Assembly (NCBI GenBank): GCA_001914955.1
Contig: MNDM01000044.1
Location: 1 to 64,000, forward strand
Source: Nitrospirae bacterium 13_2_20CM_2_62_8
GTDB lineage: Bacteria; Nitrospirota; Nitrospiria; Nitrospirales; Nitrospiraceae
Direction: 5' to 3'
Length of the DNA stretch: 64,000 nt
How positions within the stretch are numbered: position 1 is the stretch's first letter; each line of letters starts with the position of its first letter. The notes beneath the pieces are model-generated. The model was not told where the DNA came from and made no database searches. It saw only the letters and a list, made by a program, of their open reading frames with translations. Made by a program: the position numbers and the translations under genes. Positions 1 to 64,000 of the stretch are shown here, piece by piece.

Positions 1-346
1 TCTTGTCGAACCTCACATCTGGAACGACATACTTCTGCCTAAGCAACTTGCCGTGCCGGTAAATAAAGCTGATGATGTCGTCATTGACGCCGAACAGTAA
101 CGAGGGATACTCCACCGGCAACTCAAGAAGGGTTTTCAGCAGCACTTCTGCGAACTCAGTCTGGCCGAGCTGACTGAGAATTCCGCGGCCAATCTGTCTG
201 TAACCTGAAAGATATTTCGAAAACCGCGCGAGGCTGATGCTCCTGTCGTGGACCACCCATACGTCTCCACCGGCAACTGATGCAGATCGCAGGATTCCCA
301 GTCCTTGGGTATGGTCGCCTATGACGACTGTCGCTGGTTTGCGCAT
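1..346 (-). CDS. ATP-grasp family protein, N-terminal part (cut by window edge)
   Basis: An open frame with no stop runs off the left edge and starts at an ATG at 346 (protein begins MRKPATVVIGDHTQGLGIL). The N-terminal pattern, with a nucleotide-type strand-glycine turn, 'ILRSASVAGGDVWVVHD' and then a stretch ending 'LFGVNDDIISFIYRHGKLL', is typical of the pre-ATP-grasp domain of predicted carboxylate-amine ligases (COG3919 type). These occur in exopolysaccharide clusters. About 115 residues are visible and the catalytic domain lies outside the window. It is in the same frame as the upstream phosphatidylserine decarboxylase, 55 bases after its stop, so probably co-transcribed. The family call rests only on the N-terminal half. 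Confidence 0.6.
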   Translation of the reverse strand, partial: MRKPATVVIGDHTQGLGILRSASVAGGDVWVVHDRSISLARFSKYLSGYRQIGRGILSQLGQTEFAEVLLKTLLELPVEYPSLLFGVNDDIISFIYRHGKLLRQKYVVPDVRFDK

Positions 347-400
347 GCAGCCTCGGCGAAGATCGGTGAACAGTCCGAAGAATGCGGGTCTGTCATGGAG

Positions 401-1177
401 CTACTGTTCGAGCGCAGCGATAATCGTCTTGCCCGCATAGACCTGCTCTCCCGGCCGCACTCTAAACGAAATGCGCTCGTAGGGAATGAATAGATCCGTC
501 TGCGAACCGCGCTCGATGAATGATATCTTGTCGCCTTTCCTGACTTGCTGGCCCTCCTGAAAGAAGCGGATGATTTTATTCACAAACCGGTCTGCGATAA
601 GGATCAGGAAACACACCATCTTTCCGTTCTGAATCTGCATGGTCATTCGTTCGTTTTCGAGGTGGAATGGCGCAGCGAACATATCGACAGCTTTCCTCAG
701 GAGGGTGAAATTCACATACTCCCAGAGGTCAACCATCGGAAGATTCGTGCCCGTCCGGTGGTAATGCAGAGTTCTGATCTCGCCGTCGATGGGAGCGCGA
801 TTATAATGAACGTCGAATGGGGTCATATAAATGCCCAACAACCATCCTTGCGCGTCCTTCATCTCCGTCTTGGTGAGCTCACTGATCCTGATCTTCTTTC
901 CTTTCTTATCGGAAGTTACTTCACCAGCCTTCACCGGATAGAGGTACATGAGCCGGCCATCGGCAGGGGACAATATCAGGTTGTCCCCATGAGGAATGCG
1001 GCGCTCGGGATCACGGAAAAAAAATACGTTTCGAAACCACCAAAGCCAGATGCATCCGCCCAGGAAAATCGGGAGCCAGGCGAACACAGCTACTTGCCAG
1101 AGTTCAAACCCGAACTGAGTGCCAACAAAATATGCAAGAATGCAGGCAATAGTTTGCAATACAGATAGCTTCTTCAT
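401..1177 (-). CDS. psd: Phosphatidylserine decarboxylase proenzyme
   Basis: 258 residues. It would decarboxylate phosphatidylserine to phosphatidylethanolamine at the inner membrane. An N-terminal hydrophobic hairpin (about residues 5-50) anchors the protein. Family motifs seen in order are FFRDPER, SPADG, MTPFDVHYNRAP and a C-terminal RGSQTDLFIP segment. Gly224-Ser225 there is the expected self-cleavage site that makes the pyruvoyl group. Length and layout fit the short bacterial type-II enzyme. The start has a good ribosome site (GAAGG). It sits at the downstream end of the polysaccharide gene string. No phosphatidylserine synthase is seen nearby, so its link to the cluster may be positional, or the substrate may differ. 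Confidence 0.88.
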   Translation of the reverse strand: MKKLSVLQTIACILAYFVGTQFGFELWQVAVFAWLPIFLGGCIWLWWFRNVFFFRDPERRIPHGDNLILSPADGRLMYLYPVKAGEVTSDKKGKKIRISELTKTEMKDAQGWLLGIYMTPFDVHYNRAPIDGEIRTLHYHRTGTNLPMVDLWEYVNFTLLRKAVDMFAAPFHLENERMTMQIQNGKMVCFLILIADRFVNKIIRFFQEGQQVRKGDKISFIERGSQTDLFIPYERISFRVRPGEQVYAGKTIIAALEQ

Positions 1178-1417
1178 AGCACCTTCGTGAGATCAAAAGC
1201 GGTGTTCAATTCCAACGAACCTTGCAACCGATTCAGCGCCGCGCGTGGGCCCCAAAGTCACAGCCAAGATGAAATACGCGGGGCCTCAGGCGGGTCAAGT
1301 CCTAAGTTCGATGTCAAATCCGGCATCATTCCACCGTGAAGCTCCTGCTAGGTTACATGGCTGGTCCAGTCGCAGCCCCGCAGGACGCCGAGATGCGGCG
1401 CTGCCCCCCGGCCCGCG

Positions 1418-2563
1418 TTAACCGGCACCCTTCCCCGAGATGACAGCCGCTGGCGTGGCGAGGAGGATCTTGATGTCGGTCCAGAGGGAGCGCCTCCTGG
1501 CGTACCGGAGGTCGAGGCGCACCATCTCGTCGAAGGTCGTGCGGCTGCGCCCGGCCACCTGCCAGAGTCCTGTGAGCCCCGGCTTGGCCTCCAGGAGCCG
1601 GCGGCGATGCCAGGGCTTGTACAGCTTGAGCTCATATAGAAGCGGAGGCCGGGGCCCGACCAGCGACATGTTTCCTCGCAGCACGTTCCACAGTTGAGGT
1701 AGCTCGTCGAGGCTCGCCTTGCGAAGAATGCGTCCAACCGGCGTGATCCGTGGATCGTTGGTGAGTTTGAAGAGCCCGTTCTCGCCCCGTTCGTGAACCT
1801 GGCCACCCGCCTTGATGAACCGGATGACGAACTCGTGATGGAGCCTGTAATCAGCGTCCCAATACATCGTTCGAAACTTCAGTATCGTGAAGGGCTTCAT
1901 CATCTGCCCGACTCGTACCTGTCTAAAGAGGACCGGACCCCGAGACGTTGACTTTATTAGGATGGCGATCAGCAGAAGAATAGGTGAAAGTACCGCCAGG
2001 AGAGTCAGACTGCCGATGATATCCAGCTTCCGCTTGATCGGGTCGTAGGGGGTACTCCGTTCCTTACAGGAACGTAGCTCCCGGTAGAGGAACGCATCAA
2101 CCGGCCGAAATGGGTCCACTCCTACGCGCTTCGGCTCGGGATAGACGTGGACTCGGATCGAAAGCCTGGCGACTGTTTCCACATCCAAGCGTCTAGCGAG
2201 CTCTCGACGGACTCGAATTTCGAGCCTTTCGCACGCGTTGACCGGATCAGATGCGCAGATTTCGGGCACGATGAGTCCGATTACAGCCCGCCACTCGAGC
2301 CATCCAAGGACGTCCATCTCACGCTTGGCTGCCGCCAATGCTTCGACGAGAGTCTCCGAAGTCGTCGAAGAATCAGCGTCCATGCCATCGTCCATGTCGA
2401 GCAGCAGGAAAACGAATGACTGATTAGATCGATCCGAGCGTTTTCGCTCCCTGATCAAGACCTGCCTGAAGAGGTCTTCGTTGATGACGTGCGGACGGCT
2501 CCTCCCATCTTCTTGATCACAGGCCCGTGTTCTCATGCGTTCCGGGTGGTGAGGTGTGATCAT
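1418..2563 (-). CDS. Priming sugar-phosphate transferase with N-terminal GGDEF-like domain
   Basis: 381 residues. The C-terminal half (about 175-381) is a bacterial sugar transferase (PF02397). It has a membrane segment after YDPIKRKLDIIG, then GPVLFRQVRVG, ILKFRTM, LRKASLDELPQLWNVLRGNMSLVGPRP and KPGLTGLWQV, the motifs of WcaJ/PglC-type enzymes that load the first sugar-phosphate onto undecaprenyl phosphate. The N-terminal 170 residues are unusual. They read like a degenerate GGDEF fold (RERKRSDRS, FVFLLLDMD, then DVLGWLEWRAVIGLIVPE where the active-site loop should be) with no GG[D/E]EF signature. The same domain occurs in a truncated neighbour at 3648-4247. The enzyme probably starts repeat-unit synthesis for this locus. 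The role of the N-domain is unknown. Confidence 0.88.
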   Translation of the reverse strand: MITPHHPERMRTRACDQEDGRSRPHVINEDLFRQVLIRERKRSDRSNQSFVFLLLDMDDGMDADSSTTSETLVEALAAAKREMDVLGWLEWRAVIGLIVPEICASDPVNACERLEIRVRRELARRLDVETVARLSIRVHVYPEPKRVGVDPFRPVDAFLYRELRSCKERSTPYDPIKRKLDIIGSLTLLAVLSPILLLIAILIKSTSRGPVLFRQVRVGQMMKPFTILKFRTMYWDADYRLHHEFVIRFIKAGGQVHERGENGLFKLTNDPRITPVGRILRKASLDELPQLWNVLRGNMSLVGPRPPLLYELKLYKPWHRRRLLEAKPGLTGLWQVAGRSRTTFDEMVRLDLRYARRRSLWTDIKILLATPAAVISGKGAG

Positions 2564-2620
2564 GGGCCAAACGCACGAACACGGCGGGACGCGACCAGAG
2601 AGCGCCCGCTTGACATCCGG

Positions 2621-3631
2621 TCAATGCGATGAGGCATAAACGATCTCTTTACGGCGCTTGAGGGACTCTTCGGCTGCCTCCAGCATCCTCACCACGCGCA
2701 GGCCAGCACGTCCGTCGTTGAAAGGCCTCTTTCCCTCGGCCACACAGTCCAAAAAGTAGCGGGTTTCGAGCTGCAGCGCCTCAGTCTCTTCCACCTTGGG
2801 CGCCCACATGTCCCCGCTCCGGTAGCTCACCAGAAGCTGATGAACTCCTTGCTCTGTTCCGACCTCGACGCCCTTGTCGTATATCTTGATTTTTTCGGCG
2901 GGCTCGAGATCATTCCACACCAGCATCCTCCGCTGCCCGCCGACCAAGGTCGTACGCACCTTTACGGGTGACAGCCAATTGACGTTGATGTGGGCGATCA
3001 CACTGTTGGGGAAGTACAGAGTCATATAGCCCACGTCCTCGAGGCCGTTCAAGTGCGCTCCGGCGGTTGCCACTACCATTTCCGGCTCGAGGCCGATCAG
3101 ATAGTCCATGATGGATAGATCGTGGGGCGCGAGGTCCCAGATGACGTTGACGTCGTGCTGAAAGAGCCCCAGGTTGACTCGAGTCGAATCGTAGTAGTAG
3201 AGCGGCCCCAACGCCCCCCCATCGACCAGTTCCTTGATCTTGCGCACGGCACCGGTGAAGAGGAAGGTGTGATCCACCATGACCACTAAGTTTTTGCGAT
3301 CGGCGAGCTCGATCAGCTCTTCAGCCTGGGCTGAAGTAGCTGTAAAGGGCTTCTCCACGAACACGTGTTTCCCATTCTCGAGCGCCTTCTTCGCAAGATC
3401 GTAGTGCGTTGAGACCGGAGTGACGATGGCCACAGCGTCGATCTCGGGCGAGCCCGTGACTTCATCCAGATCGGAAGTCGCGTACACGGCGGGATGGAGG
3501 CTCAACGCCCGAGCCAAAGCCTTGGGATTCTTGTCGCAAATGGCTGCCACCCGGCAGCCGGGTTGGCTTGAGAAGTTGCGTAGAATATTCGGACCCCAGT
3601 AGCCGTATCCGATGACACCAAGCTTAAGCAT
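2621..3631 (-). CDS. Gfo/Idh/MocA-family NAD-dependent oxidoreductase (WbpB/WlbA-like)
   Basis: 336 residues. N-terminal Rossmann fold (VIGYGYWGPNILRNF, about residues 5-20), then AIVTPVSTHYDLAKKALENGKHVFVEKP, whose EKP lysine is the family's catalytic or binding residue. A C-terminal alpha/beta domain follows. The start has a strong ribosome site (AAGGAGGA). In polysaccharide clusters this subgroup often oxidises C3 of a UDP-N-acetylglucosaminuronic acid (WbpB/WlbA). The matching aminotransferase (16153-17430) and acetyltransferase (17417-18064) are encoded in the same locus, which supports that role by inference. The exact substrate cannot be read from sequence. Confidence 0.85.
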   Translation of the reverse strand: MLKLGVIGYGYWGPNILRNFSSQPGCRVAAICDKNPKALARALSLHPAVYATSDLDEVTGSPEIDAVAIVTPVSTHYDLAKKALENGKHVFVEKPFTATSAQAEELIELADRKNLVVMVDHTFLFTGAVRKIKELVDGGALGPLYYYDSTRVNLGLFQHDVNVIWDLAPHDLSIMDYLIGLEPEMVVATAGAHLNGLEDVGYMTLYFPNSVIAHINVNWLSPVKVRTTLVGGQRRMLVWNDLEPAEKIKIYDKGVEVGTEQGVHQLLVSYRSGDMWAPKVEETEALQLETRYFLDCVAEGKRPFNDGRAGLRVVRMLEAAEESLKRRKEIVYASSH

Positions 3632-3647
3632 TAGATTCCTCCTTAGA

Positions 3648-4247
3648 TCAGCTCAGCCCCGACACGAAGGGGCCAAGGAGCAAGACGACAGCCCCAACGG
3701 TCAGGACGATCGCGCGTTTAACAGACAGTGCACATCTGTGGAACAGGGACCAACGGGTCACGTCGGGGTAGAAAACCAAGTGGAAGCCATCACCCGAATC
3801 GATCCCCTCAAGCTCGGGGTGTTGATAGATGCGCACCCGGAGCCGACGGACAACGCCTGAGGGAAGGCGTTCGTAAAGCCCTTCAGTGACTCTTTGACCA
3901 ATCAGGGGGGAGACTTCCGTCTGGCGCCCATCCCCGATCTCGGTCAGCACGGCTCCAGCAACACGCTCCTCGCGGTACCAGCCCACAAGGTCAGTCTCGC
4001 GGAGGCAGAGCCATAAATTCGAGAAGAGGTTGCTGGCCACCACGGAGTCGATGCGCGCACTTAATCCTTCCTGCTCCTTCAGATCCACCAGGAGAAGCAG
4101 GAAAGGGCAGCCAGAGCGTTCAGAGCGTTTTCGCTCACTCGCCAAGAAGTACCGGAACGCCTCCTCGTTGTAAGCCTGGCCCAACCGACCCTCCAGGGCA
4201 ACGCCGGGTAAGCACCGATCTGATTCCGCCCGCATGTCTGACACCAC
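3648..4247 (-). CDS. Truncated paralogue of the sugar transferase N-domain (degenerate GGDEF-like plus one membrane segment)
   Basis: 199 residues. It repeats the architecture of the front of the sugar transferase at 1418-2563. SERKRSERSGCPFLLLLVDL, then DLVGWYREERVAGAVLTEIG, then RLRVRIYQHPE align with RERKRSDRSNQSFVFLLLDM, DVLGWLEWRAVIGLIVPE and SIRVHVYPEP. It stops right after the first hydrophobic segment (VKRAIVLTVGAVVLLLGPF), where the transferase would continue. The catalytic sugar-transferase domain is absent and the next gene starts 16 bases later. The start codon is GTG, with an in-frame ATG at 4235. It may be a decayed gene duplication or a deliberate membrane-tethered regulatory copy. 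The frame is intact over its whole length, which favours a protein that is still made. Confidence 0.6.
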   Translation of the reverse strand: MVSDMRAESDRCLPGVALEGRLGQAYNEEAFRYFLASERKRSERSGCPFLLLLVDLKEQEGLSARIDSVVASNLFSNLWLCLRETDLVGWYREERVAGAVLTEIGDGRQTEVSPLIGQRVTEGLYERLPSGVVRRLRVRIYQHPELEGIDSGDGFHLVFYPDVTRWSLFHRCALSVKRAIVLTVGAVVLLLGPFVSGLS

Positions 4248-4331
4248 TCCCCCTAGGCTTGTGAAGGCGGTAGCCGGGAGACCTCGCAGGTCAGGCTCAA
4301 CCGGTACCGGCGCTGGGACAATGTGGATGGG

Positions 4332-5645
4332 TTAAGAGGACAACGCTCTCATCAGCACCGTCGCGAGCATTCCCGCGTCTCTCGCGCCGATCCGAGAATG
4401 GGTGGGTAGGTTGATCAAATGCTGTGCCGCCTGCTCGGCGCGTGGACAGGAACCAGGCTCGTACCCCGCGACGTCGGGCGACTCCGCCTCCTCGAGCACG
4501 GAAGTGAACCAGGTGCCGAGCACGGCATGGCGGGCGAGCGCGCGAATCACCTTGGGTCGATCTTCCACCCACACGGGGTATCGAACGAAAGCTGGCTCGG
4601 CCTTGGCCGGAGCCTGAGGGAGTCGGAGTCCGCAACCTGAGAGGTGGGCTTGGTAGACGTTCGCGACAAGTTCCCGATGCTCCAGGTTCTGGTCCAGGTT
4701 GCTGAGCTGGCAGAGACCGACAGCAGCCTGACCGTTACTCAGACGCCGTTCGTAGTCCATGGGCCGGTGACCCTTCCGCTCCTCCAACGTCGTTGGACCG
4801 GGCAGTGGATTGCGGCGTCCCAATCTCTCGTGGGCGATGCGCGCAAACCGGTGGACGTGCGGCTGGGTCAGCAAGTAGTAGACGACGAGTTTCATCAGAT
4901 ATTGCGCGGAGAGCCACCTGCGGGGCCAACTGCAGGAAGCCTGAAAGGCCCGCGTACGGGAAGCCAGGGTTGGGTCGTTCGTTACCGCCATGCCGCCCAT
5001 CACTGTAGAGATCGTCTTGGTCTCCTCAGTACTGAAGATCGCCGCGTGGCCAAACATGCCCGCCTGTCTCCCATCGTACCGAGCGCCCAGGGCATGCACA
5101 CAGTCTTCGATCACCAGGAGATTGTGGCGACGTGCAAAGAGGAGCGCGGCGTCCATGTCCACGGGGATGCCAAACGTGTGCTGCAACAGGAGAACGCGCG
5201 AACGCGGCGTGATGCGACGCTCTGCATCTGCCAGATCGATGTTGTAGTCCTCCCAGCGGCAGTCCACGTAGACGGGCCGTGCGCCTGTGTAGCGTATTGC
5301 ATTGGCCACCACAATGTGTGAAGGGAGCGAGAGCAGAACATCCGCTCCCTCACCGATTCCGAGCGCTCGGAGAAGTTCGTAAAGAGCTACCCTTGCACTG
5401 CCGAAGCTGATCGCGTACTTCGCGCCCAACGTGCGAGCGAAAGCCTGTTCGTACTCTTCGATCTTTGCTCCCTGGACAAGCTGTGTGGGTCTCATCAAAT
5501 AGCGCAAGGCCTCAACGCAATCGGACCATCGAGTCGTCCCTCCGAGCATGGCCCAACAGCGCGGCAGATGGAAGGCCAGGTTGCCCTGTGTGAAGCTAGC
5601 CCCCAGAGCAGCAAGCCTGGACTTTGCGCTAGAGCCGTGCATCAA
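4332..5645 (-). CDS. DegT/DnrJ/EryC1/StrS-family PLP-dependent sugar aminotransferase
   Basis: 437 residues. Shows the family pattern of GSARVALYELLRALGIG near the N-terminus, VLLLQHTFGIPVDMD, LVIEDCVHALGARYDG (PLP-ring aspartate), and FSTEETKTISTVMGGM, where the lysine is the expected PLP Schiff-base residue. It would transaminate a nucleotide-linked keto-sugar, or a related small molecule, for the polysaccharide. It is longer than typical and diverged from the second aminotransferase of the locus (16153-17430), so the two probably act on different sugars. It lies between a deacetylase-type gene and the truncated sugar-transferase paralogue, all in one direction. Confidence 0.82.
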   Translation of the reverse strand: MMHGSSAKSRLAALGASFTQGNLAFHLPRCWAMLGGTTRWSDCVEALRYLMRPTQLVQGAKIEEYEQAFARTLGAKYAISFGSARVALYELLRALGIGEGADVLLSLPSHIVVANAIRYTGARPVYVDCRWEDYNIDLADAERRITPRSRVLLLQHTFGIPVDMDAALLFARRHNLLVIEDCVHALGARYDGRQAGMFGHAAIFSTEETKTISTVMGGMAVTNDPTLASRTRAFQASCSWPRRWLSAQYLMKLVVYYLLTQPHVHRFARIAHERLGRRNPLPGPTTLEERKGHRPMDYERRLSNGQAAVGLCQLSNLDQNLEHRELVANVYQAHLSGCGLRLPQAPAKAEPAFVRYPVWVEDRPKVIRALARHAVLGTWFTSVLEEAESPDVAGYEPGSCPRAEQAAQHLINLPTHSRIGARDAGMLATVLMRALSS

Positions 5646-5686
5646 TCTAATACCAACGTGGTAAGTCCTGTTGCATCTGTTCTCAG

Positions 5687-5740
5687 CCCCCTCACCTACG
5701 CCTCTCCCCCGCTGCGGGGGAGAGGGAGGGGTGAGGGGGG
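5687..5740. repeat. G/C-rich dispersed palindrome
   Basis: A near-perfect inverted repeat with arms CCCCCTCACC and CCTCTCCCCC around a short GCTG loop. It lies in the 280-base gap between two polysaccharide genes. Related C-run/G-run palindromes occur at 24101-24283, 51108-51134, 53712-53790, 62163-62203 and 62538-62565, so this is one member of a dispersed repeat family. The rest of this gap holds nothing recognisable. Confidence 0.75.
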
Positions 5741-5926
5741 ACAGTCGTCACGGGAATAAAGACGTTTGCTATAGTCGCTCATCTTCACGACAATATTAGT
5801 CGCGCGAATCTTATGTACCTTGTGATCCGCAGGTCTTTCAGGGTTACAGTGAACAGTGCTTCATCGGCCGTGGCCAATGCACGGAGGCAGCAGAGTGATC
5901 ACACTGAAGCCATTCCTCTCCAGATC

Positions 5927-7582
5927 TCAGATTGAAACGCGGGTATCTATGCGGCGATTGAACCCGATGTCGACGTAGCTCTCAGAAGCGTCTGTGCCCA
6001 TCGCGCCATCCCGAGGCAGGCATCCTGCTCTGTGGATTCTCAGCCGCAATCCAGGCAGCTTCTCATCACCATCAACCGAGACCTTCGCGTGAAGCACACC
6101 GGGTTCCCAGGAGACTGTCTCAAAGCTTGCCGATCGACGTTTCCGAAACCAAGCGACGGCCTGGGCCGCGGTTGAACACCACGCCTGCCTGCGCTTCAGT
6201 CCCGTGAGCAAGTTCAGATAAAACTCATCCCACAGCCTTTCAGGCGCAATACTCCGGTCGTGCCAGTTGACTGTCACGGTGCCGCCAAAACGGACCGCGT
6301 TGTCAATAATACCGCCGACTTGTTTCGTGGCTTCTCTTGGGGAAAGGTTGAGATAGCACGGGTAGAACAGCGCCGTGTCCATCACATGCAATGGTAACTC
6401 GAGCAGCCGGGTTGCTTCCAGTGGTTTGTACGCCTGCCCGGTTCCAGCCCGGTAGCCGATCGTTTCGTTGTAGCCACTCGTTGAATCATACGAGAAGCCG
6501 GCCTTCTCCAAAGTTTCTGGAGACTTCTCATCGAGATAGAGCCAATGCATACGTATCCCGATGTCTGCCTGTCCGGTTATTCGCGTAACCTGTTCCTGCT
6601 CCTCACGCCCCTTCGAACTGTCCACCCATGCGTCGATACCATGAAGACCGATTTCGCAGCCCGCGCCGACAAGCATAGAGATCCGATCTGCAATGTCAGA
6701 AGCACCATAACGCGAGGCGCGCATCGCTGGCGCCTGCCCTGCGGCGGTTCGTCCTGGATCGTCCTTGAAGGGAATCACGAAAAATGTTGAGGCCAGGCCT
6801 TTCTCCATTGCGACGTAACGGTCGAACTCATGCCAAAAGTCCTTCACAAGGCCCAAATGAACAAACGGTAGCATCACAACCGCCCGCCAATTGGTGAAGA
6901 GGCTGCGCACGGGAGCCCGTCCTCGGACTAGGTTGATCAGTGAACCAAGGAGGGCCCGGTACAGAAACCCGAACATCGTGTGGTCCCACTTGTGGAGGCG
7001 GATCGAGGGATGATCCACATCGTGGGTTAGGCAGGCAATAAATGGATACCCATCTGGAACAGGCGGGATCTCGAGCAGCGGAATCTCACAACCGATGATC
7101 AGGTCACGCAGAAGGGTGATATGCATCTCCAGTGCGGGCAAGCTTGCGTTGGCGCTAGGCTGACCCTTGGTGAGCAGGGTCCGAACCTCGCGGAATAGGT
7201 CATAGCCCATCCGGGCCAGCACGCTGCCGTTGGACTTCTGTAAATATCCAGCCGATCCATGGGAGATCTCATCTTTCAGGATTTCGAGTCCCTTGTGCCG
7301 AAAGGTGATGCTGCCTTCATAGATCGGGATTCGGCCTTTCTTGTACGAAAGGATCGTGCTCCTCCGCTGTGAAGCGATCTCCTCTTCAGGATCAAATAGT
7401 GTCTTTGAACAAGCATAGATAATGACAAGTTCCGCGGCCGTTCTGCTGAACTTAGCATCTCCTGCACAGAGCAGGACTTGGTATCGGCGGTCGCTGCGAT
7501 AAAACTCCCACGGGGTTTTGAACAGTTCGAAGAACTCGCGCACAGTCCCGTGGTCGCCCGAATTTGCAATAACGCCTATCAT
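5927..7582 (-). CDS. Polysaccharide deacetylase-like protein
   Basis: 551 residues. The central part carries the NodB-type pattern. FIACLTHDVDHP (around residue 195) provides the Asp-Asp pair, then GCEIGLHGIDAW, and GTVTVNWHDRSI near residue 430 as the late histidine motif. The first 180 residues have no recognisable signature, and the last 60 form a separate beta-rich tail (LRLRIHRAG). A very similar LRLRIYRA stretch appears near the end of the membrane protein at 14995-15933. It probably removes acetyl groups from a nascent polysaccharide, or belongs to the related family of EPS-cluster deacetylase homologues whose activity is unproven. Confidence 0.75.
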   Translation of the reverse strand: MIGVIANSGDHGTVREFFELFKTPWEFYRSDRRYQVLLCAGDAKFSRTAAELVIIYACSKTLFDPEEEIASQRRSTILSYKKGRIPIYEGSITFRHKGLEILKDEISHGSAGYLQKSNGSVLARMGYDLFREVRTLLTKGQPSANASLPALEMHITLLRDLIIGCEIPLLEIPPVPDGYPFIACLTHDVDHPSIRLHKWDHTMFGFLYRALLGSLINLVRGRAPVRSLFTNWRAVVMLPFVHLGLVKDFWHEFDRYVAMEKGLASTFFVIPFKDDPGRTAAGQAPAMRASRYGASDIADRISMLVGAGCEIGLHGIDAWVDSSKGREEQEQVTRITGQADIGIRMHWLYLDEKSPETLEKAGFSYDSTSGYNETIGYRAGTGQAYKPLEATRLLELPLHVMDTALFYPCYLNLSPREATKQVGGIIDNAVRFGGTVTVNWHDRSIAPERLWDEFYLNLLTGLKRRQAWCSTAAQAVAWFRKRRSASFETVSWEPGVLHAKVSVDGDEKLPGLRLRIHRAGCLPRDGAMGTDASESYVDIGFNRRIDTRVSI

Positions 7583-7631
7583 CTATCCATCCAATGAAGC
7601 TTCAACTCTTACACTCACTTACAGCAAGAGA

Positions 7632-9497
7632 CTAGTGAGATCTGAGCCATTCCTCAAAGACGACCAGACTAAACAAAATCTTATGATTGTCATGTCGACC
7701 AGAGGCATGTTGTTTGAACAGTTCCTGCACTGCGGACTGGCGCAGGTACTGATATATTTGAGATTCATTGTCAAGCAGGATCTCTGCCAATTTGTTGTCC
7801 ATGGCACCACGGAACCAACTATCAACCACATCCACAGCAAACCCGCGCTTTTTCCTTTTCAGAAACGAGCGAGGGAGATAAGTCTCACAAGCTTGGCGAT
7901 GCAACCACTTCTGGGAGCCATTCCTCACTTTGAAATCTGCCGACAATCTTTCGACATATTCGACGATCTCTTTATCCAGGTAAGGGACGCGAAGTTCGAG
8001 GCCATGAGCCATCGATAGCTTATCCGCATACATGAGGAGTTCATCGGGGAGAGTGGATCGCACCTCCAAAAACTGGAAGCCTCCAAGCTCGTCTGTCTCA
8101 GTCATGAGATCGGCGAGATCCTCCCAGCATTCCAGTATTTTGTCACCCGTATTAGGGCAAAGTAGCCCGTCTTGAAACAGTTCATCGATTTTATTTCCTG
8201 GTAGGATCGATAACACGTGTTGATATCTTTCCATTCGATCAGGGATGTCCAGAGAGTACACCCCCCGCTTCAGGGTCTCATTTCTCGGTAGAGCAGTGAT
8301 AGCCGAGGAGATAGGGGTGCGCATCCACCTCGGTAAACTTCCCCACAACGCGCTGTAGCGGATTCCGAGATGACGACGATAACCGCCAAATAGTTCATCC
8401 GGTCCCTGACCGATCAATGCTACCTTGACGTCCTGTCGGGCTCGTTCACAGACGAAATACATGGGAACAATTGAGGAAGATGCGATCGGTTCTTCCAAGC
8501 ATGCCACTATTTTGGGGAGCGTTTCCTCAAATATGGACCTCGTCAGCGTCACGGTGGTGTGTTGCGACGACAACTTGTGGGCCGTCTCTGCCGCATCTGC
8601 CAATTCATCATCGGCAAAGCTTGAACCATACCCCACTGTGTAAGTCGGCCAAGAACTCCCGTACAGATTCATCAGGGCGAGCAAGAGCCCAGAGTCGATG
8701 CCACCGCTCAGCAGCAGGCCCACGGGTACATCGCTGATGAGCTGCCTCTGCACAGCCCGTTTATAGAGGGCGAGCAGCTCTTCTTTAGCTTCGCCGTCGG
8801 ACTTCCGCGGTAAAAATGGAGCAGGCTTAGATTTGTACCATCGACTCAGGCGATGAGAGCCGTTTTCGAATGCTAACATGGTTCCTGGCGCGAGCTTTCG
8901 TACGCCCTTAAGTAAGGTGTAGGGAGAAGGTGTGTAGCGATAGCGGAGAAACAGATGTAAGGAGATGGGATCTACCTCAGCTCTGTCCTGGGTCGCTGCA
9001 AGAACAGCGCGAATCTCAGAGCCGAAGTACACACGATCTGCATCTATCCTGTAGTAAACCAGCTTGATTCCGAACGGGTCTCGGGCTAGCACTAACCGTC
9101 TTTGTCGGGCATCCCAGATCGCCAAACCGAACATACCGCTGAGACGATTGAGCACCTCATCGCCCCACTGCTTATATCCATGGACGATGACCTCCGTATC
9201 GGATCTCGTTCGGAATACGTGCCCACACGCTTCCAGCTCACGCCTGAGTTCCAGGAAATTGTAGATCTCGCCATTGAAGACGACCCAAACGGATTCTTCC
9301 TGGTCCGACATGGGCTGGTGGCCACCCGCAAGATCGATGATGGAGAGCCGTCGAAACCCGAGTCCGAGTGGTCCTGCGATATAGCACCCTTCGTCATCAG
9401 GACCTCGATGGATAAGGGCCTTTGTCATCCTTTCTATGTGTTCACGGAGAACAGGAGCCTGGTTCCCAAAGTTATATTGTCCACAAATGCCGCACAT
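7632..9497 (-). CDS. asnB: Asparagine synthase-type glutamine amidotransferase
   Basis: 621 residues. Begins MCGICGQY, giving the N-terminal nucleophile Cys2 after Met removal. The class-II glutaminase domain (LIHRGPDDEG, FNGEIYNF, RSDTEVI) is followed by the synthetase domain with the PP-loop VGLLLSGGIDSGLLLAL near residue 255. It uses glutamine nitrogen and ATP to amidate a carboxylate. Inside exopolysaccharide clusters such AsnB homologues are thought to amidate uronic acids or amino-acid substituents rather than make free asparagine. The setting here, between a deacetylase-like protein and a glycosidase-like protein, fits that reading. Confidence 0.9.
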   Translation of the reverse strand: MCGICGQYNFGNQAPVLREHIERMTKALIHRGPDDEGCYIAGPLGLGFRRLSIIDLAGGHQPMSDQEESVWVVFNGEIYNFLELRRELEACGHVFRTRSDTEVIVHGYKQWGDEVLNRLSGMFGLAIWDARQRRLVLARDPFGIKLVYYRIDADRVYFGSEIRAVLAATQDRAEVDPISLHLFLRYRYTPSPYTLLKGVRKLAPGTMLAFENGSHRLSRWYKSKPAPFLPRKSDGEAKEELLALYKRAVQRQLISDVPVGLLLSGGIDSGLLLALMNLYGSSWPTYTVGYGSSFADDELADAAETAHKLSSQHTTVTLTRSIFEETLPKIVACLEEPIASSSIVPMYFVCERARQDVKVALIGQGPDELFGGYRRHLGIRYSALWGSLPRWMRTPISSAITALPRNETLKRGVYSLDIPDRMERYQHVLSILPGNKIDELFQDGLLCPNTGDKILECWEDLADLMTETDELGGFQFLEVRSTLPDELLMYADKLSMAHGLELRVPYLDKEIVEYVERLSADFKVRNGSQKWLHRQACETYLPRSFLKRKKRGFAVDVVDSWFRGAMDNKLAEILLDNESQIYQYLRQSAVQELFKQHASGRHDNHKILFSLVVFEEWLRSH

Positions 9498-9586
9498 AAG
9501 ATTCGCTAGTCTGTCCAGACTTGGAATTGTGTTAATACGTTTGCCGTCCCAGAGCGTATCATGGACTTAGTGCACCGCTGCCGCGA

Positions 9587-10831
9587 TTACGACTCGGCGC
9601 AGGATAGTCCTGTCTCGGGGGACTTCTGTAGGTGTTGATAGAGCAGAAAGCAGAGACTTCGAAACAGTTGCGACTGAGCCCAGCGATGCATAGGAACATT
9701 GTCCCAGCCGAAGAGAAGCTGACGAGTCCGGAAGGAGCCGTCGGACTTTTGCCATCGCACAAGCAGATCTGTGACGACAGTCGACAAGAGCCCGTCCAAT
9801 TCTGGAAAACCCCCTTTCAACAATATGGCAAGGTTGATACACTCCGCATAATCATAGAGCTCTCGCCGATATACCGTGAGCCGAGGCGCCCTGGAAAATG
9901 GCTTGGGCAAACCTTGTGCGTCAAACAAGAACCTCACGTAATAACCAACCCCGCGTTCAATGGCATTCGTGCAACGACAATCTCCTGTGAGCCTTTCGAT
10001 CTTTGCTAGGGCCTTGAGGACAAAGCATGTGTGAAAGTGATCGACAAAATCTTTCTGATTATCAGTTGAATAGTACCAGGAGCCGTCTGCATTTTGAGAC
10101 GCAAGGACGAAGTTCAGGTTTCTGTTCGCGACCTCCCGGTACTGGTCCTCCGAGAAATCTAACGCTGCCCTCGTTAGGAGACACGCTCGATACGCACTCG
10201 CGTTTATGACACCACCAGGGTCGTCGAGTGCAGGAGTATACGCACACGTAGCGGTATTTGGAGAAATCTCAAAATCACGATAGCTTTTGAATGCATGCTG
10301 GGCGATTGATCGCATTATTCGCCACCACTTCTGGTCCTTATCAATCTCATAGACCTGCGAGAAAGCTTCGTACACATAGGGGAGAGTTGTTATAAGAGGA
10401 GTGCCCTCTTTGATGGTGCCGCCCCTCGTCTCCCAGTTGAACGGGTATCCCCAGCAGTAGTCCTCATGGTCAGGGCAGCGTGTCTCCTGAAGGACCTCAA
10501 GGAAATGGACTGCTCTTTTGTAGTATTTCTCCGCTCCAAGGACTTCTGCAAGGAACGCAAAGCCCATGGCGTAATGTGCGTCAGCGATGGGAAACCGCTG
10601 CGGTTTCCAGAAGAGTGTTCGCGCTGAGGGCACAAATACCTCACAAAATACCATCGGAGACACCGCGAGCGTTCCCAGTAGCGGCTTTCTGTAGTACAGC
10701 GCCTTGGCACTCCGCCCTCGATTACTCGCGAAGAAGCTCTGATGATCGTACGATGTCTCTCCGTAGCCATCGAGCCAGTTGCTAAACCGGGAGACGACTG
10801 ATTCGACCTTCTCGACTAGCGTTTCTCCCAT
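9587..10831 (-). CDS. Alpha/alpha-barrel protein of an exopolysaccharide locus (glycosidase- or lyase-like)
   Basis: 414 residues. Repeated helical hairpins are visible throughout, with recurring aromatic-rich turns (ADAHYAMGFAFLAEVLG, INASAYRACLLTRAALDFSE, FVLASQNADGSWYYS, DFVDHFHTCFVLKALAKI, LLVRWQKSDGSF). The QNADGSW and QKSDGSF turns are the kind found in six-hairpin alpha/alpha toroids (glycosidases, lyases, epimerases, terpenoid cyclases). No signal peptide is seen, so it is probably cytoplasmic. I do not recognise a specific family. Context suggests a role in polysaccharide modification. Confidence 0.55.
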   Translation of the reverse strand: MGETLVEKVESVVSRFSNWLDGYGETSYDHQSFFASNRGRSAKALYYRKPLLGTLAVSPMVFCEVFVPSARTLFWKPQRFPIADAHYAMGFAFLAEVLGAEKYYKRAVHFLEVLQETRCPDHEDYCWGYPFNWETRGGTIKEGTPLITTLPYVYEAFSQVYEIDKDQKWWRIMRSIAQHAFKSYRDFEISPNTATCAYTPALDDPGGVINASAYRACLLTRAALDFSEDQYREVANRNLNFVLASQNADGSWYYSTDNQKDFVDHFHTCFVLKALAKIERLTGDCRCTNAIERGVGYYVRFLFDAQGLPKPFSRAPRLTVYRRELYDYAECINLAILLKGGFPELDGLLSTVVTDLLVRWQKSDGSFRTRQLLFGWDNVPMHRWAQSQLFRSLCFLLYQHLQKSPETGLSCAES

Positions 10832-10860
10832 GGATAGACTTGGCCAGATTCAAAAGGTGA

Positions 10861-11790
10861 CTAGTTCGGTATGACTCTGAAACTATCTACTCGCTTGAAC
10901 TTCAGTATGGATTTCAGAATAATCTTTAGCTTGAGCATCTGCTCTCTGCGGTGGAATTCCATGACGTTGTGTGAGATAGGCCTTTCTATCTGGCGTAACA
11001 AGGCCCAGCAATATCCCAAACCCAGTGCAGTTCCCCCAATGACATACGGTTTCTTGGTCATTCTATAAGCGACTCTGAAAAGCTCCCAGACCGGATGTCC
11101 ACCTAGATAGTAGTCTTTCTCACCGTAGGAAAAACTTGCAGCGAAGACACTGCGCCCAGCCGTTCCCAAAGGCCTATGGTGGAAGAACGATTTCTCTCGA
11201 AATGATCGGGTCTTCCAGCCCATCATGCGGGCGGTTGTAACTGCGATCCAGTCTATTCCTCCGGCCTTGTGTGGGATATACCCACCAATTTCCTCAAAGC
11301 ATCGCCGTCGAAACAGCTGGCATTGACCAGAAACATGGTTATGCCCCTCGAAACTGTGTGATTCTGAGCTGTAGCCTTCTTCTTCCTTGAAAATTGTTCC
11401 CCCAACTCCAAGGGTTGAATCTTCTCCGAATTTGTTCAAGAGAAATTCAAAATGATCCTCGTCGAATGAAATATCTGCATCTATATTACCTATAACCTCA
11501 TACTCAAGGTTCTTGACCCTCTCATGGCCAGCGTTGAAAGAATACACCTTAGCGGCAAAGCTTCTATCCCTACGTCGTGGCATCTGGATCATTTCGATCC
11601 AGTCATACCTTGCAAGATACCGTCCCACAATACTGGCCGTAGAATCTATCGATCCGTCATCCACTATCACCCACTTTGTCGGTAAGACAGTCTGACGTAT
11701 CATCGATTGAATTGTCTTCTCGATGAACGCCTCTTCATTACGAGCAGGGGTGATCAGAACGTATGGCAAGGACGAGCAGCGATGACTCAT
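10861..11790 (-). CDS. Glycosyltransferase family 2
   Basis: 309 residues. GT-A fold: PYVLITPARNEEAFIEKTIQSM at the N-terminus, KWVIVDDGSIDSTASIV (first aspartate motif), VIGNIDADISFDEDHFE (the metal-binding DxD region), and GGIDWIAVTTARMMGW downstream. It ends with a basic, weakly hydrophobic tail. It would transfer one sugar of the repeat unit. It follows the PDA-GT4 fusion gene by about ten bases and belongs to the same transcription unit. Confidence 0.85.
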   Translation of the reverse strand: MSHRCSSLPYVLITPARNEEAFIEKTIQSMIRQTVLPTKWVIVDDGSIDSTASIVGRYLARYDWIEMIQMPRRRDRSFAAKVYSFNAGHERVKNLEYEVIGNIDADISFDEDHFEFLLNKFGEDSTLGVGGTIFKEEEGYSSESHSFEGHNHVSGQCQLFRRRCFEEIGGYIPHKAGGIDWIAVTTARMMGWKTRSFREKSFFHHRPLGTAGRSVFAASFSYGEKDYYLGGHPVWELFRVAYRMTKKPYVIGGTALGLGYCWALLRQIERPISHNVMEFHRREQMLKLKIILKSILKFKRVDSFRVIPN

Positions 11791-11800
11791 TTCCTCCCTC

Positions 11801-14083
11801 TCATAGCGGCTTGGCTGAATTCGGCCGATCTCGACTACTCAGGAGTTCAGCCGTTAGATTCACGAGGCTCAGCCTCTCCTGACGCCAGGTGTGGGCCAGA
11901 TAAACCTCTTGCCCTCGTTTTACGATCTCGCCCGCCTCGCTAGGGTGGAAGAACACATATTCGATTTTCCTGGCTAGGTCCTCCGAGTTCCCAAGCTCGA
12001 AACACAGGAGAGAGTCGTCGTCGAAGTAGTCATGGACGCCCGGCGTGCGGGGAGCGATCACGGGTTTACCCAGGGCCAGGTACTCGAAAATGCGGGTCGG
12101 GGTGTTAAGCTCGGTGAATACGCTTCGACGATTCGGAATGACGCCCACGTCACACTCTCCGATGGCCGCGACGATGTCCTCCAGTGGCTTCGGCCCCAGG
12201 TAATGGACTGCCTCATGCAGACCCTTGTGTCTGACTGAATCCATCACGCGTTTAAGAAAAGGTGTCGCGTAACCGTAAACCCTGAGCTCTGCGATAGGAA
12301 CAGACTGTCGTACTCGTGCGAGGGCGTCAACCGCGAGATCCACCCCATTTCGTTCGACCAAAGTGCCATGATACATGATCACGAACGGCTTGCTCGGACT
12401 TCGAGTAGTGGAGGCGTGCGAGCCCGCGGGACGAAATCGGAAGATCTGCTCATCGGGGGTATTCATTATGACGTGAATCTTCTCCGGCAGACAACTACGC
12501 GAGGCGAATAGCCTTTTGCAGGCGAGGTTGACTGTGAGCACCGAATCGGCGAGTGCCATACTCCACTTCTCGAGTCGCTTTAGGAACCGAACGCCTGTGG
12601 TCTCTTGGTGAAGGCTGAAAATCGTCATCAAAAGTTCGGGCATCGGATCGTGTAGATCGAGGATGACCTTTGCACCGAAGGCCTTCGGTACCAGCGAGCT
12701 CAAGACAAGAATGTCGGGCATATTATGGACGTACACGACGTCATAGCGTCGGGTCAACGAGCGCATGGCGAGGAGGGCGAAGGAAATCAAAATGAACGTG
12801 GAATAGTGAAAGAGATATTGGAATGTGCTGCCGCGGCGGTTCCTGTAAGGAATACGAAGGATGTCGATGCCATTCACCGTCTCACGCTTCGGATCCTTTT
12901 CATCCTTCGAGAGGCATATCAAGTCGACTTGCATTCCCTCATTGGCAAGGGCCTCGGCGGCACGGCGCGGCCGTGGATCCGCTGGATAACTAGAGAACAA
13001 GACCATGGCCACACGCTTGCCCCGAAGGCGCCAGGCGCTCGAGACGGTCCGAGGTTGGCGACTTGAAGTGCGAGGACTCGATGAGTGAGTTGATGGTATG
13101 CTGTCAGGTCGATCCACTCCGGGATAGGCGACGCTCGTGGTAGAAAGCGATTCGCCATTCGGCTCATGAAAACCGGGTATATAGTCGCAGACGTACCGGG
13201 CTACATCTCGTGGCAGAGCAAACCAGCATTGATGCCGGTAGCGCTTGGCCACATGTTCGAGAAAATCCTGATAAAGTTGAGCCCCATACTCCAAGGACCT
13301 CCTCCTGCCATCGAAATTCATGTAGTCGGGATGAACGTTCACCAGCGCCATCCCGCCGTGTTGGGCCACCCAATCAAGCTTGCGCTTCCATATGTCAATC
13401 GAGGGTTCTTGGAACACAAGGAACAGGGTTGAATCCTGTGGCAACGTGTATGGAAGTTCGACGTAACCGGAGCCATCGTTACGAGATATCCAAAACGGGA
13501 AGATCGTGTTCACCCCGTCTGGCTGCGGCTCAAACGGGTCCGTATCAAAGGTAGATGCGTCGTAGAGGATGTTGAGATCCTGGAGCCATGGAAGATCGTG
13601 GAACATGAATGCGGAGCGAAACCCGACGGCCTGCCACGCCTCCAGATAATGATTAATTTTTTGAGCGTTGGCTGCAAACTTCTTCCGGGAAGAGTACAGT
13701 GAGCCGTCGTGCCGTAGGTCATGGACGCCCACTTCGAATCCGTGTGTGGCAAGAAAGTCGCGTATGGATTCCGGCGTTGCGTACTCGCCTTCGGGTACGA
13801 AGTTAAATGAGGAGCGAAACCCCAGACGCATTTCCATCTCGGCCAAGTCGCGGCACCGATCCAAGCCTTTCTTGCCTTCGACGTCATGGGTAAGGACGAA
13901 GGCAAACTCTTTGCCATCAGGCCAGCCGGGCCAACCATCCGGGGCCCTTCCGGCTACCTGACTGATGGGCCAAGAATTGATGTGCCTACGCCTCAGTCGT
14001 TTCGCCTGGAAACGTCGAAACACTAGGCGGAGTTTCCGCGGAAGGGTGGGCTTTAGGAAGTAATAGATTTGCCTGAGCAGCAT
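11801..14083 (-). CDS. Fusion of polysaccharide deacetylase-like domain and GT4-type glycosyltransferase
   Basis: About 760 residues. The N-terminal half (about 40-310) is deacetylase-like: FAFVLTHDVEGKKGLDRC, HGFEVGVHDLRHDG and GMALVNVHPDYMNFDG. After a Ser/Thr/Pro-rich linker (about 320-350) comes a GT-B glycosyltransferase: GKRVAMVLFSSYPADPRPRRAAEALANEG, DVVYVHNMPD, VIMYHGTLVERNGVDLAVDALARV, and a C-terminal LNTPTRIFEYLALGKPVIAPRTPGVHDYF with the sugar-nucleotide-binding glutamate. I chose the ATG at 14083. A TTG two codons earlier is possible. Both halves are full length, so this looks like a real bifunctional enzyme that could add a sugar and then de-N-acetylate it. Confidence 0.85.
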   Translation of the reverse strand: MLLRQIYYFLKPTLPRKLRLVFRRFQAKRLRRRHINSWPISQVAGRAPDGWPGWPDGKEFAFVLTHDVEGKKGLDRCRDLAEMEMRLGFRSSFNFVPEGEYATPESIRDFLATHGFEVGVHDLRHDGSLYSSRKKFAANAQKINHYLEAWQAVGFRSAFMFHDLPWLQDLNILYDASTFDTDPFEPQPDGVNTIFPFWISRNDGSGYVELPYTLPQDSTLFLVFQEPSIDIWKRKLDWVAQHGGMALVNVHPDYMNFDGRRRSLEYGAQLYQDFLEHVAKRYRHQCWFALPRDVARYVCDYIPGFHEPNGESLSTTSVAYPGVDRPDSIPSTHSSSPRTSSRQPRTVSSAWRLRGKRVAMVLFSSYPADPRPRRAAEALANEGMQVDLICLSKDEKDPKRETVNGIDILRIPYRNRRGSTFQYLFHYSTFILISFALLAMRSLTRRYDVVYVHNMPDILVLSSLVPKAFGAKVILDLHDPMPELLMTIFSLHQETTGVRFLKRLEKWSMALADSVLTVNLACKRLFASRSCLPEKIHVIMNTPDEQIFRFRPAGSHASTTRSPSKPFVIMYHGTLVERNGVDLAVDALARVRQSVPIAELRVYGYATPFLKRVMDSVRHKGLHEAVHYLGPKPLEDIVAAIGECDVGVIPNRRSVFTELNTPTRIFEYLALGKPVIAPRTPGVHDYFDDDSLLCFELGNSEDLARKIEYVFFHPSEAGEIVKRGQEVYLAHTWRQERLSLVNLTAELLSSRDRPNSAKPL

Positions 14084-14120
14084 GGCCAAGCCTGTGCAAC
14101 GGGTGCGGAGTTCGTCCTGG

Positions 14121-14903
14121 TCAAGCGCGAGCAGTCAATGGGTCGGCGCCAAGCTGCGCACCGGCCGTCTTGCCTCTGCGCGCCTCGCGCTCGATTTTCT
14201 TCCTGTTGGACGAACGGATCGCCTTGAGAATCTCCGATTGGTCCAGCTTGCTCAGGATGTCGATGTTGGCCATGACGCAATGGCCACCGATGACTCCCGG
14301 GAAGTATTTGACGGGAGGAAAGAATCCGATTCCTTCGTAGAAGGAGGCGATCTCGTCGTACTCCTGGCCCAGTTGATCACAATATCTCTCCACCTCCTGT
14401 GCCCAGGCAATCATCAGGCCGAAGAAAGTCGTCTCGGTGAGCTTCGCGAGTTCAGTCGCCTCCGGCGATGACAGGATCCTCGTCTTCATGCCTACCGACT
14501 CAAAATGCTTCGCGGCGCGCTCGCCGGAGACCGGATCGATCGCTCCCACGAACTTCGTGTAGCTGAGGAGTTCCTCGAGCATGCGCACGTGCTTACCGCG
14601 TACCGGACTGTGTACCACGGCAGCGCCCGTTCGCTCGGCTACGGCTCGCGTCGTCCCGACCGCTACCGTGCTGTTGATGATCGTCAGACTGGGGCCGAGA
14701 AGCTTGATATAGCGGGCAGTCTGGCCGACAAAGTCCTCGATCTCGAACGGGTAGCAGACGTGCATGACGTCGACAGCCTTGATTCGCTCGGTGGGAGGTG
14801 CGACATCCACTCCCACCACTTTGTGGCGTCTGGAGACGATCTCGAGGATAGGCTTTCCCACCTCTCCGAGCCCGACGACAACGACCGTCTGAGTCTCACT
14901 CAT
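14121..14903 (-). CDS. Nucleotide-sugar dehydrogenase-like protein without the C-terminal UDP-binding domain
   Basis: 260 residues. N-terminal NAD-binding Rossmann fold (VVVVGLGEVGKPILEIVSRRHKVVGVDV). The central helical domain carries EATELAKLTETTFFGLMIAWAQEVERYCD and PGVIGGHCVMANIDIL. The GGHC cysteine matches the catalytic cysteine of WecC/WbpA-type UDP-HexNAc dehydrogenases. Those enzymes run to about 430 residues, and the C-terminal nucleotide-binding domain is missing here although the frame ends normally. It may be a dehydrogenase acting on a different carrier, or a shortened WbpA-type enzyme feeding the Wbp/Wlb-like set in this locus. Confidence 0.65.
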   Translation of the reverse strand: MSETQTVVVVGLGEVGKPILEIVSRRHKVVGVDVAPPTERIKAVDVMHVCYPFEIEDFVGQTARYIKLLGPSLTIINSTVAVGTTRAVAERTGAAVVHSPVRGKHVRMLEELLSYTKFVGAIDPVSGERAAKHFESVGMKTRILSSPEATELAKLTETTFFGLMIAWAQEVERYCDQLGQEYDEIASFYEGIGFFPPVKYFPGVIGGHCVMANIDILSKLDQSEILKAIRSSNRKKIEREARRGKTAGAQLGADPLTARA

Positions 14904-14994
14904 AGCCGCAAGTCTCCTCCCAGAGGCGGTCTGGACATACGCCCCCCGTCCCCGCGCGCTCGCCGCCTCCCGCTGCGCGCCACGAAACTAAACG

Positions 14995-15933
14995 TCACGA
15001 CGCCCCCCGCTCAACATCACCCAGGTCATGCCGGGCTCCACCTATCCCTGCGTTCACATGCGTGACGCCACCCTCCACGTAGCCTTGTGGCGCCTCTGCC
15101 CCTGTCGCGCTAAGCCGGCGCTGCTCTCGAGCCCTATAGATTCTTAATCGCAATCCAGCAAGATTTTCGCGGCTGTAGATATGGAACTCCACCGTCGTCA
15201 ACTGCGACCTCATGTATTCCAATAATGCATAGACAAAGACCGCGACGCCCAACATTTCTAAAAGCTCTTCAGCCGTTGTTAGGGCGTGATATCCGATCCT
15301 CTCCTCACCGTATTGTGCGGCATATTGGCCGCTCAGAGATTCAACACCGATCGCGCCTCCGACGTAGAGAGCCCCTGCCATCGTGAACAGCCATCGTGTC
15401 TTCGGAGGAAGATGCATCAGAAACCTCACGTACGCCATTGCGAAAATAACGGTGCAAACAGCACCCGGTATAACCCAGGCGTAGTAGAGCAACCCACCCC
15501 AGCCGTAGAGCAACCCACCCCAGCCGGCGTCAAGCAACCCACTCGCTTGAAGGATGAGTCGCATTGGTTTAATCGCCATTTCATGGATTTGCACCCCTTC
15601 ATCCAGAGATAGGTAAAAGAAAATGAGGGCCAGAGCCCCCCAATGGTAGAAATAGCGACCGCCGGAGTGTTTTGTTGAGACGGCGATCACGGCCAATAGA
15701 GCCGAACTAAACAGAAGGGTGACTGAGGAATACCACGTGGGAATATTGCCCTCTCCGTCCACCGAGAACAAACGGACAAAACTCTCTTGCAGTTCCTTCA
15801 CGAGGAAGTCCTCGACGACAACATAGTAGTTGAACAGATGACCGACAAGACTGGTCAAACTGAGCATCACCACAATGAGCAGTAAGACTCGAAGCACACT
15901 TTTGGGTGAAACCGAAATTCTCGTGGCCATCAC
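14995..15933 (-). CDS. Multi-pass membrane protein of unknown function
   Basis: 312 residues with about six hydrophobic segments (around residues 14-36, 68-84, 92-112, 145-170, 180-197 and 215-240). A small internal duplication encodes GWGGLLYGWGGLLYY, visible in the DNA as two near-identical units at 15488-15530. A soluble basic tail includes LRLRIYRAREQRR, close to a tail motif in the deacetylase at 5927-7582. The start is GTG at 15933 or ATG at 15930, just after GGGAG. Its position among biosynthetic genes makes a role in polysaccharide handling likely, but no family was recognised. Confidence 0.6.
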   Translation of the reverse strand: MMATRISVSPKSVLRVLLLIVVMLSLTSLVGHLFNYYVVVEDFLVKELQESFVRLFSVDGEGNIPTWYSSVTLLFSSALLAVIAVSTKHSGGRYFYHWGALALIFFYLSLDEGVQIHEMAIKPMRLILQASGLLDAGWGGLLYGWGGLLYYAWVIPGAVCTVIFAMAYVRFLMHLPPKTRWLFTMAGALYVGGAIGVESLSGQYAAQYGEERIGYHALTTAEELLEMLGVAVFVYALLEYMRSQLTTVEFHIYSRENLAGLRLRIYRAREQRRLSATGAEAPQGYVEGGVTHVNAGIGGARHDLGDVERGAS

Positions 15934-16151
15934 TCCCAGGACGTGCGCGGGTGATGAAGTGCGGTCTTAACCTGTGACGAATTTGCCATTGCCAGCAACT
16001 CCAGATCACAAACCCAGCGTTTCGACAGTTGCAGCGATCGCAGCCGACCGAGGAGCTCTTGCAGTGCGTTACGGGCTTCCGCGGGCACCAGTGAATCCGC
16101 CAACGTCCCACCAGAGGGAGGAATCAATCCGGAAGTCTTATCGTCGATCAA
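15930..16151 (-). CDS. Possible small protein between aminotransferase and membrane protein
   Basis: 73 codons beginning at a TTG that overlaps the aminotransferase stop and ending in an overlap with the membrane-protein start. The translation (start MIDDKTSGLIPPSGG; middle ARNALQELLGRLRSLQLSKRW) has an amphipathic helical look but no recognised family. The tight overlaps at both ends are the only real support. The weak start codon counts against it. Confidence 0.25.
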   Translation of the reverse strand: MIDDKTSGLIPPSGGTLADSLVPAEARNALQELLGRLRSLQLSKRWVCDLELLAMANSSQVKTALHHPRTSWE

Positions 16152-16152
16152 C

Positions 16153-17430
16153 TCAGTCTCTCCCTGGCTGTGAGCACCTTATACTCGGAGCGGAGGTCCC
16201 GCGCGTCGCCTGTACCGTGCACAGGGTCACGCGTTGGCCGGTTGCTTTAGTGGACTCGACCACGTGGCTCACAACCCGCTCCTGCTGCTCCCGGGAGAGC
16301 TCGGGGAACATCGGGAGGGAGACCACCTGGGAGGCGGCCTGCTCGGCGACCGGCAAGTCACCCGGACGGAAGCCCAGCGCCTCGTAGGGCTTCGCGAGGT
16401 GAAGCGGGATCGGGTAGTGGATGCCCGTTCCGATGCCGGCGGCGGCCAGATCCTTCTGGAGTCGGTCACGGTCCGCGACCCGCACCACGTAGAGATGGTA
16501 GACCGGTCGAGACCACGCCGGCTCATAGGGAAGGGCGAGGGCTCCGTCGGCACCGGCGAAGAGCTCGTCGTAGCCGCATGCCCGCTCCCGGCGCTGCTCG
16601 TTCCACATCGCCAGATAACGAAGCTTCACCTGCAAGACACCCGCCTGGATGGCATCGAGCCGGCCATTGTACCCCTCAATGTCGTGGTAGTACTTCCTTG
16701 ACTGGCCGTGGTCGCGCAGCATCTGGCAGTGCCGCGCCAGTCGCTCGTCATCGGTGGTGATGGCTCCCGCTTCACCGATGGCGCCGAGATTCTTTCCGGG
16801 ATAGAAGCTGAAGGCCGCGGCGTGGCCCATCGACCCGGCCTGGCGCCAGCGGCCCTCCTTCTTCGAGAAGTACCCGGCGCCATGCGCCTGGCAGGCATCC
16901 TCGATGACGATGAGGTTGTACCGGGTCGCCAGGTCGAGGATGGGATCCATGTCGGCCATCTGCCCGTAGAGATGCACGGGGATGACTGCCGTCACCGGGC
17001 TGCCAGTGCGCTTGCTCAGCACGCGGTTGGTCCGCAGGTCGCGTCTGCATTTGGTCTCCAGATAGGAGCGCAGCCTCTCGGGATCCATGGTATAGGTGCG
17101 CTCGTCGATGTCGACGAAATCCGGCCGCGCGCCGGCCTGCGAGATCGCCTCCGTAGTGGCGATGAAGGTGAGCGGCACCGTCACCACGGTGTCTCCGGGC
17201 CGGACACCCGCCCCGATCAGCGAGAGGCGCAGGGCATCCGTGCCGCTCGCCATTCCGACGCAAAACCGCGAGTCGCAGAACTCCGCGAAGTCGCGCTCAA
17301 ATCCCTGGACCACGGGACCACCGATGAACCCGGCGGTGTCGAACGAGGTCTCGAAGACTGAGAGCAGCTCTTCCCGGAGCTCTCGGTGGACAGTGACCAG
17401 ATCAAGGAAGGGAATCTTATTGGTACTCAT
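16153..17430 (-). CDS. DegT/DnrJ/EryC1/StrS aminotransferase (WbpE/WlbC-like)
   Basis: 425 residues. Contains KIPFLDLVTVHRELREEL at the start, GMASGTDALRLSLIGAGVRPGDTVVTVPLTFIAT, IPVHLYGQMADMDPI, LIVIEDACQAHGAGY (PLP aspartate) and FSFYPGKNLGAIGEAG with the Schiff-base lysine. The C-terminal pattern GIHYPIPLHLAKPY is typical of sugar aminotransferases acting on UDP-keto-uronic acids. It overlaps the acetyltransferase gene by 14 bases, so the two are translationally coupled. Together they resemble WbpE-WbpD: amino transfer to the C3 keto group and then N-acetylation. Confidence 0.9.
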   Translation of the reverse strand: MSTNKIPFLDLVTVHRELREELLSVFETSFDTAGFIGGPVVQGFERDFAEFCDSRFCVGMASGTDALRLSLIGAGVRPGDTVVTVPLTFIATTEAISQAGARPDFVDIDERTYTMDPERLRSYLETKCRRDLRTNRVLSKRTGSPVTAVIPVHLYGQMADMDPILDLATRYNLIVIEDACQAHGAGYFSKKEGRWRQAGSMGHAAAFSFYPGKNLGAIGEAGAITTDDERLARHCQMLRDHGQSRKYYHDIEGYNGRLDAIQAGVLQVKLRYLAMWNEQRRERACGYDELFAGADGALALPYEPAWSRPVYHLYVVRVADRDRLQKDLAAAGIGTGIHYPIPLHLAKPYEALGFRPGDLPVAEQAASQVVSLPMFPELSREQQERVVSHVVESTKATGQRVTLCTVQATRGTSAPSIRCSQPGRD

Positions 17431-18064
17431 TCGGTGCCCCTGGTTCGGTGGTTATATACCGCAAGAGTCTCGCCGGGTTGCCGGCCACGATGGCATTGGC
17501 CGGCACGTCGCTGGTGACGACACTACCGGCTCCGACGATGGCATTCTCCCCGATGACGACGTTCGAGAGGATCGTCGCCCCGGACCCGATCGACGCCCCT
17601 CTCCTCACCAGCGTGGCCTCGACCTTCCAATCATTCTCGCTCTGGAGTTCCCCCGTGGGCGTCGTCGCCCGCGGATAGGAGTCGTTGGTGAAGGTGACGC
17701 CGTGGCCGACGAAGACGTAGTCCTCGATCGTCACGCCTTCACAGATGAAGGTATGGCTCGAAATCTTGCACCGCCGGCCGACCTTTGCATTCTTCTGGAT
17801 CTCGACAAATGCCCCGATCTTCGCCTCGTCGCCGACCTCGCAGCCATAGAGGTTGATGAACTTCGCGAACTTGACGTCCTTCCCCAGCTTGACGTCGGGC
17901 GCAATGCAGACGTATCCGTTCCCCGGCAGACCACTCGCCCTTGATTCGTCATGGGAGTCGCCGTCGCCCTGGCCAGATAGTGGCCAACCATGAGTGCGGA
18001 TGGCCATTGGGGCTTCCGACTCAGACGTATCCGCCTCGGGAGTGGATTCGTGCTTCTCCATCAT
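17417..18064 (-). CDS. Left-handed beta-helix N-acetyltransferase (WbpD/WlbB-like)
   Basis: 215 residues. After a 45-residue polar N-terminus comes a run of hexapeptide repeats (PDVKLGKDVKFAKFINLYGCEVGDEAKIGAFVEI and further) folding as a left-handed beta helix, then the typical GSGATILSNVVIGENAIVGAGSVVTSDVPANAIVAGNPARLLR ending. GHGVTFTNDSYPRATTPTGEL is the loop shared with WbpD/WlbB enzymes, which acetylate the 3-amino group of UDP-GlcNAc3NA. The product would be a UDP-2,3-diacetamido-uronic acid for the polysaccharide. The extra N-terminal segment rich in Glu, Ser and Asp is not part of the family core. Confidence 0.88.
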   Translation of the reverse strand: MMEKHESTPEADTSESEAPMAIRTHGWPLSGQGDGDSHDESRASGLPGNGYVCIAPDVKLGKDVKFAKFINLYGCEVGDEAKIGAFVEIQKNAKVGRRCKISSHTFICEGVTIEDYVFVGHGVTFTNDSYPRATTPTGELQSENDWKVEATLVRRGASIGSGATILSNVVIGENAIVGAGSVVTSDVPANAIVAGNPARLLRYITTEPGAPNEYQ

Positions 18065-18112
18065 TTGAGCATACTCTCTATGGAAGAGCCGACTTTCCCC
18101 TTCAATTGGATT

Positions 18113-18511
18113 TCAAGGCTCCGGTTTCCTCATGACATTCAGTCCATACCTTGGGAGTCCCGGCATCTGGTAGATCGACACAAATAGCAGAGAACCGACA
18201 ATATCCAGCAGGCCGTCCGACACGGATGGAAACCGCCCCGTGGCCCAGATCTGACAGATTTCAGTTAGCGCCCCGTAGGTTGAGGCTAGGAATGGCGCAA
18301 GAACGAGACTTCCTTGATGCGCCATGCCCCGGTTTTTGAGCGCGATGATCCATAACAGAGCTAAAAACCCGTACGCTGGGACATGTGCTAAATTCTGAAG
18401 ACTGGCTGGAATCACCCTCATGAGATCAACTAAACTTCCGGTGTCAGGCAGGGTCGCTAGGACAAACAACAGTGCCATGTAGGCTAGCATCGGAAGAAGG
18501 TCTTTTTTCAC
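18113..18511 (-). CDS. VanZ-like membrane protein
   Basis: 132 residues with four hydrophobic segments. The VanZ-family core is visible: NLAHVPAYGFLALL with its histidine in the second segment, then ALTEICQIWATGRFPSVSDGLLDIVGSLLF. The start codon is GTG. Such small proteins are common in exopolysaccharide and exosortase loci, where their function is unknown. It lies between the NusG-like regulator and the beta-helix acetyltransferase. Confidence 0.82.
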   Translation of the reverse strand: MKKDLLPMLAYMALLFVLATLPDTGSLVDLMRVIPASLQNLAHVPAYGFLALLWIIALKNRGMAHQGSLVLAPFLASTYGALTEICQIWATGRFPSVSDGLLDIVGSLLFVSIYQMPGLPRYGLNVMRKPEP

Positions 18512-18571
18512 TTATAACCTAGGGGATCTGAGGGTTCAGGGCCAGCAATGACGTGATAGCTTTTGAAGCAG

Positions 18572-18630
18572 GGCAGGCCATTCGACATGCTCATGACAGG
18601 CTACCGCTGTTCCGGTGCATCACCGGTTCC
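18572..18630. repeat. Direct repeat copy A, with ops-like motif, downstream of the NusG paralogue
   Basis: About 58 bases that match 19214-19272 at most positions and in the same orientation. It starts GGCAGGCCATTCGACATGCT, and then both copies share CTCATGACAGGCTACCGC and a CCGGTGCAT segment. Read on the transcribed-sense (minus) strand, 18597-18608 is AGCGGTAGCCTG, resembling the ops core GGCGGTAGCGTG at 10 of 12 positions. The two copies bracket the NusG-like gene. Confidence 0.75.
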
Positions 18631-18666
18631 TTGAAAATCCTTCGAAGACCGCAGACTTATATGCGG

Positions 18667-19158
18667 CTACAGGTTCGCCACCTGTTCGGACGGCACAACC
18701 ACGCGCGCCTGATAGGCCAGGGTTCTCAGCAACAAGACTACTCGCTGGTGGTCAGGCATCTCTCGCTCAAAGACCGCTTCAAACCCGCTGAGCGGACCAT
18801 CCTGAATCTTCACGACTTGACCTGGTGCCAGCAGTCGAGGAGCCAGCGACACGTAGCCATTGCAAAGCCTGGTTTTCATTCCCTGGATCAACTCCTCATC
18901 CACTCTTGCTGGCGTTGAGCCGAACTCCACTATTTTGCGCACCCCTCTGGCGTAGCTCACAGCCCGATGGTGCTCATTCAGGTCGAACCGTGCGAAGAGG
19001 TATCCGGGGAAAAGGGGGCCGGTCACCGTCTTGCGCATCCGGCGGATGATCTTGCTCCGCCTGAGGAGTGGCAGGAATGTCTCAACACTGAGCCGCTTGA
19101 GTTGCAACTCTGCCTCCTTTTCCCGATGCGGTTTCGTGTTGATTACATACCAGTGCAT
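18667..19158 (-). CDS. NusG paralogue, transcription antiterminator (RfaH/UpxY type)
   Basis: 163 residues from the ATG at 19158 (start MHWYVINTKPHREKEAE), preceded by CAGGGG. An in-frame ATG at 19236 would add 26 residues that do not belong to the family. The N-terminal NGN domain (to about residue 100) shows GPLFPGYLFARFDLNEHHRAVSYARGVRKIVEFG. A KOW domain follows (LLAPGQVVKIQDGPLSGFEAVFE). Specialised NusG paralogues of this kind bind RNA polymerase at a leader element and let it read through long polysaccharide operons. The gene precedes about 18 kb of same-strand biosynthetic genes, as expected for such a regulator. Confidence 0.88.
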   Translation of the reverse strand: MHWYVINTKPHREKEAELQLKRLSVETFLPLLRRSKIIRRMRKTVTGPLFPGYLFARFDLNEHHRAVSYARGVRKIVEFGSTPARVDEELIQGMKTRLCNGYVSLAPRLLAPGQVVKIQDGPLSGFEAVFEREMPDHQRVVLLLRTLAYQARVVVPSEQVANL

Positions 19159-19213
19159 GGTCGAATACCCCTGGGCGTCTCCAGGGCCTCTACGGGCCGG
19201 TTTTCGCGAAATA

Positions 19214-19272
19214 GGCAGGCCATTCGACAAGCTCATGACAGGCTACCGCCAACCCGGTGCATGACCGGCCTT
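19214..19272. repeat. Direct repeat copy B, with ops-like motif, in the leader of the NusG paralogue
   Basis: Second copy of the repeat at 18572-18630. On the coding (minus) strand, 19239-19250 reads GGCGGTAGCCTG, 11 of 12 identical to the ops core GGCGGTAGCGTG at which RfaH is recruited. It lies about 80 bases upstream of the antiterminator start codon. Part of the repeat (TTCGACAAGCTCA) also resembles widespread intergenic repeats such as the one at 62104-62137, so the ops match could be fortuitous. Confidence 0.7.
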
Positions 19273-19320
19273 TGTCTTGTCGCCGACCGACTCTCCTGAC
19301 TCACAAACCGCAGCGTCAGG

Positions 19321-19632
19321 TTAGAGACTATTTCTTGTCCCCGCAGCCTGCGCTCTCCCCCGAGGGGAGTAGGATCTCCAAAGGCATTCCACGATCTCAA
19401 AGAGCTGTTGAAAGGTCCCGATGCTGCCTGGGTTCACTAGCCGCCCTCCAACATGATCGGGGTTCCAGTCGAGGAACCCAACCACGTTGAAAACACGGCC
19501 TCGCTTGGACATCAGAACTTGACACAGGTCCTTAGCTAACCGGCCGATTCCTAGGATGAGCATGCGATTTCTCAATCCGGCGAAGTGAATGGTTGTCGTT
19601 GACAAGTATTGCAATGCTGCCAATGTCTTCAT
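19321..19632 (-). pseudogene. Fragment of an EpsB/XrtA-associated sugar transferase (nucleotide-binding domain only)
   Basis: 103 codons. The segment LRNRMLILGIGRLAKDLCQVLMSKRGRVFNVVGFLDWNPDHVGGRLV matches the Rossmann-like CoA-binding region of PEP-CTERM/XrtA-type exopolysaccharide sugar transferases (TIGR03013 type). Those have an N-terminal membrane region before it and a catalytic sugar-transferase domain after it, and both are missing. The last 25 residues (WRSYSPRGRAQAAGTRNSL) look like out-of-frame sequence. It is therefore probably a remnant of a full gene between the BY-kinase and the NusG paralogue. Confidence 0.65.
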
Positions 19633-19651
19633 GGACGTATCAGCCCGTTAT

Positions 19652-21940
19652 TCATAAGTGTTTTTCGGCATCAGATCCGAGGTAGTACTCCTGCTGCATA
19701 TAGTAGGGAGTCCAGTCGGCTTGGAGGCCGGTCAGAACAATTCCGGCCTGATTGGGAATTCGAAGAGCCTTAAGCGCGTTCTTGACCACATCCCTTCCGG
19801 TTGTTCCTGCCCGAACCACGAGCGCCATGATATCGGCCATGCTCGCCAGCACGTTCATATCCGCCAAGGGTAGAATGGGCGGGGCGTCCATGATGATGTA
19901 ATCGAACCGTGACCGAAGTGTAGAGAGGATGGCGCTCAATTGGTTCATCTTGGACAACTCTACGGGCCTCCGGGCGGTCGAACCGGCCGGCAAGATCCAA
20001 AGTGGTAAATCCCCCAGTTTCTGCAGACAATCTTCAAGGGGATGGTCCTTGTGGAGAACCTTGGCCAGACCCGGCTCCGGCTCCGCTCCAGCGTACGCAT
20101 GGAGCACGGGTCTTTTGAAATCGCAATCCATGAGAAGAGTTGCCTTGCCTAGATCTTGCGCAAGGACGTACCCAAGATTCGCCGCTGTCGACGACTTTCC
20201 CTCTCCCATCACGGCGCTGGTCACCACCACAACAGTGTGCTCTCGTTCTGCACTCATCAAGGTGAGTTTTGTCGCGGCCACCCGGAATTGCTCGGCCACC
20301 ACGGACATGGGCCTCCACTTGGCCACCAGGTTGAGCTCTGGTGAAAACCCACGCTGGACAGCTCGACCGTTTTCAGGTCTAGCTTCCTGATTCGGGCCTT
20401 TCCCCCGATATTGGAGCAGGCCTTTGCTCCTGACAGGCGGGCTCGAGGGTGGTCCCTCAGTCGTTAAGGGGAGAAACTTGCCCGAGTGAGCAAAGGCGGT
20501 TTGGAAAGATGGAATCGCGGCAAGGAGCGGCAGCCCCAAGAAGATTTCGGCCTCTTCAGGGTAATTGAAGCTCTTCGCAATTTGCTCAAGGAGAACAGCC
20601 ATGCCGAACCCTAACCCGCATCCGATCAAAAGGCCTCCCAGCAAGATAAGCGGTTTGTTTGGCTTTTCAGGTTTCTCCGGCGTATTGGCCGGATCAATGA
20701 CCCGGAATTGCTCCCCTTTCTGTCGCCTCTCCAAATTCTCCGCGATTCTGGCGTTGAGCTTTTTCTCAAGCAGCGCCTGGTAGTTTTTCTGCATGTTCTC
20801 ATAATCCCTGACAAGAACCATCAGCTTCTGCTCGCGGGTTGGCGCCCGCTCGACCCTTCCTTCATAGTCCTTGATTTGCCCGCTGAGTCGGCTCAGACGC
20901 TCTTTGACCGAGGCGATCTCAACCTTCACCTCACCTCGTTGTCGATTTAGCTCCCGGAGGTAGGGATCCGCAGGTCTCGGCCCAACCGATTTACGTTCTT
21001 GGCCCAGCAGATCATCTGTCAGTTCGTCATCATTCGCCGGAGGCTCTGCCTTGAGCCCTGCGATCTCCTCTTTAAGCTGAACGATATCAGGGTAGTTCGG
21101 CTTATAAGTCATTGAGAGGGTGGCCAATTTCCGTTCCAGCTCTGTAAGACGGGAGAGACGATGCCCCGTCTTTCTTGTGGAGGCAGGCAACTCCATGGAG
21201 GGAGTTCCAGTGATCTCATATTCTTTAATAGCCTTCTCGATCACTCCAAGCCGAGCATTGAGGCTGCTCAACGTCTCATTTTGAGTAAACCCCTCGACTT
21301 GAAGGCGGTCCAGAGTTCGGAGATTGGCTTCCATTTGCTGAGGTAGTTCCCCCATGTATGCTCGCTTAAACTCGCTGATCGCTTTTTCGCGAGCCTCGAG
21401 TTCCTGTTTGGCCCCGGTGAGCTCGGACGCCAGGAACTCGTTGGCTCCTTCCACCAATTGTTCACGTGTACTGAGATTTTCCTTAATGAGAATGTCAGCG
21501 AGGGTCGCGGTGACTTTCTGGGCTGTGATTGGGATCTCGTGTTCGAAGGAGAGAGTAAAGGCCTGGTTATTCTTCGTTTTATCTATTGCGATGTTCTTCC
21601 GCATCCTTCCAATGCGATGCTCTAGACCCTTTCCTCGATCTTCCTCATAAAGGTTGAACATCTCGATGACCCGGGTGAGCAGTGTCCGACTTCTGAGCAT
21701 CTGTTGAATCATCTCGAGGCGGTCCTCAACCGTGCCTGTGACCACACCTTTCACGTAATCTTCCGGAACCTTCTGACTCTCGACTATGATCAACGTGCTG
21801 GATATGTAACTCCTGGGTAAGATCAGGCACAGCGCCAGAGCGATTGTTAGGGATAGAAGAATACATCCCACGATCAGCCATTTTCTTCGGCTGGCGATCC
21901 CCAGATAGTCCTGGAACGTGAATTCCCGAGCCTCTGTCAT
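19652..21940 (-). CDS. Polysaccharide co-polymerase fused to bacterial tyrosine kinase (Wzz-Wzc/GumC type)
   Basis: 762 residues. The N-terminal Wzz domain has a first membrane segment around residues 17-38, a long periplasmic coiled coil (about 100-410, with GTPSMELPAS), and a second membrane segment around 430 after NTPEKPEKPNKPLILLGG. The cytoplasmic BY-kinase domain has Walker A VVVTSAVMGEGKSSTAANLG (around residue 580), Walker A' LLMDCDFKRP, Walker B YIIMDAPPILPLADM, and a C-terminal tyrosine cluster (PYYMQQEYYLG) as the expected autophosphorylation site. It controls chain length and export together with the Wza-like proteins encoded just upstream. It overlaps the outer-membrane barrel gene by 4 bases. 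Confidence 0.93.
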   Translation of the reverse strand: MTEAREFTFQDYLGIASRRKWLIVGCILLSLTIALALCLILPRSYISSTLIIVESQKVPEDYVKGVVTGTVEDRLEMIQQMLRSRTLLTRVIEMFNLYEEDRGKGLEHRIGRMRKNIAIDKTKNNQAFTLSFEHEIPITAQKVTATLADILIKENLSTREQLVEGANEFLASELTGAKQELEAREKAISEFKRAYMGELPQQMEANLRTLDRLQVEGFTQNETLSSLNARLGVIEKAIKEYEITGTPSMELPASTRKTGHRLSRLTELERKLATLSMTYKPNYPDIVQLKEEIAGLKAEPPANDDELTDDLLGQERKSVGPRPADPYLRELNRQRGEVKVEIASVKERLSRLSGQIKDYEGRVERAPTREQKLMVLVRDYENMQKNYQALLEKKLNARIAENLERRQKGEQFRVIDPANTPEKPEKPNKPLILLGGLLIGCGLGFGMAVLLEQIAKSFNYPEEAEIFLGLPLLAAIPSFQTAFAHSGKFLPLTTEGPPSSPPVRSKGLLQYRGKGPNQEARPENGRAVQRGFSPELNLVAKWRPMSVVAEQFRVAATKLTLMSAEREHTVVVVTSAVMGEGKSSTAANLGYVLAQDLGKATLLMDCDFKRPVLHAYAGAEPEPGLAKVLHKDHPLEDCLQKLGDLPLWILPAGSTARRPVELSKMNQLSAILSTLRSRFDYIIMDAPPILPLADMNVLASMADIMALVVRAGTTGRDVVKNALKALRIPNQAGIVLTGLQADWTPYYMQQEYYLGSDAEKHL

Positions 21941-23418
21941 TTCTTCTCAGATCCTCTCTGATCAGATTCTGAGGCTTCAGGTGCCGGAGTAGGTCGCATA
22001 AACGCCGGCACAAAAAGCTCCCGGTCCCAAACTTTCGTAATCATGAGCATGAGGACCTTGCGATCAAAGTCAACCGCCGTGCTCATAACTTGTTGGTCGT
22101 AGTGGCCATAAGCGCCAACAGCCGAGGCCTTCAACGTGGAGGTAAGCAAGTAATTGACGCTCACATCACCCTGGTACGACATGAATGAAATATTACTTCC
22201 AGAGGAAGTCGAATCGTTACGGGCAAAGTTGGCTCCTCCGGTCACGCTTAGACGCTCCGTCAGCGGATGCGCGGTTGTGACCGTGACGGTTTGGCTCAGC
22301 AATGGGACTGCTGCAAGGAAAATGCTTGGGAACACCCCTACGGAGTAACTGAGCGTGGCCCTGCTCGTCGTAGGAGTTATTGGTCCCCCAGTCGGGGCCA
22401 TGCCACCGCCTACGATCGAGATTGGTGGCAGATTCGGACTTACCATACCGGCTTGGGCCTGGGGCAGGAGGATGCTGCTAAAGAAGCCTGATTCCATAGA
22501 GCCCGCGCCCCTCGTCCTTTCCCATATCAGCGACAGACTCCCATTCGGGAAGATCGCACCACCTGATATTGTTCCCACAAATCCCCCGCCCGGAGCACCT
22601 GTCCCACTGAATCGCTCAAAGACCGTCGCGCCAGCGGAAACAGTCGACCTGTATTCGGGCGACCATATCCTTGCCCAAGCCACTGAACCACTGTGGTTTC
22701 TTAAGGAATCTAGATTTGCACCGGGAAAATCAACCCGGTTGTATTGGTATGTAAGCCTCAGGTCATCGGTGGGAGAAACCCGCACAGCCGGGCCTGCTGA
22801 CACTGTCTGGCTATTTGTATTGAACAGGGCCAATGTCGTGCCCTGGGTCCCAAACCTGCTTCCGAATCGCATTAAGAAATTCGTATAACTGGTATGAAGG
22901 GTCTGCGTCGGAGAGAGGCGGTAGGAACCCATAACGGAGGCATGATTAGTCACTGAATTCACGCGAGAGATTTGGATTCCTCTGGTGAAGGGATTTTGTA
23001 CCTCCCCACCTCCTATCCCGAAGGCTGGCGCCTGTGGGGTGTACAGAAAGGATTCAGAGACCGACAAGGCTGTTCTCGGGAAAAACCGGTTCACCGCTCG
23101 ATTCAGATTGAGTGCCAGACTACCATTGCCACCTACGTAGTTCAGGTCTGGATTGTTCGCATAGGCCTCAGCCGTTGCCCCGGCCAGAAGCCCCCCCTCC
23201 ATGAGATTCCCCCTGTGTCCGATCAAGACCTTCGGTGACACCGACGTCACGAAATCTTCTAGCTTCAAGCCAGGGGTTTTGGGCAGAAAAAACACGTTCG
23301 AATCGTACCGTTCCGAGACAGAGAGGATAGGCGCCAATCGAGTCTCTCCGTAAGTCGGGTTTGCTGTCGCCATAATTCCTGAAGCCAGTATTAGGGATAC
23401 ATACCTTGGACGTCTCAT
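21937..23418 (-). CDS. Outer-membrane beta-barrel protein of exopolysaccharide operon (EpsL-like)
   Basis: 493 residues from the ATG at 23418, which begins a good signal peptide (MRRPRYVSLILASGIMATA, cut near NPTYGE). A TTG 21 bases earlier is also open. The mature part consists of alternating amphipathic strands with frequent aromatic ends (SVSERYDSNVFF, LRLTYQYNRVDFPG, SVNYLLTSTLKASAVGAYGHYDQQ), typical of the outer-membrane proteins encoded beside Wza and Wzc in exosortase-type loci. It probably forms part of the export path or anchors the polymer. The family assignment is by pattern and context. Confidence 0.75.
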   Translation of the reverse strand: MRRPRYVSLILASGIMATANPTYGETRLAPILSVSERYDSNVFFLPKTPGLKLEDFVTSVSPKVLIGHRGNLMEGGLLAGATAEAYANNPDLNYVGGNGSLALNLNRAVNRFFPRTALSVSESFLYTPQAPAFGIGGGEVQNPFTRGIQISRVNSVTNHASVMGSYRLSPTQTLHTSYTNFLMRFGSRFGTQGTTLALFNTNSQTVSAGPAVRVSPTDDLRLTYQYNRVDFPGANLDSLRNHSGSVAWARIWSPEYRSTVSAGATVFERFSGTGAPGGGFVGTISGGAIFPNGSLSLIWERTRGAGSMESGFFSSILLPQAQAGMVSPNLPPISIVGGGMAPTGGPITPTTSRATLSYSVGVFPSIFLAAVPLLSQTVTVTTAHPLTERLSVTGGANFARNDSTSSGSNISFMSYQGDVSVNYLLTSTLKASAVGAYGHYDQQVMSTAVDFDRKVLMLMITKVWDRELFVPAFMRPTPAPEASESDQRGSEKK

Positions 23419-23425
23419 GATGCCT

Positions 23426-24025
23426 TTAGGGCACCACAATGACGTCCCCAGATTTTAGGAAGAAGTTGCCGATCGAGCCTTTGCCAGACAATATCTGGTC
23501 GTAATTTATGGGTATTTGGATCTGATGTGCTGTGCCTTGTCCATTCGTGCCCAGGCGCAGTACGTGCATTTTGTCCTTTGATGCGAAGATCGTGAAGCCG
23601 CCGGCCAAGGAAACCCCTTGTAGTACGGTCGCATAGGACTTGAGTGGATACTTGCCGGGCTTCACTACTTCCCCGAGCACGTAGATGAAATAGCTGTTGA
23701 CCTCCTTGACCTGCACCGACACGGTCGGAGTCGCCATGATCTCTTTCAACCGCTCGGCAATCCGTTTGGCAAGCTGATTCGCCGTAAGCCCTGCGGCTGG
23801 CACATCCCCAATGAGTGGCATTGAGATCAACCCGTCCGGCCGAATCACCACATCGCGGGAGAGGTCCTGGTTCCGCCACACCGTCACCACCAACACATCT
23901 TCCGGCCCCAGGAGGAATTCAGCCGCGGGAGCGTACTCCACCGGGTAATTAATCTGTTTGACGCACCCCTGCGAAGCTTCTAGTGTCATGATTGCGATGA
24001 GGGTCATTATGATAGCTCGTGTCAT
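23426..24025 (-). CDS. Polysaccharide export outer-membrane protein (Wza-like), copy 1
   Basis: 199 residues. A short hydrophobic leader ends in a possible lipobox cysteine (LEASQGC, Cys21). Then comes the Poly_export domain (YLLGPEDVLVVTVWRNQDLSRDVVIRPDGLISMPLIGDV-type pattern) and one SLBB domain (YFIYVLGEVVKPGKYPL). It is short, with a single SLBB and no C-terminal helix region, which is usual for this export subclass. It is closely similar to the gene directly upstream (24280-25062). The two would form or line the periplasmic and outer-membrane export channel. Confidence 0.9.
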   Translation of the reverse strand: MTRAIIMTLIAIMTLEASQGCVKQINYPVEYAPAAEFLLGPEDVLVVTVWRNQDLSRDVVIRPDGLISMPLIGDVPAAGLTANQLAKRIAERLKEIMATPTVSVQVKEVNSYFIYVLGEVVKPGKYPLKSYATVLQGVSLAGGFTIFASKDKMHVLRLGTNGQGTAHQIQIPINYDQILSGKGSIGNFFLKSGDVIVVP

Positions 24026-24100
24026 CTTCGGCCTTCGGCGCTACGTTCATTCACCGCTAATCGTCAAAGGTTACTCGGTTAACCGTCTTCCCGTTTTCCT

Positions 24101-24175
24101 CTCCCCTTTCCCCCCCCCTCCCCAGCCCTCCCCCTCGAGGGGGGAGGGGAAGGTGGGGGTGGGGCTATTCGCTAC
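24101..24175. repeat. C/G-run palindrome, unit 1 between the two wza-like genes
   Basis: Arms CAGCCCTCCCCCTC and GAGGGGGGAGGGG around a short tip, followed by a tail GCTATTCGCTACGG that is shared with unit 2 (24194-24285). It lies in the 255-base gap between the export genes. Confidence 0.8.
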
Positions 24176-24193
24176 GGGAACAGCACCATCTTC

Positions 24194-24285
24194 CTCTCCC
24201 CTTCCCAGCCCTCCCCCTCATGGCCCGTTGCACTGGGAGAGCAACGGGCACCCCGGAGGGGAAGGTGGGGGGCTATTCGCTACGG
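24194..24285. repeat. C/G-run palindrome, unit 2, with a second hairpin nested in its tip
   Basis: Same outer arms and tail as unit 1. At the tip, however, about 33 bases are present that form their own hairpin (GGCCCGTTGC ... GCAACGGGCA, 24222-24250). The inner hairpin recurs nested in another outer palindrome at 53712-53790 and alone at 50661-50695. The last bases overlap the stop codon of the upstream export gene. Confidence 0.8.
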
Positions 24286-25062
24286 TATCAACACCATGGT
24301 TTCCGATGGCACGACGATCGTGTCGCCGGGTTTCAACTCAAAATTCTGTTTAGAGCCGTCGCGCAGGACGATATCGTCATAGCTGGCCTTGATCTTCTCG
24401 TCACCATGGCCATTCTCACTGAACCGAAACACCACGAGCTTGTTGCGCGCCGCCACTGGGGTGAACCCTCCGGCGACCGTGATCCCCTGGAGCAAGGTGG
24501 TCTTGCTCTTGAGCGGGTATTTCCCCGGCTTGGCCACTTCCCCCAACACGAAGATGGTATAGCTGTTAATCTCCTTCATCAAAATGGCTACCGACGGGTT
24601 TTCCTTATATTCCTTCAGCTTGGCTGAGATTTCCTCCGTAAGCTGTGCGGGCGTTTTGCCAACCGCGGTGACATCGCCGATGAGCGGAAGTGAGATACGA
24701 CCATCCGGTCGGACCGCGACGACCTTTGACAAATCTTGATTCCGCCAGACTGTGATCTCCAGCACATCTTCCGGGCCGATGATGTACTCCTGCGTCACGA
24801 TCAGCGGAGACTTCTCAGTGACCTTTGTCGTTGCGCCCTGTGGCGGAGGGGCGCTGTGTCCCTGCACCGATGACAGCGACGGCGAAGGTTGATCCACTTC
24901 GCCACCGGCGGGCTGTGAGAACGCGTTCCCGCTCCACAGCCAGATTGAAAGCCCCGCTGCACCGCAGCAGACTCCAACTCCTGCCATCACGCGCCTCATA
25001 CGCGCGGTGTGCAGATTGCCAACCGTATTCCTTCTTGCAATCCATCCAGGGGATCCGCTCAT
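24280..25062 (-). CDS. Polysaccharide export protein (Wza-like), copy 2
   Basis: 260 residues. The N-terminus has a basic stretch and a hydrophobic segment (about 22-48) ending AFSQ, then a Pro/Ser/Gln-rich linker to about residue 85. The Poly_export domain follows (YIIGPEDVLEITVWRNQDLSKVVAVRPDGRISLPLIGDV), and then an SLBB domain (YTIFVLGEVAKPGKYPL) ending in PGDTIVVPSETMVLIP. It is a clear tandem paralogue of copy 1 with a longer, non-lipoprotein N-terminus. The pair may form mixed export rings. It is the first structural gene of the export block and follows the PilZ gene on the same strand. Confidence 0.9.
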   Translation of the reverse strand: MSGSPGWIARRNTVGNLHTARMRRVMAGVGVCCGAAGLSIWLWSGNAFSQPAGGEVDQPSPSLSSVQGHSAPPPQGATTKVTEKSPLIVTQEYIIGPEDVLEITVWRNQDLSKVVAVRPDGRISLPLIGDVTAVGKTPAQLTEEISAKLKEYKENPSVAILMKEINSYTIFVLGEVAKPGKYPLKSKTTLLQGITVAGGFTPVAARNKLVVFRFSENGHGDEKIKASYDDIVLRDGSKQNFELKPGDTIVVPSETMVLIP

Positions 25063-25186
25063 GGTCGCAACTCTTTATCAGTCAATTATCAGGTTGTATT
25101 TAGAGGAGTTGCCGGATTCTCCCCACGGAATTTCCCTGATTTCTCCTAATGCAATTACCGGGTGGCCGGTTTCTACAAGGCTCCAC

Positions 25187-25582
25187 TCATAAGATGAATT
25201 TCATGCCGACAAAACAGAGACCTTGGTATCCACCCTCATCAAATGGGATTTTCCGTACCCAGCGTACTTCAGCTAATGTCGGCGTCCTGGCGGTGAGTAT
25301 TGGTGTAGGAACGTGGAGTTTGACCACACATTCCATACGAGGGGCCTCGTCCATAAGGAGGAGCATCCCGCCGGAGCATATATTGAGCGAGAGGGCTTTC
25401 CCGTTATGCCCTGCCGTTACTTTAGGGGCTAACAACTTCTCCTCCTCGTCGTCATCGTCCGCCTGTTCAGGCCCTTCAATTGTCGTGGTCACCTCATATG
25501 GCACAGTTCTCATCAATGAGTAACGTTCTCTGTGCTGCTGTGAATTGGGGGAAACAGTCCAGGCACCCTCATCGAACGGCAT
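25187..25582 (-). CDS. PilZ-domain protein 1
   Basis: 131 residues from the ATG at 25582, preceded by GAGGTGGAGA. An upstream GTG at 25684 lacks a ribosome site. The PilZ fold is recognised from RYSLMRTVPYEVTTTIEG, ALSLNICSGGMLLLMDEAP and TPTLAEVRWVRKIP, which align with the two other PilZ genes of this island. The c-di-GMP loop normally reads [D/N]xSxxG. Here it is NICSGG, with Cys where Ser is expected, and the upstream RxxxR is not clear, so binding may be altered. An acidic insert (ADDDDEEEK) is unique to this copy. It lies upstream of the export operon on the same strand and is probably co-expressed with it. Confidence 0.75.
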   Translation of the reverse strand: MPFDEGAWTVSPNSQQHRERYSLMRTVPYEVTTTIEGPEQADDDDEEEKLLAPKVTAGHNGKALSLNICSGGMLLLMDEAPRMECVVKLHVPTPILTARTPTLAEVRWVRKIPFDEGGYQGLCFVGMKFIL

Positions 25583-25778
25583 TCTCCACCTCGCCCGCGC
25601 AACAAATTGTGCACTGCGATCTTCACGTCTCCAGTTCAAGGCTATGGTGTTACTCTGAACAGATGCTTCGCGCCACGGCGTCACAAAGTCTGGGGTTAGC
25701 AGTTGTGACGAACGCTCAGGAAATGGAGAAACAAATATCGGGGGAGTTTAGGCAGAAGTTTGCCGGAACACAATAACA

Positions 25779-25853
25779 CCAAAGTATGGTGTACTCAGCC
25801 ATACCAAAGTATGGTGCACCCTACCATACCAAAGTATGGGTTACCTCTCCTTA
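25779..25853. promoter_or_regulatory. Three 25-bp tandem repeats with a quasi-palindromic core (operator-like)
   Basis: The 11-base core CCAAAGTATGG occurs at 25779, 25804 and 25829, spaced exactly 25 bases apart. With flanks, copies 2 and 3 read CCATACCAAAGTATGG (inverted arms CCATAC/GTATGG) and copy 1 reads ACACCAAAGTATGGTGT. A diverged fourth core, CCAAAGTACTAGG, lies at 25872. The array sits between the divergently read PilZ gene and the first LuxR gene. This is what a multi-site operator for a dimeric regulator would look like. Confidence 0.7.
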
Positions 25854-25987
25854 AGGATGGGTTGACTACTTCCAAAGTACTAGGTTAGCCTATGGCGCTC
25901 TTCGTAATTTGCCATGCCGGTAAGAGCGGCTGAGTTGAATCTATTTCTCTTTCTCTGGAAACTGCCCAATAAGCTTGAAGCGGGGCG

Positions 25988-26677
25988 ATGCGCGACATGG
26001 CAGTTATGAAGGCGGCTGCGGTTGTAAATTTCTTCGACGGCTTTGACAATTCTTCTAGCGACAATCTCATCCACCAACGCGGAAGCCTCGGCATACTTGT
26101 GCTTGCTCCCCCTGCGCGACTTCTTCAGATGAGTCAGCGAGCATGGGATGTAATTAGGCAGATCCATGACGATGAATTGGGAAACGGGGAGGGTAATTCG
26201 AAGGCAGCGAGGGGGTTACTGCCGACAGCGCTTCTCCAGATCTGTCGGGAAACCTTCACTCACCTTCAAAGCCGAACCACGACAAAGGACTGGGAGCAAT
26301 TTGAAGTGCGGCAGATTATCGGTACCCCCAATAGTTCGATGCTCATCCGCGGCTACGGTGTACCCGACCGACGCGGGAGCGAGCATGCGCTCATTATTGT
26401 CATCCTCGAAGCTCTCGGCCGTCGGGAAAAGGAGTCAAAACGGAGCGAAGGGAACGGCCACTGGAATGGCGACGTCAACGAGCAGACGAAGGAGCGGTTT
26501 CAATTCACCGATCGTCAGCAGGAGGTGGTGAAGTGTCTCGCAAGAGGCTGGACCAACAAGGAAATTGCCTCCAATCTCGGGATTGCCCTCCCCACCGTCA
26601 AGGAACACGTGAGACACATTATGGAGAAGACCGAGTCAACCACCCGAACAGGAGTCCTTATGCGGGTCTTGCGCTGA
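25988..26677 (+). CDS. LuxR-type transcriptional regulator 1
   Basis: 229 residues. The C-terminal LuxR/FixJ helix-turn-helix (about 171-229) reads FTDRQQEVVKCLARGWTNKEIASNLGIALPTVKEHVRHIM. The N-terminal part (about 35-145) looks PAS-like (GILVLAPPARLLQMSQRAW ... IIVILEAL), with no autoinducer-binding or receiver signature. GAAGCGGGG precedes the ATG, and other in-frame ATGs follow within 20 bases. It is closely related to regulator 2 at 27494. It is read away from the 25-bp repeat array and converges on the PilZ 2 gene, with a 4-base gap. Confidence 0.85.
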   Translation: MRDMAVMKAAAVVNFFDGFDNSSSDNLIHQRGSLGILVLAPPARLLQMSQRAWDVIRQIHDDELGNGEGNSKAARGLLPTALLQICRETFTHLQSRTTTKDWEQFEVRQIIGTPNSSMLIRGYGVPDRRGSEHALIIVILEALGRREKESKRSEGNGHWNGDVNEQTKERFQFTDRQQEVVKCLARGWTNKEIASNLGIALPTVKEHVRHIMEKTESTTRTGVLMRVLR

Positions 26678-26681
26678 TCAT

Positions 26682-27047
26682 CTAGACTCTGTATTCAATC
26701 CTTCCTTCTCTCCACGCAGCATCGCGGCGGACCAGGAACCTGACCCCAACGAAGTATCTGCTCTCATCTCTATCCATATGGATTTTCCGCGTCCAGCGCA
26801 CTTCTGCCCGCGTCGGTGTCTTGACCATGGCCAGGGGTGTCGGCACTTGCACTCTCAGCTCCTGGTTCAGGGCTGGCGGCTGATCCATGAGGAGCAACAT
26901 TCCCTTCGAGCTGATGTTCACCGCGAGCGCCTCTCCTCGAGACGTCACGATCAATTCCTGACCCAGGGATTCGATGATTTCATACGGACATGAACCAACA
27001 AGTGGAAAACGATCGGTGCGTTTTAGGCGTTTCGAACCCGGCACCAT
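26682..27047 (-). CDS. PilZ-domain protein 2
   Basis: 121 residues. KRTDRFPLVGSCPYEIIESLG is the N-terminal arginine region. VNISSKGMLLLMDQPP contains an intact [D/N]xSxxG loop (NISSKG), followed by MVKTPTRAEVRWTRKIHMD. It is a single-domain c-di-GMP receptor by pattern and would act by binding a partner or changing conformation. A convincing promoter lies just upstream on the minus strand. It is similar to copies 1 and 3 along its whole length. Confidence 0.78.
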   Translation of the reverse strand: MVPGSKRLKRTDRFPLVGSCPYEIIESLGQELIVTSRGEALAVNISSKGMLLLMDQPPALNQELRVQVPTPLAMVKTPTRAEVRWTRKIHMDRDESRYFVGVRFLVRRDAAWREGRIEYRV

Positions 27048-27077
27048 GGCGTTGTCACTCGGATGAGGCCGGGTCTT

Positions 27078-27106
27078 TCTATAGCAAAGCGATTTCTTGG
27101 CGTCAA
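27078..27106 (-). promoter_or_regulatory. Sigma70-type promoter for PilZ gene 2
   Basis: On the minus strand, TTGACG (27101-27106), a 17-base spacer and TATAGA (27078-27083). Predicted transcription starts about 25 bases before the PilZ 2 start codon at 27047. The rest of the 450-base gap up to 27494 holds no gene. It includes another CAAAGTACT motif (27457-27465) like the one near regulator 1. Confidence 0.6.
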
Positions 27107-27493
27107 GTGAAAAGTACAGTATATAGAGGGATCAACAACAGGGAAGCCCAAGATGTGGTTGGTTCAGGTCAGCGGCGGCAGGATTCATGAACCAAAGCAA
27201 GCAAAACGCTTCCAGTTAAGCCTGAGCCGAGGCGGGGTACCCTTACGACAGGATAAAGGGTATCGGTTTCGATAATACATGGTGTTCTCAGAACGGTCTT
27301 TATGCGTCTCGCACTACTCCTCACCTCTCGTTCCTCTTGAAAAGGCAGGGATCTTTTTCCACTCCCCGCTGGATGGGTTTTCCCCACCCTGGGAGCAAGA
27401 AGGTCGGTTCGTCAGCCTACCCTACCCCTTCCCGACAGGTTCTTTACAATTACTTCACAAAGTACTTGACAAGCAGATGATTCTAAGTGGATA

Positions 27494-28156
27494 GTGCCCC
27501 TCGCAGTTCACTTCAACGACTGCCAAACCATGCATCAACAGCAAGGGGTGAAAGAACCACCCCAGTCGAGTGGCCTCCCGGAGAAAATTGCTGAGCCACG
27601 CGGAGGCCCCGGCGTTCTCGTGCTTGCCCCACCCATGCGGTTGCTCCATATGAATCAACGGGCATGGGATCTCACGTCACACATCGATCACTGTGAGAAT
27701 GGGAATGGGATTTCAAAAGCAGCGAAAGGCCTGCTTCCCGCTCCGCTCCTGCAGCTCTGTGCCGAAATCTTTCGACATCTCAAAGATCGAACGGAGGCGA
27801 AGGACTGGGAGCAGTTTGAGGTCAGGCGCATGTTGGGGGCCCCCGAACGACCGTTGATGATTCACGGCTTCGGGGTGCCTGGAAACAAGGGGCAGGAACA
27901 GTCGCGCGTGATTATCGTCATGGAGGAGCTGGGCAGCCAAAACGGGAACGCGAATCAGCAAGCGGCGGAGCGGTTTCAGTTCACGGATCGGGAGCAGGGC
28001 GTCGTCCAGTGTCTCGCAAAAGGTTGGACCAACAAAGAAATCTCGTGCGAGCTCGGGATTGCCATGCCGACCGTCAAAGAGCACATCCGACACATTATGG
28101 AGAAGACCAAGTCAACGACCCGCACTGGCGTCCTTGCTCAAATCTTTCGCTCGTAA
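27494..28156 (+). CDS. LuxR-type transcriptional regulator 2
   Basis: 220 residues from a GTG. An ATG at 27530 is the alternative, and the segment AVHFNDCQ aligning with AVVNFFDGFDN of regulator 1 favours the longer form. It has the same plan as regulator 1. The PAS-like N-terminal region (GVLVLAPPMRLLHMNQRAW) is followed by a LuxR helix-turn-helix (FTDREQGVVQCLAKGWTNKEISCELGIAMPTVKEHIRHIM). It converges on PilZ gene 3 with a 24-base gap, repeating the arrangement of regulator 1 with PilZ 2. Confidence 0.83.
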   Translation: MPLAVHFNDCQTMHQQQGVKEPPQSSGLPEKIAEPRGGPGVLVLAPPMRLLHMNQRAWDLTSHIDHCENGNGISKAAKGLLPAPLLQLCAEIFRHLKDRTEAKDWEQFEVRRMLGAPERPLMIHGFGVPGNKGQEQSRVIIVMEELGSQNGNANQQAAERFQFTDREQGVVQCLAKGWTNKEISCELGIAMPTVKEHIRHIMEKTKSTTRTGVLAQIFRS

Positions 28157-28180
28157 TCACCCTATCCCTCATGGAGACTT

Positions 28181-28657
28181 TTAAGCTCGCTGCTCGAACA
28201 CCCTCTCCTTGGGATTTGAAGACAGTCCGCTCAAGAACTTGACCCCCACCAGGTACCTCTTGTCATAGTCCTCAATCGGGATCGCACGGGTCCAACAGAC
28301 TTCGACCAGCGTGGGTGACTTCACTATTTTAGAGCCGGGCACGCGTAGTAGGAACACGTGCTCCACCGGAGGAGCCTGATCCATAAACAGCAACATTCCC
28401 CCGGCGCTGATATTCATCGCGACTGCCTCCCCTTGGTGAATCGCGATCGATTCATCACCTAGGAAGTCACTTATTTCGTAGGGACACGATCCCATGAACG
28501 CAACACGCTCTTGGCGCCTGCATTCCTGGTGGAGCGGTTCTGCAGGTATTCCCCGGTCCTGCTTGGCCGCCACCTGCTCTCCGGGTTTCTCTTCCCTCGG
28601 TTGCTGGCGCCGAGCTACTAGAATGTAGATGAGTCTGCGCAGGTCAGGAAGTCGCAT
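28181..28657 (-). CDS. PilZ-domain protein 3
   Basis: 158 residues. An N-terminal extension of about 45 residues, basic and polar, precedes the PilZ domain: RRQERVAFMGSCPYEISDFLG (an intact RxxxR), VAMNISAGGMLLFMDQAPP (an intact NxSxxG) and SPTLVEVCWTRAIPIED. Of the three copies this has the most complete c-di-GMP signature. No clear ribosome site was seen at the chosen start. Downstream it converges on LuxR regulator 2. Confidence 0.76.
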   Translation of the reverse strand: MRLPDLRRLIYILVARRQQPREEKPGEQVAAKQDRGIPAEPLHQECRRQERVAFMGSCPYEISDFLGDESIAIHQGEAVAMNISAGGMLLFMDQAPPVEHVFLLRVPGSKIVKSPTLVEVCWTRAIPIEDYDKRYLVGVKFLSGLSSNPKERVFEQRA

Positions 28658-29129
28658 CGAGTCACCGTGTCATTGGCGGAGCTAGCAATCAGTCGGAAGA
28701 AGTTGTCGGAGCAATTAAAATGCCAAATTTGGAGACAGCACGGGATTCTTGAATCTCTTGATTTTCAATGGGTCCTAACGTGACTTCCAAATGGATAGGG
28801 CGAGACGAGAAGGGAAAAGGAGTCACTCCTTCTGAGTGGTTGACAACGGTTCTTGTTGATTTACAACGAACTTGCTATGCATGCACCCTCCAACCGTCGG
28901 GGAAAGGACGGATGTACAATATTGTGCAATCCCGAATGGGCCTTTTCCCCGTGAGTCCGGCCCCTCTGCGTATGCCCTGGCAGTGATCACGGCGTGCACC
29001 TCTTAGATCATGAGCCTCTCCTGTCATGACAAGCTTGGCTAGGACAATCCCGTGAATACCTGATCTTAGAGGGTGAAAAACCTGTAAAAACTGCGGCGGA
29101 GAAGGCGTGTCCGACTGTGCCGGAGAGTT
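28658..29129. other. Gene-free interval between the regulatory island and the catabolic operon
   Basis: About 470 bases upstream of PilZ 3 and downstream of the acyl-CoA dehydrogenase. No open frame here has the composition or motifs of a real protein. No clear promoter, terminator or repeat was recognised. Base composition is more AT-rich than the flanking catabolic genes. Confidence 0.5.
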
Positions 29130-31073
29130 TTACGACGCGGAGGGCGTTTTGTTGCGGCTGAACACGTAGTCCTTGAGCGTGCGCCGGATGATGCCTTGCG
29201 AGAGCGCAGGGTACTCCCCGCGAAGGGCGCGCTGGCCGATCGCCGTGATGGGTTGATCATCATTGCTGATGAGTTCGCGGATCGCGGTGTTGATCCGCTG
29301 CTTGGCGGTCCGGAAGAACTCGTCCGCAAGATCCCATGCGACCCTGTTCCCCGCGGTGCGCTCCTGCGACTCGGCGTAGAGCGCCGTCGCGGCGATGGTG
29401 AGGAGATCTTCTCCAACCGCCTCGATCCTGTTCTGCCTGCCTTGATCATCGCGGAGCTCGGCTCGATGCCAGGCCATGGCGTAGAAAATCGCGCGGGCGA
29501 GACGACGGCTCATCCGCTCTGCATAGACCAGTTTCCCACGGACTTTGGGGTGCCGCATGGCCGGGCGATCGAGACGCACTCGCCGTTTCCACTGCCCCAG
29601 GTACCAGAAGAAGTAGAACCGGAGGAGCTTCAAAAACTCACGAAGCTTCCCGGCGCCCGTCATGTCCCCGCCAAAGTATCGTCCGGCGCGATCGAGATGC
29701 GGGCTGAGCCCCTCGCGAGCCACATACGGCCGCAAGATGTCCGTGGCGCCTTCTCCAATACGGGCCATCTCGGCATCCCGAACGAGTTGTTCGATGCCGA
29801 ACGCCGGCTCGCCACGGACTCGCTTTGAATCCGCCGTCTCATACCCCATGCCCCCGAAAATGATCTGCGCGTCCTTGAGAAACTGAATCGTCTTCTCCGA
29901 GCAGAACATTTTGGCGATGGCGGCTTCGATTCTGATGTCGTGCTGCTTCTGGTCCGCCAGATGCCAGGCCAGCACGGCCAGCGCTTCCATCGCGAACAGG
30001 GTCGTGGCCATCTGGCCGATCCGCATTTGTTGCGTCTGGCGCTCGCCAATGGGTCTCCCAAAGGTCAGGCGGGAGTTCGCCCGGTCCAGGGTCGGCTGCC
30101 AGGCCTGCTTGGCCATGCCGAGACAAAGCGCGGGGACGCTAATGGCACGCCCGACGTTGAGGATCGTGAAGGCGTACCGGAGCCCCTTCCCGATCTCTCC
30201 GATGACGTTGTCGACGGGGACCTGGACGTCCCGGAAGATCAGGTGCCCGTTTTCAATCCCGCGGCAGCCTTCGAACTGGCATCGCTGGCGAACCTGCACT
30301 CCGGCGGTGGTCATGTCGAGGATGAAGGCGGTGGGCACGTGGTCCTCAGCTCGGTTCGACTCACGCACCGGAGTCCAGACCGGTTTGCCGTCGCGCTGAG
30401 CCCGCTGCACAGGGACGCGTGCGATGAGGGTGAGATAGCGGGCGATCGGCCCGTTCGTACACCATATTTTTTCGCCGTTGACGGTGAAATGGCTGCCGGT
30501 CTGGTCCAGCACCGCTTCCGTTCGGATGTTCGCGGCATCGGATCCGGTGAGCGGTTCGGTCAGCGCGAAGGCGGAGATGTCCTCCCGCGCCACGCGAGGC
30601 AGATATTTGGTTTTTTGTGCGTCGTTTCCGAAGAGCAGGATGGGGATCGCGATGCCGATGGATTGGGGCACTGCGACCGTGAGCGACAGAATATTGCTCC
30701 AACTGGCCATCACGGTCAGCACCCGACCGTAGTTCTTATAGGAGAACCCCAGGCCCCCGTACTGTTTCGGGATCTTCATCCCGAAGGCCCCGAGGTCGAA
30801 CAGCCCCTTGAGGACCTGGGCTGGAATCTTCGCCGTGCGCTCGATCTCGTCCGGATCGACCTCGCTCCTGAGAAAGGCCTCCATTTTCTTGCAATAGGTT
30901 TCGCCCGCCTCCCGCTCTTCGGGCGGCTCGTCCGGTGGACAGAGCAGATCAAAATTGGGCCTGCCCTCGAACAGCCCCGCCATGAAGCTCGACCCGGTGA
31001 TGCGCTCGCGGGCTTCCTCGATCCGCTCCATTCCCTTCAAGAGGGTCGTCATCCCATCACCTCTCTGCCGCAA
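29130..31073 (-). CDS. Acyl-CoA dehydrogenase, long (VLCAD/ACAD9-like) form
   Basis: 647 residues. FAD enzyme for the first oxidation step of acyl-CoA. Seen: LGAFGMKIPKQYGGLGFS, SAFALTEPLTGSDAANIRTEA (flavin-binding loop), GEKIWCTNGPIA, GRPIGERQTQQMRIGQM, and ARIGEGATDILRPYVA, whose glutamate sits at the catalytic-base position. After about residue 460 comes an extra helical C-terminal domain, as in VLCAD and ACAD9, giving the unusual length. The likely start is either MRQRGDGM or the second ATG seven codons later. It ends the minus-strand catabolic operon, two bases after the tryptophanase gene. Confidence 0.9.
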   Translation of the reverse strand: MRQRGDGMTTLLKGMERIEEARERITGSSFMAGLFEGRPNFDLLCPPDEPPEEREAGETYCKKMEAFLRSEVDPDEIERTAKIPAQVLKGLFDLGAFGMKIPKQYGGLGFSYKNYGRVLTVMASWSNILSLTVAVPQSIGIAIPILLFGNDAQKTKYLPRVAREDISAFALTEPLTGSDAANIRTEAVLDQTGSHFTVNGEKIWCTNGPIARYLTLIARVPVQRAQRDGKPVWTPVRESNRAEDHVPTAFILDMTTAGVQVRQRCQFEGCRGIENGHLIFRDVQVPVDNVIGEIGKGLRYAFTILNVGRAISVPALCLGMAKQAWQPTLDRANSRLTFGRPIGERQTQQMRIGQMATTLFAMEALAVLAWHLADQKQHDIRIEAAIAKMFCSEKTIQFLKDAQIIFGGMGYETADSKRVRGEPAFGIEQLVRDAEMARIGEGATDILRPYVAREGLSPHLDRAGRYFGGDMTGAGKLREFLKLLRFYFFWYLGQWKRRVRLDRPAMRHPKVRGKLVYAERMSRRLARAIFYAMAWHRAELRDDQGRQNRIEAVGEDLLTIAATALYAESQERTAGNRVAWDLADEFFRTAKQRINTAIRELISNDDQPITAIGQRALRGEYPALSQGIIRRTLKDYVFSRNKTPSAS

Positions 31074-31075
31074 CT

Positions 31076-32479
31076 TTAGAGACCGGACCGTTGTGACGTT
31101 CGCACGGGAAGCTCTTCGAACCGCGCCGTGAAGTGGCGGAGGACCGGCGCTTCATAGGTCATCCTGAACCCGGCGATGGATTCGCGCCGCCGGTACAGCT
31201 CGATGATCGATTCCGCCACGTAGGTGATCTGCATGTTGGTGTACACCCGCCGGGGAATCGCCAAGCGCACCATCTCAAGCTCGGGATAGACGGTCCGGCC
31301 GGTGGCCTGGTCCTTCTTGCCGAACATCACCGTGCCGATCTCCACCCCGCGGATGCCGTACTCGCGGTACAGGGCGATCGCCAACGCCTGAGCCGGAAGC
31401 TCCTCGGGACGCAGGTGAGGGAGATAGGCCCTCGCATCGAGGTACACCGCGTGCCCGCCGATCGGTCGCAGGATCGGCACCCCGGCGGTGTCCAGGAGCT
31501 CGCCCAGATAGCGGACCTGGCCGATCCGAAACCGTAGGTAGTCCTCATCCAGCACCTCCCGAAGCCCCCTGGCCATGGCCTCAAGGTCGCGTCCGGCCAG
31601 CCCGCCATAGGTCGGGAACCCTTCCACCAGGATCAGCATGTTGGTGATGTCGCGGGCCCACTGTTCATTGTTCAGGCTCAGGAAGCCGCCGATATTGACC
31701 AATCCATCTTTCTTGGCCGACATCGTGCAGCCATCCCCGTAGCCGAACAACTCCTGGGCGATCGCGAGGATCGAGGTGTCGGCGTATTCTGCCTCCCGCT
31801 CCTTGATAAAGAAACAATTTTCGGCGAACCGGCAGGCGTCGAAGAAGAGCGGAATGTGGTACCGCTTCACCAGCGCCCGCGTCTGCCGGATGTTCTCCAT
31901 CGAGACCGGCTGGCCGCCACCGCTATTGTTCGTGATCGTGAGCATGACCAGGGGAATGCGGTCGCGCCCCAGCCGGTTGATGGTCTCCTCCAGCCGCACG
32001 AGGTCCATGTTGCCCTTGAACGGGAGTTCGCAGCGCGGATCGTAGGCTTCCTTGATGACCAGATCGAGCGCGTCGGCGCCTTGGTGCTCGACGTTGGCCC
32101 GCGTCGTATCGAAATGGATGTTGTTCGGGACGCACATCCCGGACTTCACGACGGTGGAAAACAGGAGGTTCTCGGCCATGCGGCCCTGATGGGTCGGGAT
32201 CACATGGCGGTAGCCGAAGATCGAGCGCACCGCTTCCTCGAAATGGTAGTAGTTCTCGCTTCCGGCGTAGGACTCATCGCCCAGCATCATGCCGGCCCAC
32301 TGGTTATCGCTCATCGCGGCCGTCCCGCTGTCGGTCAGGAGGTCCACGTAGACGCTCTTCGCGGGGATCTGAAAGAGGTTGTACCCAGCTTGACGCAGCA
32401 GACGGTCTCGCTCCTCCCGCGTCGTCCGGCGGATCGGCTCAATCACTTTGATCTTAAACGGCTCCGAGGGAAACTTCAT
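31076..32479 (-). CDS. tnaA: Beta-eliminating PLP lyase, tryptophanase type (TnaA/Tpl family)
   Basis: 467 residues, full length for the tryptophanase/tyrosine phenol-lyase family. PLP lysine is Lys257 in CTMSAKKDG. YAGSENYYH, THQGRMAENLL and FFDACRFAENCFFIKE are family hallmarks. At the three positions that separate the enzymes, this protein has Asp124 (Thr124 in Citrobacter tyrosine phenol-lyase), Ile381 (Arg381 there) and His449 (Phe448 there), all the tryptophanase type. It would therefore split tryptophan to indole, pyruvate and ammonia, although overall similarity to tyrosine phenol-lyase is high. It lies between an XRE-type regulator and the acyl-CoA dehydrogenase. Confidence 0.85.
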   Translation of the reverse strand: MKFPSEPFKIKVIEPIRRTTREERDRLLRQAGYNLFQIPAKSVYVDLLTDSGTAAMSDNQWAGMMLGDESYAGSENYYHFEEAVRSIFGYRHVIPTHQGRMAENLLFSTVVKSGMCVPNNIHFDTTRANVEHQGADALDLVIKEAYDPRCELPFKGNMDLVRLEETINRLGRDRIPLVMLTITNNSGGGQPVSMENIRQTRALVKRYHIPLFFDACRFAENCFFIKEREAEYADTSILAIAQELFGYGDGCTMSAKKDGLVNIGGFLSLNNEQWARDITNMLILVEGFPTYGGLAGRDLEAMARGLREVLDEDYLRFRIGQVRYLGELLDTAGVPILRPIGGHAVYLDARAYLPHLRPEELPAQALAIALYREYGIRGVEIGTVMFGKKDQATGRTVYPELEMVRLAIPRRVYTNMQITYVAESIIELYRRRESIAGFRMTYEAPVLRHFTARFEELPVRTSQRSGL

Positions 32480-32491
32480 GGGTCACGCTCC

Positions 32492-33484
32492 TCACGCCAA
32501 TCGCGCCAACTGCGCCTGGAACGACTTGCCCCCTTCATATTCGAACACGTATCGGGTCATGTCGAAGAGCGGGGCCGGGTTCAACTCCCGAATCAGGTCC
32601 GGCTTCCAGGTAATCTGGAGCCGGCTGATCATGGTGATCGGCGTCGGTTTCCCGACCACCCCGAGGGGGACCTCGTCGTACGATTGCGAGAAGATCAGGA
32701 TCTCCCCGTCGAACATCGCGGCGTTGAGGTCCTGGGCGGCGCCGTGCTTCTTGAAGTCCTCTCCCAACCGTTGAAACGCGGGCGCACGATCGAGATCCTC
32801 CCGGAACCCGTAAAAAATCTTGATGCCGGCTCGCTGCTGATCCTCCATGATCTGGATCGCATCGGCAACCAAGGGCGCGTGTCGCATCTGTTCCCGGGTC
32901 AGGATCAGCAGCCGACGGATGCGGACGTTGCGACGGACCGCCGCCTGGTTGGCCAGCAGGTAGCTGGGATACAGAGCCTCGCCTTTCTTCCAGATGTTCC
33001 AGCGTTCCATGAAGGCGTCCACGGAGCGTTCGGCCGTCTCCATCAGCCGGACCGCTTCGGCGCTCGCGGCGGCGCCATCGTACGTCAGCGTCTGGGACTC
33101 GAGCTGACGGAGTTCCCGGCCGATCGCCTCCACTTTGCGCGGAATGTACCGGGGGCTCTTCGGGACGTGCAGCATCACGTCGACGGCGTTCAGCGCCAGC
33201 ATCCAGTACTCCTTGGCCGGCGCCGGCGCCTTGTCCTTCTGCGCGATCAGCAGCAGCTCGACCGGGTTCCTGTCCAGGAGCTTCGCGATCTTGATGCAGA
33301 GCTCAGGTCTCGGCACCTTTAGCCCCCGGCGAATGAGATTGGCCTCAGGCTGGGCGATCCCCAGCTTCTCGGCCAGCGCATAATCGCTCTTCAGGTGGTA
33401 CCGTTGCTTGATCGCTTCGATATACCCTGCAATCTCCATCGTCATGCCCTCACCCCACGTCTCACCCGGAGTCGATGGGACCAC
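32492..33484 (-). CDS. XRE-family helix-turn-helix regulator with large C-terminal domain
   Basis: 330 residues (315 if the ATG at 33439, start MEIAGYIEAIKQRY, is used). The HTH spans about residues 16-80: YALAEKLGIAQPEANLIRRGLKVPRPELCIKIAKLL. The remaining 240 residues have no clear family. They include a conserved-looking helical part and a segment (RNVRIRRLLILTREQMRHAPLVADAIQIMEDQQ, then GIKIFYGFREDL) reminiscent of phospholipase-D-like or sensor folds in other XRE proteins. It sits immediately upstream of the tryptophanase gene in the same operon, so local control of amino-acid or acyl-CoA breakdown is plausible. Confidence 0.72.
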   Translation of the reverse strand: MVPSTPGETWGEGMTMEIAGYIEAIKQRYHLKSDYALAEKLGIAQPEANLIRRGLKVPRPELCIKIAKLLDRNPVELLLIAQKDKAPAPAKEYWMLALNAVDVMLHVPKSPRYIPRKVEAIGRELRQLESQTLTYDGAAASAEAVRLMETAERSVDAFMERWNIWKKGEALYPSYLLANQAAVRRNVRIRRLLILTREQMRHAPLVADAIQIMEDQQRAGIKIFYGFREDLDRAPAFQRLGEDFKKHGAAQDLNAAMFDGEILIFSQSYDEVPLGVVGKPTPITMISRLQITWKPDLIRELNPAPLFDMTRYVFEYEGGKSFQAQLARLA

Positions 33485-33525
33485 CAGGGCCGCATGAGCC
33501 GGTCCCAGATGCTCTGAACCTAGTC

Positions 33526-34749
33526 CTATGGTCGCGTCCGGTCAGGCGACGCGGTTGACAACGCTGCCGAGAGTCCGGCCTGACTCTGTCCCGATGCCGG
33601 CTGCACGCCCGGCTCAGTCCCCGGCGAGGTGAGCTGCCCGAAGCGTTTCCGCCCCAGCTCCTCGAACCGGGCGAGAGAGATCGGAATGCCGTTACGAGCA
33701 AACCGCGCGAGGACCAGCGCAAACTGCTCCTTCACCGCATCAATCACCGCCTGGTACCCGCATCGGAGGAGCTGGATGCGGTCCGGCAGGCTGAGAAAGC
33801 TCCGTTCGAAAAACAACGTCTCGGTCGGCTTCGGCGAGATGACGATACAGTCTTTTTCCGGATGCTCCCGGGTGAACACAGCCAAGGCCTGGGAGAACCG
33901 CACGTCAAGGTTGATCCTCGAGGCCTGATCGCCGATTGACAGGAATCCCATGTCCCGGATGCGCGGGGGGCGCCGGCTGCGGGTGCGAAGCCAGGCTGCC
34001 GCCGTGTCATACTGGAAGCAGACCGAAGGATTAATGATCACCATGAGGTCCGCGTCTCTCTGGACCGCCAGGTCAAAGAAGGTGATGCGGCCGATCCCGG
34101 CATCGATGTAGTCGCGGCCTTCGATCCTGACCGGGGCGAAATAGATGGGAGCGGCGGACGAGGCGGTGACCGCCTTGGAGATCGGGACAAATCGCCATCC
34201 CTCAGACCCGAAGATGACGCTCTGCCCGGTCTCCAGATCGATCGCCGGAATATAGAGCTCCTTGCGTAGCCCGTCAAAGCTGTTGCTGAATCCCTTTTCG
34301 GCAAAGGTGGTCTCAAGGTAGCGAGCGAACGGCTCTAAGGTGTAGAGCCCGCAGGGGAGGGCCTCCTGGACCTTGTCCAGCACGTCAATAAAGCTCATCT
34401 CACGGAAATTTCGCAGGTACAGTCGGAGCAGCGGGATCAGTCGTTGAATCGCACGGGGGACGGTCTTCAGGCCTTCTCCCATCGCGGGGGTAAAGATGTG
34501 GCGGCGCTCGAAATAATACGGTGGTTTGCCGGTAAGATTAGCATCAAGGATCTCCTCAGGCGTGACCCCGTTGGCCAGCAACGAGGCGGCTGCGGACCCG
34601 GCGCTCACCCCGATGAACATCTCGAAGTCATTGACTCCGAAGCCCTCTTCGAACAGATCGTTCAAGGCGGCGAGCGCTCCGATCTCGAAGAGGTACCCGC
34701 TAAACCCGCCTCCCGACAGCGCCAAGGCCAGCTTTGATGAGCGGTTCAT
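33526..34749 (-). CDS. Patatin-like phospholipase
   Basis: 407 residues. N-terminal oxyanion-hole motif LALSGGGFSGYLFEIGAL, nucleophile elbow FIGVSAGSAAAS (catalytic Ser near residue 49), and the aspartate motif YIDAGIGRITFFDLA around residue 220. This Ser-Asp dyad hydrolyses acyl esters of lipids. Between enoyl-CoA hydratase and the XRE regulator, it could release fatty acids that feed the beta-oxidation enzymes encoded upstream. The C-terminal 60 residues are low-complexity and polar. No signal peptide is seen. Confidence 0.85.
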   Translation of the reverse strand: MNRSSKLALALSGGGFSGYLFEIGALAALNDLFEEGFGVNDFEMFIGVSAGSAAASLLANGVTPEEILDANLTGKPPYYFERRHIFTPAMGEGLKTVPRAIQRLIPLLRLYLRNFREMSFIDVLDKVQEALPCGLYTLEPFARYLETTFAEKGFSNSFDGLRKELYIPAIDLETGQSVIFGSEGWRFVPISKAVTASSAAPIYFAPVRIEGRDYIDAGIGRITFFDLAVQRDADLMVIINPSVCFQYDTAAAWLRTRSRRPPRIRDMGFLSIGDQASRINLDVRFSQALAVFTREHPEKDCIVISPKPTETLFFERSFLSLPDRIQLLRCGYQAVIDAVKEQFALVLARFARNGIPISLARFEELGRKRFGQLTSPGTEPGVQPASGQSQAGLSAALSTASPDRTRP

Positions 34750-34769
34750 CGTCCTGATCCCGGAGATGA

Positions 34770-35558
34770 TCAGCGATCCTTGAAGCGGGGCTGCCGCTTT
34801 TCCAGGAAGGCGGTCAGTCCTTCTTTTTTGTCCTCCGATTCACACAACCCACCGAACAGGCGAGCCTCTAAGGCCAATCCCTCGGAGAGCCCTGTCGCCT
34901 CCCCCTGGTGAATCGCCCGGAGCGCGGTTCGAACCGCCATCTGGCCTTTCGACGCGATCCGGCGCGCCAGCCCCTGCACCTGGCGCAGCAGGTCCGCATC
35001 CGGCACCACCTGCGACACCAGACCCAAGGCTTTGGCTTCCTGCGCCGAGATGAGATCGCCGGTCAGGATGAGCTCGGTCGCCTTGGACCGGCCGAGGATG
35101 CGTGGGAGCCGCTGGGTGCCACCGAACCCCGGCATGATGCCCAGGGTGATCTCGGGCAGGCCCAGCCTGGCGCTTTCCGCCGCAATCCGGATATGGCAGC
35201 ACAAGGCCAGTTCCAACCCACCGCCCAGACAGGCGCCGTTGATCGCCGCGATGACTGGCTTCTCGAGGGCTTCGATCCTGCTCAGGATCGCCTGCCCCCG
35301 CAAGGCCATCTCCATGCCATCCTTTGAAGAGGCGATCCCTGCCAGGACCCGGATTTCCGCCCCGGCGACGAAGAATCGGCCCGCTCCCGTGAGCACGACC
35401 GCCTTGACCGTCGCATCACGGGCCAGCGCCGCGAACGCACCCTCCAGCTCCACCAGCAGTTCAGGGGTGAGCGTGTTGGCCGGAGGATGGTTTAGGGTCA
35501 AGGTGGTAACAGAGTCCGTGTCCGCACGCGACAGGAGCGTGTTCACACTCGTGCTCAT
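34770..35558 (-). CDS. Enoyl-CoA hydratase/isomerase (crotonase family)
   Basis: 262 residues. VTTLTLNHPPANTLTPELLVEL at the start, GAGRFFVAGAEIRVL (oxyanion hole), INGACLGGGLELALCCHIRIA and LPEITLGIMPGFGGTQRLPR. The glutamates in GGLELA and LPEITLG are the two catalytic residues of hydratases, so hydration of 2-enoyl-CoA is expected. It is closely similar to a second copy at 59724-60503, down to the C-terminal EKR.PRF ending. It forms a split FadB-like pair with the adjacent 3-hydroxyacyl-CoA dehydrogenase. Confidence 0.9.
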   Translation of the reverse strand: MSTSVNTLLSRADTDSVTTLTLNHPPANTLTPELLVELEGAFAALARDATVKAVVLTGAGRFFVAGAEIRVLAGIASSKDGMEMALRGQAILSRIEALEKPVIAAINGACLGGGLELALCCHIRIAAESARLGLPEITLGIMPGFGGTQRLPRILGRSKATELILTGDLISAQEAKALGLVSQVVPDADLLRQVQGLARRIASKGQMAVRTALRAIHQGEATGLSEGLALEARLFGGLCESEDKKEGLTAFLEKRQPRFKDR

Positions 35559-35597
35559 CGCTTCGTCTCCCCTTCCGGTGAGTTGCTCACTGGCTCC

Positions 35598-36821
35598 TTA
35601 GTAGGTAAAGAAACCCCGACCGGCGCTCTTCCCCGTGAACCCGGCCTCCACCATCCGACGCAGCATCGGTGCCGGCCAAAACCGCGGACCCAGGCTCCGG
35701 GAAAACTCCTCCAGCTCGCCGAGCACGTGGTCGATGCCGAGCCGATCCGCAAAGTGCAACGGGCCTTCTTTCTCGACCGGAAAGCCCGCCCCGGCCACCA
35801 TCCCGAGATCAATGTCACGCGTGGAGGCCACTCCCTCCTGCAGCGCCGTCACGGCCTCATTCACCATGGCCAGGAGAAGTCGGGAGGGGGTCCAGCGCGT
35901 TCCGTGACCGCCGGTTTCCTGTCTGACCCGCTGGATCAGTTGCTCCAACTGCTGATCAGCGGACTGGCCGGCCGAAGCCTGATAGTCATAAAACCCTCGA
36001 CCAGTTTTGACCCCCGAACGTCCCGCCTTCACCATCGCCTCAAGGAGGGGAGCCGGTTCCATGCGGGGCCCGTAGCTCCGTTGAAGAAGACGCGCGACAT
36101 CGGTTGACAGGTCGAGTCCGAGGGTGTCCAGCAAGCTGAATGGTCCAACGGGCATTCCGAACGCCACCATGTCCTGATCGATCTGCTTCAGCGACGCGGC
36201 GCCCTCCTGCAGGCACAGCACCGCCTCGTTGAGATAGGGCATCAGGAGCCGGTTGACCAGGAAGCCCGCGCACTCTTTGACCACGATCGGGGTCTTCCTG
36301 ATGCTTTCGGCGAACCCCACCACGTCATCAATGGTTTGGGGGTCCGTCGCCAGACCCGGGATGACCTCCACGAGCGGCATCGCGTAGGCTGGGTTGAAGA
36401 AGTGGAGCCCTAACACCTTGCCGGGCCGCCGCGTTGCGGCTCCGAACGCCGAGATCGACAGCGCCGAGGTGTTGCTCGTCAGGATCGCTCCGGGAGAGCA
36501 GGTCGCGTCCAGGTCGCGGAACAGTTGTTGCTTCAGCTTCAGGTCTTCCGATACCGCCTCAACCACCAAATCAACATCCTTCAAGGCGGCCAGGCCAGGA
36601 ACCGCCGTCACCAGCAGCATCTTTTGCTCGAGCTGCTCGGCGGTCATCTTGCCCTTGTCCACCCTGGCCTGGTAAATCGCGCGCACGCGCTGGACCCCTT
36701 GCTGCACGCGGGACTCGCTGACGTCGGTCAGCACGACCGGCACGCCGGCGTAGCTGACCACCTGCGCGATCTGCGCACCCATCGTGCCGGCTCCCACTAC
36801 CCCGACCTTGTAGATGTACAT
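35598..36821 (-). CDS. 3-hydroxyacyl-CoA dehydrogenase with duplicated C-terminal domain
   Basis: 407 residues from the ATG at 36821 (start MYIYKVGVVGAGTMGAQIAQ). An upstream in-frame ATG adds 11 residues of unlikely sequence. NAD-binding fold, then SNTSALSISAFGAATRRPGKVLGLHFFNPAYAMPLVEV with the catalytic His, and CAGFLVNRLLMPYLNEAV. A second 3HCDH C-domain follows (about 315-407, LLLAMVNEAVTALQEGVAS), as in the dehydrogenase half of FadB. Both copies end in GRGFYDY/GRGFFTY. Oxidises L-3-hydroxyacyl-CoA in beta-oxidation. Confidence 0.92.
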   Translation of the reverse strand: MYIYKVGVVGAGTMGAQIAQVVSYAGVPVVLTDVSESRVQQGVQRVRAIYQARVDKGKMTAEQLEQKMLLVTAVPGLAALKDVDLVVEAVSEDLKLKQQLFRDLDATCSPGAILTSNTSALSISAFGAATRRPGKVLGLHFFNPAYAMPLVEVIPGLATDPQTIDDVVGFAESIRKTPIVVKECAGFLVNRLLMPYLNEAVLCLQEGAASLKQIDQDMVAFGMPVGPFSLLDTLGLDLSTDVARLLQRSYGPRMEPAPLLEAMVKAGRSGVKTGRGFYDYQASAGQSADQQLEQLIQRVRQETGGHGTRWTPSRLLLAMVNEAVTALQEGVASTRDIDLGMVAGAGFPVEKEGPLHFADRLGIDHVLGELEEFSRSLGPRFWPAPMLRRMVEAGFTGKSAGRGFFTY

Positions 36822-36905
36822 GGCTCCTCTTCTGTCGCCACAGGCTATGGGCAAGGGGCGAGGGGCTATGGGTTCCGTCCTCTCGCCTCGCGCCCCTTGC
36901 CTTCT

Positions 36906-38096
36906 TCAAACTCGCTCGAAGATCATCGCCGCCCCTTGGCCACCCCCCACGCACATGGTCACCGCTCCGAGCGCGGCACCACGCCGCTGCATCTCGTAGA
37001 GCAGGGTGAGGACCAGCCGCGCCCCGGTCATCCCGACCGGATGGCCGAGTGCGATCGCCCCTCCGTTCACGTTCACGAGTTCCCGTTTGAGCCCCAACAG
37101 TCGTTCCACGGCGAGGTACTGCGCCGCGAAGGCCTCGTTCACCTCGATCAGGTTCAGGTCGGCCAGCCCGACCCCGGCGCGCTTGAGCGCCAGCGGCAGT
37201 GCCTCGACCGGCCCGATCCCCATGCGGGTCGGGTCGACGCCGACGAACGCATACCCTCTCACGCGACCCAGCGGGCGGAGTCTCAGCTCGCGCGCCCGTT
37301 CCGCCGACATGACGAGCGCCGCCGCCGCACCATCACTCAGGGGACAACTGTTTCCGGCCGTGACGGTGCCTTTCTCCTTGAAGAGGGGTGGATACAGCGC
37401 AAGCTGCTGCTCGTTCAATCCGATATTGGGCCCTTCATCCTCGGCAAACACGACCGGAGCCATCTCCCGGCCGGCGACCATCTTGGGGATCGTGACCGTC
37501 ACGGTCTCGTCCTTGAACCGATTCTCCCGCAAGGCCTTGAAGGCGCGCCGGTGGCTTTCCACCGCAAAGCGGTCCTGCTCCTCGCGACCGATGCCGAACT
37601 CCTCGGCCAGATTTTCGGCTGTCCGACCCATGAGCTGACCGCAGACGGGATCGGTCAGGCCTTCCCAGACGCTGTCGATGAACTCCGCATGGCGTAATCG
37701 CTTCCCCCAGCGCATGTCCCTGGAAATATAGGGGGCACGGCTCATGCTTTCGACTCCACCCACCACTTGGGCATCCGCGTCGCCGCACTGGATGTTCTGG
37801 AACGCGTTGACAAAAGGCTGCAGGCCGGATGAGCAGTTGCGTTGCACCGAATAGCCCGGCGTGCGAATCGGAAGCCCGGCCATCAGCGAGATGACCCGCG
37901 CGATGTTGGGGGCATCCGTGGACTGGCCGACGCAGCCCATGATCACTTCGTCAATAAGGGCTGGGTCCAGCTTCGTCCGGGCAAGCACCTCGCGCACCAC
38001 CAGCTCTCCGAGCTTCTGCGCCGAGAGATCCTTGAGCGCGCCCCCGAAGTTTCCGAGCGGGGTCCGCGCCCCCGCCACGATCACCACATTCTTCAT
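36906..38096 (-). CDS. fadA: Acetyl-CoA acyltransferase (thiolase)
   Basis: 396 residues. Canonical thiolase: nucleophile Cys88 in SVQRNCSSGLQPF, VGGVESMSRAPYI, then NGGAIALGHPVGMTGAR (catalytic His) and TMCVGGGQGAAMIFERV (second Cys). Full length for the degradative or biosynthetic family. It lies directly upstream of the 3-hydroxyacyl-CoA dehydrogenase and hydratase genes, so the three complete a beta-oxidation spiral. Unlike the second thiolase of the window (52407-53711), all catalytic residues are present. Confidence 0.93.
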   Translation of the reverse strand: MKNVVIVAGARTPLGNFGGALKDLSAQKLGELVVREVLARTKLDPALIDEVIMGCVGQSTDAPNIARVISLMAGLPIRTPGYSVQRNCSSGLQPFVNAFQNIQCGDADAQVVGGVESMSRAPYISRDMRWGKRLRHAEFIDSVWEGLTDPVCGQLMGRTAENLAEEFGIGREEQDRFAVESHRRAFKALRENRFKDETVTVTIPKMVAGREMAPVVFAEDEGPNIGLNEQQLALYPPLFKEKGTVTAGNSCPLSDGAAAALVMSAERARELRLRPLGRVRGYAFVGVDPTRMGIGPVEALPLALKRAGVGLADLNLIEVNEAFAAQYLAVERLLGLKRELVNVNGGAIALGHPVGMTGARLVLTLLYEMQRRGAALGAVTMCVGGGQGAAMIFERV

Positions 38097-38130
38097 CGCT
38101 CAACTCCTTATGCTAATCCTAACACGCCGA

Positions 38131-39813
38131 TCAGCCGACACCGACCTTTGGCGCCGCTTCTTCCCGCAGCACACGCCGCAACGCCTTGCCGACGAACGTG
38201 CGAGGCAGTTCCTGCCGAAATTCCACCGTACTGGGAACCTTGAACTTCGCCAGCCCCTGCCGGCAATACCCGATCAACTCTTGCTCACTGAGACGGTGGC
38301 CGTCCGCGAGCACCACGTAGGCCTTCACCGCTTCACCGAGCAGAGGATCCGGCACACCGACCACCACGGCATCCTGCACCGCAGGGTGACCACAGAGCAC
38401 ATCCTCCACTTCCCGAGGATAGACAGTCTCTCCCCTCGACTTGATCATGTCTTTCTTCCGGTCTACCAGGTAGAAGAACCCCCTGGCGTCCTCCCGGGCA
38501 ATGTCGCCAGTGTAGAGCCACCCGTCGCGCAACACCGAGTGGGTCTCCGAAGGCTTGTTCCAGTAGCCCTGCATCACTTGAGGTCCTCGGACGACCAGCT
38601 CGCCCAGCCCCCCCGCCGGCACCGCCCGTTCGCCGGAGTCCAGGTCCACGAGGCGGACATCGGTGTCCGGAAAAGGGACGCCGATCGACCCCTCAGGGTG
38701 TTCCCCGTAGACCGGGTTGCAATGGGTGACCGGGCTGGCCTCCGTCAGACCATACCCTTCCGAGATCTCTACGCCGATCAGGCGCCGAAACCGGTCTTGG
38801 ACCTCGGCGCGCAGCGGGCTGGCTCCGCTCAGGCAGACGCGCAGCGACCGGAGGTCGTACCGCCCCACCTTCGGAGACTCACTGAGCTTCATGAACATCG
38901 CCGGGATGCCGGAGAAGATCGTCACCCGGTACTTCTGAATCGCCTCCAGGACCTCTGTAATCTGAAACCTCGGGAGCAGGATCAACGGACATCCGGCCAG
39001 CACGGCCAGGTGCTGGCAGGTGCTGAGGCCATAGGCATGGAAAAAGGGGATGACCCCGAGAAATACCTCGTGACCTTCCCGGAAATCCGGCACCCAATAC
39101 CGGCACTGGAAGGCATTGGCCACAAGGTTCCGGTGAGTGAGCATCACGCCCTTGGCTGTTCCGGTGGTGCCACCGGAGTACTGGAGCAACGCCAGGTCAT
39201 CCGGTCCCAGCGACGGAAGCGGCGACGTGTCTGCTTCCGCGCTCCCCTTCAGCAGCCCGAGAAAGTCATACATCGATGGGTGCTTCTTGATTCGGGTCCA
39301 GTGGCCGCTCATTCTGGCCTTGATGGGATAGAGCAGCCGTCGCAGAGGGGGAAGGAAGTCCTGGACGCCGGTCAGGATGGTTCGCCTCAATGCTGTTCGG
39401 TCTCTGATCGGCTCGATGCGTGAATGAAATAGATCCAGCGCCACCATCGTCTCACTCCCGGAGTCGTTGAGCTGGGCCTCGATTTCCCGAGACACATACA
39501 GCGGATTGATCTGCACGACGACGGCTCCGGCCAGCAAGGCCCCGTAATAGGCGATCAACGCCTGCGGGAGGTTCGGCAACATAATCGCCACCCGATCCTG
39601 CGGGCGGACCCCAAGGGAACGAAGTGAGATCGCAAAGCGGGTGGCCAAGTGGTCCAGATCCTGGTAGGTCAGGCAGGCGCCGTAAAACAGGAGTGCGGGG
39701 GAATTGGGAAATCGGTTCACCGACCGGCGCAGCATGTCCGGCAGAGTCCAGTTCGGATGCGCGAGACTGAATGGAACGCCGGGATCGTACCGGCCATGCC
39801 AGGAACGGTGCAT
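38131..39813 (-). CDS. Long-chain acyl-CoA synthetase (AMP-forming)
   Basis: 560 residues from the ATG at 39813 (start MHRSWHGRYDPGVPFSLAHP). The frame stays open 77 codons further but that part overlaps the upstream gene and is not protein-like. The ANL-family motifs are ALLQYSGGTTGTAKGVMLTHRN (P-loop), GYGLTEASPVTHCNP, GWLYTGDIAREDARGFFYLVDRKKDMIKSRGETVYPREVEDVL and a C-terminal PRTFVGKALRRVLR with the adenylation lysine. It activates fatty acids for the beta-oxidation genes that follow. It starts 17 bases after the haem-oxygenase-like gene. Confidence 0.93.
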   Translation of the reverse strand: MHRSWHGRYDPGVPFSLAHPNWTLPDMLRRSVNRFPNSPALLFYGACLTYQDLDHLATRFAISLRSLGVRPQDRVAIMLPNLPQALIAYYGALLAGAVVVQINPLYVSREIEAQLNDSGSETMVALDLFHSRIEPIRDRTALRRTILTGVQDFLPPLRRLLYPIKARMSGHWTRIKKHPSMYDFLGLLKGSAEADTSPLPSLGPDDLALLQYSGGTTGTAKGVMLTHRNLVANAFQCRYWVPDFREGHEVFLGVIPFFHAYGLSTCQHLAVLAGCPLILLPRFQITEVLEAIQKYRVTIFSGIPAMFMKLSESPKVGRYDLRSLRVCLSGASPLRAEVQDRFRRLIGVEISEGYGLTEASPVTHCNPVYGEHPEGSIGVPFPDTDVRLVDLDSGERAVPAGGLGELVVRGPQVMQGYWNKPSETHSVLRDGWLYTGDIAREDARGFFYLVDRKKDMIKSRGETVYPREVEDVLCGHPAVQDAVVVGVPDPLLGEAVKAYVVLADGHRLSEQELIGYCRQGLAKFKVPSTVEFRQELPRTFVGKALRRVLREEAAPKVGVG

Positions 39814-39829
39814 CTGGTCTCTCGCTCGG

Positions 39830-40582
39830 TCATCTGCCACGTGATCGTGACACCCTTGAGGTGCGGGGCGCCGTCTCGGTTGCGGCCTGCGACGGGCCGG
39901 CTCCTCTTTCTTCCAGCCCCATCCAGAATCCTTCCAGGTAATCCAGCACGGCCTTGACTCCGGAGCGGAAATCTTTCCGTTCAGCCGCAGACATCCCCTT
40001 GACCCCATCCACCGCGGTGACGGCGTGCTCCATCGCCTCTTCATGCGTGGCTTCCAGTTCCCGATGGAAGGTGAAATACGTGATGTCCAGGCCGGGATGG
40101 CGATGCGTCCGCAACTGCACGAGCCCGGGGATCAGATGATCCCACATCGTGATGGCCATGTTCTCAAGACCAAACGAGGCGCCGAGGGCCATCGCGTGAT
40201 TTCCGCTGCTGTACAGTTGTTCCATGCCATCGATATAGGCCCGCGTGGAGGGCAGCATGGGCCGCGTCATGGACTCATGGACGTCAATGCCGAGCGATCG
40301 CAGGAAGTCACGGTAGAGCAACTCATGGCGATTCTTGGTGCGTCCGTCGCCCAGCTCCGAGTAGAGCACCTTGGTGAGCTCGTCGGCTACGGTCTCGTCT
40401 TCCGTGTTGACGAGTTGCGCGACGAGGATCCTCGGGAAAAAGCGGGCGAAGTTATAGAATTCGACGGCGAACGTGCGAAACTCTGGGTCGGTCAGTGCCC
40501 CGGTTTGAAAGCGATCGAGGTAAGGGTTGTTGATGGCCCCGTGCCGGAGGACAAAGTCACGCATCTCCTGATAAAAAGACAT
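39830..40582 (-). CDS. Haem-oxygenase-like diiron protein (CADD/TenA-fold, HDO superfamily)
   Basis: 250 residues from the ATG at 40582, preceded by AGGAGGTG. All-helical TenA/PqqC-like pattern. Candidate diiron ligands are in the superfamily spacing: Glu76 (YSELGDG), His86 (NRHELLY), Glu140 (FGLENMA), and His173-x3-Glu177-x2-His180 (FHRELEATH). Related proteins include CADD, UndA and BesC, which activate O2 for very different reactions. First gene of the operon and directly before the acyl-CoA ligase, so a lipid or amino-acid substrate is conceivable. The specific function is unknown. Confidence 0.75.
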   Translation of the reverse strand: MSFYQEMRDFVLRHGAINNPYLDRFQTGALTDPEFRTFAVEFYNFARFFPRILVAQLVNTEDETVADELTKVLYSELGDGRTKNRHELLYRDFLRSLGIDVHESMTRPMLPSTRAYIDGMEQLYSSGNHAMALGASFGLENMAITMWDHLIPGLVQLRTHRHPGLDITYFTFHRELEATHEEAMEHAVTAVDGVKGMSAAERKDFRSGVKAVLDYLEGFWMGLEERGAGPSQAATETAPRTSRVSRSRGR

Positions 40583-40903
40583 CGCGCACCTCCTTGTCCT
40601 CCATAAGAACAGGATGACTTCATGCCACCTGTCCCACGAATACGATTCAAATGATATAACTTTCTTATCAAATTCGCAAGAGCTGATGGGTGTCGCAGCC
40701 ACGAACATGCGCTCTGTGGAATTACATGTGGTTTCAAGACCATATGAATCATTAAGATTTTTACCTTTTCTTTATAATATTGTTTTGCTATTGTTTAATG
40801 CATTAAATTTGTTATACTGGGGGCATCGTCGAGACCTGAAAGCCGGACGGTCGAACGGGTCTGACCGGGTGCCGCCAGACGTTATTATGGAGGAGGATAC
40901 ACC
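40583..40903. promoter_or_regulatory. Divergent AT-rich control region with a plus-strand promoter
   Basis: A 320-base gap between divergent operons, markedly more AT-rich than its surroundings from about 40640 to 40820. For the plus operon, TTGTTT (40791-40796), 16 bases, TATACT (40813-40818) makes a plausible sigma70 promoter about 85 bases ahead of the first gene. On the minus strand, TTGCGA near 40670 with TATATC 15 bases on is a weaker candidate for the lipid operon. No riboswitch fold was recognised. Confidence 0.5.
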
Positions 40904-41485
40904 ATGAAAGGCGCGATGGGGATCGATCACATCACGTTGTGTGTCGAAAATCTCGAGGCGGCAGAATACCTGTTCACCAAGATCCTCGGGTTCGAGGTCA
41001 TCTGGTCAGCCCGGGATGTGGGGAGTGAGAAGTCGAGCATGGACACCATCGTGGTCCAGCGCGGCGATGCGAAGGTGGCGCTGATGCAAGGCCGGGACAA
41101 AACTGTGAAATCCCAGATCACCGAGTTCATCGAGAAGTACGGAGAGGGAATCCAGCACGTGGCCATCGAAGTGGACGACATCGAGGCCGTTTCGCGCGAG
41201 TGGGAGGAGCACGGCGTGAAGTTCAGTGGACCTCTCAAGGAGGGGCGAGACGGCTGCGGACCGCTCAAACAACGCTTTACCTATCCATTGTTCCCGGGGA
41301 GCGGCGTCTTTCTGGAACTCACGCAACGTCGGCATGGCAAAGAGCAGGCCAAGACGTTCGTGCGGGGGACCGTCGAGTCGCTCTACAAGGACATCGAGCG
41401 CGACCAACTCAAAGAAGTTGAGCAGACGATCATTGACTACGATGCCATCCCCATGAAAGGTAGACGGGGCAAACGGGCGTCGTAA
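40904..41485 (+). CDS. VOC-family dioxygenase-like protein resembling the C-terminal half of HPPD
   Basis: 193 residues, preceded by GGAGGA. One vicinal-oxygen-chelate domain with metal triad His9 (GIDHITLCV), His85 (GEGIQHVAIEVDDI) and Glu138 (GVFLELTQRR). SQITEFIEKYGEGIQHVAI and the helix VESLYKDIERDQL after the last ligand are strongly reminiscent of the catalytic C-domain of 4-hydroxyphenylpyruvate dioxygenase. That enzyme is about twice as long, and its N-terminal domain is absent here. The ligand spacing (76 and 53) is more like single-domain VOC enzymes such as methylmalonyl-CoA epimerase. Next to homogentisate dioxygenase, a 4-hydroxyphenylpyruvate role is most likely. Epimerase is the alternative. 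Confidence 0.7.
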   Translation: MKGAMGIDHITLCVENLEAAEYLFTKILGFEVIWSARDVGSEKSSMDTIVVQRGDAKVALMQGRDKTVKSQITEFIEKYGEGIQHVAIEVDDIEAVSREWEEHGVKFSGPLKEGRDGCGPLKQRFTYPLFPGSGVFLELTQRRHGKEQAKTFVRGTVESLYKDIERDQLKEVEQTIIDYDAIPMKGRRGKRAS

Positions 41486-41634
41486 CACGCTGAGGAACGC
41501 GGACGGATGAGCGATGTCTAGTTCGTTTTCAGTTGCCAGTGCCACAGGTTGAGTTAAAATGAACAACTCAAGCATGCACTCATCTGCACGGATTCGTCTG
41601 TCTTCTACCTGTCGGACTACTGGGGAGGCCCGCG

Positions 41635-42744
41635 ATGTATCTGATGAAGAAAGGCAATGCTCCGAACCAGGCGCACGTCGGAATACCCGAAGGCCTGTAC
41701 GAAGAAGAGCACGGCCGGCACGGGTTTAGTGGACCGGCCTCGCATCTGTACCGGCGTCATCCTCCGACCGGGTGGGTGCGCATCGACGGTCCGCTCCGGC
41801 CCCGCGCCTTCGCCTGTGCGGCCCTCCCCACCCCTGACCAGCGCTCGGCCGACGCTCGGCCGGTTGAGATTCTGCGCAGCCCGGATGTGCGGGTCTTGCT
41901 CTCACGCCGGGCTGAAACTATGCCGTCTTTCGTCCGGAATGCCGACGGAGACGAGGTGCAGTTCGTCCACGCCGGCCGAGGCCGGTTCGAGACGGACTAC
42001 GGGGTGCTGGCGTATGAGCCCGGCGACTATGTCGTGATCCCAAAGGGCACCACCTACCGGATCCTCGTGGAATCAGGTCCGTCGCTGTTCCTGATCGTTG
42101 AAACTCCCACACCGGTTGAATTGCCGGAACGGGGCCTCTTGGGCCACCACGCGCTGTTTGACAAAGGCATTCTGACGGCACCGGAACCGGCACCGGTCAG
42201 CAACGACCGGGACGAGCGGCGTGAATGGGAGGTTCGGATCAAGCGGGAGGGCGCCTACACGCGGGTGTTTTATCCCTTCTACCCGATCGACGTGGCTGGC
42301 TGGAAGGGGGACTTGTGGGTCGCCAAGCTCAACGTGCGGGACTTCCGGCCGGTGACCAGCGCTCGATATCACCTGCCTCCCAGCGTCCACGCGACCTTCC
42401 AGGCAGGTGGGGTCCTGATCTCCACCTTCGCTCCCAGACCCTTGGAGAGCGATCCGCAGTCGCTCCGCGTGCCCTTCTACCACCGGAACATGGACTATGA
42501 TGAAGTCCTGTTTTATCACGTGGGTGACTTCTTCAGCCGGGCCGGGATCCAGCCGGGCATGCTGACGCTGCATCCGCAGGGGATCCACCATGGCCCGCAC
42601 CCACAGGCTGTCGAGGCGAGCCGGGCCAAGACGCACACGGATGAAGTGGCGATCATGATCGAGTCGCGGCGGCCGCTCACCGTCCTGCCGGAACTGGAAC
42701 CCGTCGAGATGAAGGAATACGCCATGAGCTGGAGCACACCATGA
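41635..42744 (+). CDS. hmgA: Homogentisate 1,2-dioxygenase
   Basis: 369 residues, preceded by GGGGAGG. Cupin-type iron dioxygenase that opens the ring of homogentisate to maleylacetoacetate. Seen: GDEVQFVHAGRGRFETDYGVLAYEPGDYVVIPKGTTYRI (first cupin), the central FYHRNMDYDEVLFYHVGDF, and LTLHPQGIHHGPHP with the metal-binding histidines and glutamate. It is shorter than the roughly 430-residue enzyme of many bacteria and represents the compact form. It overlaps the hydrolase gene that follows by 4 bases. Confidence 0.88.
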   Translation: MYLMKKGNAPNQAHVGIPEGLYEEEHGRHGFSGPASHLYRRHPPTGWVRIDGPLRPRAFACAALPTPDQRSADARPVEILRSPDVRVLLSRRAETMPSFVRNADGDEVQFVHAGRGRFETDYGVLAYEPGDYVVIPKGTTYRILVESGPSLFLIVETPTPVELPERGLLGHHALFDKGILTAPEPAPVSNDRDERREWEVRIKREGAYTRVFYPFYPIDVAGWKGDLWVAKLNVRDFRPVTSARYHLPPSVHATFQAGGVLISTFAPRPLESDPQSLRVPFYHRNMDYDEVLFYHVGDFFSRAGIQPGMLTLHPQGIHHGPHPQAVEASRAKTHTDEVAIMIESRRPLTVLPELEPVEMKEYAMSWSTP

Positions 42745-43751
42745 AGCTGGTCAGTTTTCGCGTTCAGACCTCGGTGGGAACGTTTGTCCGGGTCGGGGCT
42801 CTCCATGGGCAGAGCCTGATCGACCTCAACATGGCCTACGCGCGCCTGCTCGCTAATCAGCGTGAGGCCCAGCCCTACCGATTGGCAAACGTGGTCGTTC
42901 CGGCTGCCATGCTTGGGCTCCTGGAGGGTGGAGCTTCATCCATGGCCGCCGCTCGCCAGGCCTTCGACTATGCAGTCAAGCTTGGCAAGTCCGTGCGCGG
43001 CCCAGAAGGCGAGACCGTTGTGTATCCCTACGATTTCGCTCGGCCTCCTGACGGTGTTCAGGTGATCGCCCCGCTTCCGAACCCGCCCTCGCTGCGTGAC
43101 TTCCTCGCGTTCGAGGCACACGTCGCTGCCACGTCAAAGAAGCGCGGACAACCCATCCCGCCCGAGTGGTACAAAGCGCCCGTCTATTACAAAGGCAACC
43201 ACCGCACGATCATCGGGCCGGATGAGGTCCTGCCGTGGCCGCTGGAGACCAAGAAGCTGGACTATGAGCTTGAGCTGGCCTGCGTCATCGGCCGCGAAGG
43301 TCGAGACATCTCCGAGCGCGATGCCCCGGACTATATCGCCGGCTATACGATCATGAACGACTTCAGCGCCAGGGATATTCAGTTCCAGGAAATGGCGTGC
43401 CGGCTCGGGCCGGCTAAGGGCAAGGATTTTGCCACGGCCATTGGCCCATGCCTGGTCACTCCAGATGAGATTCCCGATCTCAACGCCCTCACCATGATTG
43501 CCAGGGTCAACGGCAAGGCCTGGTCCAAGGGGAGTTTTGGCACGATCCACTGGTCCTTCCCCCAGATGATTGCGCACGTGTCACGGGGCGAAGCCATCTA
43601 TCCCGGCGACTTGTTCGGCTCCGGGACGGTCGGCGGCGGGTGCGGACTTGAGCTGGACCGGTACCTGAACCCAGGGGACCTGGTCGAGCTGGAGATTCAG
43701 CCGATCGGCGTGTTGAGGAACCGCGTGGTCAGCCAAGAGCCGAAGCCATGA
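42741..43751 (+). CDS. Fumarylacetoacetate hydrolase family protein
   Basis: 336 residues. FAH fold: PSLRDFLAFEAHV, KGNHRTIIGPDEVLPWP, LDYELELACVIGREGRDIS (the metal-binding ExE), GYTIMNDFSARDIQFQEM, GKDFATAIGPCLVTPDE and GSGTVGGGCGLELDRYLNPGDLVELEI. It cleaves a C-C bond of a fumarylpyruvate- or fumarylacetoacetate-type acid with Mg or Ca. Directly coupled to hmgA, so fumarylacetoacetate is the likely substrate. A maleylacetoacetate isomerase is not seen in the window. Confidence 0.9.
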   Translation: MKLVSFRVQTSVGTFVRVGALHGQSLIDLNMAYARLLANQREAQPYRLANVVVPAAMLGLLEGGASSMAAARQAFDYAVKLGKSVRGPEGETVVYPYDFARPPDGVQVIAPLPNPPSLRDFLAFEAHVAATSKKRGQPIPPEWYKAPVYYKGNHRTIIGPDEVLPWPLETKKLDYELELACVIGREGRDISERDAPDYIAGYTIMNDFSARDIQFQEMACRLGPAKGKDFATAIGPCLVTPDEIPDLNALTMIARVNGKAWSKGSFGTIHWSFPQMIAHVSRGEAIYPGDLFGSGTVGGGCGLELDRYLNPGDLVELEIQPIGVLRNRVVSQEPKP

Positions 43752-44512
43752 GTGTGAAGGTAAAGACCGAGCAGACAGAGCGCCTCGTGACGGACCTGGT
43801 TGAACGGCATCGCAGGCTCTACGACGGCCCCGACATCGAATCGGAACTGAAGAGCATCATCCGCGATTCCCCTCAATCGAAGCTCTCGGACTGGGATGTC
43901 CACCGCATTCTCCGGACTTCCCGGTCGGTCTTCTTCGAGACCCACGTCGAGGTCGTGTCCGGCCACCACACCGCGACCTATCTCCGGTTCGAATCGATCG
44001 CGCAGATTCCCCAACTCATCAGGCTGATCGCGCGCGACATGGCCGACTGGGTCCGCCAAACTTTTCAGGAGTCCCCCCTCGTGGGGATCGTGGCCACGAC
44101 TTCGGAGGCTCGCCACCTGGCGGAGGGCGTCGCGGACCTGCTCCGCGACAAGATGCGGCTGCGAGTGGTCCTCACCCCCTTCAATCGGGAGACCGGAAAG
44201 ATCGGCACCGAAGTGGCGACCGGGGTCATCAGGTCCGGTGAACGGTTTGTCGTGCTGAACGATGTCACCACACGCGGGAACTGTGTCAGCAAACTCGGCC
44301 AGGTCGTCACCGACCATGGTGGTAGTCTGGCCGGCATGATGGTGTTTGCCCGCCGCGACAGCGGGCAATTCCCCTTGATGGGCGAACTCACCGCAAAGTT
44401 TCCCTTCTATTGTACGGCCGATCTCAACATGCCCCAGTGGGAGCCGCAGAGCTGCCCGCTGTGCCGAATGAAGAAGCCGTTGCTTTCGTGGAGGGAGTTG
44501 CCAGAATTCTAG
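43748..44512 (+). CDS. Phosphoribosyltransferase-like protein
   Basis: 254 residues. The type-I PRTase core is visible. VGIVATTSEARHLAEGVADLL is an early loop. RFVVLNDVTTRGNCVSKL (residues 166-183) corresponds to the PRPP-binding motif, with Asn-Asp where most enzymes have Asp-Asp. A C-terminal QSCPLC pair suggests a metal site or disulfide, as in some orotate-PRTase-like proteins. It overlaps the hydrolase gene by 4 bases and is the last gene of the homogentisate set. Why a PRTase should be tied to tyrosine breakdown is unclear. Confidence 0.72.
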   Translation: MSVKVKTEQTERLVTDLVERHRRLYDGPDIESELKSIIRDSPQSKLSDWDVHRILRTSRSVFFETHVEVVSGHHTATYLRFESIAQIPQLIRLIARDMADWVRQTFQESPLVGIVATTSEARHLAEGVADLLRDKMRLRVVLTPFNRETGKIGTEVATGVIRSGERFVVLNDVTTRGNCVSKLGQVVTDHGGSLAGMMVFARRDSGQFPLMGELTAKFPFYCTADLNMPQWEPQSCPLCRMKKPLLSWRELPEF

Positions 44513-44605
44513 CGAACAGCAAATGGCGAATAGCCAGCAGCAAGAGTAACAACGCCTCGCTCTGAGCTATTCGCTATTCGCTGTTCGCTACCCGCTTTCT
44601 AGGAG
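44513..44605. repeat. Long intercistronic hairpin repeat (AGCGAACAGC/GCTATTCGCT type), copy 1
   Basis: Left arm from 44513 (AGCGAACAGCAAATGGCGAATAGC-type) pairs with the right arm ending near 44591 (GCTATTCGCTATTCGCTGTTCGCT-type) at 22 of 24 positions by eye. It fills the gap before the E1 alpha gene. A related copy lies before the E2 gene (46612-46706). Confidence 0.75.
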
Positions 44606-44611
44606 GTCGCA

Positions 44612-45613
44612 ATGGAGGCTGCGGATGCGGTGAAAGACATCAAACGAGCCGACCTGCTGCAGATGTACTACTACCTCCGTCTCACTCGGGCCCTGGAAGA
44701 CCGCGTGACAGCCCTGTACCGGCAGGGACGGATCATGGGCGGAGTCTACACCAGCAACGGGATGGAAGCGATCGCCGTGGGGTACTCGTCCGCCGTGGGT
44801 CGGAACGATATCATTGCTCCGTACCACCGGGATATGGGAGCGTTTCTGATTCGCGGGATTACGCCCGGTGAGGTGATCGCCCAGTATCTCGGGAAACGCA
44901 CCGGCCCCACCAAAGGGAAGGACGGCAACGTCCATATGGGTGACCTCAAGCGGGGCGTCATCGGGTTTGTCAGTCACCTGGCCGACAACCTGCCGGTCGC
45001 CACCGGAGTCGCCCTGGCGTTCAAGATCCGTCGGGAATCCCGGGTGGTGGTGACCAACACCGGCGACGGCGGAACCAGCCGGGGCGACTTTCACGAAGCG
45101 ATGAACTTCGCCGCGGTCCGCAAACTCCCTGTGGTGTTCTTCTGCAACAACAACCAGTACGCGTACTCGACTCCCCTCCACCTGCAGATGGCCATTCCCG
45201 ACGTGGTGGACCGGGCCAAGGCCTATGGCATGCCGGGTGAGATCGTGGATGGTAACGATGTCGCGGCCGTGTACGTGGCCGCACAGCGGGCTGTCCGGCG
45301 GGCTCGGGCCGGCGGGGGACCCACGTTCCTTGAATGTAAGACGATGCGGATGCATGGCCACTCCGAACACGATTCGGCCAAGTACGTCCCCCGCGAGCTG
45401 CTGGAGGAGTGGAAAAAGAAGGATCCAATTCTCAAGGCGGAACAGATGCTGACCAAGTTGGGCTATGCCGACGCCGGCACCCTCCATGAAGTTGAGGAAC
45501 GCGTCAAAAAGGAGATCGAGGCTGGCGTGGAGTTTGCCGAGCAGAGTCCCATGCCTGAGGGGCCCGAAGCCTTGGAGGGCGTGTTTGCCAGCGATGAGGA
45601 GGTGAAGCCATGA
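44612..45613 (+). CDS. 2-oxoacid dehydrogenase E1 component, alpha subunit
   Basis: 333 residues, preceded by AGGAGG. Thiamine-diphosphate enzyme half: HRDMGAFLIRGITPGEVIAQYLGK, NVHMGDLKRGVIGFVSHLADNLPVATGVALA, the ThDP/Mg motif TGDGGTSRGDFHEAMNFAAVRKLPVVFFCNNNQYAYSTP (GDG ... NN), and MRMHGHSEHDSAKYVP (phosphorylation-loop region). It forms the E1 heterotetramer with the next gene (4-base overlap). Sequence alone does not separate pyruvate from branched-chain 2-oxoacid specificity. The nearby isobutyryl-CoA mutase-type genes make a branched-chain substrate attractive. Confidence 0.88.
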   Translation: MEAADAVKDIKRADLLQMYYYLRLTRALEDRVTALYRQGRIMGGVYTSNGMEAIAVGYSSAVGRNDIIAPYHRDMGAFLIRGITPGEVIAQYLGKRTGPTKGKDGNVHMGDLKRGVIGFVSHLADNLPVATGVALAFKIRRESRVVVTNTGDGGTSRGDFHEAMNFAAVRKLPVVFFCNNNQYAYSTPLHLQMAIPDVVDRAKAYGMPGEIVDGNDVAAVYVAAQRAVRRARAGGGPTFLECKTMRMHGHSEHDSAKYVPRELLEEWKKKDPILKAEQMLTKLGYADAGTLHEVEERVKKEIEAGVEFAEQSPMPEGPEALEGVFASDEEVKP

Positions 45614-46602
45614 CGACGGCCGCGCCTCCGCACGAAGTCACTTACCTCGAGGCGATATCCGAAGCCCTGGACGAGGAGATGAGCCGAGACGACTCCGTCT
45701 TCCTCTTGGGCGAAGACATCGGGCCATACGGCGGAGCCTTCAGGATTACGGAGGGCTTTCAAAAGAAGTACGGCGAGTGGCGAGTGTTGGATACCCCGCT
45801 CGCCGAGTCGGGGATTGTCGGAGCCGCCATCGGGGCGGCCATGATGGGGATGCGGCCGGTCGTGGAGATGCAATTTGCCGATTTCATCTCCTGCGCGTTC
45901 GATCAGATCACCGAGGTGGCAGCCAAGAACCATTACCGCTGGGGCGCCGCGGTGCCGATGGTGATTCGGGCTCCGTTCGGGGGTGGGGTGCATGGGGGGC
46001 CGTTCCATTCGGAGTGCCCGGAGGGCTGGTTCTTTCACTCGCCCGGGCTCAAGCTGGTCGCACCGTCGACCCCCTATGATGCGAAGGGTCTGCTGAAGGC
46101 TGCGATCCGGGACAACAACCCGGTCATCTATTTCGAACACAAATTCCTGTACCGTCGGTTGAAGGCCGTGTTGCCGACCGAGGACTACATCGTTCCGATT
46201 GGAAAAGCCGAGGTCAAACGCATCGGCAGAGACATTTCCGTCATCACCTATGGAGCCATGGTCCACCTGGCCCTGGAGGCGGCCGACTTGCTGGCCAAGG
46301 AAGGTACAGAGTTGGAGGTGGTGGACCTTCGGACGCTGATCCCGCTGGACAAGCAGACCATCTTTGAGTCCGTGCGGAAGACCAGCAAGGCGATCATGTT
46401 GCATGAGGACAATAAAACCGGGGGTATTGGAGCCGAGGTCGCGGCGCTCGTGGCTGAAGAATGCTTCGACTGCCTCGACGGGCCTATCCTCCGGATTGCG
46501 GCTCCCGACACCCCGGTCCCGTTCAGTACCACACTGGAAGAGTTCTTCCTTCCCAAGGTGGTTGACGTGGTCGCTGCGGCCCGGAAACTGGCCGCCTACT
46601 GA
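45610..46602 (+). CDS. 2-oxoacid dehydrogenase E1 component, beta subunit
   Basis: 330 residues. Transketolase-like beta chain: TYLEAISEALDEEMSRDDSVFLLGEDIGPYGGAFRITEGF, DTPLAESGIVGAAIGAAMMGMRPVVEMQFADFI, HSECPEGWFFHSPGLKLVAPSTPYDAKGLLKAAIRDNNPVIYFEHKFLYR, and the C-terminal VVDLRTLIPLDKQTIFESVRKT domain. Translationally coupled to E1 alpha. Confidence 0.9.
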   Translation: MTTAAPPHEVTYLEAISEALDEEMSRDDSVFLLGEDIGPYGGAFRITEGFQKKYGEWRVLDTPLAESGIVGAAIGAAMMGMRPVVEMQFADFISCAFDQITEVAAKNHYRWGAAVPMVIRAPFGGGVHGGPFHSECPEGWFFHSPGLKLVAPSTPYDAKGLLKAAIRDNNPVIYFEHKFLYRRLKAVLPTEDYIVPIGKAEVKRIGRDISVITYGAMVHLALEAADLLAKEGTELEVVDLRTLIPLDKQTIFESVRKTSKAIMLHEDNKTGGIGAEVAALVAEECFDCLDGPILRIAAPDTPVPFSTTLEEFFLPKVVDVVAAARKLAAY

Positions 46603-46611
46603 CCGCAAGCG

Positions 46612-46706
46612 CATAGCGAATAGCTAGCAGCGAGTAGCTTTCTTCGACAACGACCGTCAAACAAAAAGTTCGGAGCTGTTCGCTGTTCGCTATTAGCTAT
46701 TAGCTG
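46612..46706. repeat. Long intercistronic hairpin repeat, copy 2
   Basis: TAGCGAATAGCTAGCAGCG on the left and GCTGTTCGCTGTTCGCTATT and following bases on the right form imperfect inverted arms (about 19 of 24 by eye). These are related to copy 1 at 44513-44605. The hairpin occupies the gap between E1 beta and E2. Confidence 0.7.
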
Positions 46707-46716
46707 GGAGGCAACG

Positions 46717-47877
46717 GTGCCGACCGACATCATCATGCCACAGCTTGGGGAGAGCATCGCCGAGGGCACCATCGTCAAGTGGCTCATTCCGCCCGGGGGG
46801 CGCGTCGAGAAGGACCACGCTCTGTTGGAGGTGGAGACCGACAAGGTGGCGCTTGAGATTCCCTCTCCTGCTGCCGGGTTCCTGACAGAGGTCCTGATTC
46901 AGGAAGGACAAACCGTGCCGGTCGGAACGGTTCTCGCCAGGCTGGATACGCAGCAGCCCGCCACGGGAGTCGTGAATCGAGTGGGCGGGGTCGTGGTCCG
47001 CCCGATGAGCCCTTCCGGGGAAGGCGTTGATCACTACTCCCCGGCCGTCCGGCAGCTCGCCAAGGAACACGGGGTGGATCTGGCTCAGGTCGCCGGGACC
47101 GGCGCCGGCGGGCGCGTGACCAAGAAGGATGTCCTGGATCGCCTCGCCAAGAGCGGGCCCTTCCAGAAGACGACTCCGGCCGTTCAGCGATCAGCGGAGG
47201 CCGCGCCGGCGGCGGCCGAACAGCTCGTGCCTCTCACCGCCATGCGGAAGACCATCGCCGAGCGGATGGTCAGGAGCAGGCAGATCTCGGCCCATGTGGT
47301 CACCTTTTTCGAGGTCGACTTTTCCGGAGTCGGCACCGTTCGTGAGGGGCGCGGGCTGACGTACCTCCCGTTCGTGATCCACGCCGTCGCCCGCGCCATG
47401 AAGAACTTCCCCATCCTGAACTCATCCTGGGGCGAACAGGGCATCCTCCTCAAGCGGGAGATCCATATGGGGATTGCGGTGGCGTTGGAGGACGGCCTGC
47501 TGGTGCCGGTGGTCCGCCACGCCGATCGAAAGGGCGTGGTGCAGTTGGCGAAGGAAGCCGCCGACCTGGCGGAGCGCGCCCGGACCAAGCGGCTGAGCCC
47601 TGAGGAGGTCCAGGGCGGGACCTTTACGATCACCAACCACGGCGGGACAGGCAGCCTGTTCAGCACCCCCATCATCCACCAGCCCCAGATTGCTATTCTG
47701 GGCGTCGGGGCGGTCCAGAAGCGGGCCATCGTCCTCAACGACGCCATCGCCATCCGGCCGATGGGCTATCTGAGTCTCTCGTTTGACCACCGCGTGATCG
47801 ACGGCGCCACGGCGGATCGGTTCATGTCCAAGGTGAAAGAATATTTGGAAACGAGCAAGTGGGAAAACCATTTGTGA
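46717..47877 (+). CDS. Dihydrolipoamide acyltransferase (E2) of 2-oxoacid dehydrogenase complex
   Basis: 386 residues from a GTG preceded by GGGAGG. One lipoyl domain (residues 2-78) with the modified Lys43 in VETDKVALEIPSPAAG, a peripheral-subunit-binding domain around 108-145 (SPAVRQLAKEHGVDLAQVAGTGAGGRVTKKDVL), and a catalytic core ending SLSFDHRVIDGATADRF, whose HxxxD is the acyltransfer dyad. It accepts the acyl group from E1 and passes it to CoA. No E3 (dihydrolipoamide dehydrogenase) gene is in this window. Confidence 0.92.
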   Translation: MPTDIIMPQLGESIAEGTIVKWLIPPGGRVEKDHALLEVETDKVALEIPSPAAGFLTEVLIQEGQTVPVGTVLARLDTQQPATGVVNRVGGVVVRPMSPSGEGVDHYSPAVRQLAKEHGVDLAQVAGTGAGGRVTKKDVLDRLAKSGPFQKTTPAVQRSAEAAPAAAEQLVPLTAMRKTIAERMVRSRQISAHVVTFFEVDFSGVGTVREGRGLTYLPFVIHAVARAMKNFPILNSSWGEQGILLKREIHMGIAVALEDGLLVPVVRHADRKGVVQLAKEAADLAERARTKRLSPEEVQGGTFTITNHGGTGSLFSTPIIHQPQIAILGVGAVQKRAIVLNDAIAIRPMGYLSLSFDHRVIDGATADRFMSKVKEYLETSKWENHL

Positions 47878-47901
47878 ACGGTTCACGGCTTTCGGGGTAG
47901 C

Positions 47902-48786
47902 ATGAAAATTGATGACATCAAGCGCATCGGGGTCGTCGGCGCAGGCCAGATGGGCTCCGGGATCGCTCAGGTGGCGGCCGCAAGTGGGTGGGAGGTGCTC
48001 CTCCTCGACGTCACTGAAGCTGTGCTCCAAACCGCGATGAAGAAAATCCGAGAGGGGTTCGCGCGCGCAGTCGAGAAGCGCACCCTCGGGCCAGACCAGA
48101 CGATCCCCGCGCTGGCCCGTCTTCGGACGACCGGCCGCCTCCAGGATCTGGCAGAGGTCCAGCTTGTCATCGAGGCGGCTTCAGAGAAATCCGCCCTCAA
48201 ACTAGATCTCTTCCGGCAGATAGGCTGTCTCTGCAAGCCGGAGACGATCCTGGCCAGCAACACGTCTTCGATTTCGATTACGAAACTGGGGGCGGCCTCG
48301 GGGCGGCCGGATCGGGTGGTCGGGATCCATTTCATGAATCCGGCGCCGGTGATGAAGCTGGTCGAGGTGGTGCGGGGCGTGGAGACCTCTGAAGAAACGA
48401 TGGCCTTGGCGCTCGGCCTGGTCACGCGAATGGGCAAGACCCCGGTCACGTGCCACGATACCCCTGGGTTCATCGTCAACCGGATTCTGATCCCCATGAT
48501 CAACGAAGCGGCTTACCTATTACAGGAGAGCCAGGGGGGACAGGATGGCGGCCTGACACCGGACGCCATCGATCTGGCGATGACCGCGGGCGCCAACCAT
48601 CCGGTTGGGCCGCTGGCGCTGGCCGACCGGATCGGGCTCGATACCGTCCTCGCGATCTGCGAGGTGCTGCACCAGGACCTGGGCGATCCGAAGTTTCGCC
48701 CCTGCCCGCTCCTGCGCAAATACGTGGAGGCTGGCCGGCTGGGGCGAAAGACCGGCCGGGGGTTCTATACGTACCGTGAGGCGTGA
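47902..48786 (+). CDS. 3-hydroxybutyryl-CoA dehydrogenase
   Basis: 294 residues. [30 protein letters not shown] (NAD fold), [43 protein letters not shown] with the catalytic His, [23 protein letters not shown], and a C-terminal GRGFYTY. It is the single-domain short form typical of 3-hydroxybutyryl-CoA dehydrogenases, unlike the longer enzyme at 35598. Sitting between E2 and the mutase, it could process the butyryl-CoA-derived intermediate after carbon-skeleton rearrangement. Confidence 0.9.
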
Positions 48787-48858
48787 CGGGCAAGCAATCC
48801 CCTCAAGCCTTACCCGTCGAGAGCCTCTGGGTCGTGCGACGCCTAACGGAGTCTGAGG

Positions 48859-50454
48859 ATGGACCAACGCAAGGCGCGGTTTACCTCCCTGTCCGGCTTG
48901 GAGATCGCGCGACTCTATGGAGCGGACGACCTGAAGGGGTGGGACGCTCATTCCGATCTCGGAGCCCCCGGTGAATTCCCCTACACCCGCGGGGTCTATT
49001 CCACCATGTACCGCGGCAGGCTCTGGACGATGCGCCAGTTCGCGGGCTTTGGCTCGGCGGAGGACACCAATCGGCGATTTCAGTATCTTCTCCAGCATGG
49101 CCAGACCGGTCTGAGCGTCGCCTTCGACATGCCGACGTTGATGGGGCTTGATTCCGACGACACCCTGGCCCGCGGAGAGGTCGGTCACTGCGGCGTGGCG
49201 GTCTCGTCCCTGGCCGATATGGAGCGCCTGTTCGAAGGCATCCCGCTGGACCAGGTCACCACCTCGATGACCATCAACGGCCCGGCCGCGATCCTCTTCG
49301 CGATGTACCTGGCGGTGGCAGAACGGCGCGGGATTCCGGTCGCGCGCCTCGGCGGCACACTCCAGAACGACATCCTGAAGGAATATATTGCGCAGAAGGA
49401 GTGGCTGTTTCCGCCTGAGCCTCATCTCCGACTGATCATCGATACCGTGGCCTACTGCTCACGCGCCATGCCCAAATGGCACCCGATCAGCATCAGCGGC
49501 TACCACATCCGCGAAGCCGGCTCCACCGCGGTGCAGGAATTGGCGTTCACCCTCTACGACGGGCTGACCTACGTGGACGCCGCGGTCAGGTCCGGGTTGA
49601 ACGTGGACGCCTTCGCGCCTCGGCTCTCATTCTTCTTCAACGTGCACAACGACCTGTTTGAGGAGATCGCGAAATTCCGTGCCGCCCGGCGGCTGTGGGC
49701 ACGTGAAATGGAGCAACGCTACCATCCCAAAGACCCGCGGTCGCTTCAGCTTCGGTGCCACGCCCAGACCGCCGGTTGCTCGCTCATGGCGCAGCAGCCC
49801 CTGAACAACGTGGTCCGCACGACCCTCCAGGCCCTCGCGGCCGTGTTGGGTGGAGCGCAGTCGCTGCACACCAATTCGATGGACGAGACGCTCGCGCTGC
49901 CGACCGAGGACTCGGTCAAGCTGGCGCTGCGGACCCAGCAGATCCTCGCCCACGAGAGCGAAGTCACCAATACCGTGGACCCGCTGGGTGGGGCCTACTA
50001 CATCGAGTCGCTGACGAACCGCTTGGAAGAAGAGGCGCGCGAGTACTTCCGCAGACTGGATCAGATGGGCGGGATGGTCCGGGCGATCGAGCAGGGGTTC
50101 CCGCAGCGGGAGATCCTGGAGGCCTCGCTTCGGTACCAGGGCGAGGTGGAGCGGAAAGAGCGGGTCATCGTCGGCGTCAACGAATACGTCGAGCCGGACG
50201 AACCGCCCATTCCGATCCTGAAGATCGGTCCGGAAGTGGAACAGTCCCAGGCGAAAAGTCTGGCCGACCTGCGGTCCCGTCGCGATTCCTTCAGAATGGC
50301 CGGCACCCTGCAGGCCCTGCAGGAGGCCGCAGCGGGAGATGAGAATCTGATGCCCTATTTGATCGACGCGGTGAAGGCCCAGGCCACCTTGGGCGAGATC
50401 TGCGCGGCGCTCAAGGAAGTGTTTGGGACGTATCGGGAGCCAGTGGTGTTGTGA
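48859..50454 (+). CDS. icmA: B12-dependent acyl-CoA mutase large subunit, isobutyryl-CoA mutase type
   Basis: 531 residues forming the acyl-CoA-binding TIM barrel. [81 protein letters not shown] (His216). At the two substrate-determining sites it has Phe61 (Tyr89 in methylmalonyl-CoA mutase) and Gln179 (Arg207 there), 118 residues apart as in both families. Phe/Gln is the isobutyryl-CoA mutase signature. The arginine that grips the carboxylate of methylmalonyl-CoA is absent. The B12-binding domain is not attached and is encoded separately at 52000-52410. It would interconvert isobutyryl-CoA and n-butyryl-CoA. Confidence 0.85.
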
Positions 50455-51157
50455 TGGCGGCAGGGCGACCGGGCGCCTCCCGTGCTCGCGCACCGCGCAC
50501 AAGAAAGAGGGGCGGGGCGGCAGGGCTGCCCTTTGTGCTCGCGCGTCGCGCACACAGGATTGATCGTTCCGGGCAGGGGTGGATAGTGTGCTCGCCGGAC
50601 GCGCGCAGTGAAGGCCAGCCCAGCCGCTCGCCCCTCTGAACAAATGAGGCGGATGGTGTGCCGGGTACCCGTTGCGTTTCAGATTGCAACGGGTGATGGC
50701 GCGCGCAGTTGGAGGCATCCCGGCCGCCGCCGCCATAGCAGGGAAATGGCGGAACGTGTGGAGTGGAGATTGCGGCGCGTCTCGCCCGCAATGTCGCTTC
50801 TTCACTGCCGCGACGGCCGCACACGATTACGGAGAACTTTGAACAGAAGGTCTCGGCTGACGAACGGAGGCACGGTGTGGCAGGGTTATCGCTTCCACGC
50901 CTCTCGCGGCACCCCTTCCACGGCGCTCCGAAGCGGAACCCTTCCGGAATTCCCGTCGCCATGGTCTTCGACCATGGTGCGGTGGTCAGTTCCGGCTTTC
51001 CTTCTTCGGACGCCGGGTGGGGCCCCGCCGCTCCGGCGGATGTTCGCTCTAAACCCTACCACACCGTTTCTGAAGAAGCCTCAGGCGGTTGGGTCTTGCC
51101 GCATTGTTTCTCCCTCTCCGTTGGAGGGAGAGGGTTAAAGGAAGCTGGGACTCAATC
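50455..51157. other. 700-base interval without a credible gene, rich in short repeats
   Basis: Lies inside the mutase operon. It contains three GTGCTCGC...CGCGC-type units (near 50484, 50535 and 50587), the GCAACGGG hairpin (50661-50695), a 37-base segment at 50780 that recurs at 55236, and a CCCTCTCC/GGAGAGGG palindrome (51108-51134). Frames open here have no family features. It may be an accumulation of dispersed repeats. Confidence 0.55.
50661..50695. repeat. GCAACGGG hairpin, stand-alone copy
   Basis: CCCGTTGC and GCAACGGG arms separated by GTTTCAGATT. The same hairpin is found nested in larger palindromes at 24222-24250 and 53734-53766. Confidence 0.75.
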
Positions 51158-52003
51158 ATGAAACTCGGAGCGCTTGAGATTTATCCGGTGGCGGACGGCA
51201 GGTTTCGGCTGGATGGCGGGGCCATGTTCGGCGTGGTGCCGAAGGTGCTGTGGGAGCGGTGCTGCCCCGCGGACGAGCAGAACCGCATCAATCTCGCACT
51301 GACTTGCCTGCTGATCCGGGCCCACGGGAAGAACATCCTGGTGGACACCGGCCTGGGCGGGAAAGGAGACGCCAAGTTTCAACAGATGTACGCCGTGGAC
51401 CGCACCCCGCCGCTGCTGGACTCCTTGAAGGAACTGGGGCTGGCGCCCGGGGATGTGCACATGGTCATCAACACGCACCTGCACTTTGACCATGCCGGAG
51501 GCAACACCGTCTCCGAGAACGGGGGACTGCTCCCCGCGTTTCCGAAGGCCAAATATTTCGTTCAGCGCGGCGAGTACGATCAGGCGGTGGCGCCGAACGA
51601 GCGGACCAAAGCCAGCTACCGGCACGAGAACATCACACCGTTTGAGTTGATCAAGCAGTGGGAGTTTCTTGAAGGGGATACCGAGCTGTGCCCCGGGGTG
51701 TCGGTGATGGTGACTCCCGGACACACCCGACATCATCAGTCCGTCAAGATCGAATCCGAGGGTCAGGTGGCCGTCTTCCTCGGAGACCTGATCCCAACCG
51801 TGTCCCACGTCCCGCTGCCCTACGTGATGGGGTACGATCTGTACCCATTGCAGACCATCGAGACAAAGCGCTGGATCCTCCACCGCGCCTTGGAGGAAGA
51901 GTGGCTCCTCGTGTTCGAACATGATCCCAAGGTCCAGATGGGGCACGTGCGGAAGGATCTAGAGGGCAAGTATTATCTCAAGCCATTCGGAGGGGAGCGG
52001 TGA
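51158..52003 (+). CDS. Metallo-beta-lactamase-fold hydrolase
   Basis: 281 residues from the ATG at 51158 (start [20 protein letters not shown]). The zinc motif HLHFDHAGG (HxHxDH) is around residue 107, [20 protein letters not shown] precedes it, and [12 protein letters not shown] and [13 protein letters not shown] provide the later ligands. It belongs to the lactonase/glyoxalase-type branch of the fold. Its gene overlaps the start of the mutase small subunit by 4 bases, so it is part of the same operon. It could hydrolyse a thioester or lactone by-product, but the substrate is unknown. Confidence 0.85.
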
Positions 52004-52410
52004 GAGCCGCCACGCGAACGAAACCGCTTCGGATCCTCATCGGTAAGGTCGGGCTCGATGGGCACGATCGCGGGGTCAAGCTGGTGGCCCGGGCGCTACG
52101 GGATGCCGGCATCGAGGTCGTCTATACCGGCCTTCACCAGACCCCGGAGCAGGTGGTGGCCACGGCCATTCAAGAGGACGTGCAGGCCATCGGTCTGAGC
52201 CTGCTCTCCGGCGCACACAATTACCTGTTCCCGCGCGTCATCGAGCTGCTGAAGGAGCAAGGGGCGGACGAGATCGCCGTGTTCGGGGGCGGGATCATTC
52301 CTGACGAGGACCTCCCGCGGCTGAAGGCGGCCGGTGTGCGGGCGCTGTTCCCGCCGGGTTCCTCCATGCACGAGATCGTCGCCTTCGCGAAGGGACTCAA
52401 GCCGTCATGA
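52000..52410 (+). CDS. icmB: B12-binding small subunit of acyl-CoA mutase
   Basis: 136 residues from a GTG. Complete cobalamin-binding domain: [22 protein letters not shown] with the cobalt-ligand His22 in DxHxx[10 protein letters not shown], and [27 protein letters not shown] free-standing B12 subunit of this size is the arrangement of isobutyryl-CoA mutase and of split archaeal-type mutases. With the large subunit at 48859-50454 it makes the active enzyme. It overlaps genes on both sides by 4 bases. Confidence 0.9.
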
Positions 52411-53711
52411 ACAGTCCAGGCTGGACCATGAGACCGGTGTACATGATCAGCGGCGGAATTACCAAATTCGCCAAGGCCCACCCCGACAAGGACTTCCGGG
52501 TGATGGTCAAAGACGCGTATGACTATACCCTCCGTGACGTGCCTCGCTTCTCCAAAAGCATGATTGATGGCGCAGTCGGTTCCTACTTTTCCGATCACTT
52601 CACCCGGCAACTGAAAGCGGCAAGTATGGTGCAGGACTACCTGGGGCTCTGTCCCAAGCCGTCGAAGCGAATAGAAGGCGGGGGGGCCACCGGGGGCCTC
52701 TGCTTCCAGTCCGCCTGGGAGGCTGTCGCTTCCGGGCGGATGAACTGCTGTGTCGCCTTCGGCTTTGAGACCATGTCGCGAGTCAATACCTGGAAGGGGA
52801 ATGAGTTCATCGCGCTGGCCTCGGACACCAACTTCGACTTTCCGGTGGGCGGGTTCTACAGCGGCTACTACGCGATGATGGTCCAGCGCCACATGCACGA
52901 GTTCGGCACCACGGTCGAGCAGATGGCGATGGTGTCGGTCAAGAACCACGCCAACGCGCTCTATAACCCGTACGCTCAGAAGGCCAAGCGGCTGACGATC
53001 AAGCAGGTGAGGGAGTCCCCGATGGTGGCCACGCCGCTCACGATGGAGGATATCTGCACGATGTCGGATGGCGCGGCGGTGTGCGTGCTGGCCTCCGAGG
53101 AGGTGGCCGGAAAGGTCTGCGACCGCCCCGTGAAGATCACCGGCGTGGGCTCGGGCTCGGACGCCATGCGCATGGCCGATCGGCCGCACGGCAGGGTAAT
53201 TCTCTTGCCGCACGAACAGGAACGCGATTATGCCCATCTCAAGTATCCCGGCGTGCACTCCTTCCGTGGAGGCCGCATGGCCGCGAAGCTCGCCTACCAG
53301 ATGGCCGGCATCCGAAAGCCGGGGGAAGAGCTCAGCTTTGTGGAGCTGCACGATGCCTACACCTCCTCCGAGATCCAGACGTACGAGGACCTGGGGTTCT
53401 GTCGATACGGGGAAGGCGGGCGGTTCGTGGAAAGCGGCATTCCGTTCATGCCGGGCCTGGACTATGGTCTGGAGCTGCCCAAGCAGGGACGCCTGCCGGT
53501 GAATCCCTCCGGCGGCTTGCTGGCCTGCGGGCATCCGGTCGGCGCGACAGGCTTGATGCAGGCCGTCTTCGCCTTCTGGCAGTTGCAAGGCACGATCGGC
53601 AAACATCTGGGCAACGACACGCTTCAGGTGAAGCACGCCAAGCGCGGCCTGATCCACAGCCACGCCGGCACCGGGACGTATATTACGGTGTCGATTCTGG
53701 AAGCGGTGTAA
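52407..53711 (+). CDS. Thiolase-like protein (SCP2/Ltp type) lacking the usual nucleophilic cysteine
   Basis: 434 residues. Thiolase fold: [58 protein letters not shown], and [20 protein letters not shown] with the catalytic His. At the nucleophile position, where relatives read E-x-x-C-[AS]-[ST]-G, this protein reads Glu-Gly-Gly-Gly93-Ala-Thr-Gly. A cysteine appears only six residues later (Cys99). Thiolase homologues that pair with a DUF35 protein, such as Ltp2 in steroid side-chain breakdown, lack this cysteine and act as aldolases. A DUF35 gene follows here, so a retro-aldol or non-classical role is plausible. Confidence 0.78.
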
Positions 53712-53790
53712 CCCCCACCCTGCCCCTCCCCAACACCCGTTGCACCCAAGAAAGCAACGGGTACCCGGGGGGAGGGAGGGGAGGGGGTGG
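53712..53790. repeat. C/G-run palindrome with GCAACGGG hairpin nested in its tip
   Basis: Outer arms CCCCCACCCTGCCCCTCCCC and GGGAGGGAGGGGAGGGGGTG, inner hairpin 53734-53766 (ACCCGTTGC / GCAACGGGT). This is the same nested arrangement as at 24194-24285. It separates the thiolase-like gene from its DUF35 partner. Confidence 0.8.
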
Positions 53791-53806
53791 AGATCGAGGA
53801 ATTACT

Positions 53807-54292
53807 ATGGAACCAAAGGGCACAGTGGTGCTGGGCGTGGATCCGCTGATTATTCACGATCATTACGAAATCGACTACCGCCACAGCTATGCGGAGGATT
53901 CGCCATTCTTCATCGGGCTGAGCAAAGGGAAACTGCTGGGGTCCCGCTGCACGGCATGCCGGTACACCTTCGCCACGCCTCGGTCCCATTGCATGGAGTG
54001 CGGCGCGCCGACCGCATGGCACGAGCTGCCGTTGACCGGCCGAGTACATACCTTCACCACCTGCCATTATGGCGGCGAAGCGTTCCTCAAGGAGACCCCC
54101 TTTACGCTGATCCTGGTGGAGTTCGATGGAGCCGATACCTTGTTTCTGTCCCGCCTGAAGGGTGTGGAGCCAGGGGGGCTGCGGATCGGTCTCCCGGTGG
54201 CGGCCCGTTTCGCCAAGACTCCTTCCTTCAAAGTGACCGATGTCTGGTTTGAGCCTGCGGACCCCCACCCTCCCCTCCATCCCAGACCATGA
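53807..54292 (+). CDS. DUF35 (Zn-ribbon/OB-fold) acyl-CoA-associated protein
   Basis: 161 residues from the ATG at 53807, preceded by GGAGATCGAGG. The frame is open far upstream but that part is an overlap with the thiolase gene. Zinc ribbon CTACRYTFATPRSHCMECG (two CxxC pairs, about residues 48-66), then the OB-fold (TGRVHTFTTCHYGGEAFLKETPFTLILVEFDGADTLFLSRL). Proteins of this family bind thiolase-like partners and help present acyl-CoA. It directly follows such a partner and overlaps the GTPase gene by 4 bases. Confidence 0.88.
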   Translation: MEPKGTVVLGVDPLIIHDHYEIDYRHSYAEDSPFFIGLSKGKLLGSRCTACRYTFATPRSHCMECGAPTAWHELPLTGRVHTFTTCHYGGEAFLKETPFTLILVEFDGADTLFLSRLKGVEPGGLRIGLPVAARFAKTPSFKVTDVWFEPADPHPPLHPRP

Positions 54293-55044
54293 CCAAGCGC
54301 CACGGCCAAGAGGACCCTGCTTCTCTGGCCAACCGGGTCGAGGCCGGTGATGTCCGGGCCGTCTCCCGTCTGATCACGCTGCTGGAGAACCATGAGCCGG
54401 CCGGGATCACGGCGCTGAAGAAGCTGCGGTCGCCCAGCCGGCGTTCGGTCGTGATCGGGATCACAGGCTATCCTGGAGCCGGCAAAAGCACGCTGATCGA
54501 CCAGCTGGTGAGAGCCTACCGGCGGCGGGGCCACAAGGTCGGGATCGTGGCGGTGGATACCTCCAGCCCTCTGACGGGAGGAGCAATCCTCGGCGACAGG
54601 ATCCGGATGCAGGATCATTCATCCGATGCGGGGGTCTTCATCCGCAGCATGGCCACGCGTGGTCAGCACGGAGGGCTGGCGCGGTCCACCGTCGAGACCG
54701 TGCAGGCCTTGGAGGCGGCCGGCTACGACATTATTCTGGTCGAGACCATCGGCGTGGGGCAAGCCGAGGTGGACATCGCCCGCGTCGCCCAGACCGTCGT
54801 GGTGGTTGTCGTGCCGGGGCTGGGGGATGAGGTGCAAGCGATGAAGGCGGGGCTCCTCGAGGTGGCGCACATTGCCGTGGTCAACAAGGCCGATCATCCG
54901 GGAGCCGACGCCACGATCCGGGACCTCCAGGAATGCCTGCCCCGGGTGATCCGCACGGTTGCCGTGAAGGGCGAAGGCGTCGAGGAGCTCGTCGAAGCGA
55001 TCGCCGAGCACCGACGGAGCGCTGACCTCGCAGGCAAGGTTTGA
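54289..55044 (+). CDS. meaB: MeaB/ArgK-type G-protein chaperone of B12 mutase, short form
   Basis: 251 residues. G3E GTPase: P-loop GITGYPGAGKSTLIDQLV (around residue 60), VGIVAVDTSSPLTGGAILGDRIRM, VETIGVGQAEVDIA, and NKADHP as the base-specificity motif. It loads and protects the B12 cofactor of the mutase encoded in the same operon. Typical MeaB proteins run to about 310-330 residues with a C-terminal dimerisation arm. This one stops about 45 residues after NKAD, so that arm seems to be missing. No obvious frameshift continuation was seen downstream. Confidence 0.87.
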   Translation: MTKRHGQEDPASLANRVEAGDVRAVSRLITLLENHEPAGITALKKLRSPSRRSVVIGITGYPGAGKSTLIDQLVRAYRRRGHKVGIVAVDTSSPLTGGAILGDRIRMQDHSSDAGVFIRSMATRGQHGGLARSTVETVQALEAAGYDIILVETIGVGQAEVDIARVAQTVVVVVVPGLGDEVQAMKAGLLEVAHIAVVNKADHPGADATIRDLQECLPRVIRTVAVKGEGVEELVEAIAEHRRSADLAGKV

Positions 55045-55131
55045 CTCACCCGCCAGGACGAGGCATTCCGCTCCGTGCAGGCTCCCCTCGCTGCTGTAGC
55101 TGCCGGAAGAATGGCTGCGGCGCCCCCCATC

Positions 55132-55197
55132 CCCCAAATCAGAATTTGGGGCGTTCTCCGATCCAAGGTCGGCTGATCTTCGGCGGCCGACCTTGGT
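55132..55197. terminator. Two hairpins between convergent genes (possible bidirectional terminator)
   Basis: CCCCAAAT/ATTTGGGG (55132-55151) and an 11-base pair CCAAGGTCGGC/GCCGACCTTGG (55163-55197). They lie in the gap between meaB (plus) and the GGDEF protein gene (minus). No run of T follows, so intrinsic termination is uncertain. A dispersed repeat segment follows at 55236-55272. Confidence 0.45.
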
Positions 55198-55317
55198 CGG
55201 GCCTCGCTCATTCTTTCGGCACGCACACCAGCGGGGCTCGCCCGCAAGGTCGCGTCTTCCTCGCCCTGACGGTCTCGTGCGTGCGCCCCGATTGAGCGGT
55301 GCCAGGAGGCCTCCGAC

Positions 55318-58300
55318 CTAGCCTTTCGCATAGGAGCGGGCGATCTGCCTGATCCGAGGGTCGGGGTCGTCGGCCAGGGGCGCCAACACGTCGACCACCC
55401 GAGGGTGAGGGATTTGCCTGAGCGCAAGGACGGCGGCCGCGCGAACCTCACCGGTCCATTCAGGGCGACGGGAGAGGAAACGTTTTGGCGCCAAGACTCT
55501 GGCGAGTGGTGCGAAGCTGCCCGGGTCCCCGATCTGACCAAGAGCCTGGCAGAAGGCCACCGCCCGGTCCGTCTCGTTGGTGGGTTTCAACAAGGAGGCG
55601 AGCCGTTCGGCCGCCCCCGGCGGCTTGAGCTTCCCTAGGCCTTTAATCGCGCCGATCGCCAACCCGGTTTCCGGGTGACCGGCATACTCCAGAAGCAGTT
55701 CCACAACCTCTTTGTCGTTGAGTCGCTCGGCCAGACGAAAGCCGGCTTTGCGCACCTGAGGGTTCTTGTCACCCAGGGCGAAGACCAGCTCGGTCTTCAA
55801 GGACCGAGTCACGGAATCGATGACCTCCAGGATCCTGACGCGTTCCGTGGCGCTGATCTCCAGCACCAGCTCTCGCTTCAAGGTCTTGGCAGCCATTGGT
55901 CCCTGATCCGCAAGCAGGCTGGCTGCGATTTGCCGCACCCTGAATTCCTCCACCTGCTTGATGAGATCGATCAGCACGGGCATGGTCGTCAGGCCCAGGC
56001 TGCCGAGTGCTTGGGTTGCATGCTGTTGCCTGGTTGGGTCGCCGGATTTGAGGTCCTCCACGAGCAGCTTTTGCACCGCCGGCTCCAACTTTTTCTCCAA
56101 GATTCTGGCCAACGTCGGGGCACGAGAGTCTTTGGCCTCCTCGAGTTTTCGGTGCCGACTATGGAGCTGCGAGAGCAGGCGGCATGCAAGCTGGTAGTCC
56201 GAGAACTGGATCAGGTTGGCGGCCATGCGGTACACCATGGCAGCCAGCTCCTCGAGCATCCTCGGGTCCCTCTCGTCTGCGAAAGCGAGCAGGAGCGGTT
56301 CCGCCATCACCTTGGTGAGGTCCCCTTGGAACCCCGAGGGAACGCTCTTGAGAAGGTTCCTCCAGGCAGCAAGAACTTTTTCACGGAGGAGGGGATCGCG
56401 CCCCTGGAAATCCTTGAACAGCCGTCCGAGCATCGGCTCAATAAGCTTCGGGCGACCCTGTAGGAGAAACTCGTTCACCCGTCCGGGCATCGTCTCCAGC
56501 AACAGATCAAAGGGCTCCTTGGCAACCTGTTCGGCCCACCGGGCTTCGGAGAGTTCTCCCTGGCTCCCGTCGGAGCCGTCGAGGGTCGCGGTGTCCTCTC
56601 CCTCTTCCTCGCCTTCCCACTTGCCGGATTCTTTCATCGTCCCGGCCACACCGACCTCGTAGAGACGCTCGTCGAAGAGAATGCCGGAAAGCCCCTGCTC
56701 TTTGGCAAAGCGTTTCCAAAACTCCCGACCCAACCCTGACGCAGGGAGTTGGCGGAGTGCCCCGATAAAGGTCTCAAGCTCAAAGTACGACGTGTGCTCC
56801 AGAAAGGTCAGGCTATGGAGCTCGATGGAGTCAAGAAATTCCAGGAACCCTTCGGCCAAGGCTTTGAACTCCGATGGGTCCACCCGTTCGCCATCCACCA
56901 GCAGCGCCTTACTCGCCCGGGCCAGCGTGAGGACCGGCCGCCTGGAGAGGAGTTTGCGCAACGCTTCCAGGAGCTGTTCAACCGCAGTCGAGGCGGTCTT
57001 GCTGTTGATGGGGTAGAACTTGATGTTCTTGACGGCGATGAGGAGGCACCGGATGATGTCTTGAATCTGGGCGAGGTCCCCGTGCTCCACCTTCTGGTCG
57101 GCAGCCTGCAACTGGTGGGAGATTCCCCTGCGCCTGGTCCGTTCGGTGTACCGGACCTGCTTCAAATTCACGTGTATCAGGCCGCGTTCGGAGGAAAAAC
57201 GTGCCCAGTAGCGCTGGTCGATGGTTTCAGGCCTGGCGAACCCGAAGGCCTCGATCAGCAGCTTGACCTCCTGTTCGGTCACGCCCCGATGAAACGCGAT
57301 GCCCTGCAACTCGAGTCGACTCAGGGAATCAAGAAACGCATCGGCAACGAACCGAAAGTCGCCGGCATCGATCTTCTGGCCATTCACCAGCAAGGCCCGT
57401 TTCGAGTGACTGAAGGTCAGCCGTTCGTTCTGGCTCAGCGCCTGGGTGATGGCACCCGTCGCCTGGAGAACCGCGCTGGCAACGGCCTTGCTTTCCGGGG
57501 GATAGAGCCTGACGTTGCGGACTGCGGTTTGCAGAGAGCGGATAACCCCGGGAATCTGCGGAAGACTGGCTGGATCGAGCGGGATGTCCTCGGGATGGAC
57601 CTCAAACTGCTCACCTGAATAGGAAATGGCTTCCTGAACGTTAAAGACCTTCTTGTTGGAGACTGCCTGCAGTTCCTCGTAGGTTCTGGCTTTCTCTTGA
57701 TTGGCCGAGCGCTTGAAGTGATAGGCCAGATGGGCGGCCGAAGGCAACACTCCTTGCTGATAGAGGGTCTCCTCGTAGGTGCCGATGCCTTCGTGCAGGG
57801 CCTGCTTTTGATCCTGCTGGAGGCCACCGTAGGTGATGTCCAGCACACGCTTGCTGAGAAAGCGGATCGTCTCATCATTGAGCTGAAAGTCCGAGCGGAG
57901 CAACCCCAGCGCTGCAGCCTGATCAACAAACTCCAAGACCTTGGCCTCCATTTTCTGGGAGCTTCCGGTAAGCACGCTCAGGGAGACATCCTCACCGAAC
58001 GTCGAGGCTCGGGCGAGCAACTGACGACCTTCTTCATCAAGGGTGGCAATCTGCTGGCTGACGATCTCTTCCAGGGATCGCGGCAGATCGCTCTCCTCCA
58101 GAGGCTGGATCACCCATTGCCGGCCCACCAGGGAAATCTTCTGATCCATGACGAGCTTGCGCAGGATTTCACTGAGGAACAGCGGGTTGCCCTGGGTGAC
58201 GTGCGCGAGGTGCTTCTCGAAATCCGGAGGCAGACCGACCTGGGGGAACAGCCCGCGAAGATGGATGGCGATGTCGGCGGGAGTCAGCGGCTTCAGGGTG

Positions 58301-59544
58301 ATCTTTTTGATCCCCAGTTCGTCCTGCTGGACTGCGAGGAATCGTTCCAGAGGAGGCATCTGGTCTTTGGCCCTGGCCGGCGCCGTCCCAGGAAAAGCGC
58401 CGCAGATGAAGACCGGGACCTCCCGACGCAAGATCAGCACCCGGAGCAACATCAGCGTCGCCTCATCGGCGAAGTGGAGATCGTCAAGGAGCAGAATCAA
58501 GGGACGGAACCCGATCAGTTTGGGAATGAGAAACACCAGCGTGTTGAACAGGCCCTCGCGCTGGGCCGCTTCATCCTCGTCGAGCCGAACGTCCTGCACT
58601 TCCTCCAGTTGAGGCAGGATATGACTCAGATACGCGATCTGTGTCGAGCTTAGGCTCTCGAAGACCGCGGCTCCCTTGTCCGATCGATGGCTCAGGAGTA
58701 TAAGTAGAATGTTGGCCGCCAGATAATAAGGGCGAAACGCTTCCTGTTGCACCCCGTTGGCCTCAACCACCTCGACCTCGCCCTGGACAAGAGTGCGGCG
58801 AATGGCCTCCAAAAACGTAGTCTTCCCCATTCCGTCGGTCCCTTCGACGAGTAAAAATTGACTCTGGCGTTGACCGAACTTCTTGAGCGATTCGGCGACC
58901 TGGACCAGTTCCAACCCTCGCCCGACGCTGTGGACCTCTTCAAGCAGGTGGAGGGCCGCCATGTCGGACACCACCTGGAGTTCGAGTTCCGCGGCGTTCG
59001 CCAGCCGGTCACGTCCTGATTTCTTGGCGTGGTAGAGCGCGGTATCAGCCTTCTGGATCAAGGTCTTGCCGGTTTTGGCGTCCTCGGGTGCCGAGGCTAT
59101 ACCGATGCTGAGGGTCATGTGGACCACGGCTTTTTCGTCTTCCAGGTTGAGGGATTCCTCGTGGATCCGTTGGTGAAGGCGCGTGGCCAGTTGCAGGGCC
59201 GCGGTTCGAGACGCGCGCGGCATGAGGATCATGAACTCATCACCGGCGAAGCGGATGGGCAGGCCCTCTTCTCCGGCCACCTCTGTGAGCAGACGAGCCA
59301 CCAGCATCAGCGCCTGATCGCCACATTGATGGCCGTAGGTATCGTTAATCGACTTGAAGTAATCCACATCGATCATGAGCAGCGACAGGGTGTGGCCGTT
59401 CAGGGCATCCCAGGGAACTTTGTTCTCGAAGTAGCTGAGGAGGAAGCGACGGTTGGCGATACCGGTCAGCTCGTCTTCAAAGATCAGGCGGGAGGGATCC
59501 TTGCCGACCTGTTTCAGAGAGGTGATGAGCTCTTCGTACTGCAT
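55318..59544 (-). CDS. GGDEF - AAA ATPase - duplicated domain - HEAT-repeat giant signalling protein
   Basis: 1408 residues. GGDEF domain (about 20-185): FEDELTGIANRRFLLSYF, LLMIDVDYFKSINDTYGHQCGDQAL and the active loop RFAGDEFMI (Ala100 for the first Gly, usually tolerated). No RxxD inhibitory site precedes it. An ATPase of the AAA_16/STAND kind follows (about 205-570): Walker A EGTDGMGKTTFLEAI (235-242) and Walker B LILLLDDLHFADEA (349-360). Two copies of a roughly 140-residue domain (about 663-800 and 824-965) both start ...VKN[IV][KR][FL]YP..SK and contain [FL]...[SR]..KALLV[ND]G..[IV]D. An acidic linker (about 970-1000) and C-terminal HEAT-like repeats (about 1150-1408) complete it. No membrane segment is seen. 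It is probably a cytosolic c-di-GMP-linked sensor or scaffold. Confidence 0.85.
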   Translation of the reverse strand: MQYEELITSLKQVGKDPSRLIFEDELTGIANRRFLLSYFENKVPWDALNGHTLSLLMIDVDYFKSINDTYGHQCGDQALMLVARLLTEVAGEEGLPIRFAGDEFMILMPRASRTAALQLATRLHQRIHEESLNLEDEKAVVHMTLSIGIASAPEDAKTGKTLIQKADTALYHAKKSGRDRLANAAELELQVVSDMAALHLLEEVHSVGRGLELVQVAESLKKFGQRQSQFLLVEGTDGMGKTTFLEAIRRTLVQGEVEVVEANGVQQEAFRPYYLAANILLILLSHRSDKGAAVFESLSSTQIAYLSHILPQLEEVQDVRLDEDEAAQREGLFNTLVFLIPKLIGFRPLILLLDDLHFADEATLMLLRVLILRREVPVFICGAFPGTAPARAKDQMPPLERFLAVQQDELGIKKITLKPLTPADIAIHLRGLFPQVGLPPDFEKHLAHVTQGNPLFLSEILRKLVMDQKISLVGRQWVIQPLEESDLPRSLEEIVSQQIATLDEEGRQLLARASTFGEDVSLSVLTGSSQKMEAKVLEFVDQAAALGLLRSDFQLNDETIRFLSKRVLDITYGGLQQDQKQALHEGIGTYEETLYQQGVLPSAAHLAYHFKRSANQEKARTYEELQAVSNKKVFNVQEAISYSGEQFEVHPEDIPLDPASLPQIPGVIRSLQTAVRNVRLYPPESKAVASAVLQATGAITQALSQNERLTFSHSKRALLVNGQKIDAGDFRFVADAFLDSLSRLELQGIAFHRGVTEQEVKLLIEAFGFARPETIDQRYWARFSSERGLIHVNLKQVRYTERTRRRGISHQLQAADQKVEHGDLAQIQDIIRCLLIAVKNIKFYPINSKTASTAVEQLLEALRKLLSRRPVLTLARASKALLVDGERVDPSEFKALAEGFLEFLDSIELHSLTFLEHTSYFELETFIGALRQLPASGLGREFWKRFAKEQGLSGILFDERLYEVGVAGTMKESGKWEGEEEGEDTATLDGSDGSQGELSEARWAEQVAKEPFDLLLETMPGRVNEFLLQGRPKLIEPMLGRLFKDFQGRDPLLREKVLAAWRNLLKSVPSGFQGDLTKVMAEPLLLAFADERDPRMLEELAAMVYRMAANLIQFSDYQLACRLLSQLHSRHRKLEEAKDSRAPTLARILEKKLEPAVQKLLVEDLKSGDPTRQQHATQALGSLGLTTMPVLIDLIKQVEEFRVRQIAASLLADQGPMAAKTLKRELVLEISATERVRILEVIDSVTRSLKTELVFALGDKNPQVRKAGFRLAERLNDKEVVELLLEYAGHPETGLAIGAIKGLGKLKPPGAAERLASLLKPTNETDRAVAFCQALGQIGDPGSFAPLARVLAPKRFLSRRPEWTGEVRAAAVLALRQIPHPRVVDVLAPLADDPDPRIRQIARSYAKG

Positions 59545-59723
59545 CCCGCCTACCCGGCATCCCCGACCGCCTCAACATGGCAAGGTTCTCGACCTGCTCC
59601 AAGATGGCTCAGGTCCAGGAAAACCAGCGATGGCGCGTGGCGGTGACAGCTTGCGCAGTTGCTACCGAACTACTGCGATTACTGTAGTAAGCAAGGCGGG
59701 ATTTGGCAAATTTTATTTGATTT

Positions 59724-60503
59724 CTAGCGACTTGTGAATCTGGGAGGCCGTTTTTCCATGAACGCGGTGATCCCCTCCTTCTTGTCAGCGGTCTCGCAGA
59801 GCTCCCCGAACAGCTCCGCCTCGCGCGCCATCCCCTCGGCGAAGGGACTGTCGAGGCCGGTCCGGATCGCCCGCAAGGCGGCCTGGGTGGCCAGGCGCCC
59901 CTTCGTTGTTACCATGCGGGCCAGGGCCATCGCCTGCGGCAGCACCTGGTCGGCGGGAGCAAGCCGGTTGAGCAATCCAAGGGCCAGGGCTTCCTCCGAG
60001 GTGATGCTCTCCCCTGTCAGGATCAACTCGGCAGCCTGTGACGGACCGATGATTCGTTGGAGCCGTTGGGTCCCGCCGAAACCCGGGATGAGGCCCAGTT
60101 TGATCTCCGGCAGGCCGAGAGCAATCCCCGAGGCCGCCACCCGCATGTGGCAGGCCATTGCCAATTCAAGCCCCCCGCCCAGGCAGGTGCCATTGATGGC
60201 GGCGATGACAGGCTTGTCGGAGCGTTCGATACGGTTCAGCAGGGCCTGACCCCGGCCGGACAGCTCCGACCCCTGGTACGCGGTGGCGAGGAGCGTCAGC
60301 TCTTTCATATCGGCTCCGGGGCAGAAAAAACGGCCGGTGGCCGTCAGCACCACCACCCGGATGTCGTCACTGGCCTCCAGCTCGCCGAAGATTTGATCCA
60401 GCTCTGTAAGAACCGACGTCGTGAGCAGATTCGACGGGGGGTTATTCAAGGTGACCGTCGCAATGCGTTCACCGGCGGAGACGTTGACGAAGCGGTATGG
60501 CAT
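59724..60503 (-). CDS. Enoyl-CoA hydratase/isomerase, second copy
   Basis: 259 residues from the ATG at 60503 (start MPYRFVNVSAGERIATVTL). An upstream ATG adds 24 residues of poor quality. ATGRFFCPGADMKEL, INGTCLGGGLELAMACHMRVA and LPEIKLGLIPGFGGTQRLQR carry both catalytic glutamates. It is a close paralogue of the hydratase at 34770-35558. It stands alone between the GGDEF protein and the divergent prp genes, with no adjacent thiolase or dehydrogenase. Confidence 0.9.
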   Translation of the reverse strand: MPYRFVNVSAGERIATVTLNNPPSNLLTTSVLTELDQIFGELEASDDIRVVVLTATGRFFCPGADMKELTLLATAYQGSELSGRGQALLNRIERSDKPVIAAINGTCLGGGLELAMACHMRVAASGIALGLPEIKLGLIPGFGGTQRLQRIIGPSQAAELILTGESITSEEALALGLLNRLAPADQVLPQAMALARMVTTKGRLATQAALRAIRTGLDSPFAEGMAREAELFGELCETADKKEGITAFMEKRPPRFTSR

Positions 60504-60641
60504 GTTGGGCTCCCTCGACTGTCGGCCTGCGACTCTGCGTCCCGGGAGAGTCTCGCGGCCTGCGACCGTCTTCATGCTAACAAAGTCGGGGTCCGCATGT
60601 CATTAATGTGCTAAACTTTCCGGGATGGAGGTGGCAGTTTC

Positions 60642-62036
60642 GTGATTGCCGATCGCCTCGCCGAGTACGGTCGGTCGCTTTCCTATCCGCATCTTCCCGC
60701 CGCCGTGGTACATGAGGTCAAACGCCGGATCCTGGACAGCCTCGGGTGTGCCTTCGGCGGCTGGTCCGCCGAGCCTTGCCGGATCGCCCGCCGCACGGCA
60801 CAAGCAGTGAAGAGCGCGAACGGCGCGACGCTGTGGGGGACAGGGCATAAGACCCTTCCGGATCTGGCCGCCTTCGCCAACGGGGCGCTGGTCCGCTACC
60901 TGGACTTTAACGACACCTACCTGTCGCAGGAGCCCGCGCATCCTTCGGACAATATCGCGGCGGTCCTGGCCGTTGCAGAGGCGACCCATGCTTCCGGCAA
61001 GCAAGCCATCGAGGCCATCGCCCTCGCCTACGAGATCCAGTGCCGGTTGTGCGACGCTGCGGCGCTCCGGCCGCGCGGGTGGGACCATGTGACGTACGGT
61101 CCCTTTTCGTCCGCGCTGGCCGCGGCCAAGGTGCTGAAGCTGTCGCAGACCCAGACGGTCCAAGCGGTCAATCTCGCCGGCGTGGCCAACGTGGCGCTGC
61201 GGCAGACGCGAGTGGGAGCCCTCTCCATGTGGAAGGCCTGCGCCTTTTCGAATGCCGCACGGAACGGCGTGTTCGCCGCCGTCCTCGCCCAACAGGGCAT
61301 GAGCGGGCCATCCCCGATCTTTGAGGGCGAGAAGGGCTTCATGAAGCTGGTGTCGGGGCCGTTCGATTTGCCGGCATTCGCCGGCGAGGGCCGGGCTCGG
61401 CGAGACGAGAATTCGTTCAAGATCCTCGAGACATACATTAAACACTACCCGGTGGAATACCATGCGCAGACCGCGGTCGAGGCGGCGCTCCTCGTCCGGG
61501 AGCAGGTGCTGAATGCGGAAGGACCCCGGTCTCTCGCAGGAATGACCGAGGTGGAGATCGGCAGCTATGGCGTGGCGATCGAGATTATCGGACGGGATGA
61601 GGCGAAGTGGCGTCCACGGACGAGGGAGACCGCCGACCACAGCTTCCCGTATTGCGTCGCCGTCGCCTTGCTGGACGGGACGGTGACCGTCCGGTCGTTC
61701 GGACCGAAGCGGCTCGAGGATCCGGCTCTGCATGCCCTGATGCAAAAGATCCGCGTCGTCGAGCAACCGGAGTTGAGAGACTGGTATCCTCAGGCCATGC
61801 CCACGCGGGTCACGGTCCGAACGGCGGCGGGCAAGGAGTATGTGAGGCAGGTGGACTTTCCGCTGGGCCACCCTCGGAACCCGATGTCGGATCGCGAGGT
61901 GGAGGAAAAGTTCCGGAGCCTCGCGCAAGGGAGGCTGGACCGGATTCGAGCCGGTAAGGTCATTGACTTGGTCTGGAAGCTCGACGCGCTGAAAAACGTC
62001 GGTGACCTGATGCCGTTGCTCAAGGTGGCTCGCTAA
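60642..62036 (+). CDS. prpD: MmgE/PrpD-family dehydratase (2-methylcitrate dehydratase)
   Basis: 464 residues from a GTG. MmgE/PrpD fold: AVVHEVKRRILDSLGCAFGGW, YLDFNDTYLSQEPAHPSDNIAAVLAVAEA (residues shared by the family's active site), AYEIQCRLCDAAALRPRGWDHVTYGPFSSALAAAKVLKLS, and KHYPVEYHAQTAVEAALLVRE. It dehydrates 2-methylcitrate in propionyl-CoA breakdown. The neighbouring prpB and methylcitrate synthase genes support that assignment. It is divergent from the hydratase gene. Confidence 0.88.
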   Translation: MIADRLAEYGRSLSYPHLPAAVVHEVKRRILDSLGCAFGGWSAEPCRIARRTAQAVKSANGATLWGTGHKTLPDLAAFANGALVRYLDFNDTYLSQEPAHPSDNIAAVLAVAEATHASGKQAIEAIALAYEIQCRLCDAAALRPRGWDHVTYGPFSSALAAAKVLKLSQTQTVQAVNLAGVANVALRQTRVGALSMWKACAFSNAARNGVFAAVLAQQGMSGPSPIFEGEKGFMKLVSGPFDLPAFAGEGRARRDENSFKILETYIKHYPVEYHAQTAVEAALLVREQVLNAEGPRSLAGMTEVEIGSYGVAIEIIGRDEAKWRPRTRETADHSFPYCVAVALLDGTVTVRSFGPKRLEDPALHALMQKIRVVEQPELRDWYPQAMPTRVTVRTAAGKEYVRQVDFPLGHPRNPMSDREVEEKFRSLAQGRLDRIRAGKVIDLVWKLDALKNVGDLMPLLKVAR

Positions 62037-62103
62037 AGGACTCCCTCCCCACCACGAGGGGGCCTGTCGTTCGACCCAGAGGCTCTCGACGGGCGACGAG
62101 CTC

Positions 62104-62137
62104 CCCTCGACAGGCTCGGGGCCTGAGCTTGTCGAAG
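62104..62137. repeat. Intergenic palindrome (CTCGACAGGCTC / GAGCTTGTCGA type)
   Basis: CCTCGACAGGCTCGG pairs with CCTGAGCTTGTCGAAGG. This is a common bacterial dispersed repeat and is partly shared with the direct repeats around the NusG paralogue. It lies between prpD and the DUF559 gene. Confidence 0.65.
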
Positions 62138-62162
62138 GCAGTCGAGCGAGGGCTAGGGAGGT

Positions 62163-62203
62163 CTTTCCTCCCCCCTTGAGGGGGAGGATAAAGGTGGGGG
62201 GAA
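62163..62203. repeat. C/G-run palindrome upstream of the DUF559 gene
   Basis: CTTTCCTCCCCCC and GGGGGAGGATAAAGG form inverted arms just before the start codon at 62203. A related palindrome lies at the other end of the gene (62538-62565). Confidence 0.75.
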
Positions 62204-62571
62204 TGAATCGGGGGCAAGCTAGAAAGTTAAGGAATAACCCAACCGATGCAGAAAAAGTGTTATGGAAGCACCTTCGCCTGCGCCAAGTGGAGGGACATAA
62301 ATTCCGACGACAGCAACCCTTAGGACCGTATATCGTGGATTTCGTGTGTCTTGACAGAAAATTGATTGTCGAGGTGGATGGGGGACAACATTTGGAGCAA
62401 TCTGCTTCTGATGCGAAGCGCACGGCCTGGCTCGAAGGCCGAGGATTTCGCCTTTTGAGATATTGGAATGATCAGGTGTTGAAGGAACCGGAAGCTGTCA
62501 CCGAAGCCATCTGGAATGCTATGAACCCCCCCGCCCAACCCTCCCCCACAAAGGGGGGGAGGGAAAATTAG
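62203..62571 (+). CDS. DUF559 endonuclease-like protein
   Basis: 122 residues from the ATG at 62203 (start MNRGQARKLRNNPTDAEKV). The Vsr-like restriction-endonuclease fold of DUF559 is clear: LRNNPTDAEKVLWKHLR, GHKFRRQQPLGPYIVDFVCLDRKLIVEVDGGQH (the core acidic residues) and RTAWLEGRGFRLLRYWNDQVL. Its C-terminus (PPAQPSPTKGGREN) is encoded by the downstream palindrome. Base composition is less GC-rich than the prp genes on either side, and the gene is bracketed by repeats. It therefore looks like an insertion into the propionate operon. Confidence 0.85.
   Translation: MNRGQARKLRNNPTDAEKVLWKHLRLRQVEGHKFRRQQPLGPYIVDFVCLDRKLIVEVDGGQHLEQSASDAKRTAWLEGRGFRLLRYWNDQVLKEPEAVTEAIWNAMNPPAQPSPTKGGREN
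62538..62565. repeat. C/G-run palindrome inside the 3' end of the DUF559 gene
   Basis: CCCTCCCCC ACAAA GGGGGGGAGGG. It forms the last codons of the DUF559 gene and the spacer before prpB. Confidence 0.75.
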
Positions 62572-62597
62572 GGATAGACTAATTGGTGCCGATAAAC

Positions 62598-63500
62598 ATG
62601 GGACCTTCTAAACCCAGGCGCCTGCGGGAATTGATCGCTCGGCATCTCGTGATGATGCCGGGGGCGTTCAATGCGCTGACGGCGATCCAGATCGAAGGAG
62701 CGGGGTTCGAAGCGGTCTATATCTCAGGCGCCGGGCTGGCGGCGGCTCGAGGACTCCCCGACATCGGGCTCCTGTCAATGACGGAGGTGGCGAGCGACGC
62801 CGGGACCATTGCGAATGCGGTCTCAATCCCGGCGCTCGTCGATGCGGACACCGGCTATGGTCCGCCCCTCGCTGTCATGCGGGCGGTCAGAGAGTTCGAG
62901 CAACGGGGGCTGGCTGCGATCCAATTGGAGGATCAGGAGAACCCCAAGAAGTGCGGACATCTTCCGGGAAAGCGCTTGGTGTCCACCTCCGAGATGGCCC
63001 AGAAGATCGGGGCCGCGGTCGAGGCGCGCCGGGACCCGGATTTCGTCATTGTGGCCCGAACCGACGCGCGGGCCGTGGAAGGCCTGGATGCATCCGTCCG
63101 ACGGGCGCGGGAGTATGCGCGCGCAGGCGCCGATGCGGTGTTCCCCGAGGCCCTGGAGTCCGCCGAGGAGTTCCGGGCCTTCGCGCAGGGGCTCTCGAAG
63201 GAAGGCATCAAGGTGCCGCTCGTGGCCAACATGACCGAATTCGGCAAGACCCCCTACCTGACCGTCAGGGAGTTCGAGGACCTGGGGTATCGCATCGTCC
63301 TGTTCCCGGTCACGGCCCTCCGTGTGGCGACCAAGGCGATCGAGACCATGCTGGCTGAGGTGAAGGCTCTCGGGACTCAACAGGGATTGTTGAACAGGAT
63401 GCACACCAGGCAACAGCTCTACGAGCTGCTGCGATACTCGGACTACGAGAAACGGGACAAGGACCTACATGAGCGCTATGGGCGGGAAGAACAAGACTGA
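62598..63500 (+). CDS. prpB: Methylisocitrate lyase (isocitrate lyase/PEP mutase family)
   Basis: 300 residues from the ATG at 62598. TTG and GTG a few codons earlier are also in frame. Signature ENPKKCGHLPGKRLV contains the catalytic KKCGH, preceded by VDADTGYGPPLAVMRAVREFEQRGLAAIQLEDQ (metal-binding acidic residues). VARTDARAVEGLDASVRRAREYARAGADAVFPEAL and FPVTALRVATKAIETML follow. It cleaves 2-methylisocitrate to pyruvate and succinate. It overlaps the following synthase gene. Confidence 0.92.
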   Translation: MGPSKPRRLRELIARHLVMMPGAFNALTAIQIEGAGFEAVYISGAGLAAARGLPDIGLLSMTEVASDAGTIANAVSIPALVDADTGYGPPLAVMRAVREFEQRGLAAIQLEDQENPKKCGHLPGKRLVSTSEMAQKIGAAVEARRDPDFVIVARTDARAVEGLDASVRRAREYARAGADAVFPEALESAEEFRAFAQGLSKEGIKVPLVANMTEFGKTPYLTVREFEDLGYRIVLFPVTALRVATKAIETMLAEVKALGTQQGLLNRMHTRQQLYELLRYSDYEKRDKDLHERYGREEQD

Positions 63501-64000
63501 TCGAGCAACAGGCACTCGGGGTGAGGCTAAGGGAGGGGGAGCGGCTTACAGTCCGGGACTGGAGGGAGTGATCGCAGGGGAGACGGTTCTCTGCCAGATT
63601 GACGAGGGCGAGTCCGGCCTGCGGTATCGGGGCTACGCCATCGGCGACCTGGCGGAGCAGGCGACGTTTGAAGAGGTCTCCTATCTCCTGCTGCTCGGGA
63701 AGCTCCCGACGCGCAAGGAACTGGAGGACTTCTCCGGGCAGTTGCGCGCGCAGTGGGTCTTACCCGGGCCGGTCGAAGCCTTTCTCGGCGTGGTGCCACC
63801 CAATGCCCACCCCATGGACATTCTGCGGACCGGCGTGTCCCTACTGGGCATGACTGATCCCGATGCCACGGGTGAGGGGCGCGTCTCGGCGCGCCCGGGG
63901 TGGGAGGGTGCGATCATCGGCTCGCAGGCGGCCAATGTGCGCAAGGCCATCCGTTTGCTGGCCCAGATCCCCGTCATGATCGCAACCGCGCACCGCCTCG
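63469..64000 (+). CDS. prpC: Citrate/2-methylcitrate synthase, N-terminal part (cut by window edge)
   Basis: Open frame from the ATG at 63469 (or 63478), overlapping the end of prpB by about 30 bases, and running off the right edge. After a Gly/Lys-rich lead comes GLEGVIAGETVLCQIDEGESGLRYRGYAIGDLAEQATFEEVSYLLLLGKLPTRKELEDF, the standard start of type-II citrate synthases, then HPMDILRTGVSLLGM and LLAQIPVMIATAHRL. The catalytic histidines and aspartate lie outside the window. Position after prpD and prpB suggests the propionyl-CoA-specific methylcitrate synthase. Sequence alone does not exclude citrate synthase. Confidence 0.9.
   Translation, partial: MSAMGGKNKTDRATGTRGEAKGGGAAYSPGLEGVIAGETVLCQIDEGESGLRYRGYAIGDLAEQATFEEVSYLLLLGKLPTRKELEDFSGQLRAQWVLPGPVEAFLGVVPPNAHPMDILRTGVSLLGMTDPDATGEGRVSARPGWEGAIIGSQAANVRKAIRLLAQIPVMIATAHRL

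Follow-up and report, generated by a model that had tools for sequence, protein, structure and literature searches.

PilZ and PAS-LuxR genes in an expanded regulatory array beside an exopolysaccharide export operon in Nitrospirota

Gene content of the locus

The window analysed is a stretch of 64,000 nucleotides of contig MNDM01000044.1 from Nitrospirae bacterium 13_2_20CM_2_62_8. Three PilZ genes on the minus strand (P1, P2, and P3) alternate in it with two LuxR-type genes on the plus strand (L1 and L2), and all five reading frames are intact (Table 1). This alternation had been described in an earlier note on the same DNA, together with the loop sequences of the PilZ proteins (NICSGG, NISSKG, NISAGG) and the convergent gaps of 4 bp (L1-P2) and 24 bp (L2-P3), and all of it is reproduced exactly here. 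The array also adjoins an exopolysaccharide export operon, as the note had said, and the PilZ gene nearest to it, P1, shares its strand and opens the export row. Two features were absent from that description, namely the PAS domain that makes up the N-terminal part of L1 and L2 and a 25-bp repeat between P1 and L1.

The true start of P1 is probably the ATG at position 25579 (giving 130 aa), because the related sequences open with a W-x-W-P segment, the counterpart of which follows that ATG. L2 probably starts at the ATG at 27530, since a promoter-like -10 overlaps the listed GTG start. In respect to the XrtA-type export models, TIGR03007 is matched just over its cut-off (282.6 against 278.85), while the two TIGR03027 scores (150 and 129) lie under theirs (180). 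No exosortase was found in the 73%-complete genome of the array, and four relatives have one. A full XrtA/PEP-CTERM polysaccharide system was rejected on these two grounds.

Table 1. Genes and DNA elements of the array and of the adjoining export operon (positions in the window).
Feature	Position	Strand	Description
RfaH-like antiterminator	18667..19236	minus	Near the same module in ~19 other loci
Chain-length determinant	19652..21940	minus	Polysaccharide chain-length determinant / tyrosine autokinase, Wzc type (TIGR03007)
Outer-membrane beta-barrel protein	21937..23439	minus	Weak BBP2_2, TIGR03016
Second SLBB protein	23426..24025	minus	Polysaccharide export protein
First SLBB protein	24280..25062	minus	Polysaccharide export protein; first export gene after P1
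P1	25187..25684	minus	PilZ protein, export-operon type (type A); c-di-GMP motif altered (QxxxR, NICSGG)
Tandem repeats	25778..25852		Three 25-bp copies between P1 and L1; TRF score 96; palindrome-like core ~CCATAC-CAAA-GTATGG
L1 promoter-like element	25862..25893	plus	TTGACTACTTCCAAAGTACTAGGTTAGCCTAT; weak counterpart of the Nitrospira-conserved element
L1	25988..26677	plus	PAS + GerE (LuxR-type) regulator; recognition helix IALPTVKEH vs ITEQTVKEH
P2	26682..27047	minus	PilZ; convergent with L1; KxxxR and NISSKG
L2 promoter-like site	27466..27495	plus	TTGACA-18-GATAGT; preceded by TACTTCACAAAGTA, which resembles the L1 element (repeat D5)
L2	27494..28156	plus	PAS + GerE (LuxR-type) regulator
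P3	28181..28657	minus	PilZ type B; convergent with L2; canonical RxxxR and NISAGG

The LuxR-type regulators

Both L1 and L2 match the GerE model (PF00196) with 47-48 bits against a cut-off of 23.5 (E values of 1.7e-12 and 6.7e-13, respectively), and the domain is present in all 32 members of group A2. The two proteins are 55% identical across 206 aa, share the altered recognition helix, and fall, with one other genome, into a clade supported at 100/99. By sequence, only these two LuxR genes, and not the PilZ genes, look like close paralogues.

The N-terminal part is predicted to adopt a PAS fold with the b-b-a-a-a-b-b-b order of elements (domain pLDDT mostly ~90 in the model), and a fold search with this model lists EL222, VqmA, and PAS domains among its best matches; for the stand-alone relatives, the Pfam PAS matches are all sub-threshold. 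VqmA and EL222, the nearest solved structures, likewise combine a PAS/LOV-like sensor with a GerE-type HTH, but are only 14-20% identical in sequence to the array LuxR. Their signals are DPO and light, respectively, and we know of no PilZ partner for either. Regulators of the VpsT/CsgD type carry a receiver-like N-terminal domain with the c-di-GMP motif W[FLM][TS]R; L1 and L2 do not belong to them, having a PAS domain in that place and lacking the motif, and the CsgD model matches the HTH region only. EpsA of the XrtB/PEP-CTERM loci (TIGR03020), another LuxR-type HTH protein that regulates a polysaccharide locus, is the best or second-best curated family, but the match of the array proteins is restricted to the HTH region, and membership was rejected at 38.7 and 40.9 bits against the curated cut-off of 170.

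The PilZ proteins

The three PilZ proteins are 121-165 aa long, with one PilZ domain each. P2 (31.8 bits, 1.9e-7) and P3 (26.4 bits, 9e-6) exceed the Pfam PilZ (PF07238) gathering score of 22.5, which P1 does not reach (12.6 bits, E 0.18). P1 is nonetheless clearly a PilZ relative by sequence comparison, because of its BLAST E values of ~1e-20 to P2 and P3 and its place in the operon-PilZ clade. In a fold search with the PilZ model, a PilZ structure ranks first, but with an E value above 0.001, and the PilZ domain of cellulose synthase BcsA is also among the matches. PilZ alignment profiles gave no match among the PDB sequences, and the motif positions are taken from the alignment of the relatives and the Pfam boundaries.

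Both c-di-GMP motifs (RxxxR and [DN]xSxxG) are complete in P3, P2 shows one conservative change (the first Arg of RxxxR to Lys), and P1, the most degraded of the three, deviates in both. The earlier note had read graded or lost c-di-GMP binding from the loops; the grading across P1-P3 is plausible from the residues, but the loop is only half of the motif, and RxxxR also counts. Binding by the conserved operon (type A) PilZ appears doubtful, since in the relatives inspected the first Arg of RxxxR is replaced by N, K, or Q. The genome of the array encodes seven GGDEF proteins.

Conservation in Nitrospiraceae and beyond

In Nitrospiraceae, a conserved gene order is found: SLBB, SLBB, and PilZ on the minus strand, followed by LuxR on the plus strand, the last two being divergent. 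Among the 71 scorable Nitrospira-type loci (those with enough upstream DNA), 55 have the divergent PilZ gene and none has a convergent one downstream of LuxR. The association of LuxR with PilZ noted earlier is thus kept across the family, in front of the genes for polysaccharide export, although the conserved unit is the divergent and not the convergent pair. In about 11 Nitrospira loci, LuxR and the export operon are retained but the PilZ gene is missing, and in one further locus (L055) PilZ is seemingly broken; therefore, the LuxR protein is able to act in the absence of the operon PilZ. No PilZ gene lies near a further set of LuxR relatives (L145-L156). Judged from gene order, the present locus is very probably an expanded form of this regulatory head for exopolysaccharide export, to which L2, P2, and P3 have been added, P2 converging with L1 and P3 with L2.

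Within a distance of 1.5 kb, a PAS gene and a PilZ gene occur together as 31 close pairs in 28 genomes, against 0.26 expected. Besides those of the array, two convergent PAS/PilZ pairs exist in other genomes. At least six of the PilZ-paired PAS proteins have no DNA-binding domain and are directly beside other PilZ genes; those with neighbours listed are located away from export genes. The stand-alone PAS proteins adjoin type B PilZ genes in differing orientations. As far as gene neighbourhoods tell, the deeper association is that of PAS with PilZ, because the PAS domain occurs beside PilZ genes even without the DNA-binding part.

Promoter elements and repeats

The PilZ/LuxR intergenic region of the relatives contains two back-to-back sigma70-like promoter elements, around which the DNA does not align among loci. 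The LuxR-side element is found in 74 of 78 loci holding upstream DNA (genome contigs; 30/42 matches or better) and occurs once per genome in all eight genomes searched, always upstream of the PAS-LuxR gene, with none in the reversed control. On the minus strand, 51 of 80 loci carry the operon-side element, ACAATACCRAYGAYGTA with TTGTNN-17-TATANT. Its spacing from the TTGACT on the LuxR side is fixed, at 40-42 bp in 48 of 50 loci. In the array, the L1 element has 24 of 42 matches, barely over background (maximum of 23 in 60 shuffled controls), and the best match to the LuxR-side element at L2 is at background level.

In an alignment with the relatives, the 25-bp repeats coincide with the conserved promoter element on the operon side; they are candidate operators for the LuxR proteins. 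When the palindrome of the repeat was used to search the whole genome for a regulon, near-matches were no commoner than for a control pattern; the only other suggestive site consists of two neighbouring copies upstream of a secreted-protein gene (contig C72). Screening the surroundings of the locus for known RNAs, c-di-GMP riboswitches included, gave one sub-threshold miRNA match only.

Proposed mechanism

P1 heads the SLBB-SLBB-barrel-Wzc row, and L1 is transcribed oppositely out of the same intergenic region. The PAS-LuxR protein would bind at sites between the two promoters and regulate from there both its own gene and the PilZ-export operon. P1-P3 would be single-domain adaptors contacting the PAS domain and changing its DNA binding; P3 (perhaps P2) may respond to c-di-GMP, P1 may bind it weakly or not at all, and the PAS domain may contribute a second signal. 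We infer that c-di-GMP controls the polysaccharide by way of the PilZ/LuxR pair. Such a mechanism would be of a known kind, since partner-binding PilZ adaptors are already known, and we give the full scheme, with the PAS-LuxR setting both promoters and the PilZ adaptors acting on its PAS domain, an even chance of being right.

The PilZ domains of Alg44 and BcsA act on the export or synthesis machinery after transcription. If the operon PilZ did the same, the PilZ proteins would not touch the LuxR proteins, which would separately control transcription, and the proximity of the two would mean operon membership only. That type A PilZ heads the export operon in most relatives, that BcsA is among the fold matches, and that LuxR is kept where PilZ is lost are all consistent with this alternative, which we nevertheless consider somewhat unlikely, as it leaves unexplained the stand-alone PAS genes beside type B PilZ genes, in varied orientations and away from polysaccharide genes. 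The PAS-PilZ adaptor mechanism accommodates a wider reading, which we put forward tentatively: PAS and PilZ would form a dedicated Nitrospirota two-protein signalling unit, in which a c-di-GMP-reading PilZ adaptor switches a PAS domain, whether or not a DNA-binding domain is attached to it; the form with LuxR, placed on a pair of divergent promoters, would gate matrix polysaccharide export, and its multiplication in this genome would have produced a small array whose members differ in c-di-GMP affinity by degrees.

Origin of the array

The earlier note had proposed repeated duplication of one LuxR-PilZ pair, each convergent pair being a unit of a graded c-di-GMP response. The short convergent gaps, the close paralogy of L1 and L2, and the two convergent pairs of other genomes would agree with it, but the tree test rejects a common origin of the three PilZ genes (p-AU 1.9e-5), which already refutes the proposal for P1, and disfavours a P2+P3 clade (p-AU 0.059). 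P3 clusters with copies of another family (f2), and the placement of P2 between types A and B is uncertain; pairwise identities are 47% (P2/P3), 34% (P1/P2), and 36% (P1/P3). With the convergent arrangement also missing from all 71 relatives of the locus, we regard duplication of a pair as improbable. Still less credible is decay, with L1 and P1 working as in other Nitrospira and P2, L2, and P3 being redundant leftovers of no distinct role: the PilZ branches are fast-evolving and relatives show PilZ loss and one broken copy, but the five frames are intact, P3 keeps both c-di-GMP motifs, and L1 and L2 have the same altered recognition helix.

Relation to known systems and significance

Single-domain PilZ proteins work via protein partners (PMC10912698). 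A close parallel to the proposed PAS-PilZ contact is TssZ (PA0012) of Pseudomonas aeruginosa, a single-domain PilZ protein that binds the transcriptional regulator HinK (LasR-type, according to the same source) and keeps it off DNA, the DNA binding being set by c-di-GMP (PMC10912698). The TssZ partner came from a yeast two-hybrid screen, the target is pqsR/T6SS, and the portion of PMC10912698 available describes no adjacent-gene pairing; in the array, the regulator, and putative partner, is a PAS-LuxR protein whose gene stands next to PilZ genes beside a polysaccharide operon. HapZ-SagS and MapZ with a chemotaxis methyltransferase, cited in PMC10912698, are likewise single-domain PilZ adaptors using a protein partner, but these partners are a histidine kinase and the methyltransferase, not a PAS-LuxR protein. 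In MrkHI of Klebsiella pneumoniae, PilZ and LuxR-type genes are also adjacent, beside biofilm surface-structure genes and linked to c-di-GMP (PMC3161979). There, mrkH is transcribed together with mrkI, the c-di-GMP-dependent activator is the 234-aa MrkH itself, and the structure is fimbriae (PMC3161979). The array was not assigned to this type, as P1-P3 are short single-domain proteins encoded on the strand opposite to the LuxR genes, and the product is polysaccharide.

Nitrospira are major nitrite oxidisers of biofilms and treatment plants, and our literature searches found nothing on the control of their matrix polysaccharide. The conserved PilZ/PAS-LuxR head with its footprinted divergent promoter offers a precise, testable way in. 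If PAS and PilZ form a physical unit, a PAS-domain partner would join the few known partners of PilZ adaptors.

Organization of the array and protein models

The array lies in an incomplete Nitrospiraceae genome (2.0 Mb, 73% complete), and its five alternating PilZ and LuxR reading frames have the strands and the convergent gaps (4 and 24 bp) described in the earlier note. Both LuxR genes, L1 and L2, encode a GerE domain; of the PilZ genes, P2 and P3 score above the PilZ threshold, and P1 encodes a PilZ protein that has diverged. On the minus strand to the left lie genes for two SLBB export proteins, an outer-membrane barrel and a Wzc-type chain-length/kinase protein, with polysaccharide synthesis genes further on, beyond the Wzc-type gene. 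The array also adjoins a stretch encoding an acyl-CoA dehydrogenase, a tryptophanase/tyrosine phenol-lyase family enzyme, a patatin-like protein, an enoyl-CoA hydratase and a 3-hydroxyacyl-CoA dehydrogenase.

The predicted structure of L2 (pLDDT 82.7) consists of a PAS domain followed by an HTH, the closest solved structures being EL222 and VqmA. For PilZ, the model shows a barrel of six strands, and its top match, a weak one, is a PilZ protein. Aligned with type B relatives (the second PilZ kind, as opposed to the export-operon kind, type A), the c-di-GMP motif reads RxxxR and NISAGG in P3, KxxxR and NISSKG in P2, and QxxxR and NICSGG in P1; the first Arg position is N or K in the type A relatives read. 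Several type B proteins (L224, L225, L226, L233, L234 and P3) carry an HRILSxL-like N-terminal stretch, which precedes the PilZ domain and may form an amphipathic helix.

Coordinates of the genes, pairs and sites discussed
Feature	Location	Position	Strand or orientation
P1, PilZ gene	window	25187-25684	minus
L1, LuxR gene	window	25988-26677	plus
P2, PilZ gene	window	26682-27047	minus
L2, LuxR gene	window	27494-28156	plus
P3, PilZ gene	window	28181-28657	minus
Acyl-CoA dehydrogenase to 3-hydroxyacyl-CoA dehydrogenase genes	window	29130-36854	minus
1408-aa protein	window	55318-59544	
GGDEF domain of the 1408-aa protein	window	59005-59475	
One LuxR gene with three PilZ genes	L139	4525-7624	
Two LuxR genes with two PilZ genes or fragments	L134	6208-11843	
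Palindromes resembling the 25-bp repeat	L173 (G000:C72)	8755-8800	
ORF downstream of the palindromes	L173 (G000:C72)	8970-9746	
Stand-alone PAS/PilZ pair	L219	3589-4590	convergent
Stand-alone PAS/PilZ pair	L220	4137-5176	convergent
Stand-alone PAS/PilZ pair	L163	5664-6610	same strand, PAS first
Stand-alone PAS/PilZ pair	L235	3876-4773	same strand, PAS first
Stand-alone PAS/PilZ pair	L236	1125-2066	same strand, PAS first
Stand-alone PAS/PilZ pair	L241	about 3850-5000	same strand, PAS first

Conservation and origin of the pairing

With L2 as the query, 80 loci were collected from other genomes, nearly all Nitrospira, together with relatives in 100 genomes. LuxR and PilZ profiles run across these loci revealed one recurrent order, in which Wzc, barrel, SLBB, SLBB and PilZ genes share a strand and LuxR follows on the opposite one. 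Among the 71 loci whose LuxR gene is preceded by 900 bp or more of sequence, 55 have the divergent PilZ gene and none has a convergent one downstream of LuxR; the ancestral unit is therefore the divergent P1-L1 and not L1-P2 or L2-P3. Thus, the proposed pairing and its link to polysaccharide genes are borne out by the related genomes, whereas the convergent pairs are not the conserved unit at this locus. In about eleven loci PilZ is absent while LuxR and the export genes are kept, and L055 has what looks like a disrupted PilZ frame. Contigs L041 and L057 carry the typical Nitrospira form of the LuxR locus under the labels Bacteroidetes and Nitrosospira and are probably mislabelled or misbinned.

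L1, L2 and the LuxR of one other genome form a clade (support 100/99). The PilZ genes split into type A, including P1, and type B, including P3 and copies from other genomes, with P2 shifting between the two according to the rows used. Repeated duplication of a single LuxR-PilZ pair, as first suggested, finds no support, since the AU test rejects a single origin for the three PilZ genes (p-AU 1.9e-5); the grouping of P2 with P3 falls short of formal rejection (p-AU 0.059). Judging from the trees, LuxR duplication with recruitment or separate gain of other PilZ genes fits better. Enlarged sets also occur in a sister family: one LuxR gene is surrounded by three PilZ genes in L139, and L134 holds two LuxR genes of the window kind with two PilZ genes or fragments.

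The control region

Almost all Nitrospira-type loci share, upstream of LuxR, the element TTGACT-[AC]CC[TC]CGAAAG-x-GTTAGGTACTAT, which scores at least 30 of 42 in 74 of the 78 genome_contigs loci holding upstream DNA (top score in 60 shuffled control regions, 23). In 8 of 8 genomes of 3.1-4.7 Mb, a 26-bp version of this element has a single match, located immediately 5' of the LuxR gene, and the reversed control gave zero matches. Alignment of the intergenic regions revealed an operon-side element, ACAATACCRAYGAYGTA followed by TTGTNN-17-TATANT on the minus strand, in 51/80 loci; in 48 of 50 it starts at a distance of 40-42 bp from the LuxR-side TTGACT. These counts are not independent, because many of the genomes are close relatives. 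As the intergenic DNA outside both elements fails to align among loci, the two appear to be the footprint of back-to-back promoters with fixed geometry.

Within the window, the P1-L1 region matches the LuxR-side element weakly, and where relatives have the operon-side element it carries three copies of a 25-bp repeat with palindromes CCATAC-CAAA-GTATGG. The LuxR proteins of L1, L2 and L039 (a locus outside the window) share an altered recognition helix, ALPTVKEH for EQTVKEH, and the L039 upstream DNA contains CTACTAAAGTATGG, resembling the window repeats; these three proteins hint that operator and helix changed together. Elsewhere in the window genome, palindromes CCCTACGAAAGTAGGG and CCATACTTTTGGAGGG, 24 bp apart and resembling the repeat, precede a gene whose product is probably secreted.

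PAS-PilZ association and a possible mechanism

Searches with type B PilZ also returned proteins of ~140-160 aa that correspond to the PAS domain of LuxR alone, with an adjoining PilZ gene, in six genomes. Among 83 PAS-family and 96 PilZ places in 28 genomes, 31 pairs lie within 1.5 kb, against 0.26 expected under random placement: 24 divergent (nearly all at the export locus), 5 same-strand and 2 convergent. No export genes were found next to the stand-alone pairs with neighbours listed. The strongest ground for suspecting contact between PAS and PilZ proteins is this excess, together with the pairing of stand-alone PAS with PilZ away from export genes; under the main rival reading, the operon PilZ would target the export machinery and have no tie to LuxR.

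A precedent for a PilZ adaptor modulating a regulator is TssZ-HinK: TssZ binds HinK, c-di-GMP weakens this interaction, and a non-binding TssZ mutant keeps HinK off DNA (PMC10912698). For a PilZ gene adjoining a LuxR-type gene at a biofilm locus the precedent is MrkHI, which differs, however, from the window locus in domain make-up and gene arrangement (PMC3161979). No paper describing the present locus was found in the literature searched, which covers a minority of subscription journals.

The window genome encodes seven GGDEF proteins; the 1408-aa GGDEF protein in the window is a possible local source of c-di-GMP. Binding, signalling and regulation by the PilZ/PAS-LuxR locus are what we infer from sequence. 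As the footprint suggests, PAS-LuxR would bind between the two promoters and set both transcripts, and PilZ adaptors would, given the gene association, modulate PAS-LuxR, which P3, and perhaps P2, could do with c-di-GMP.
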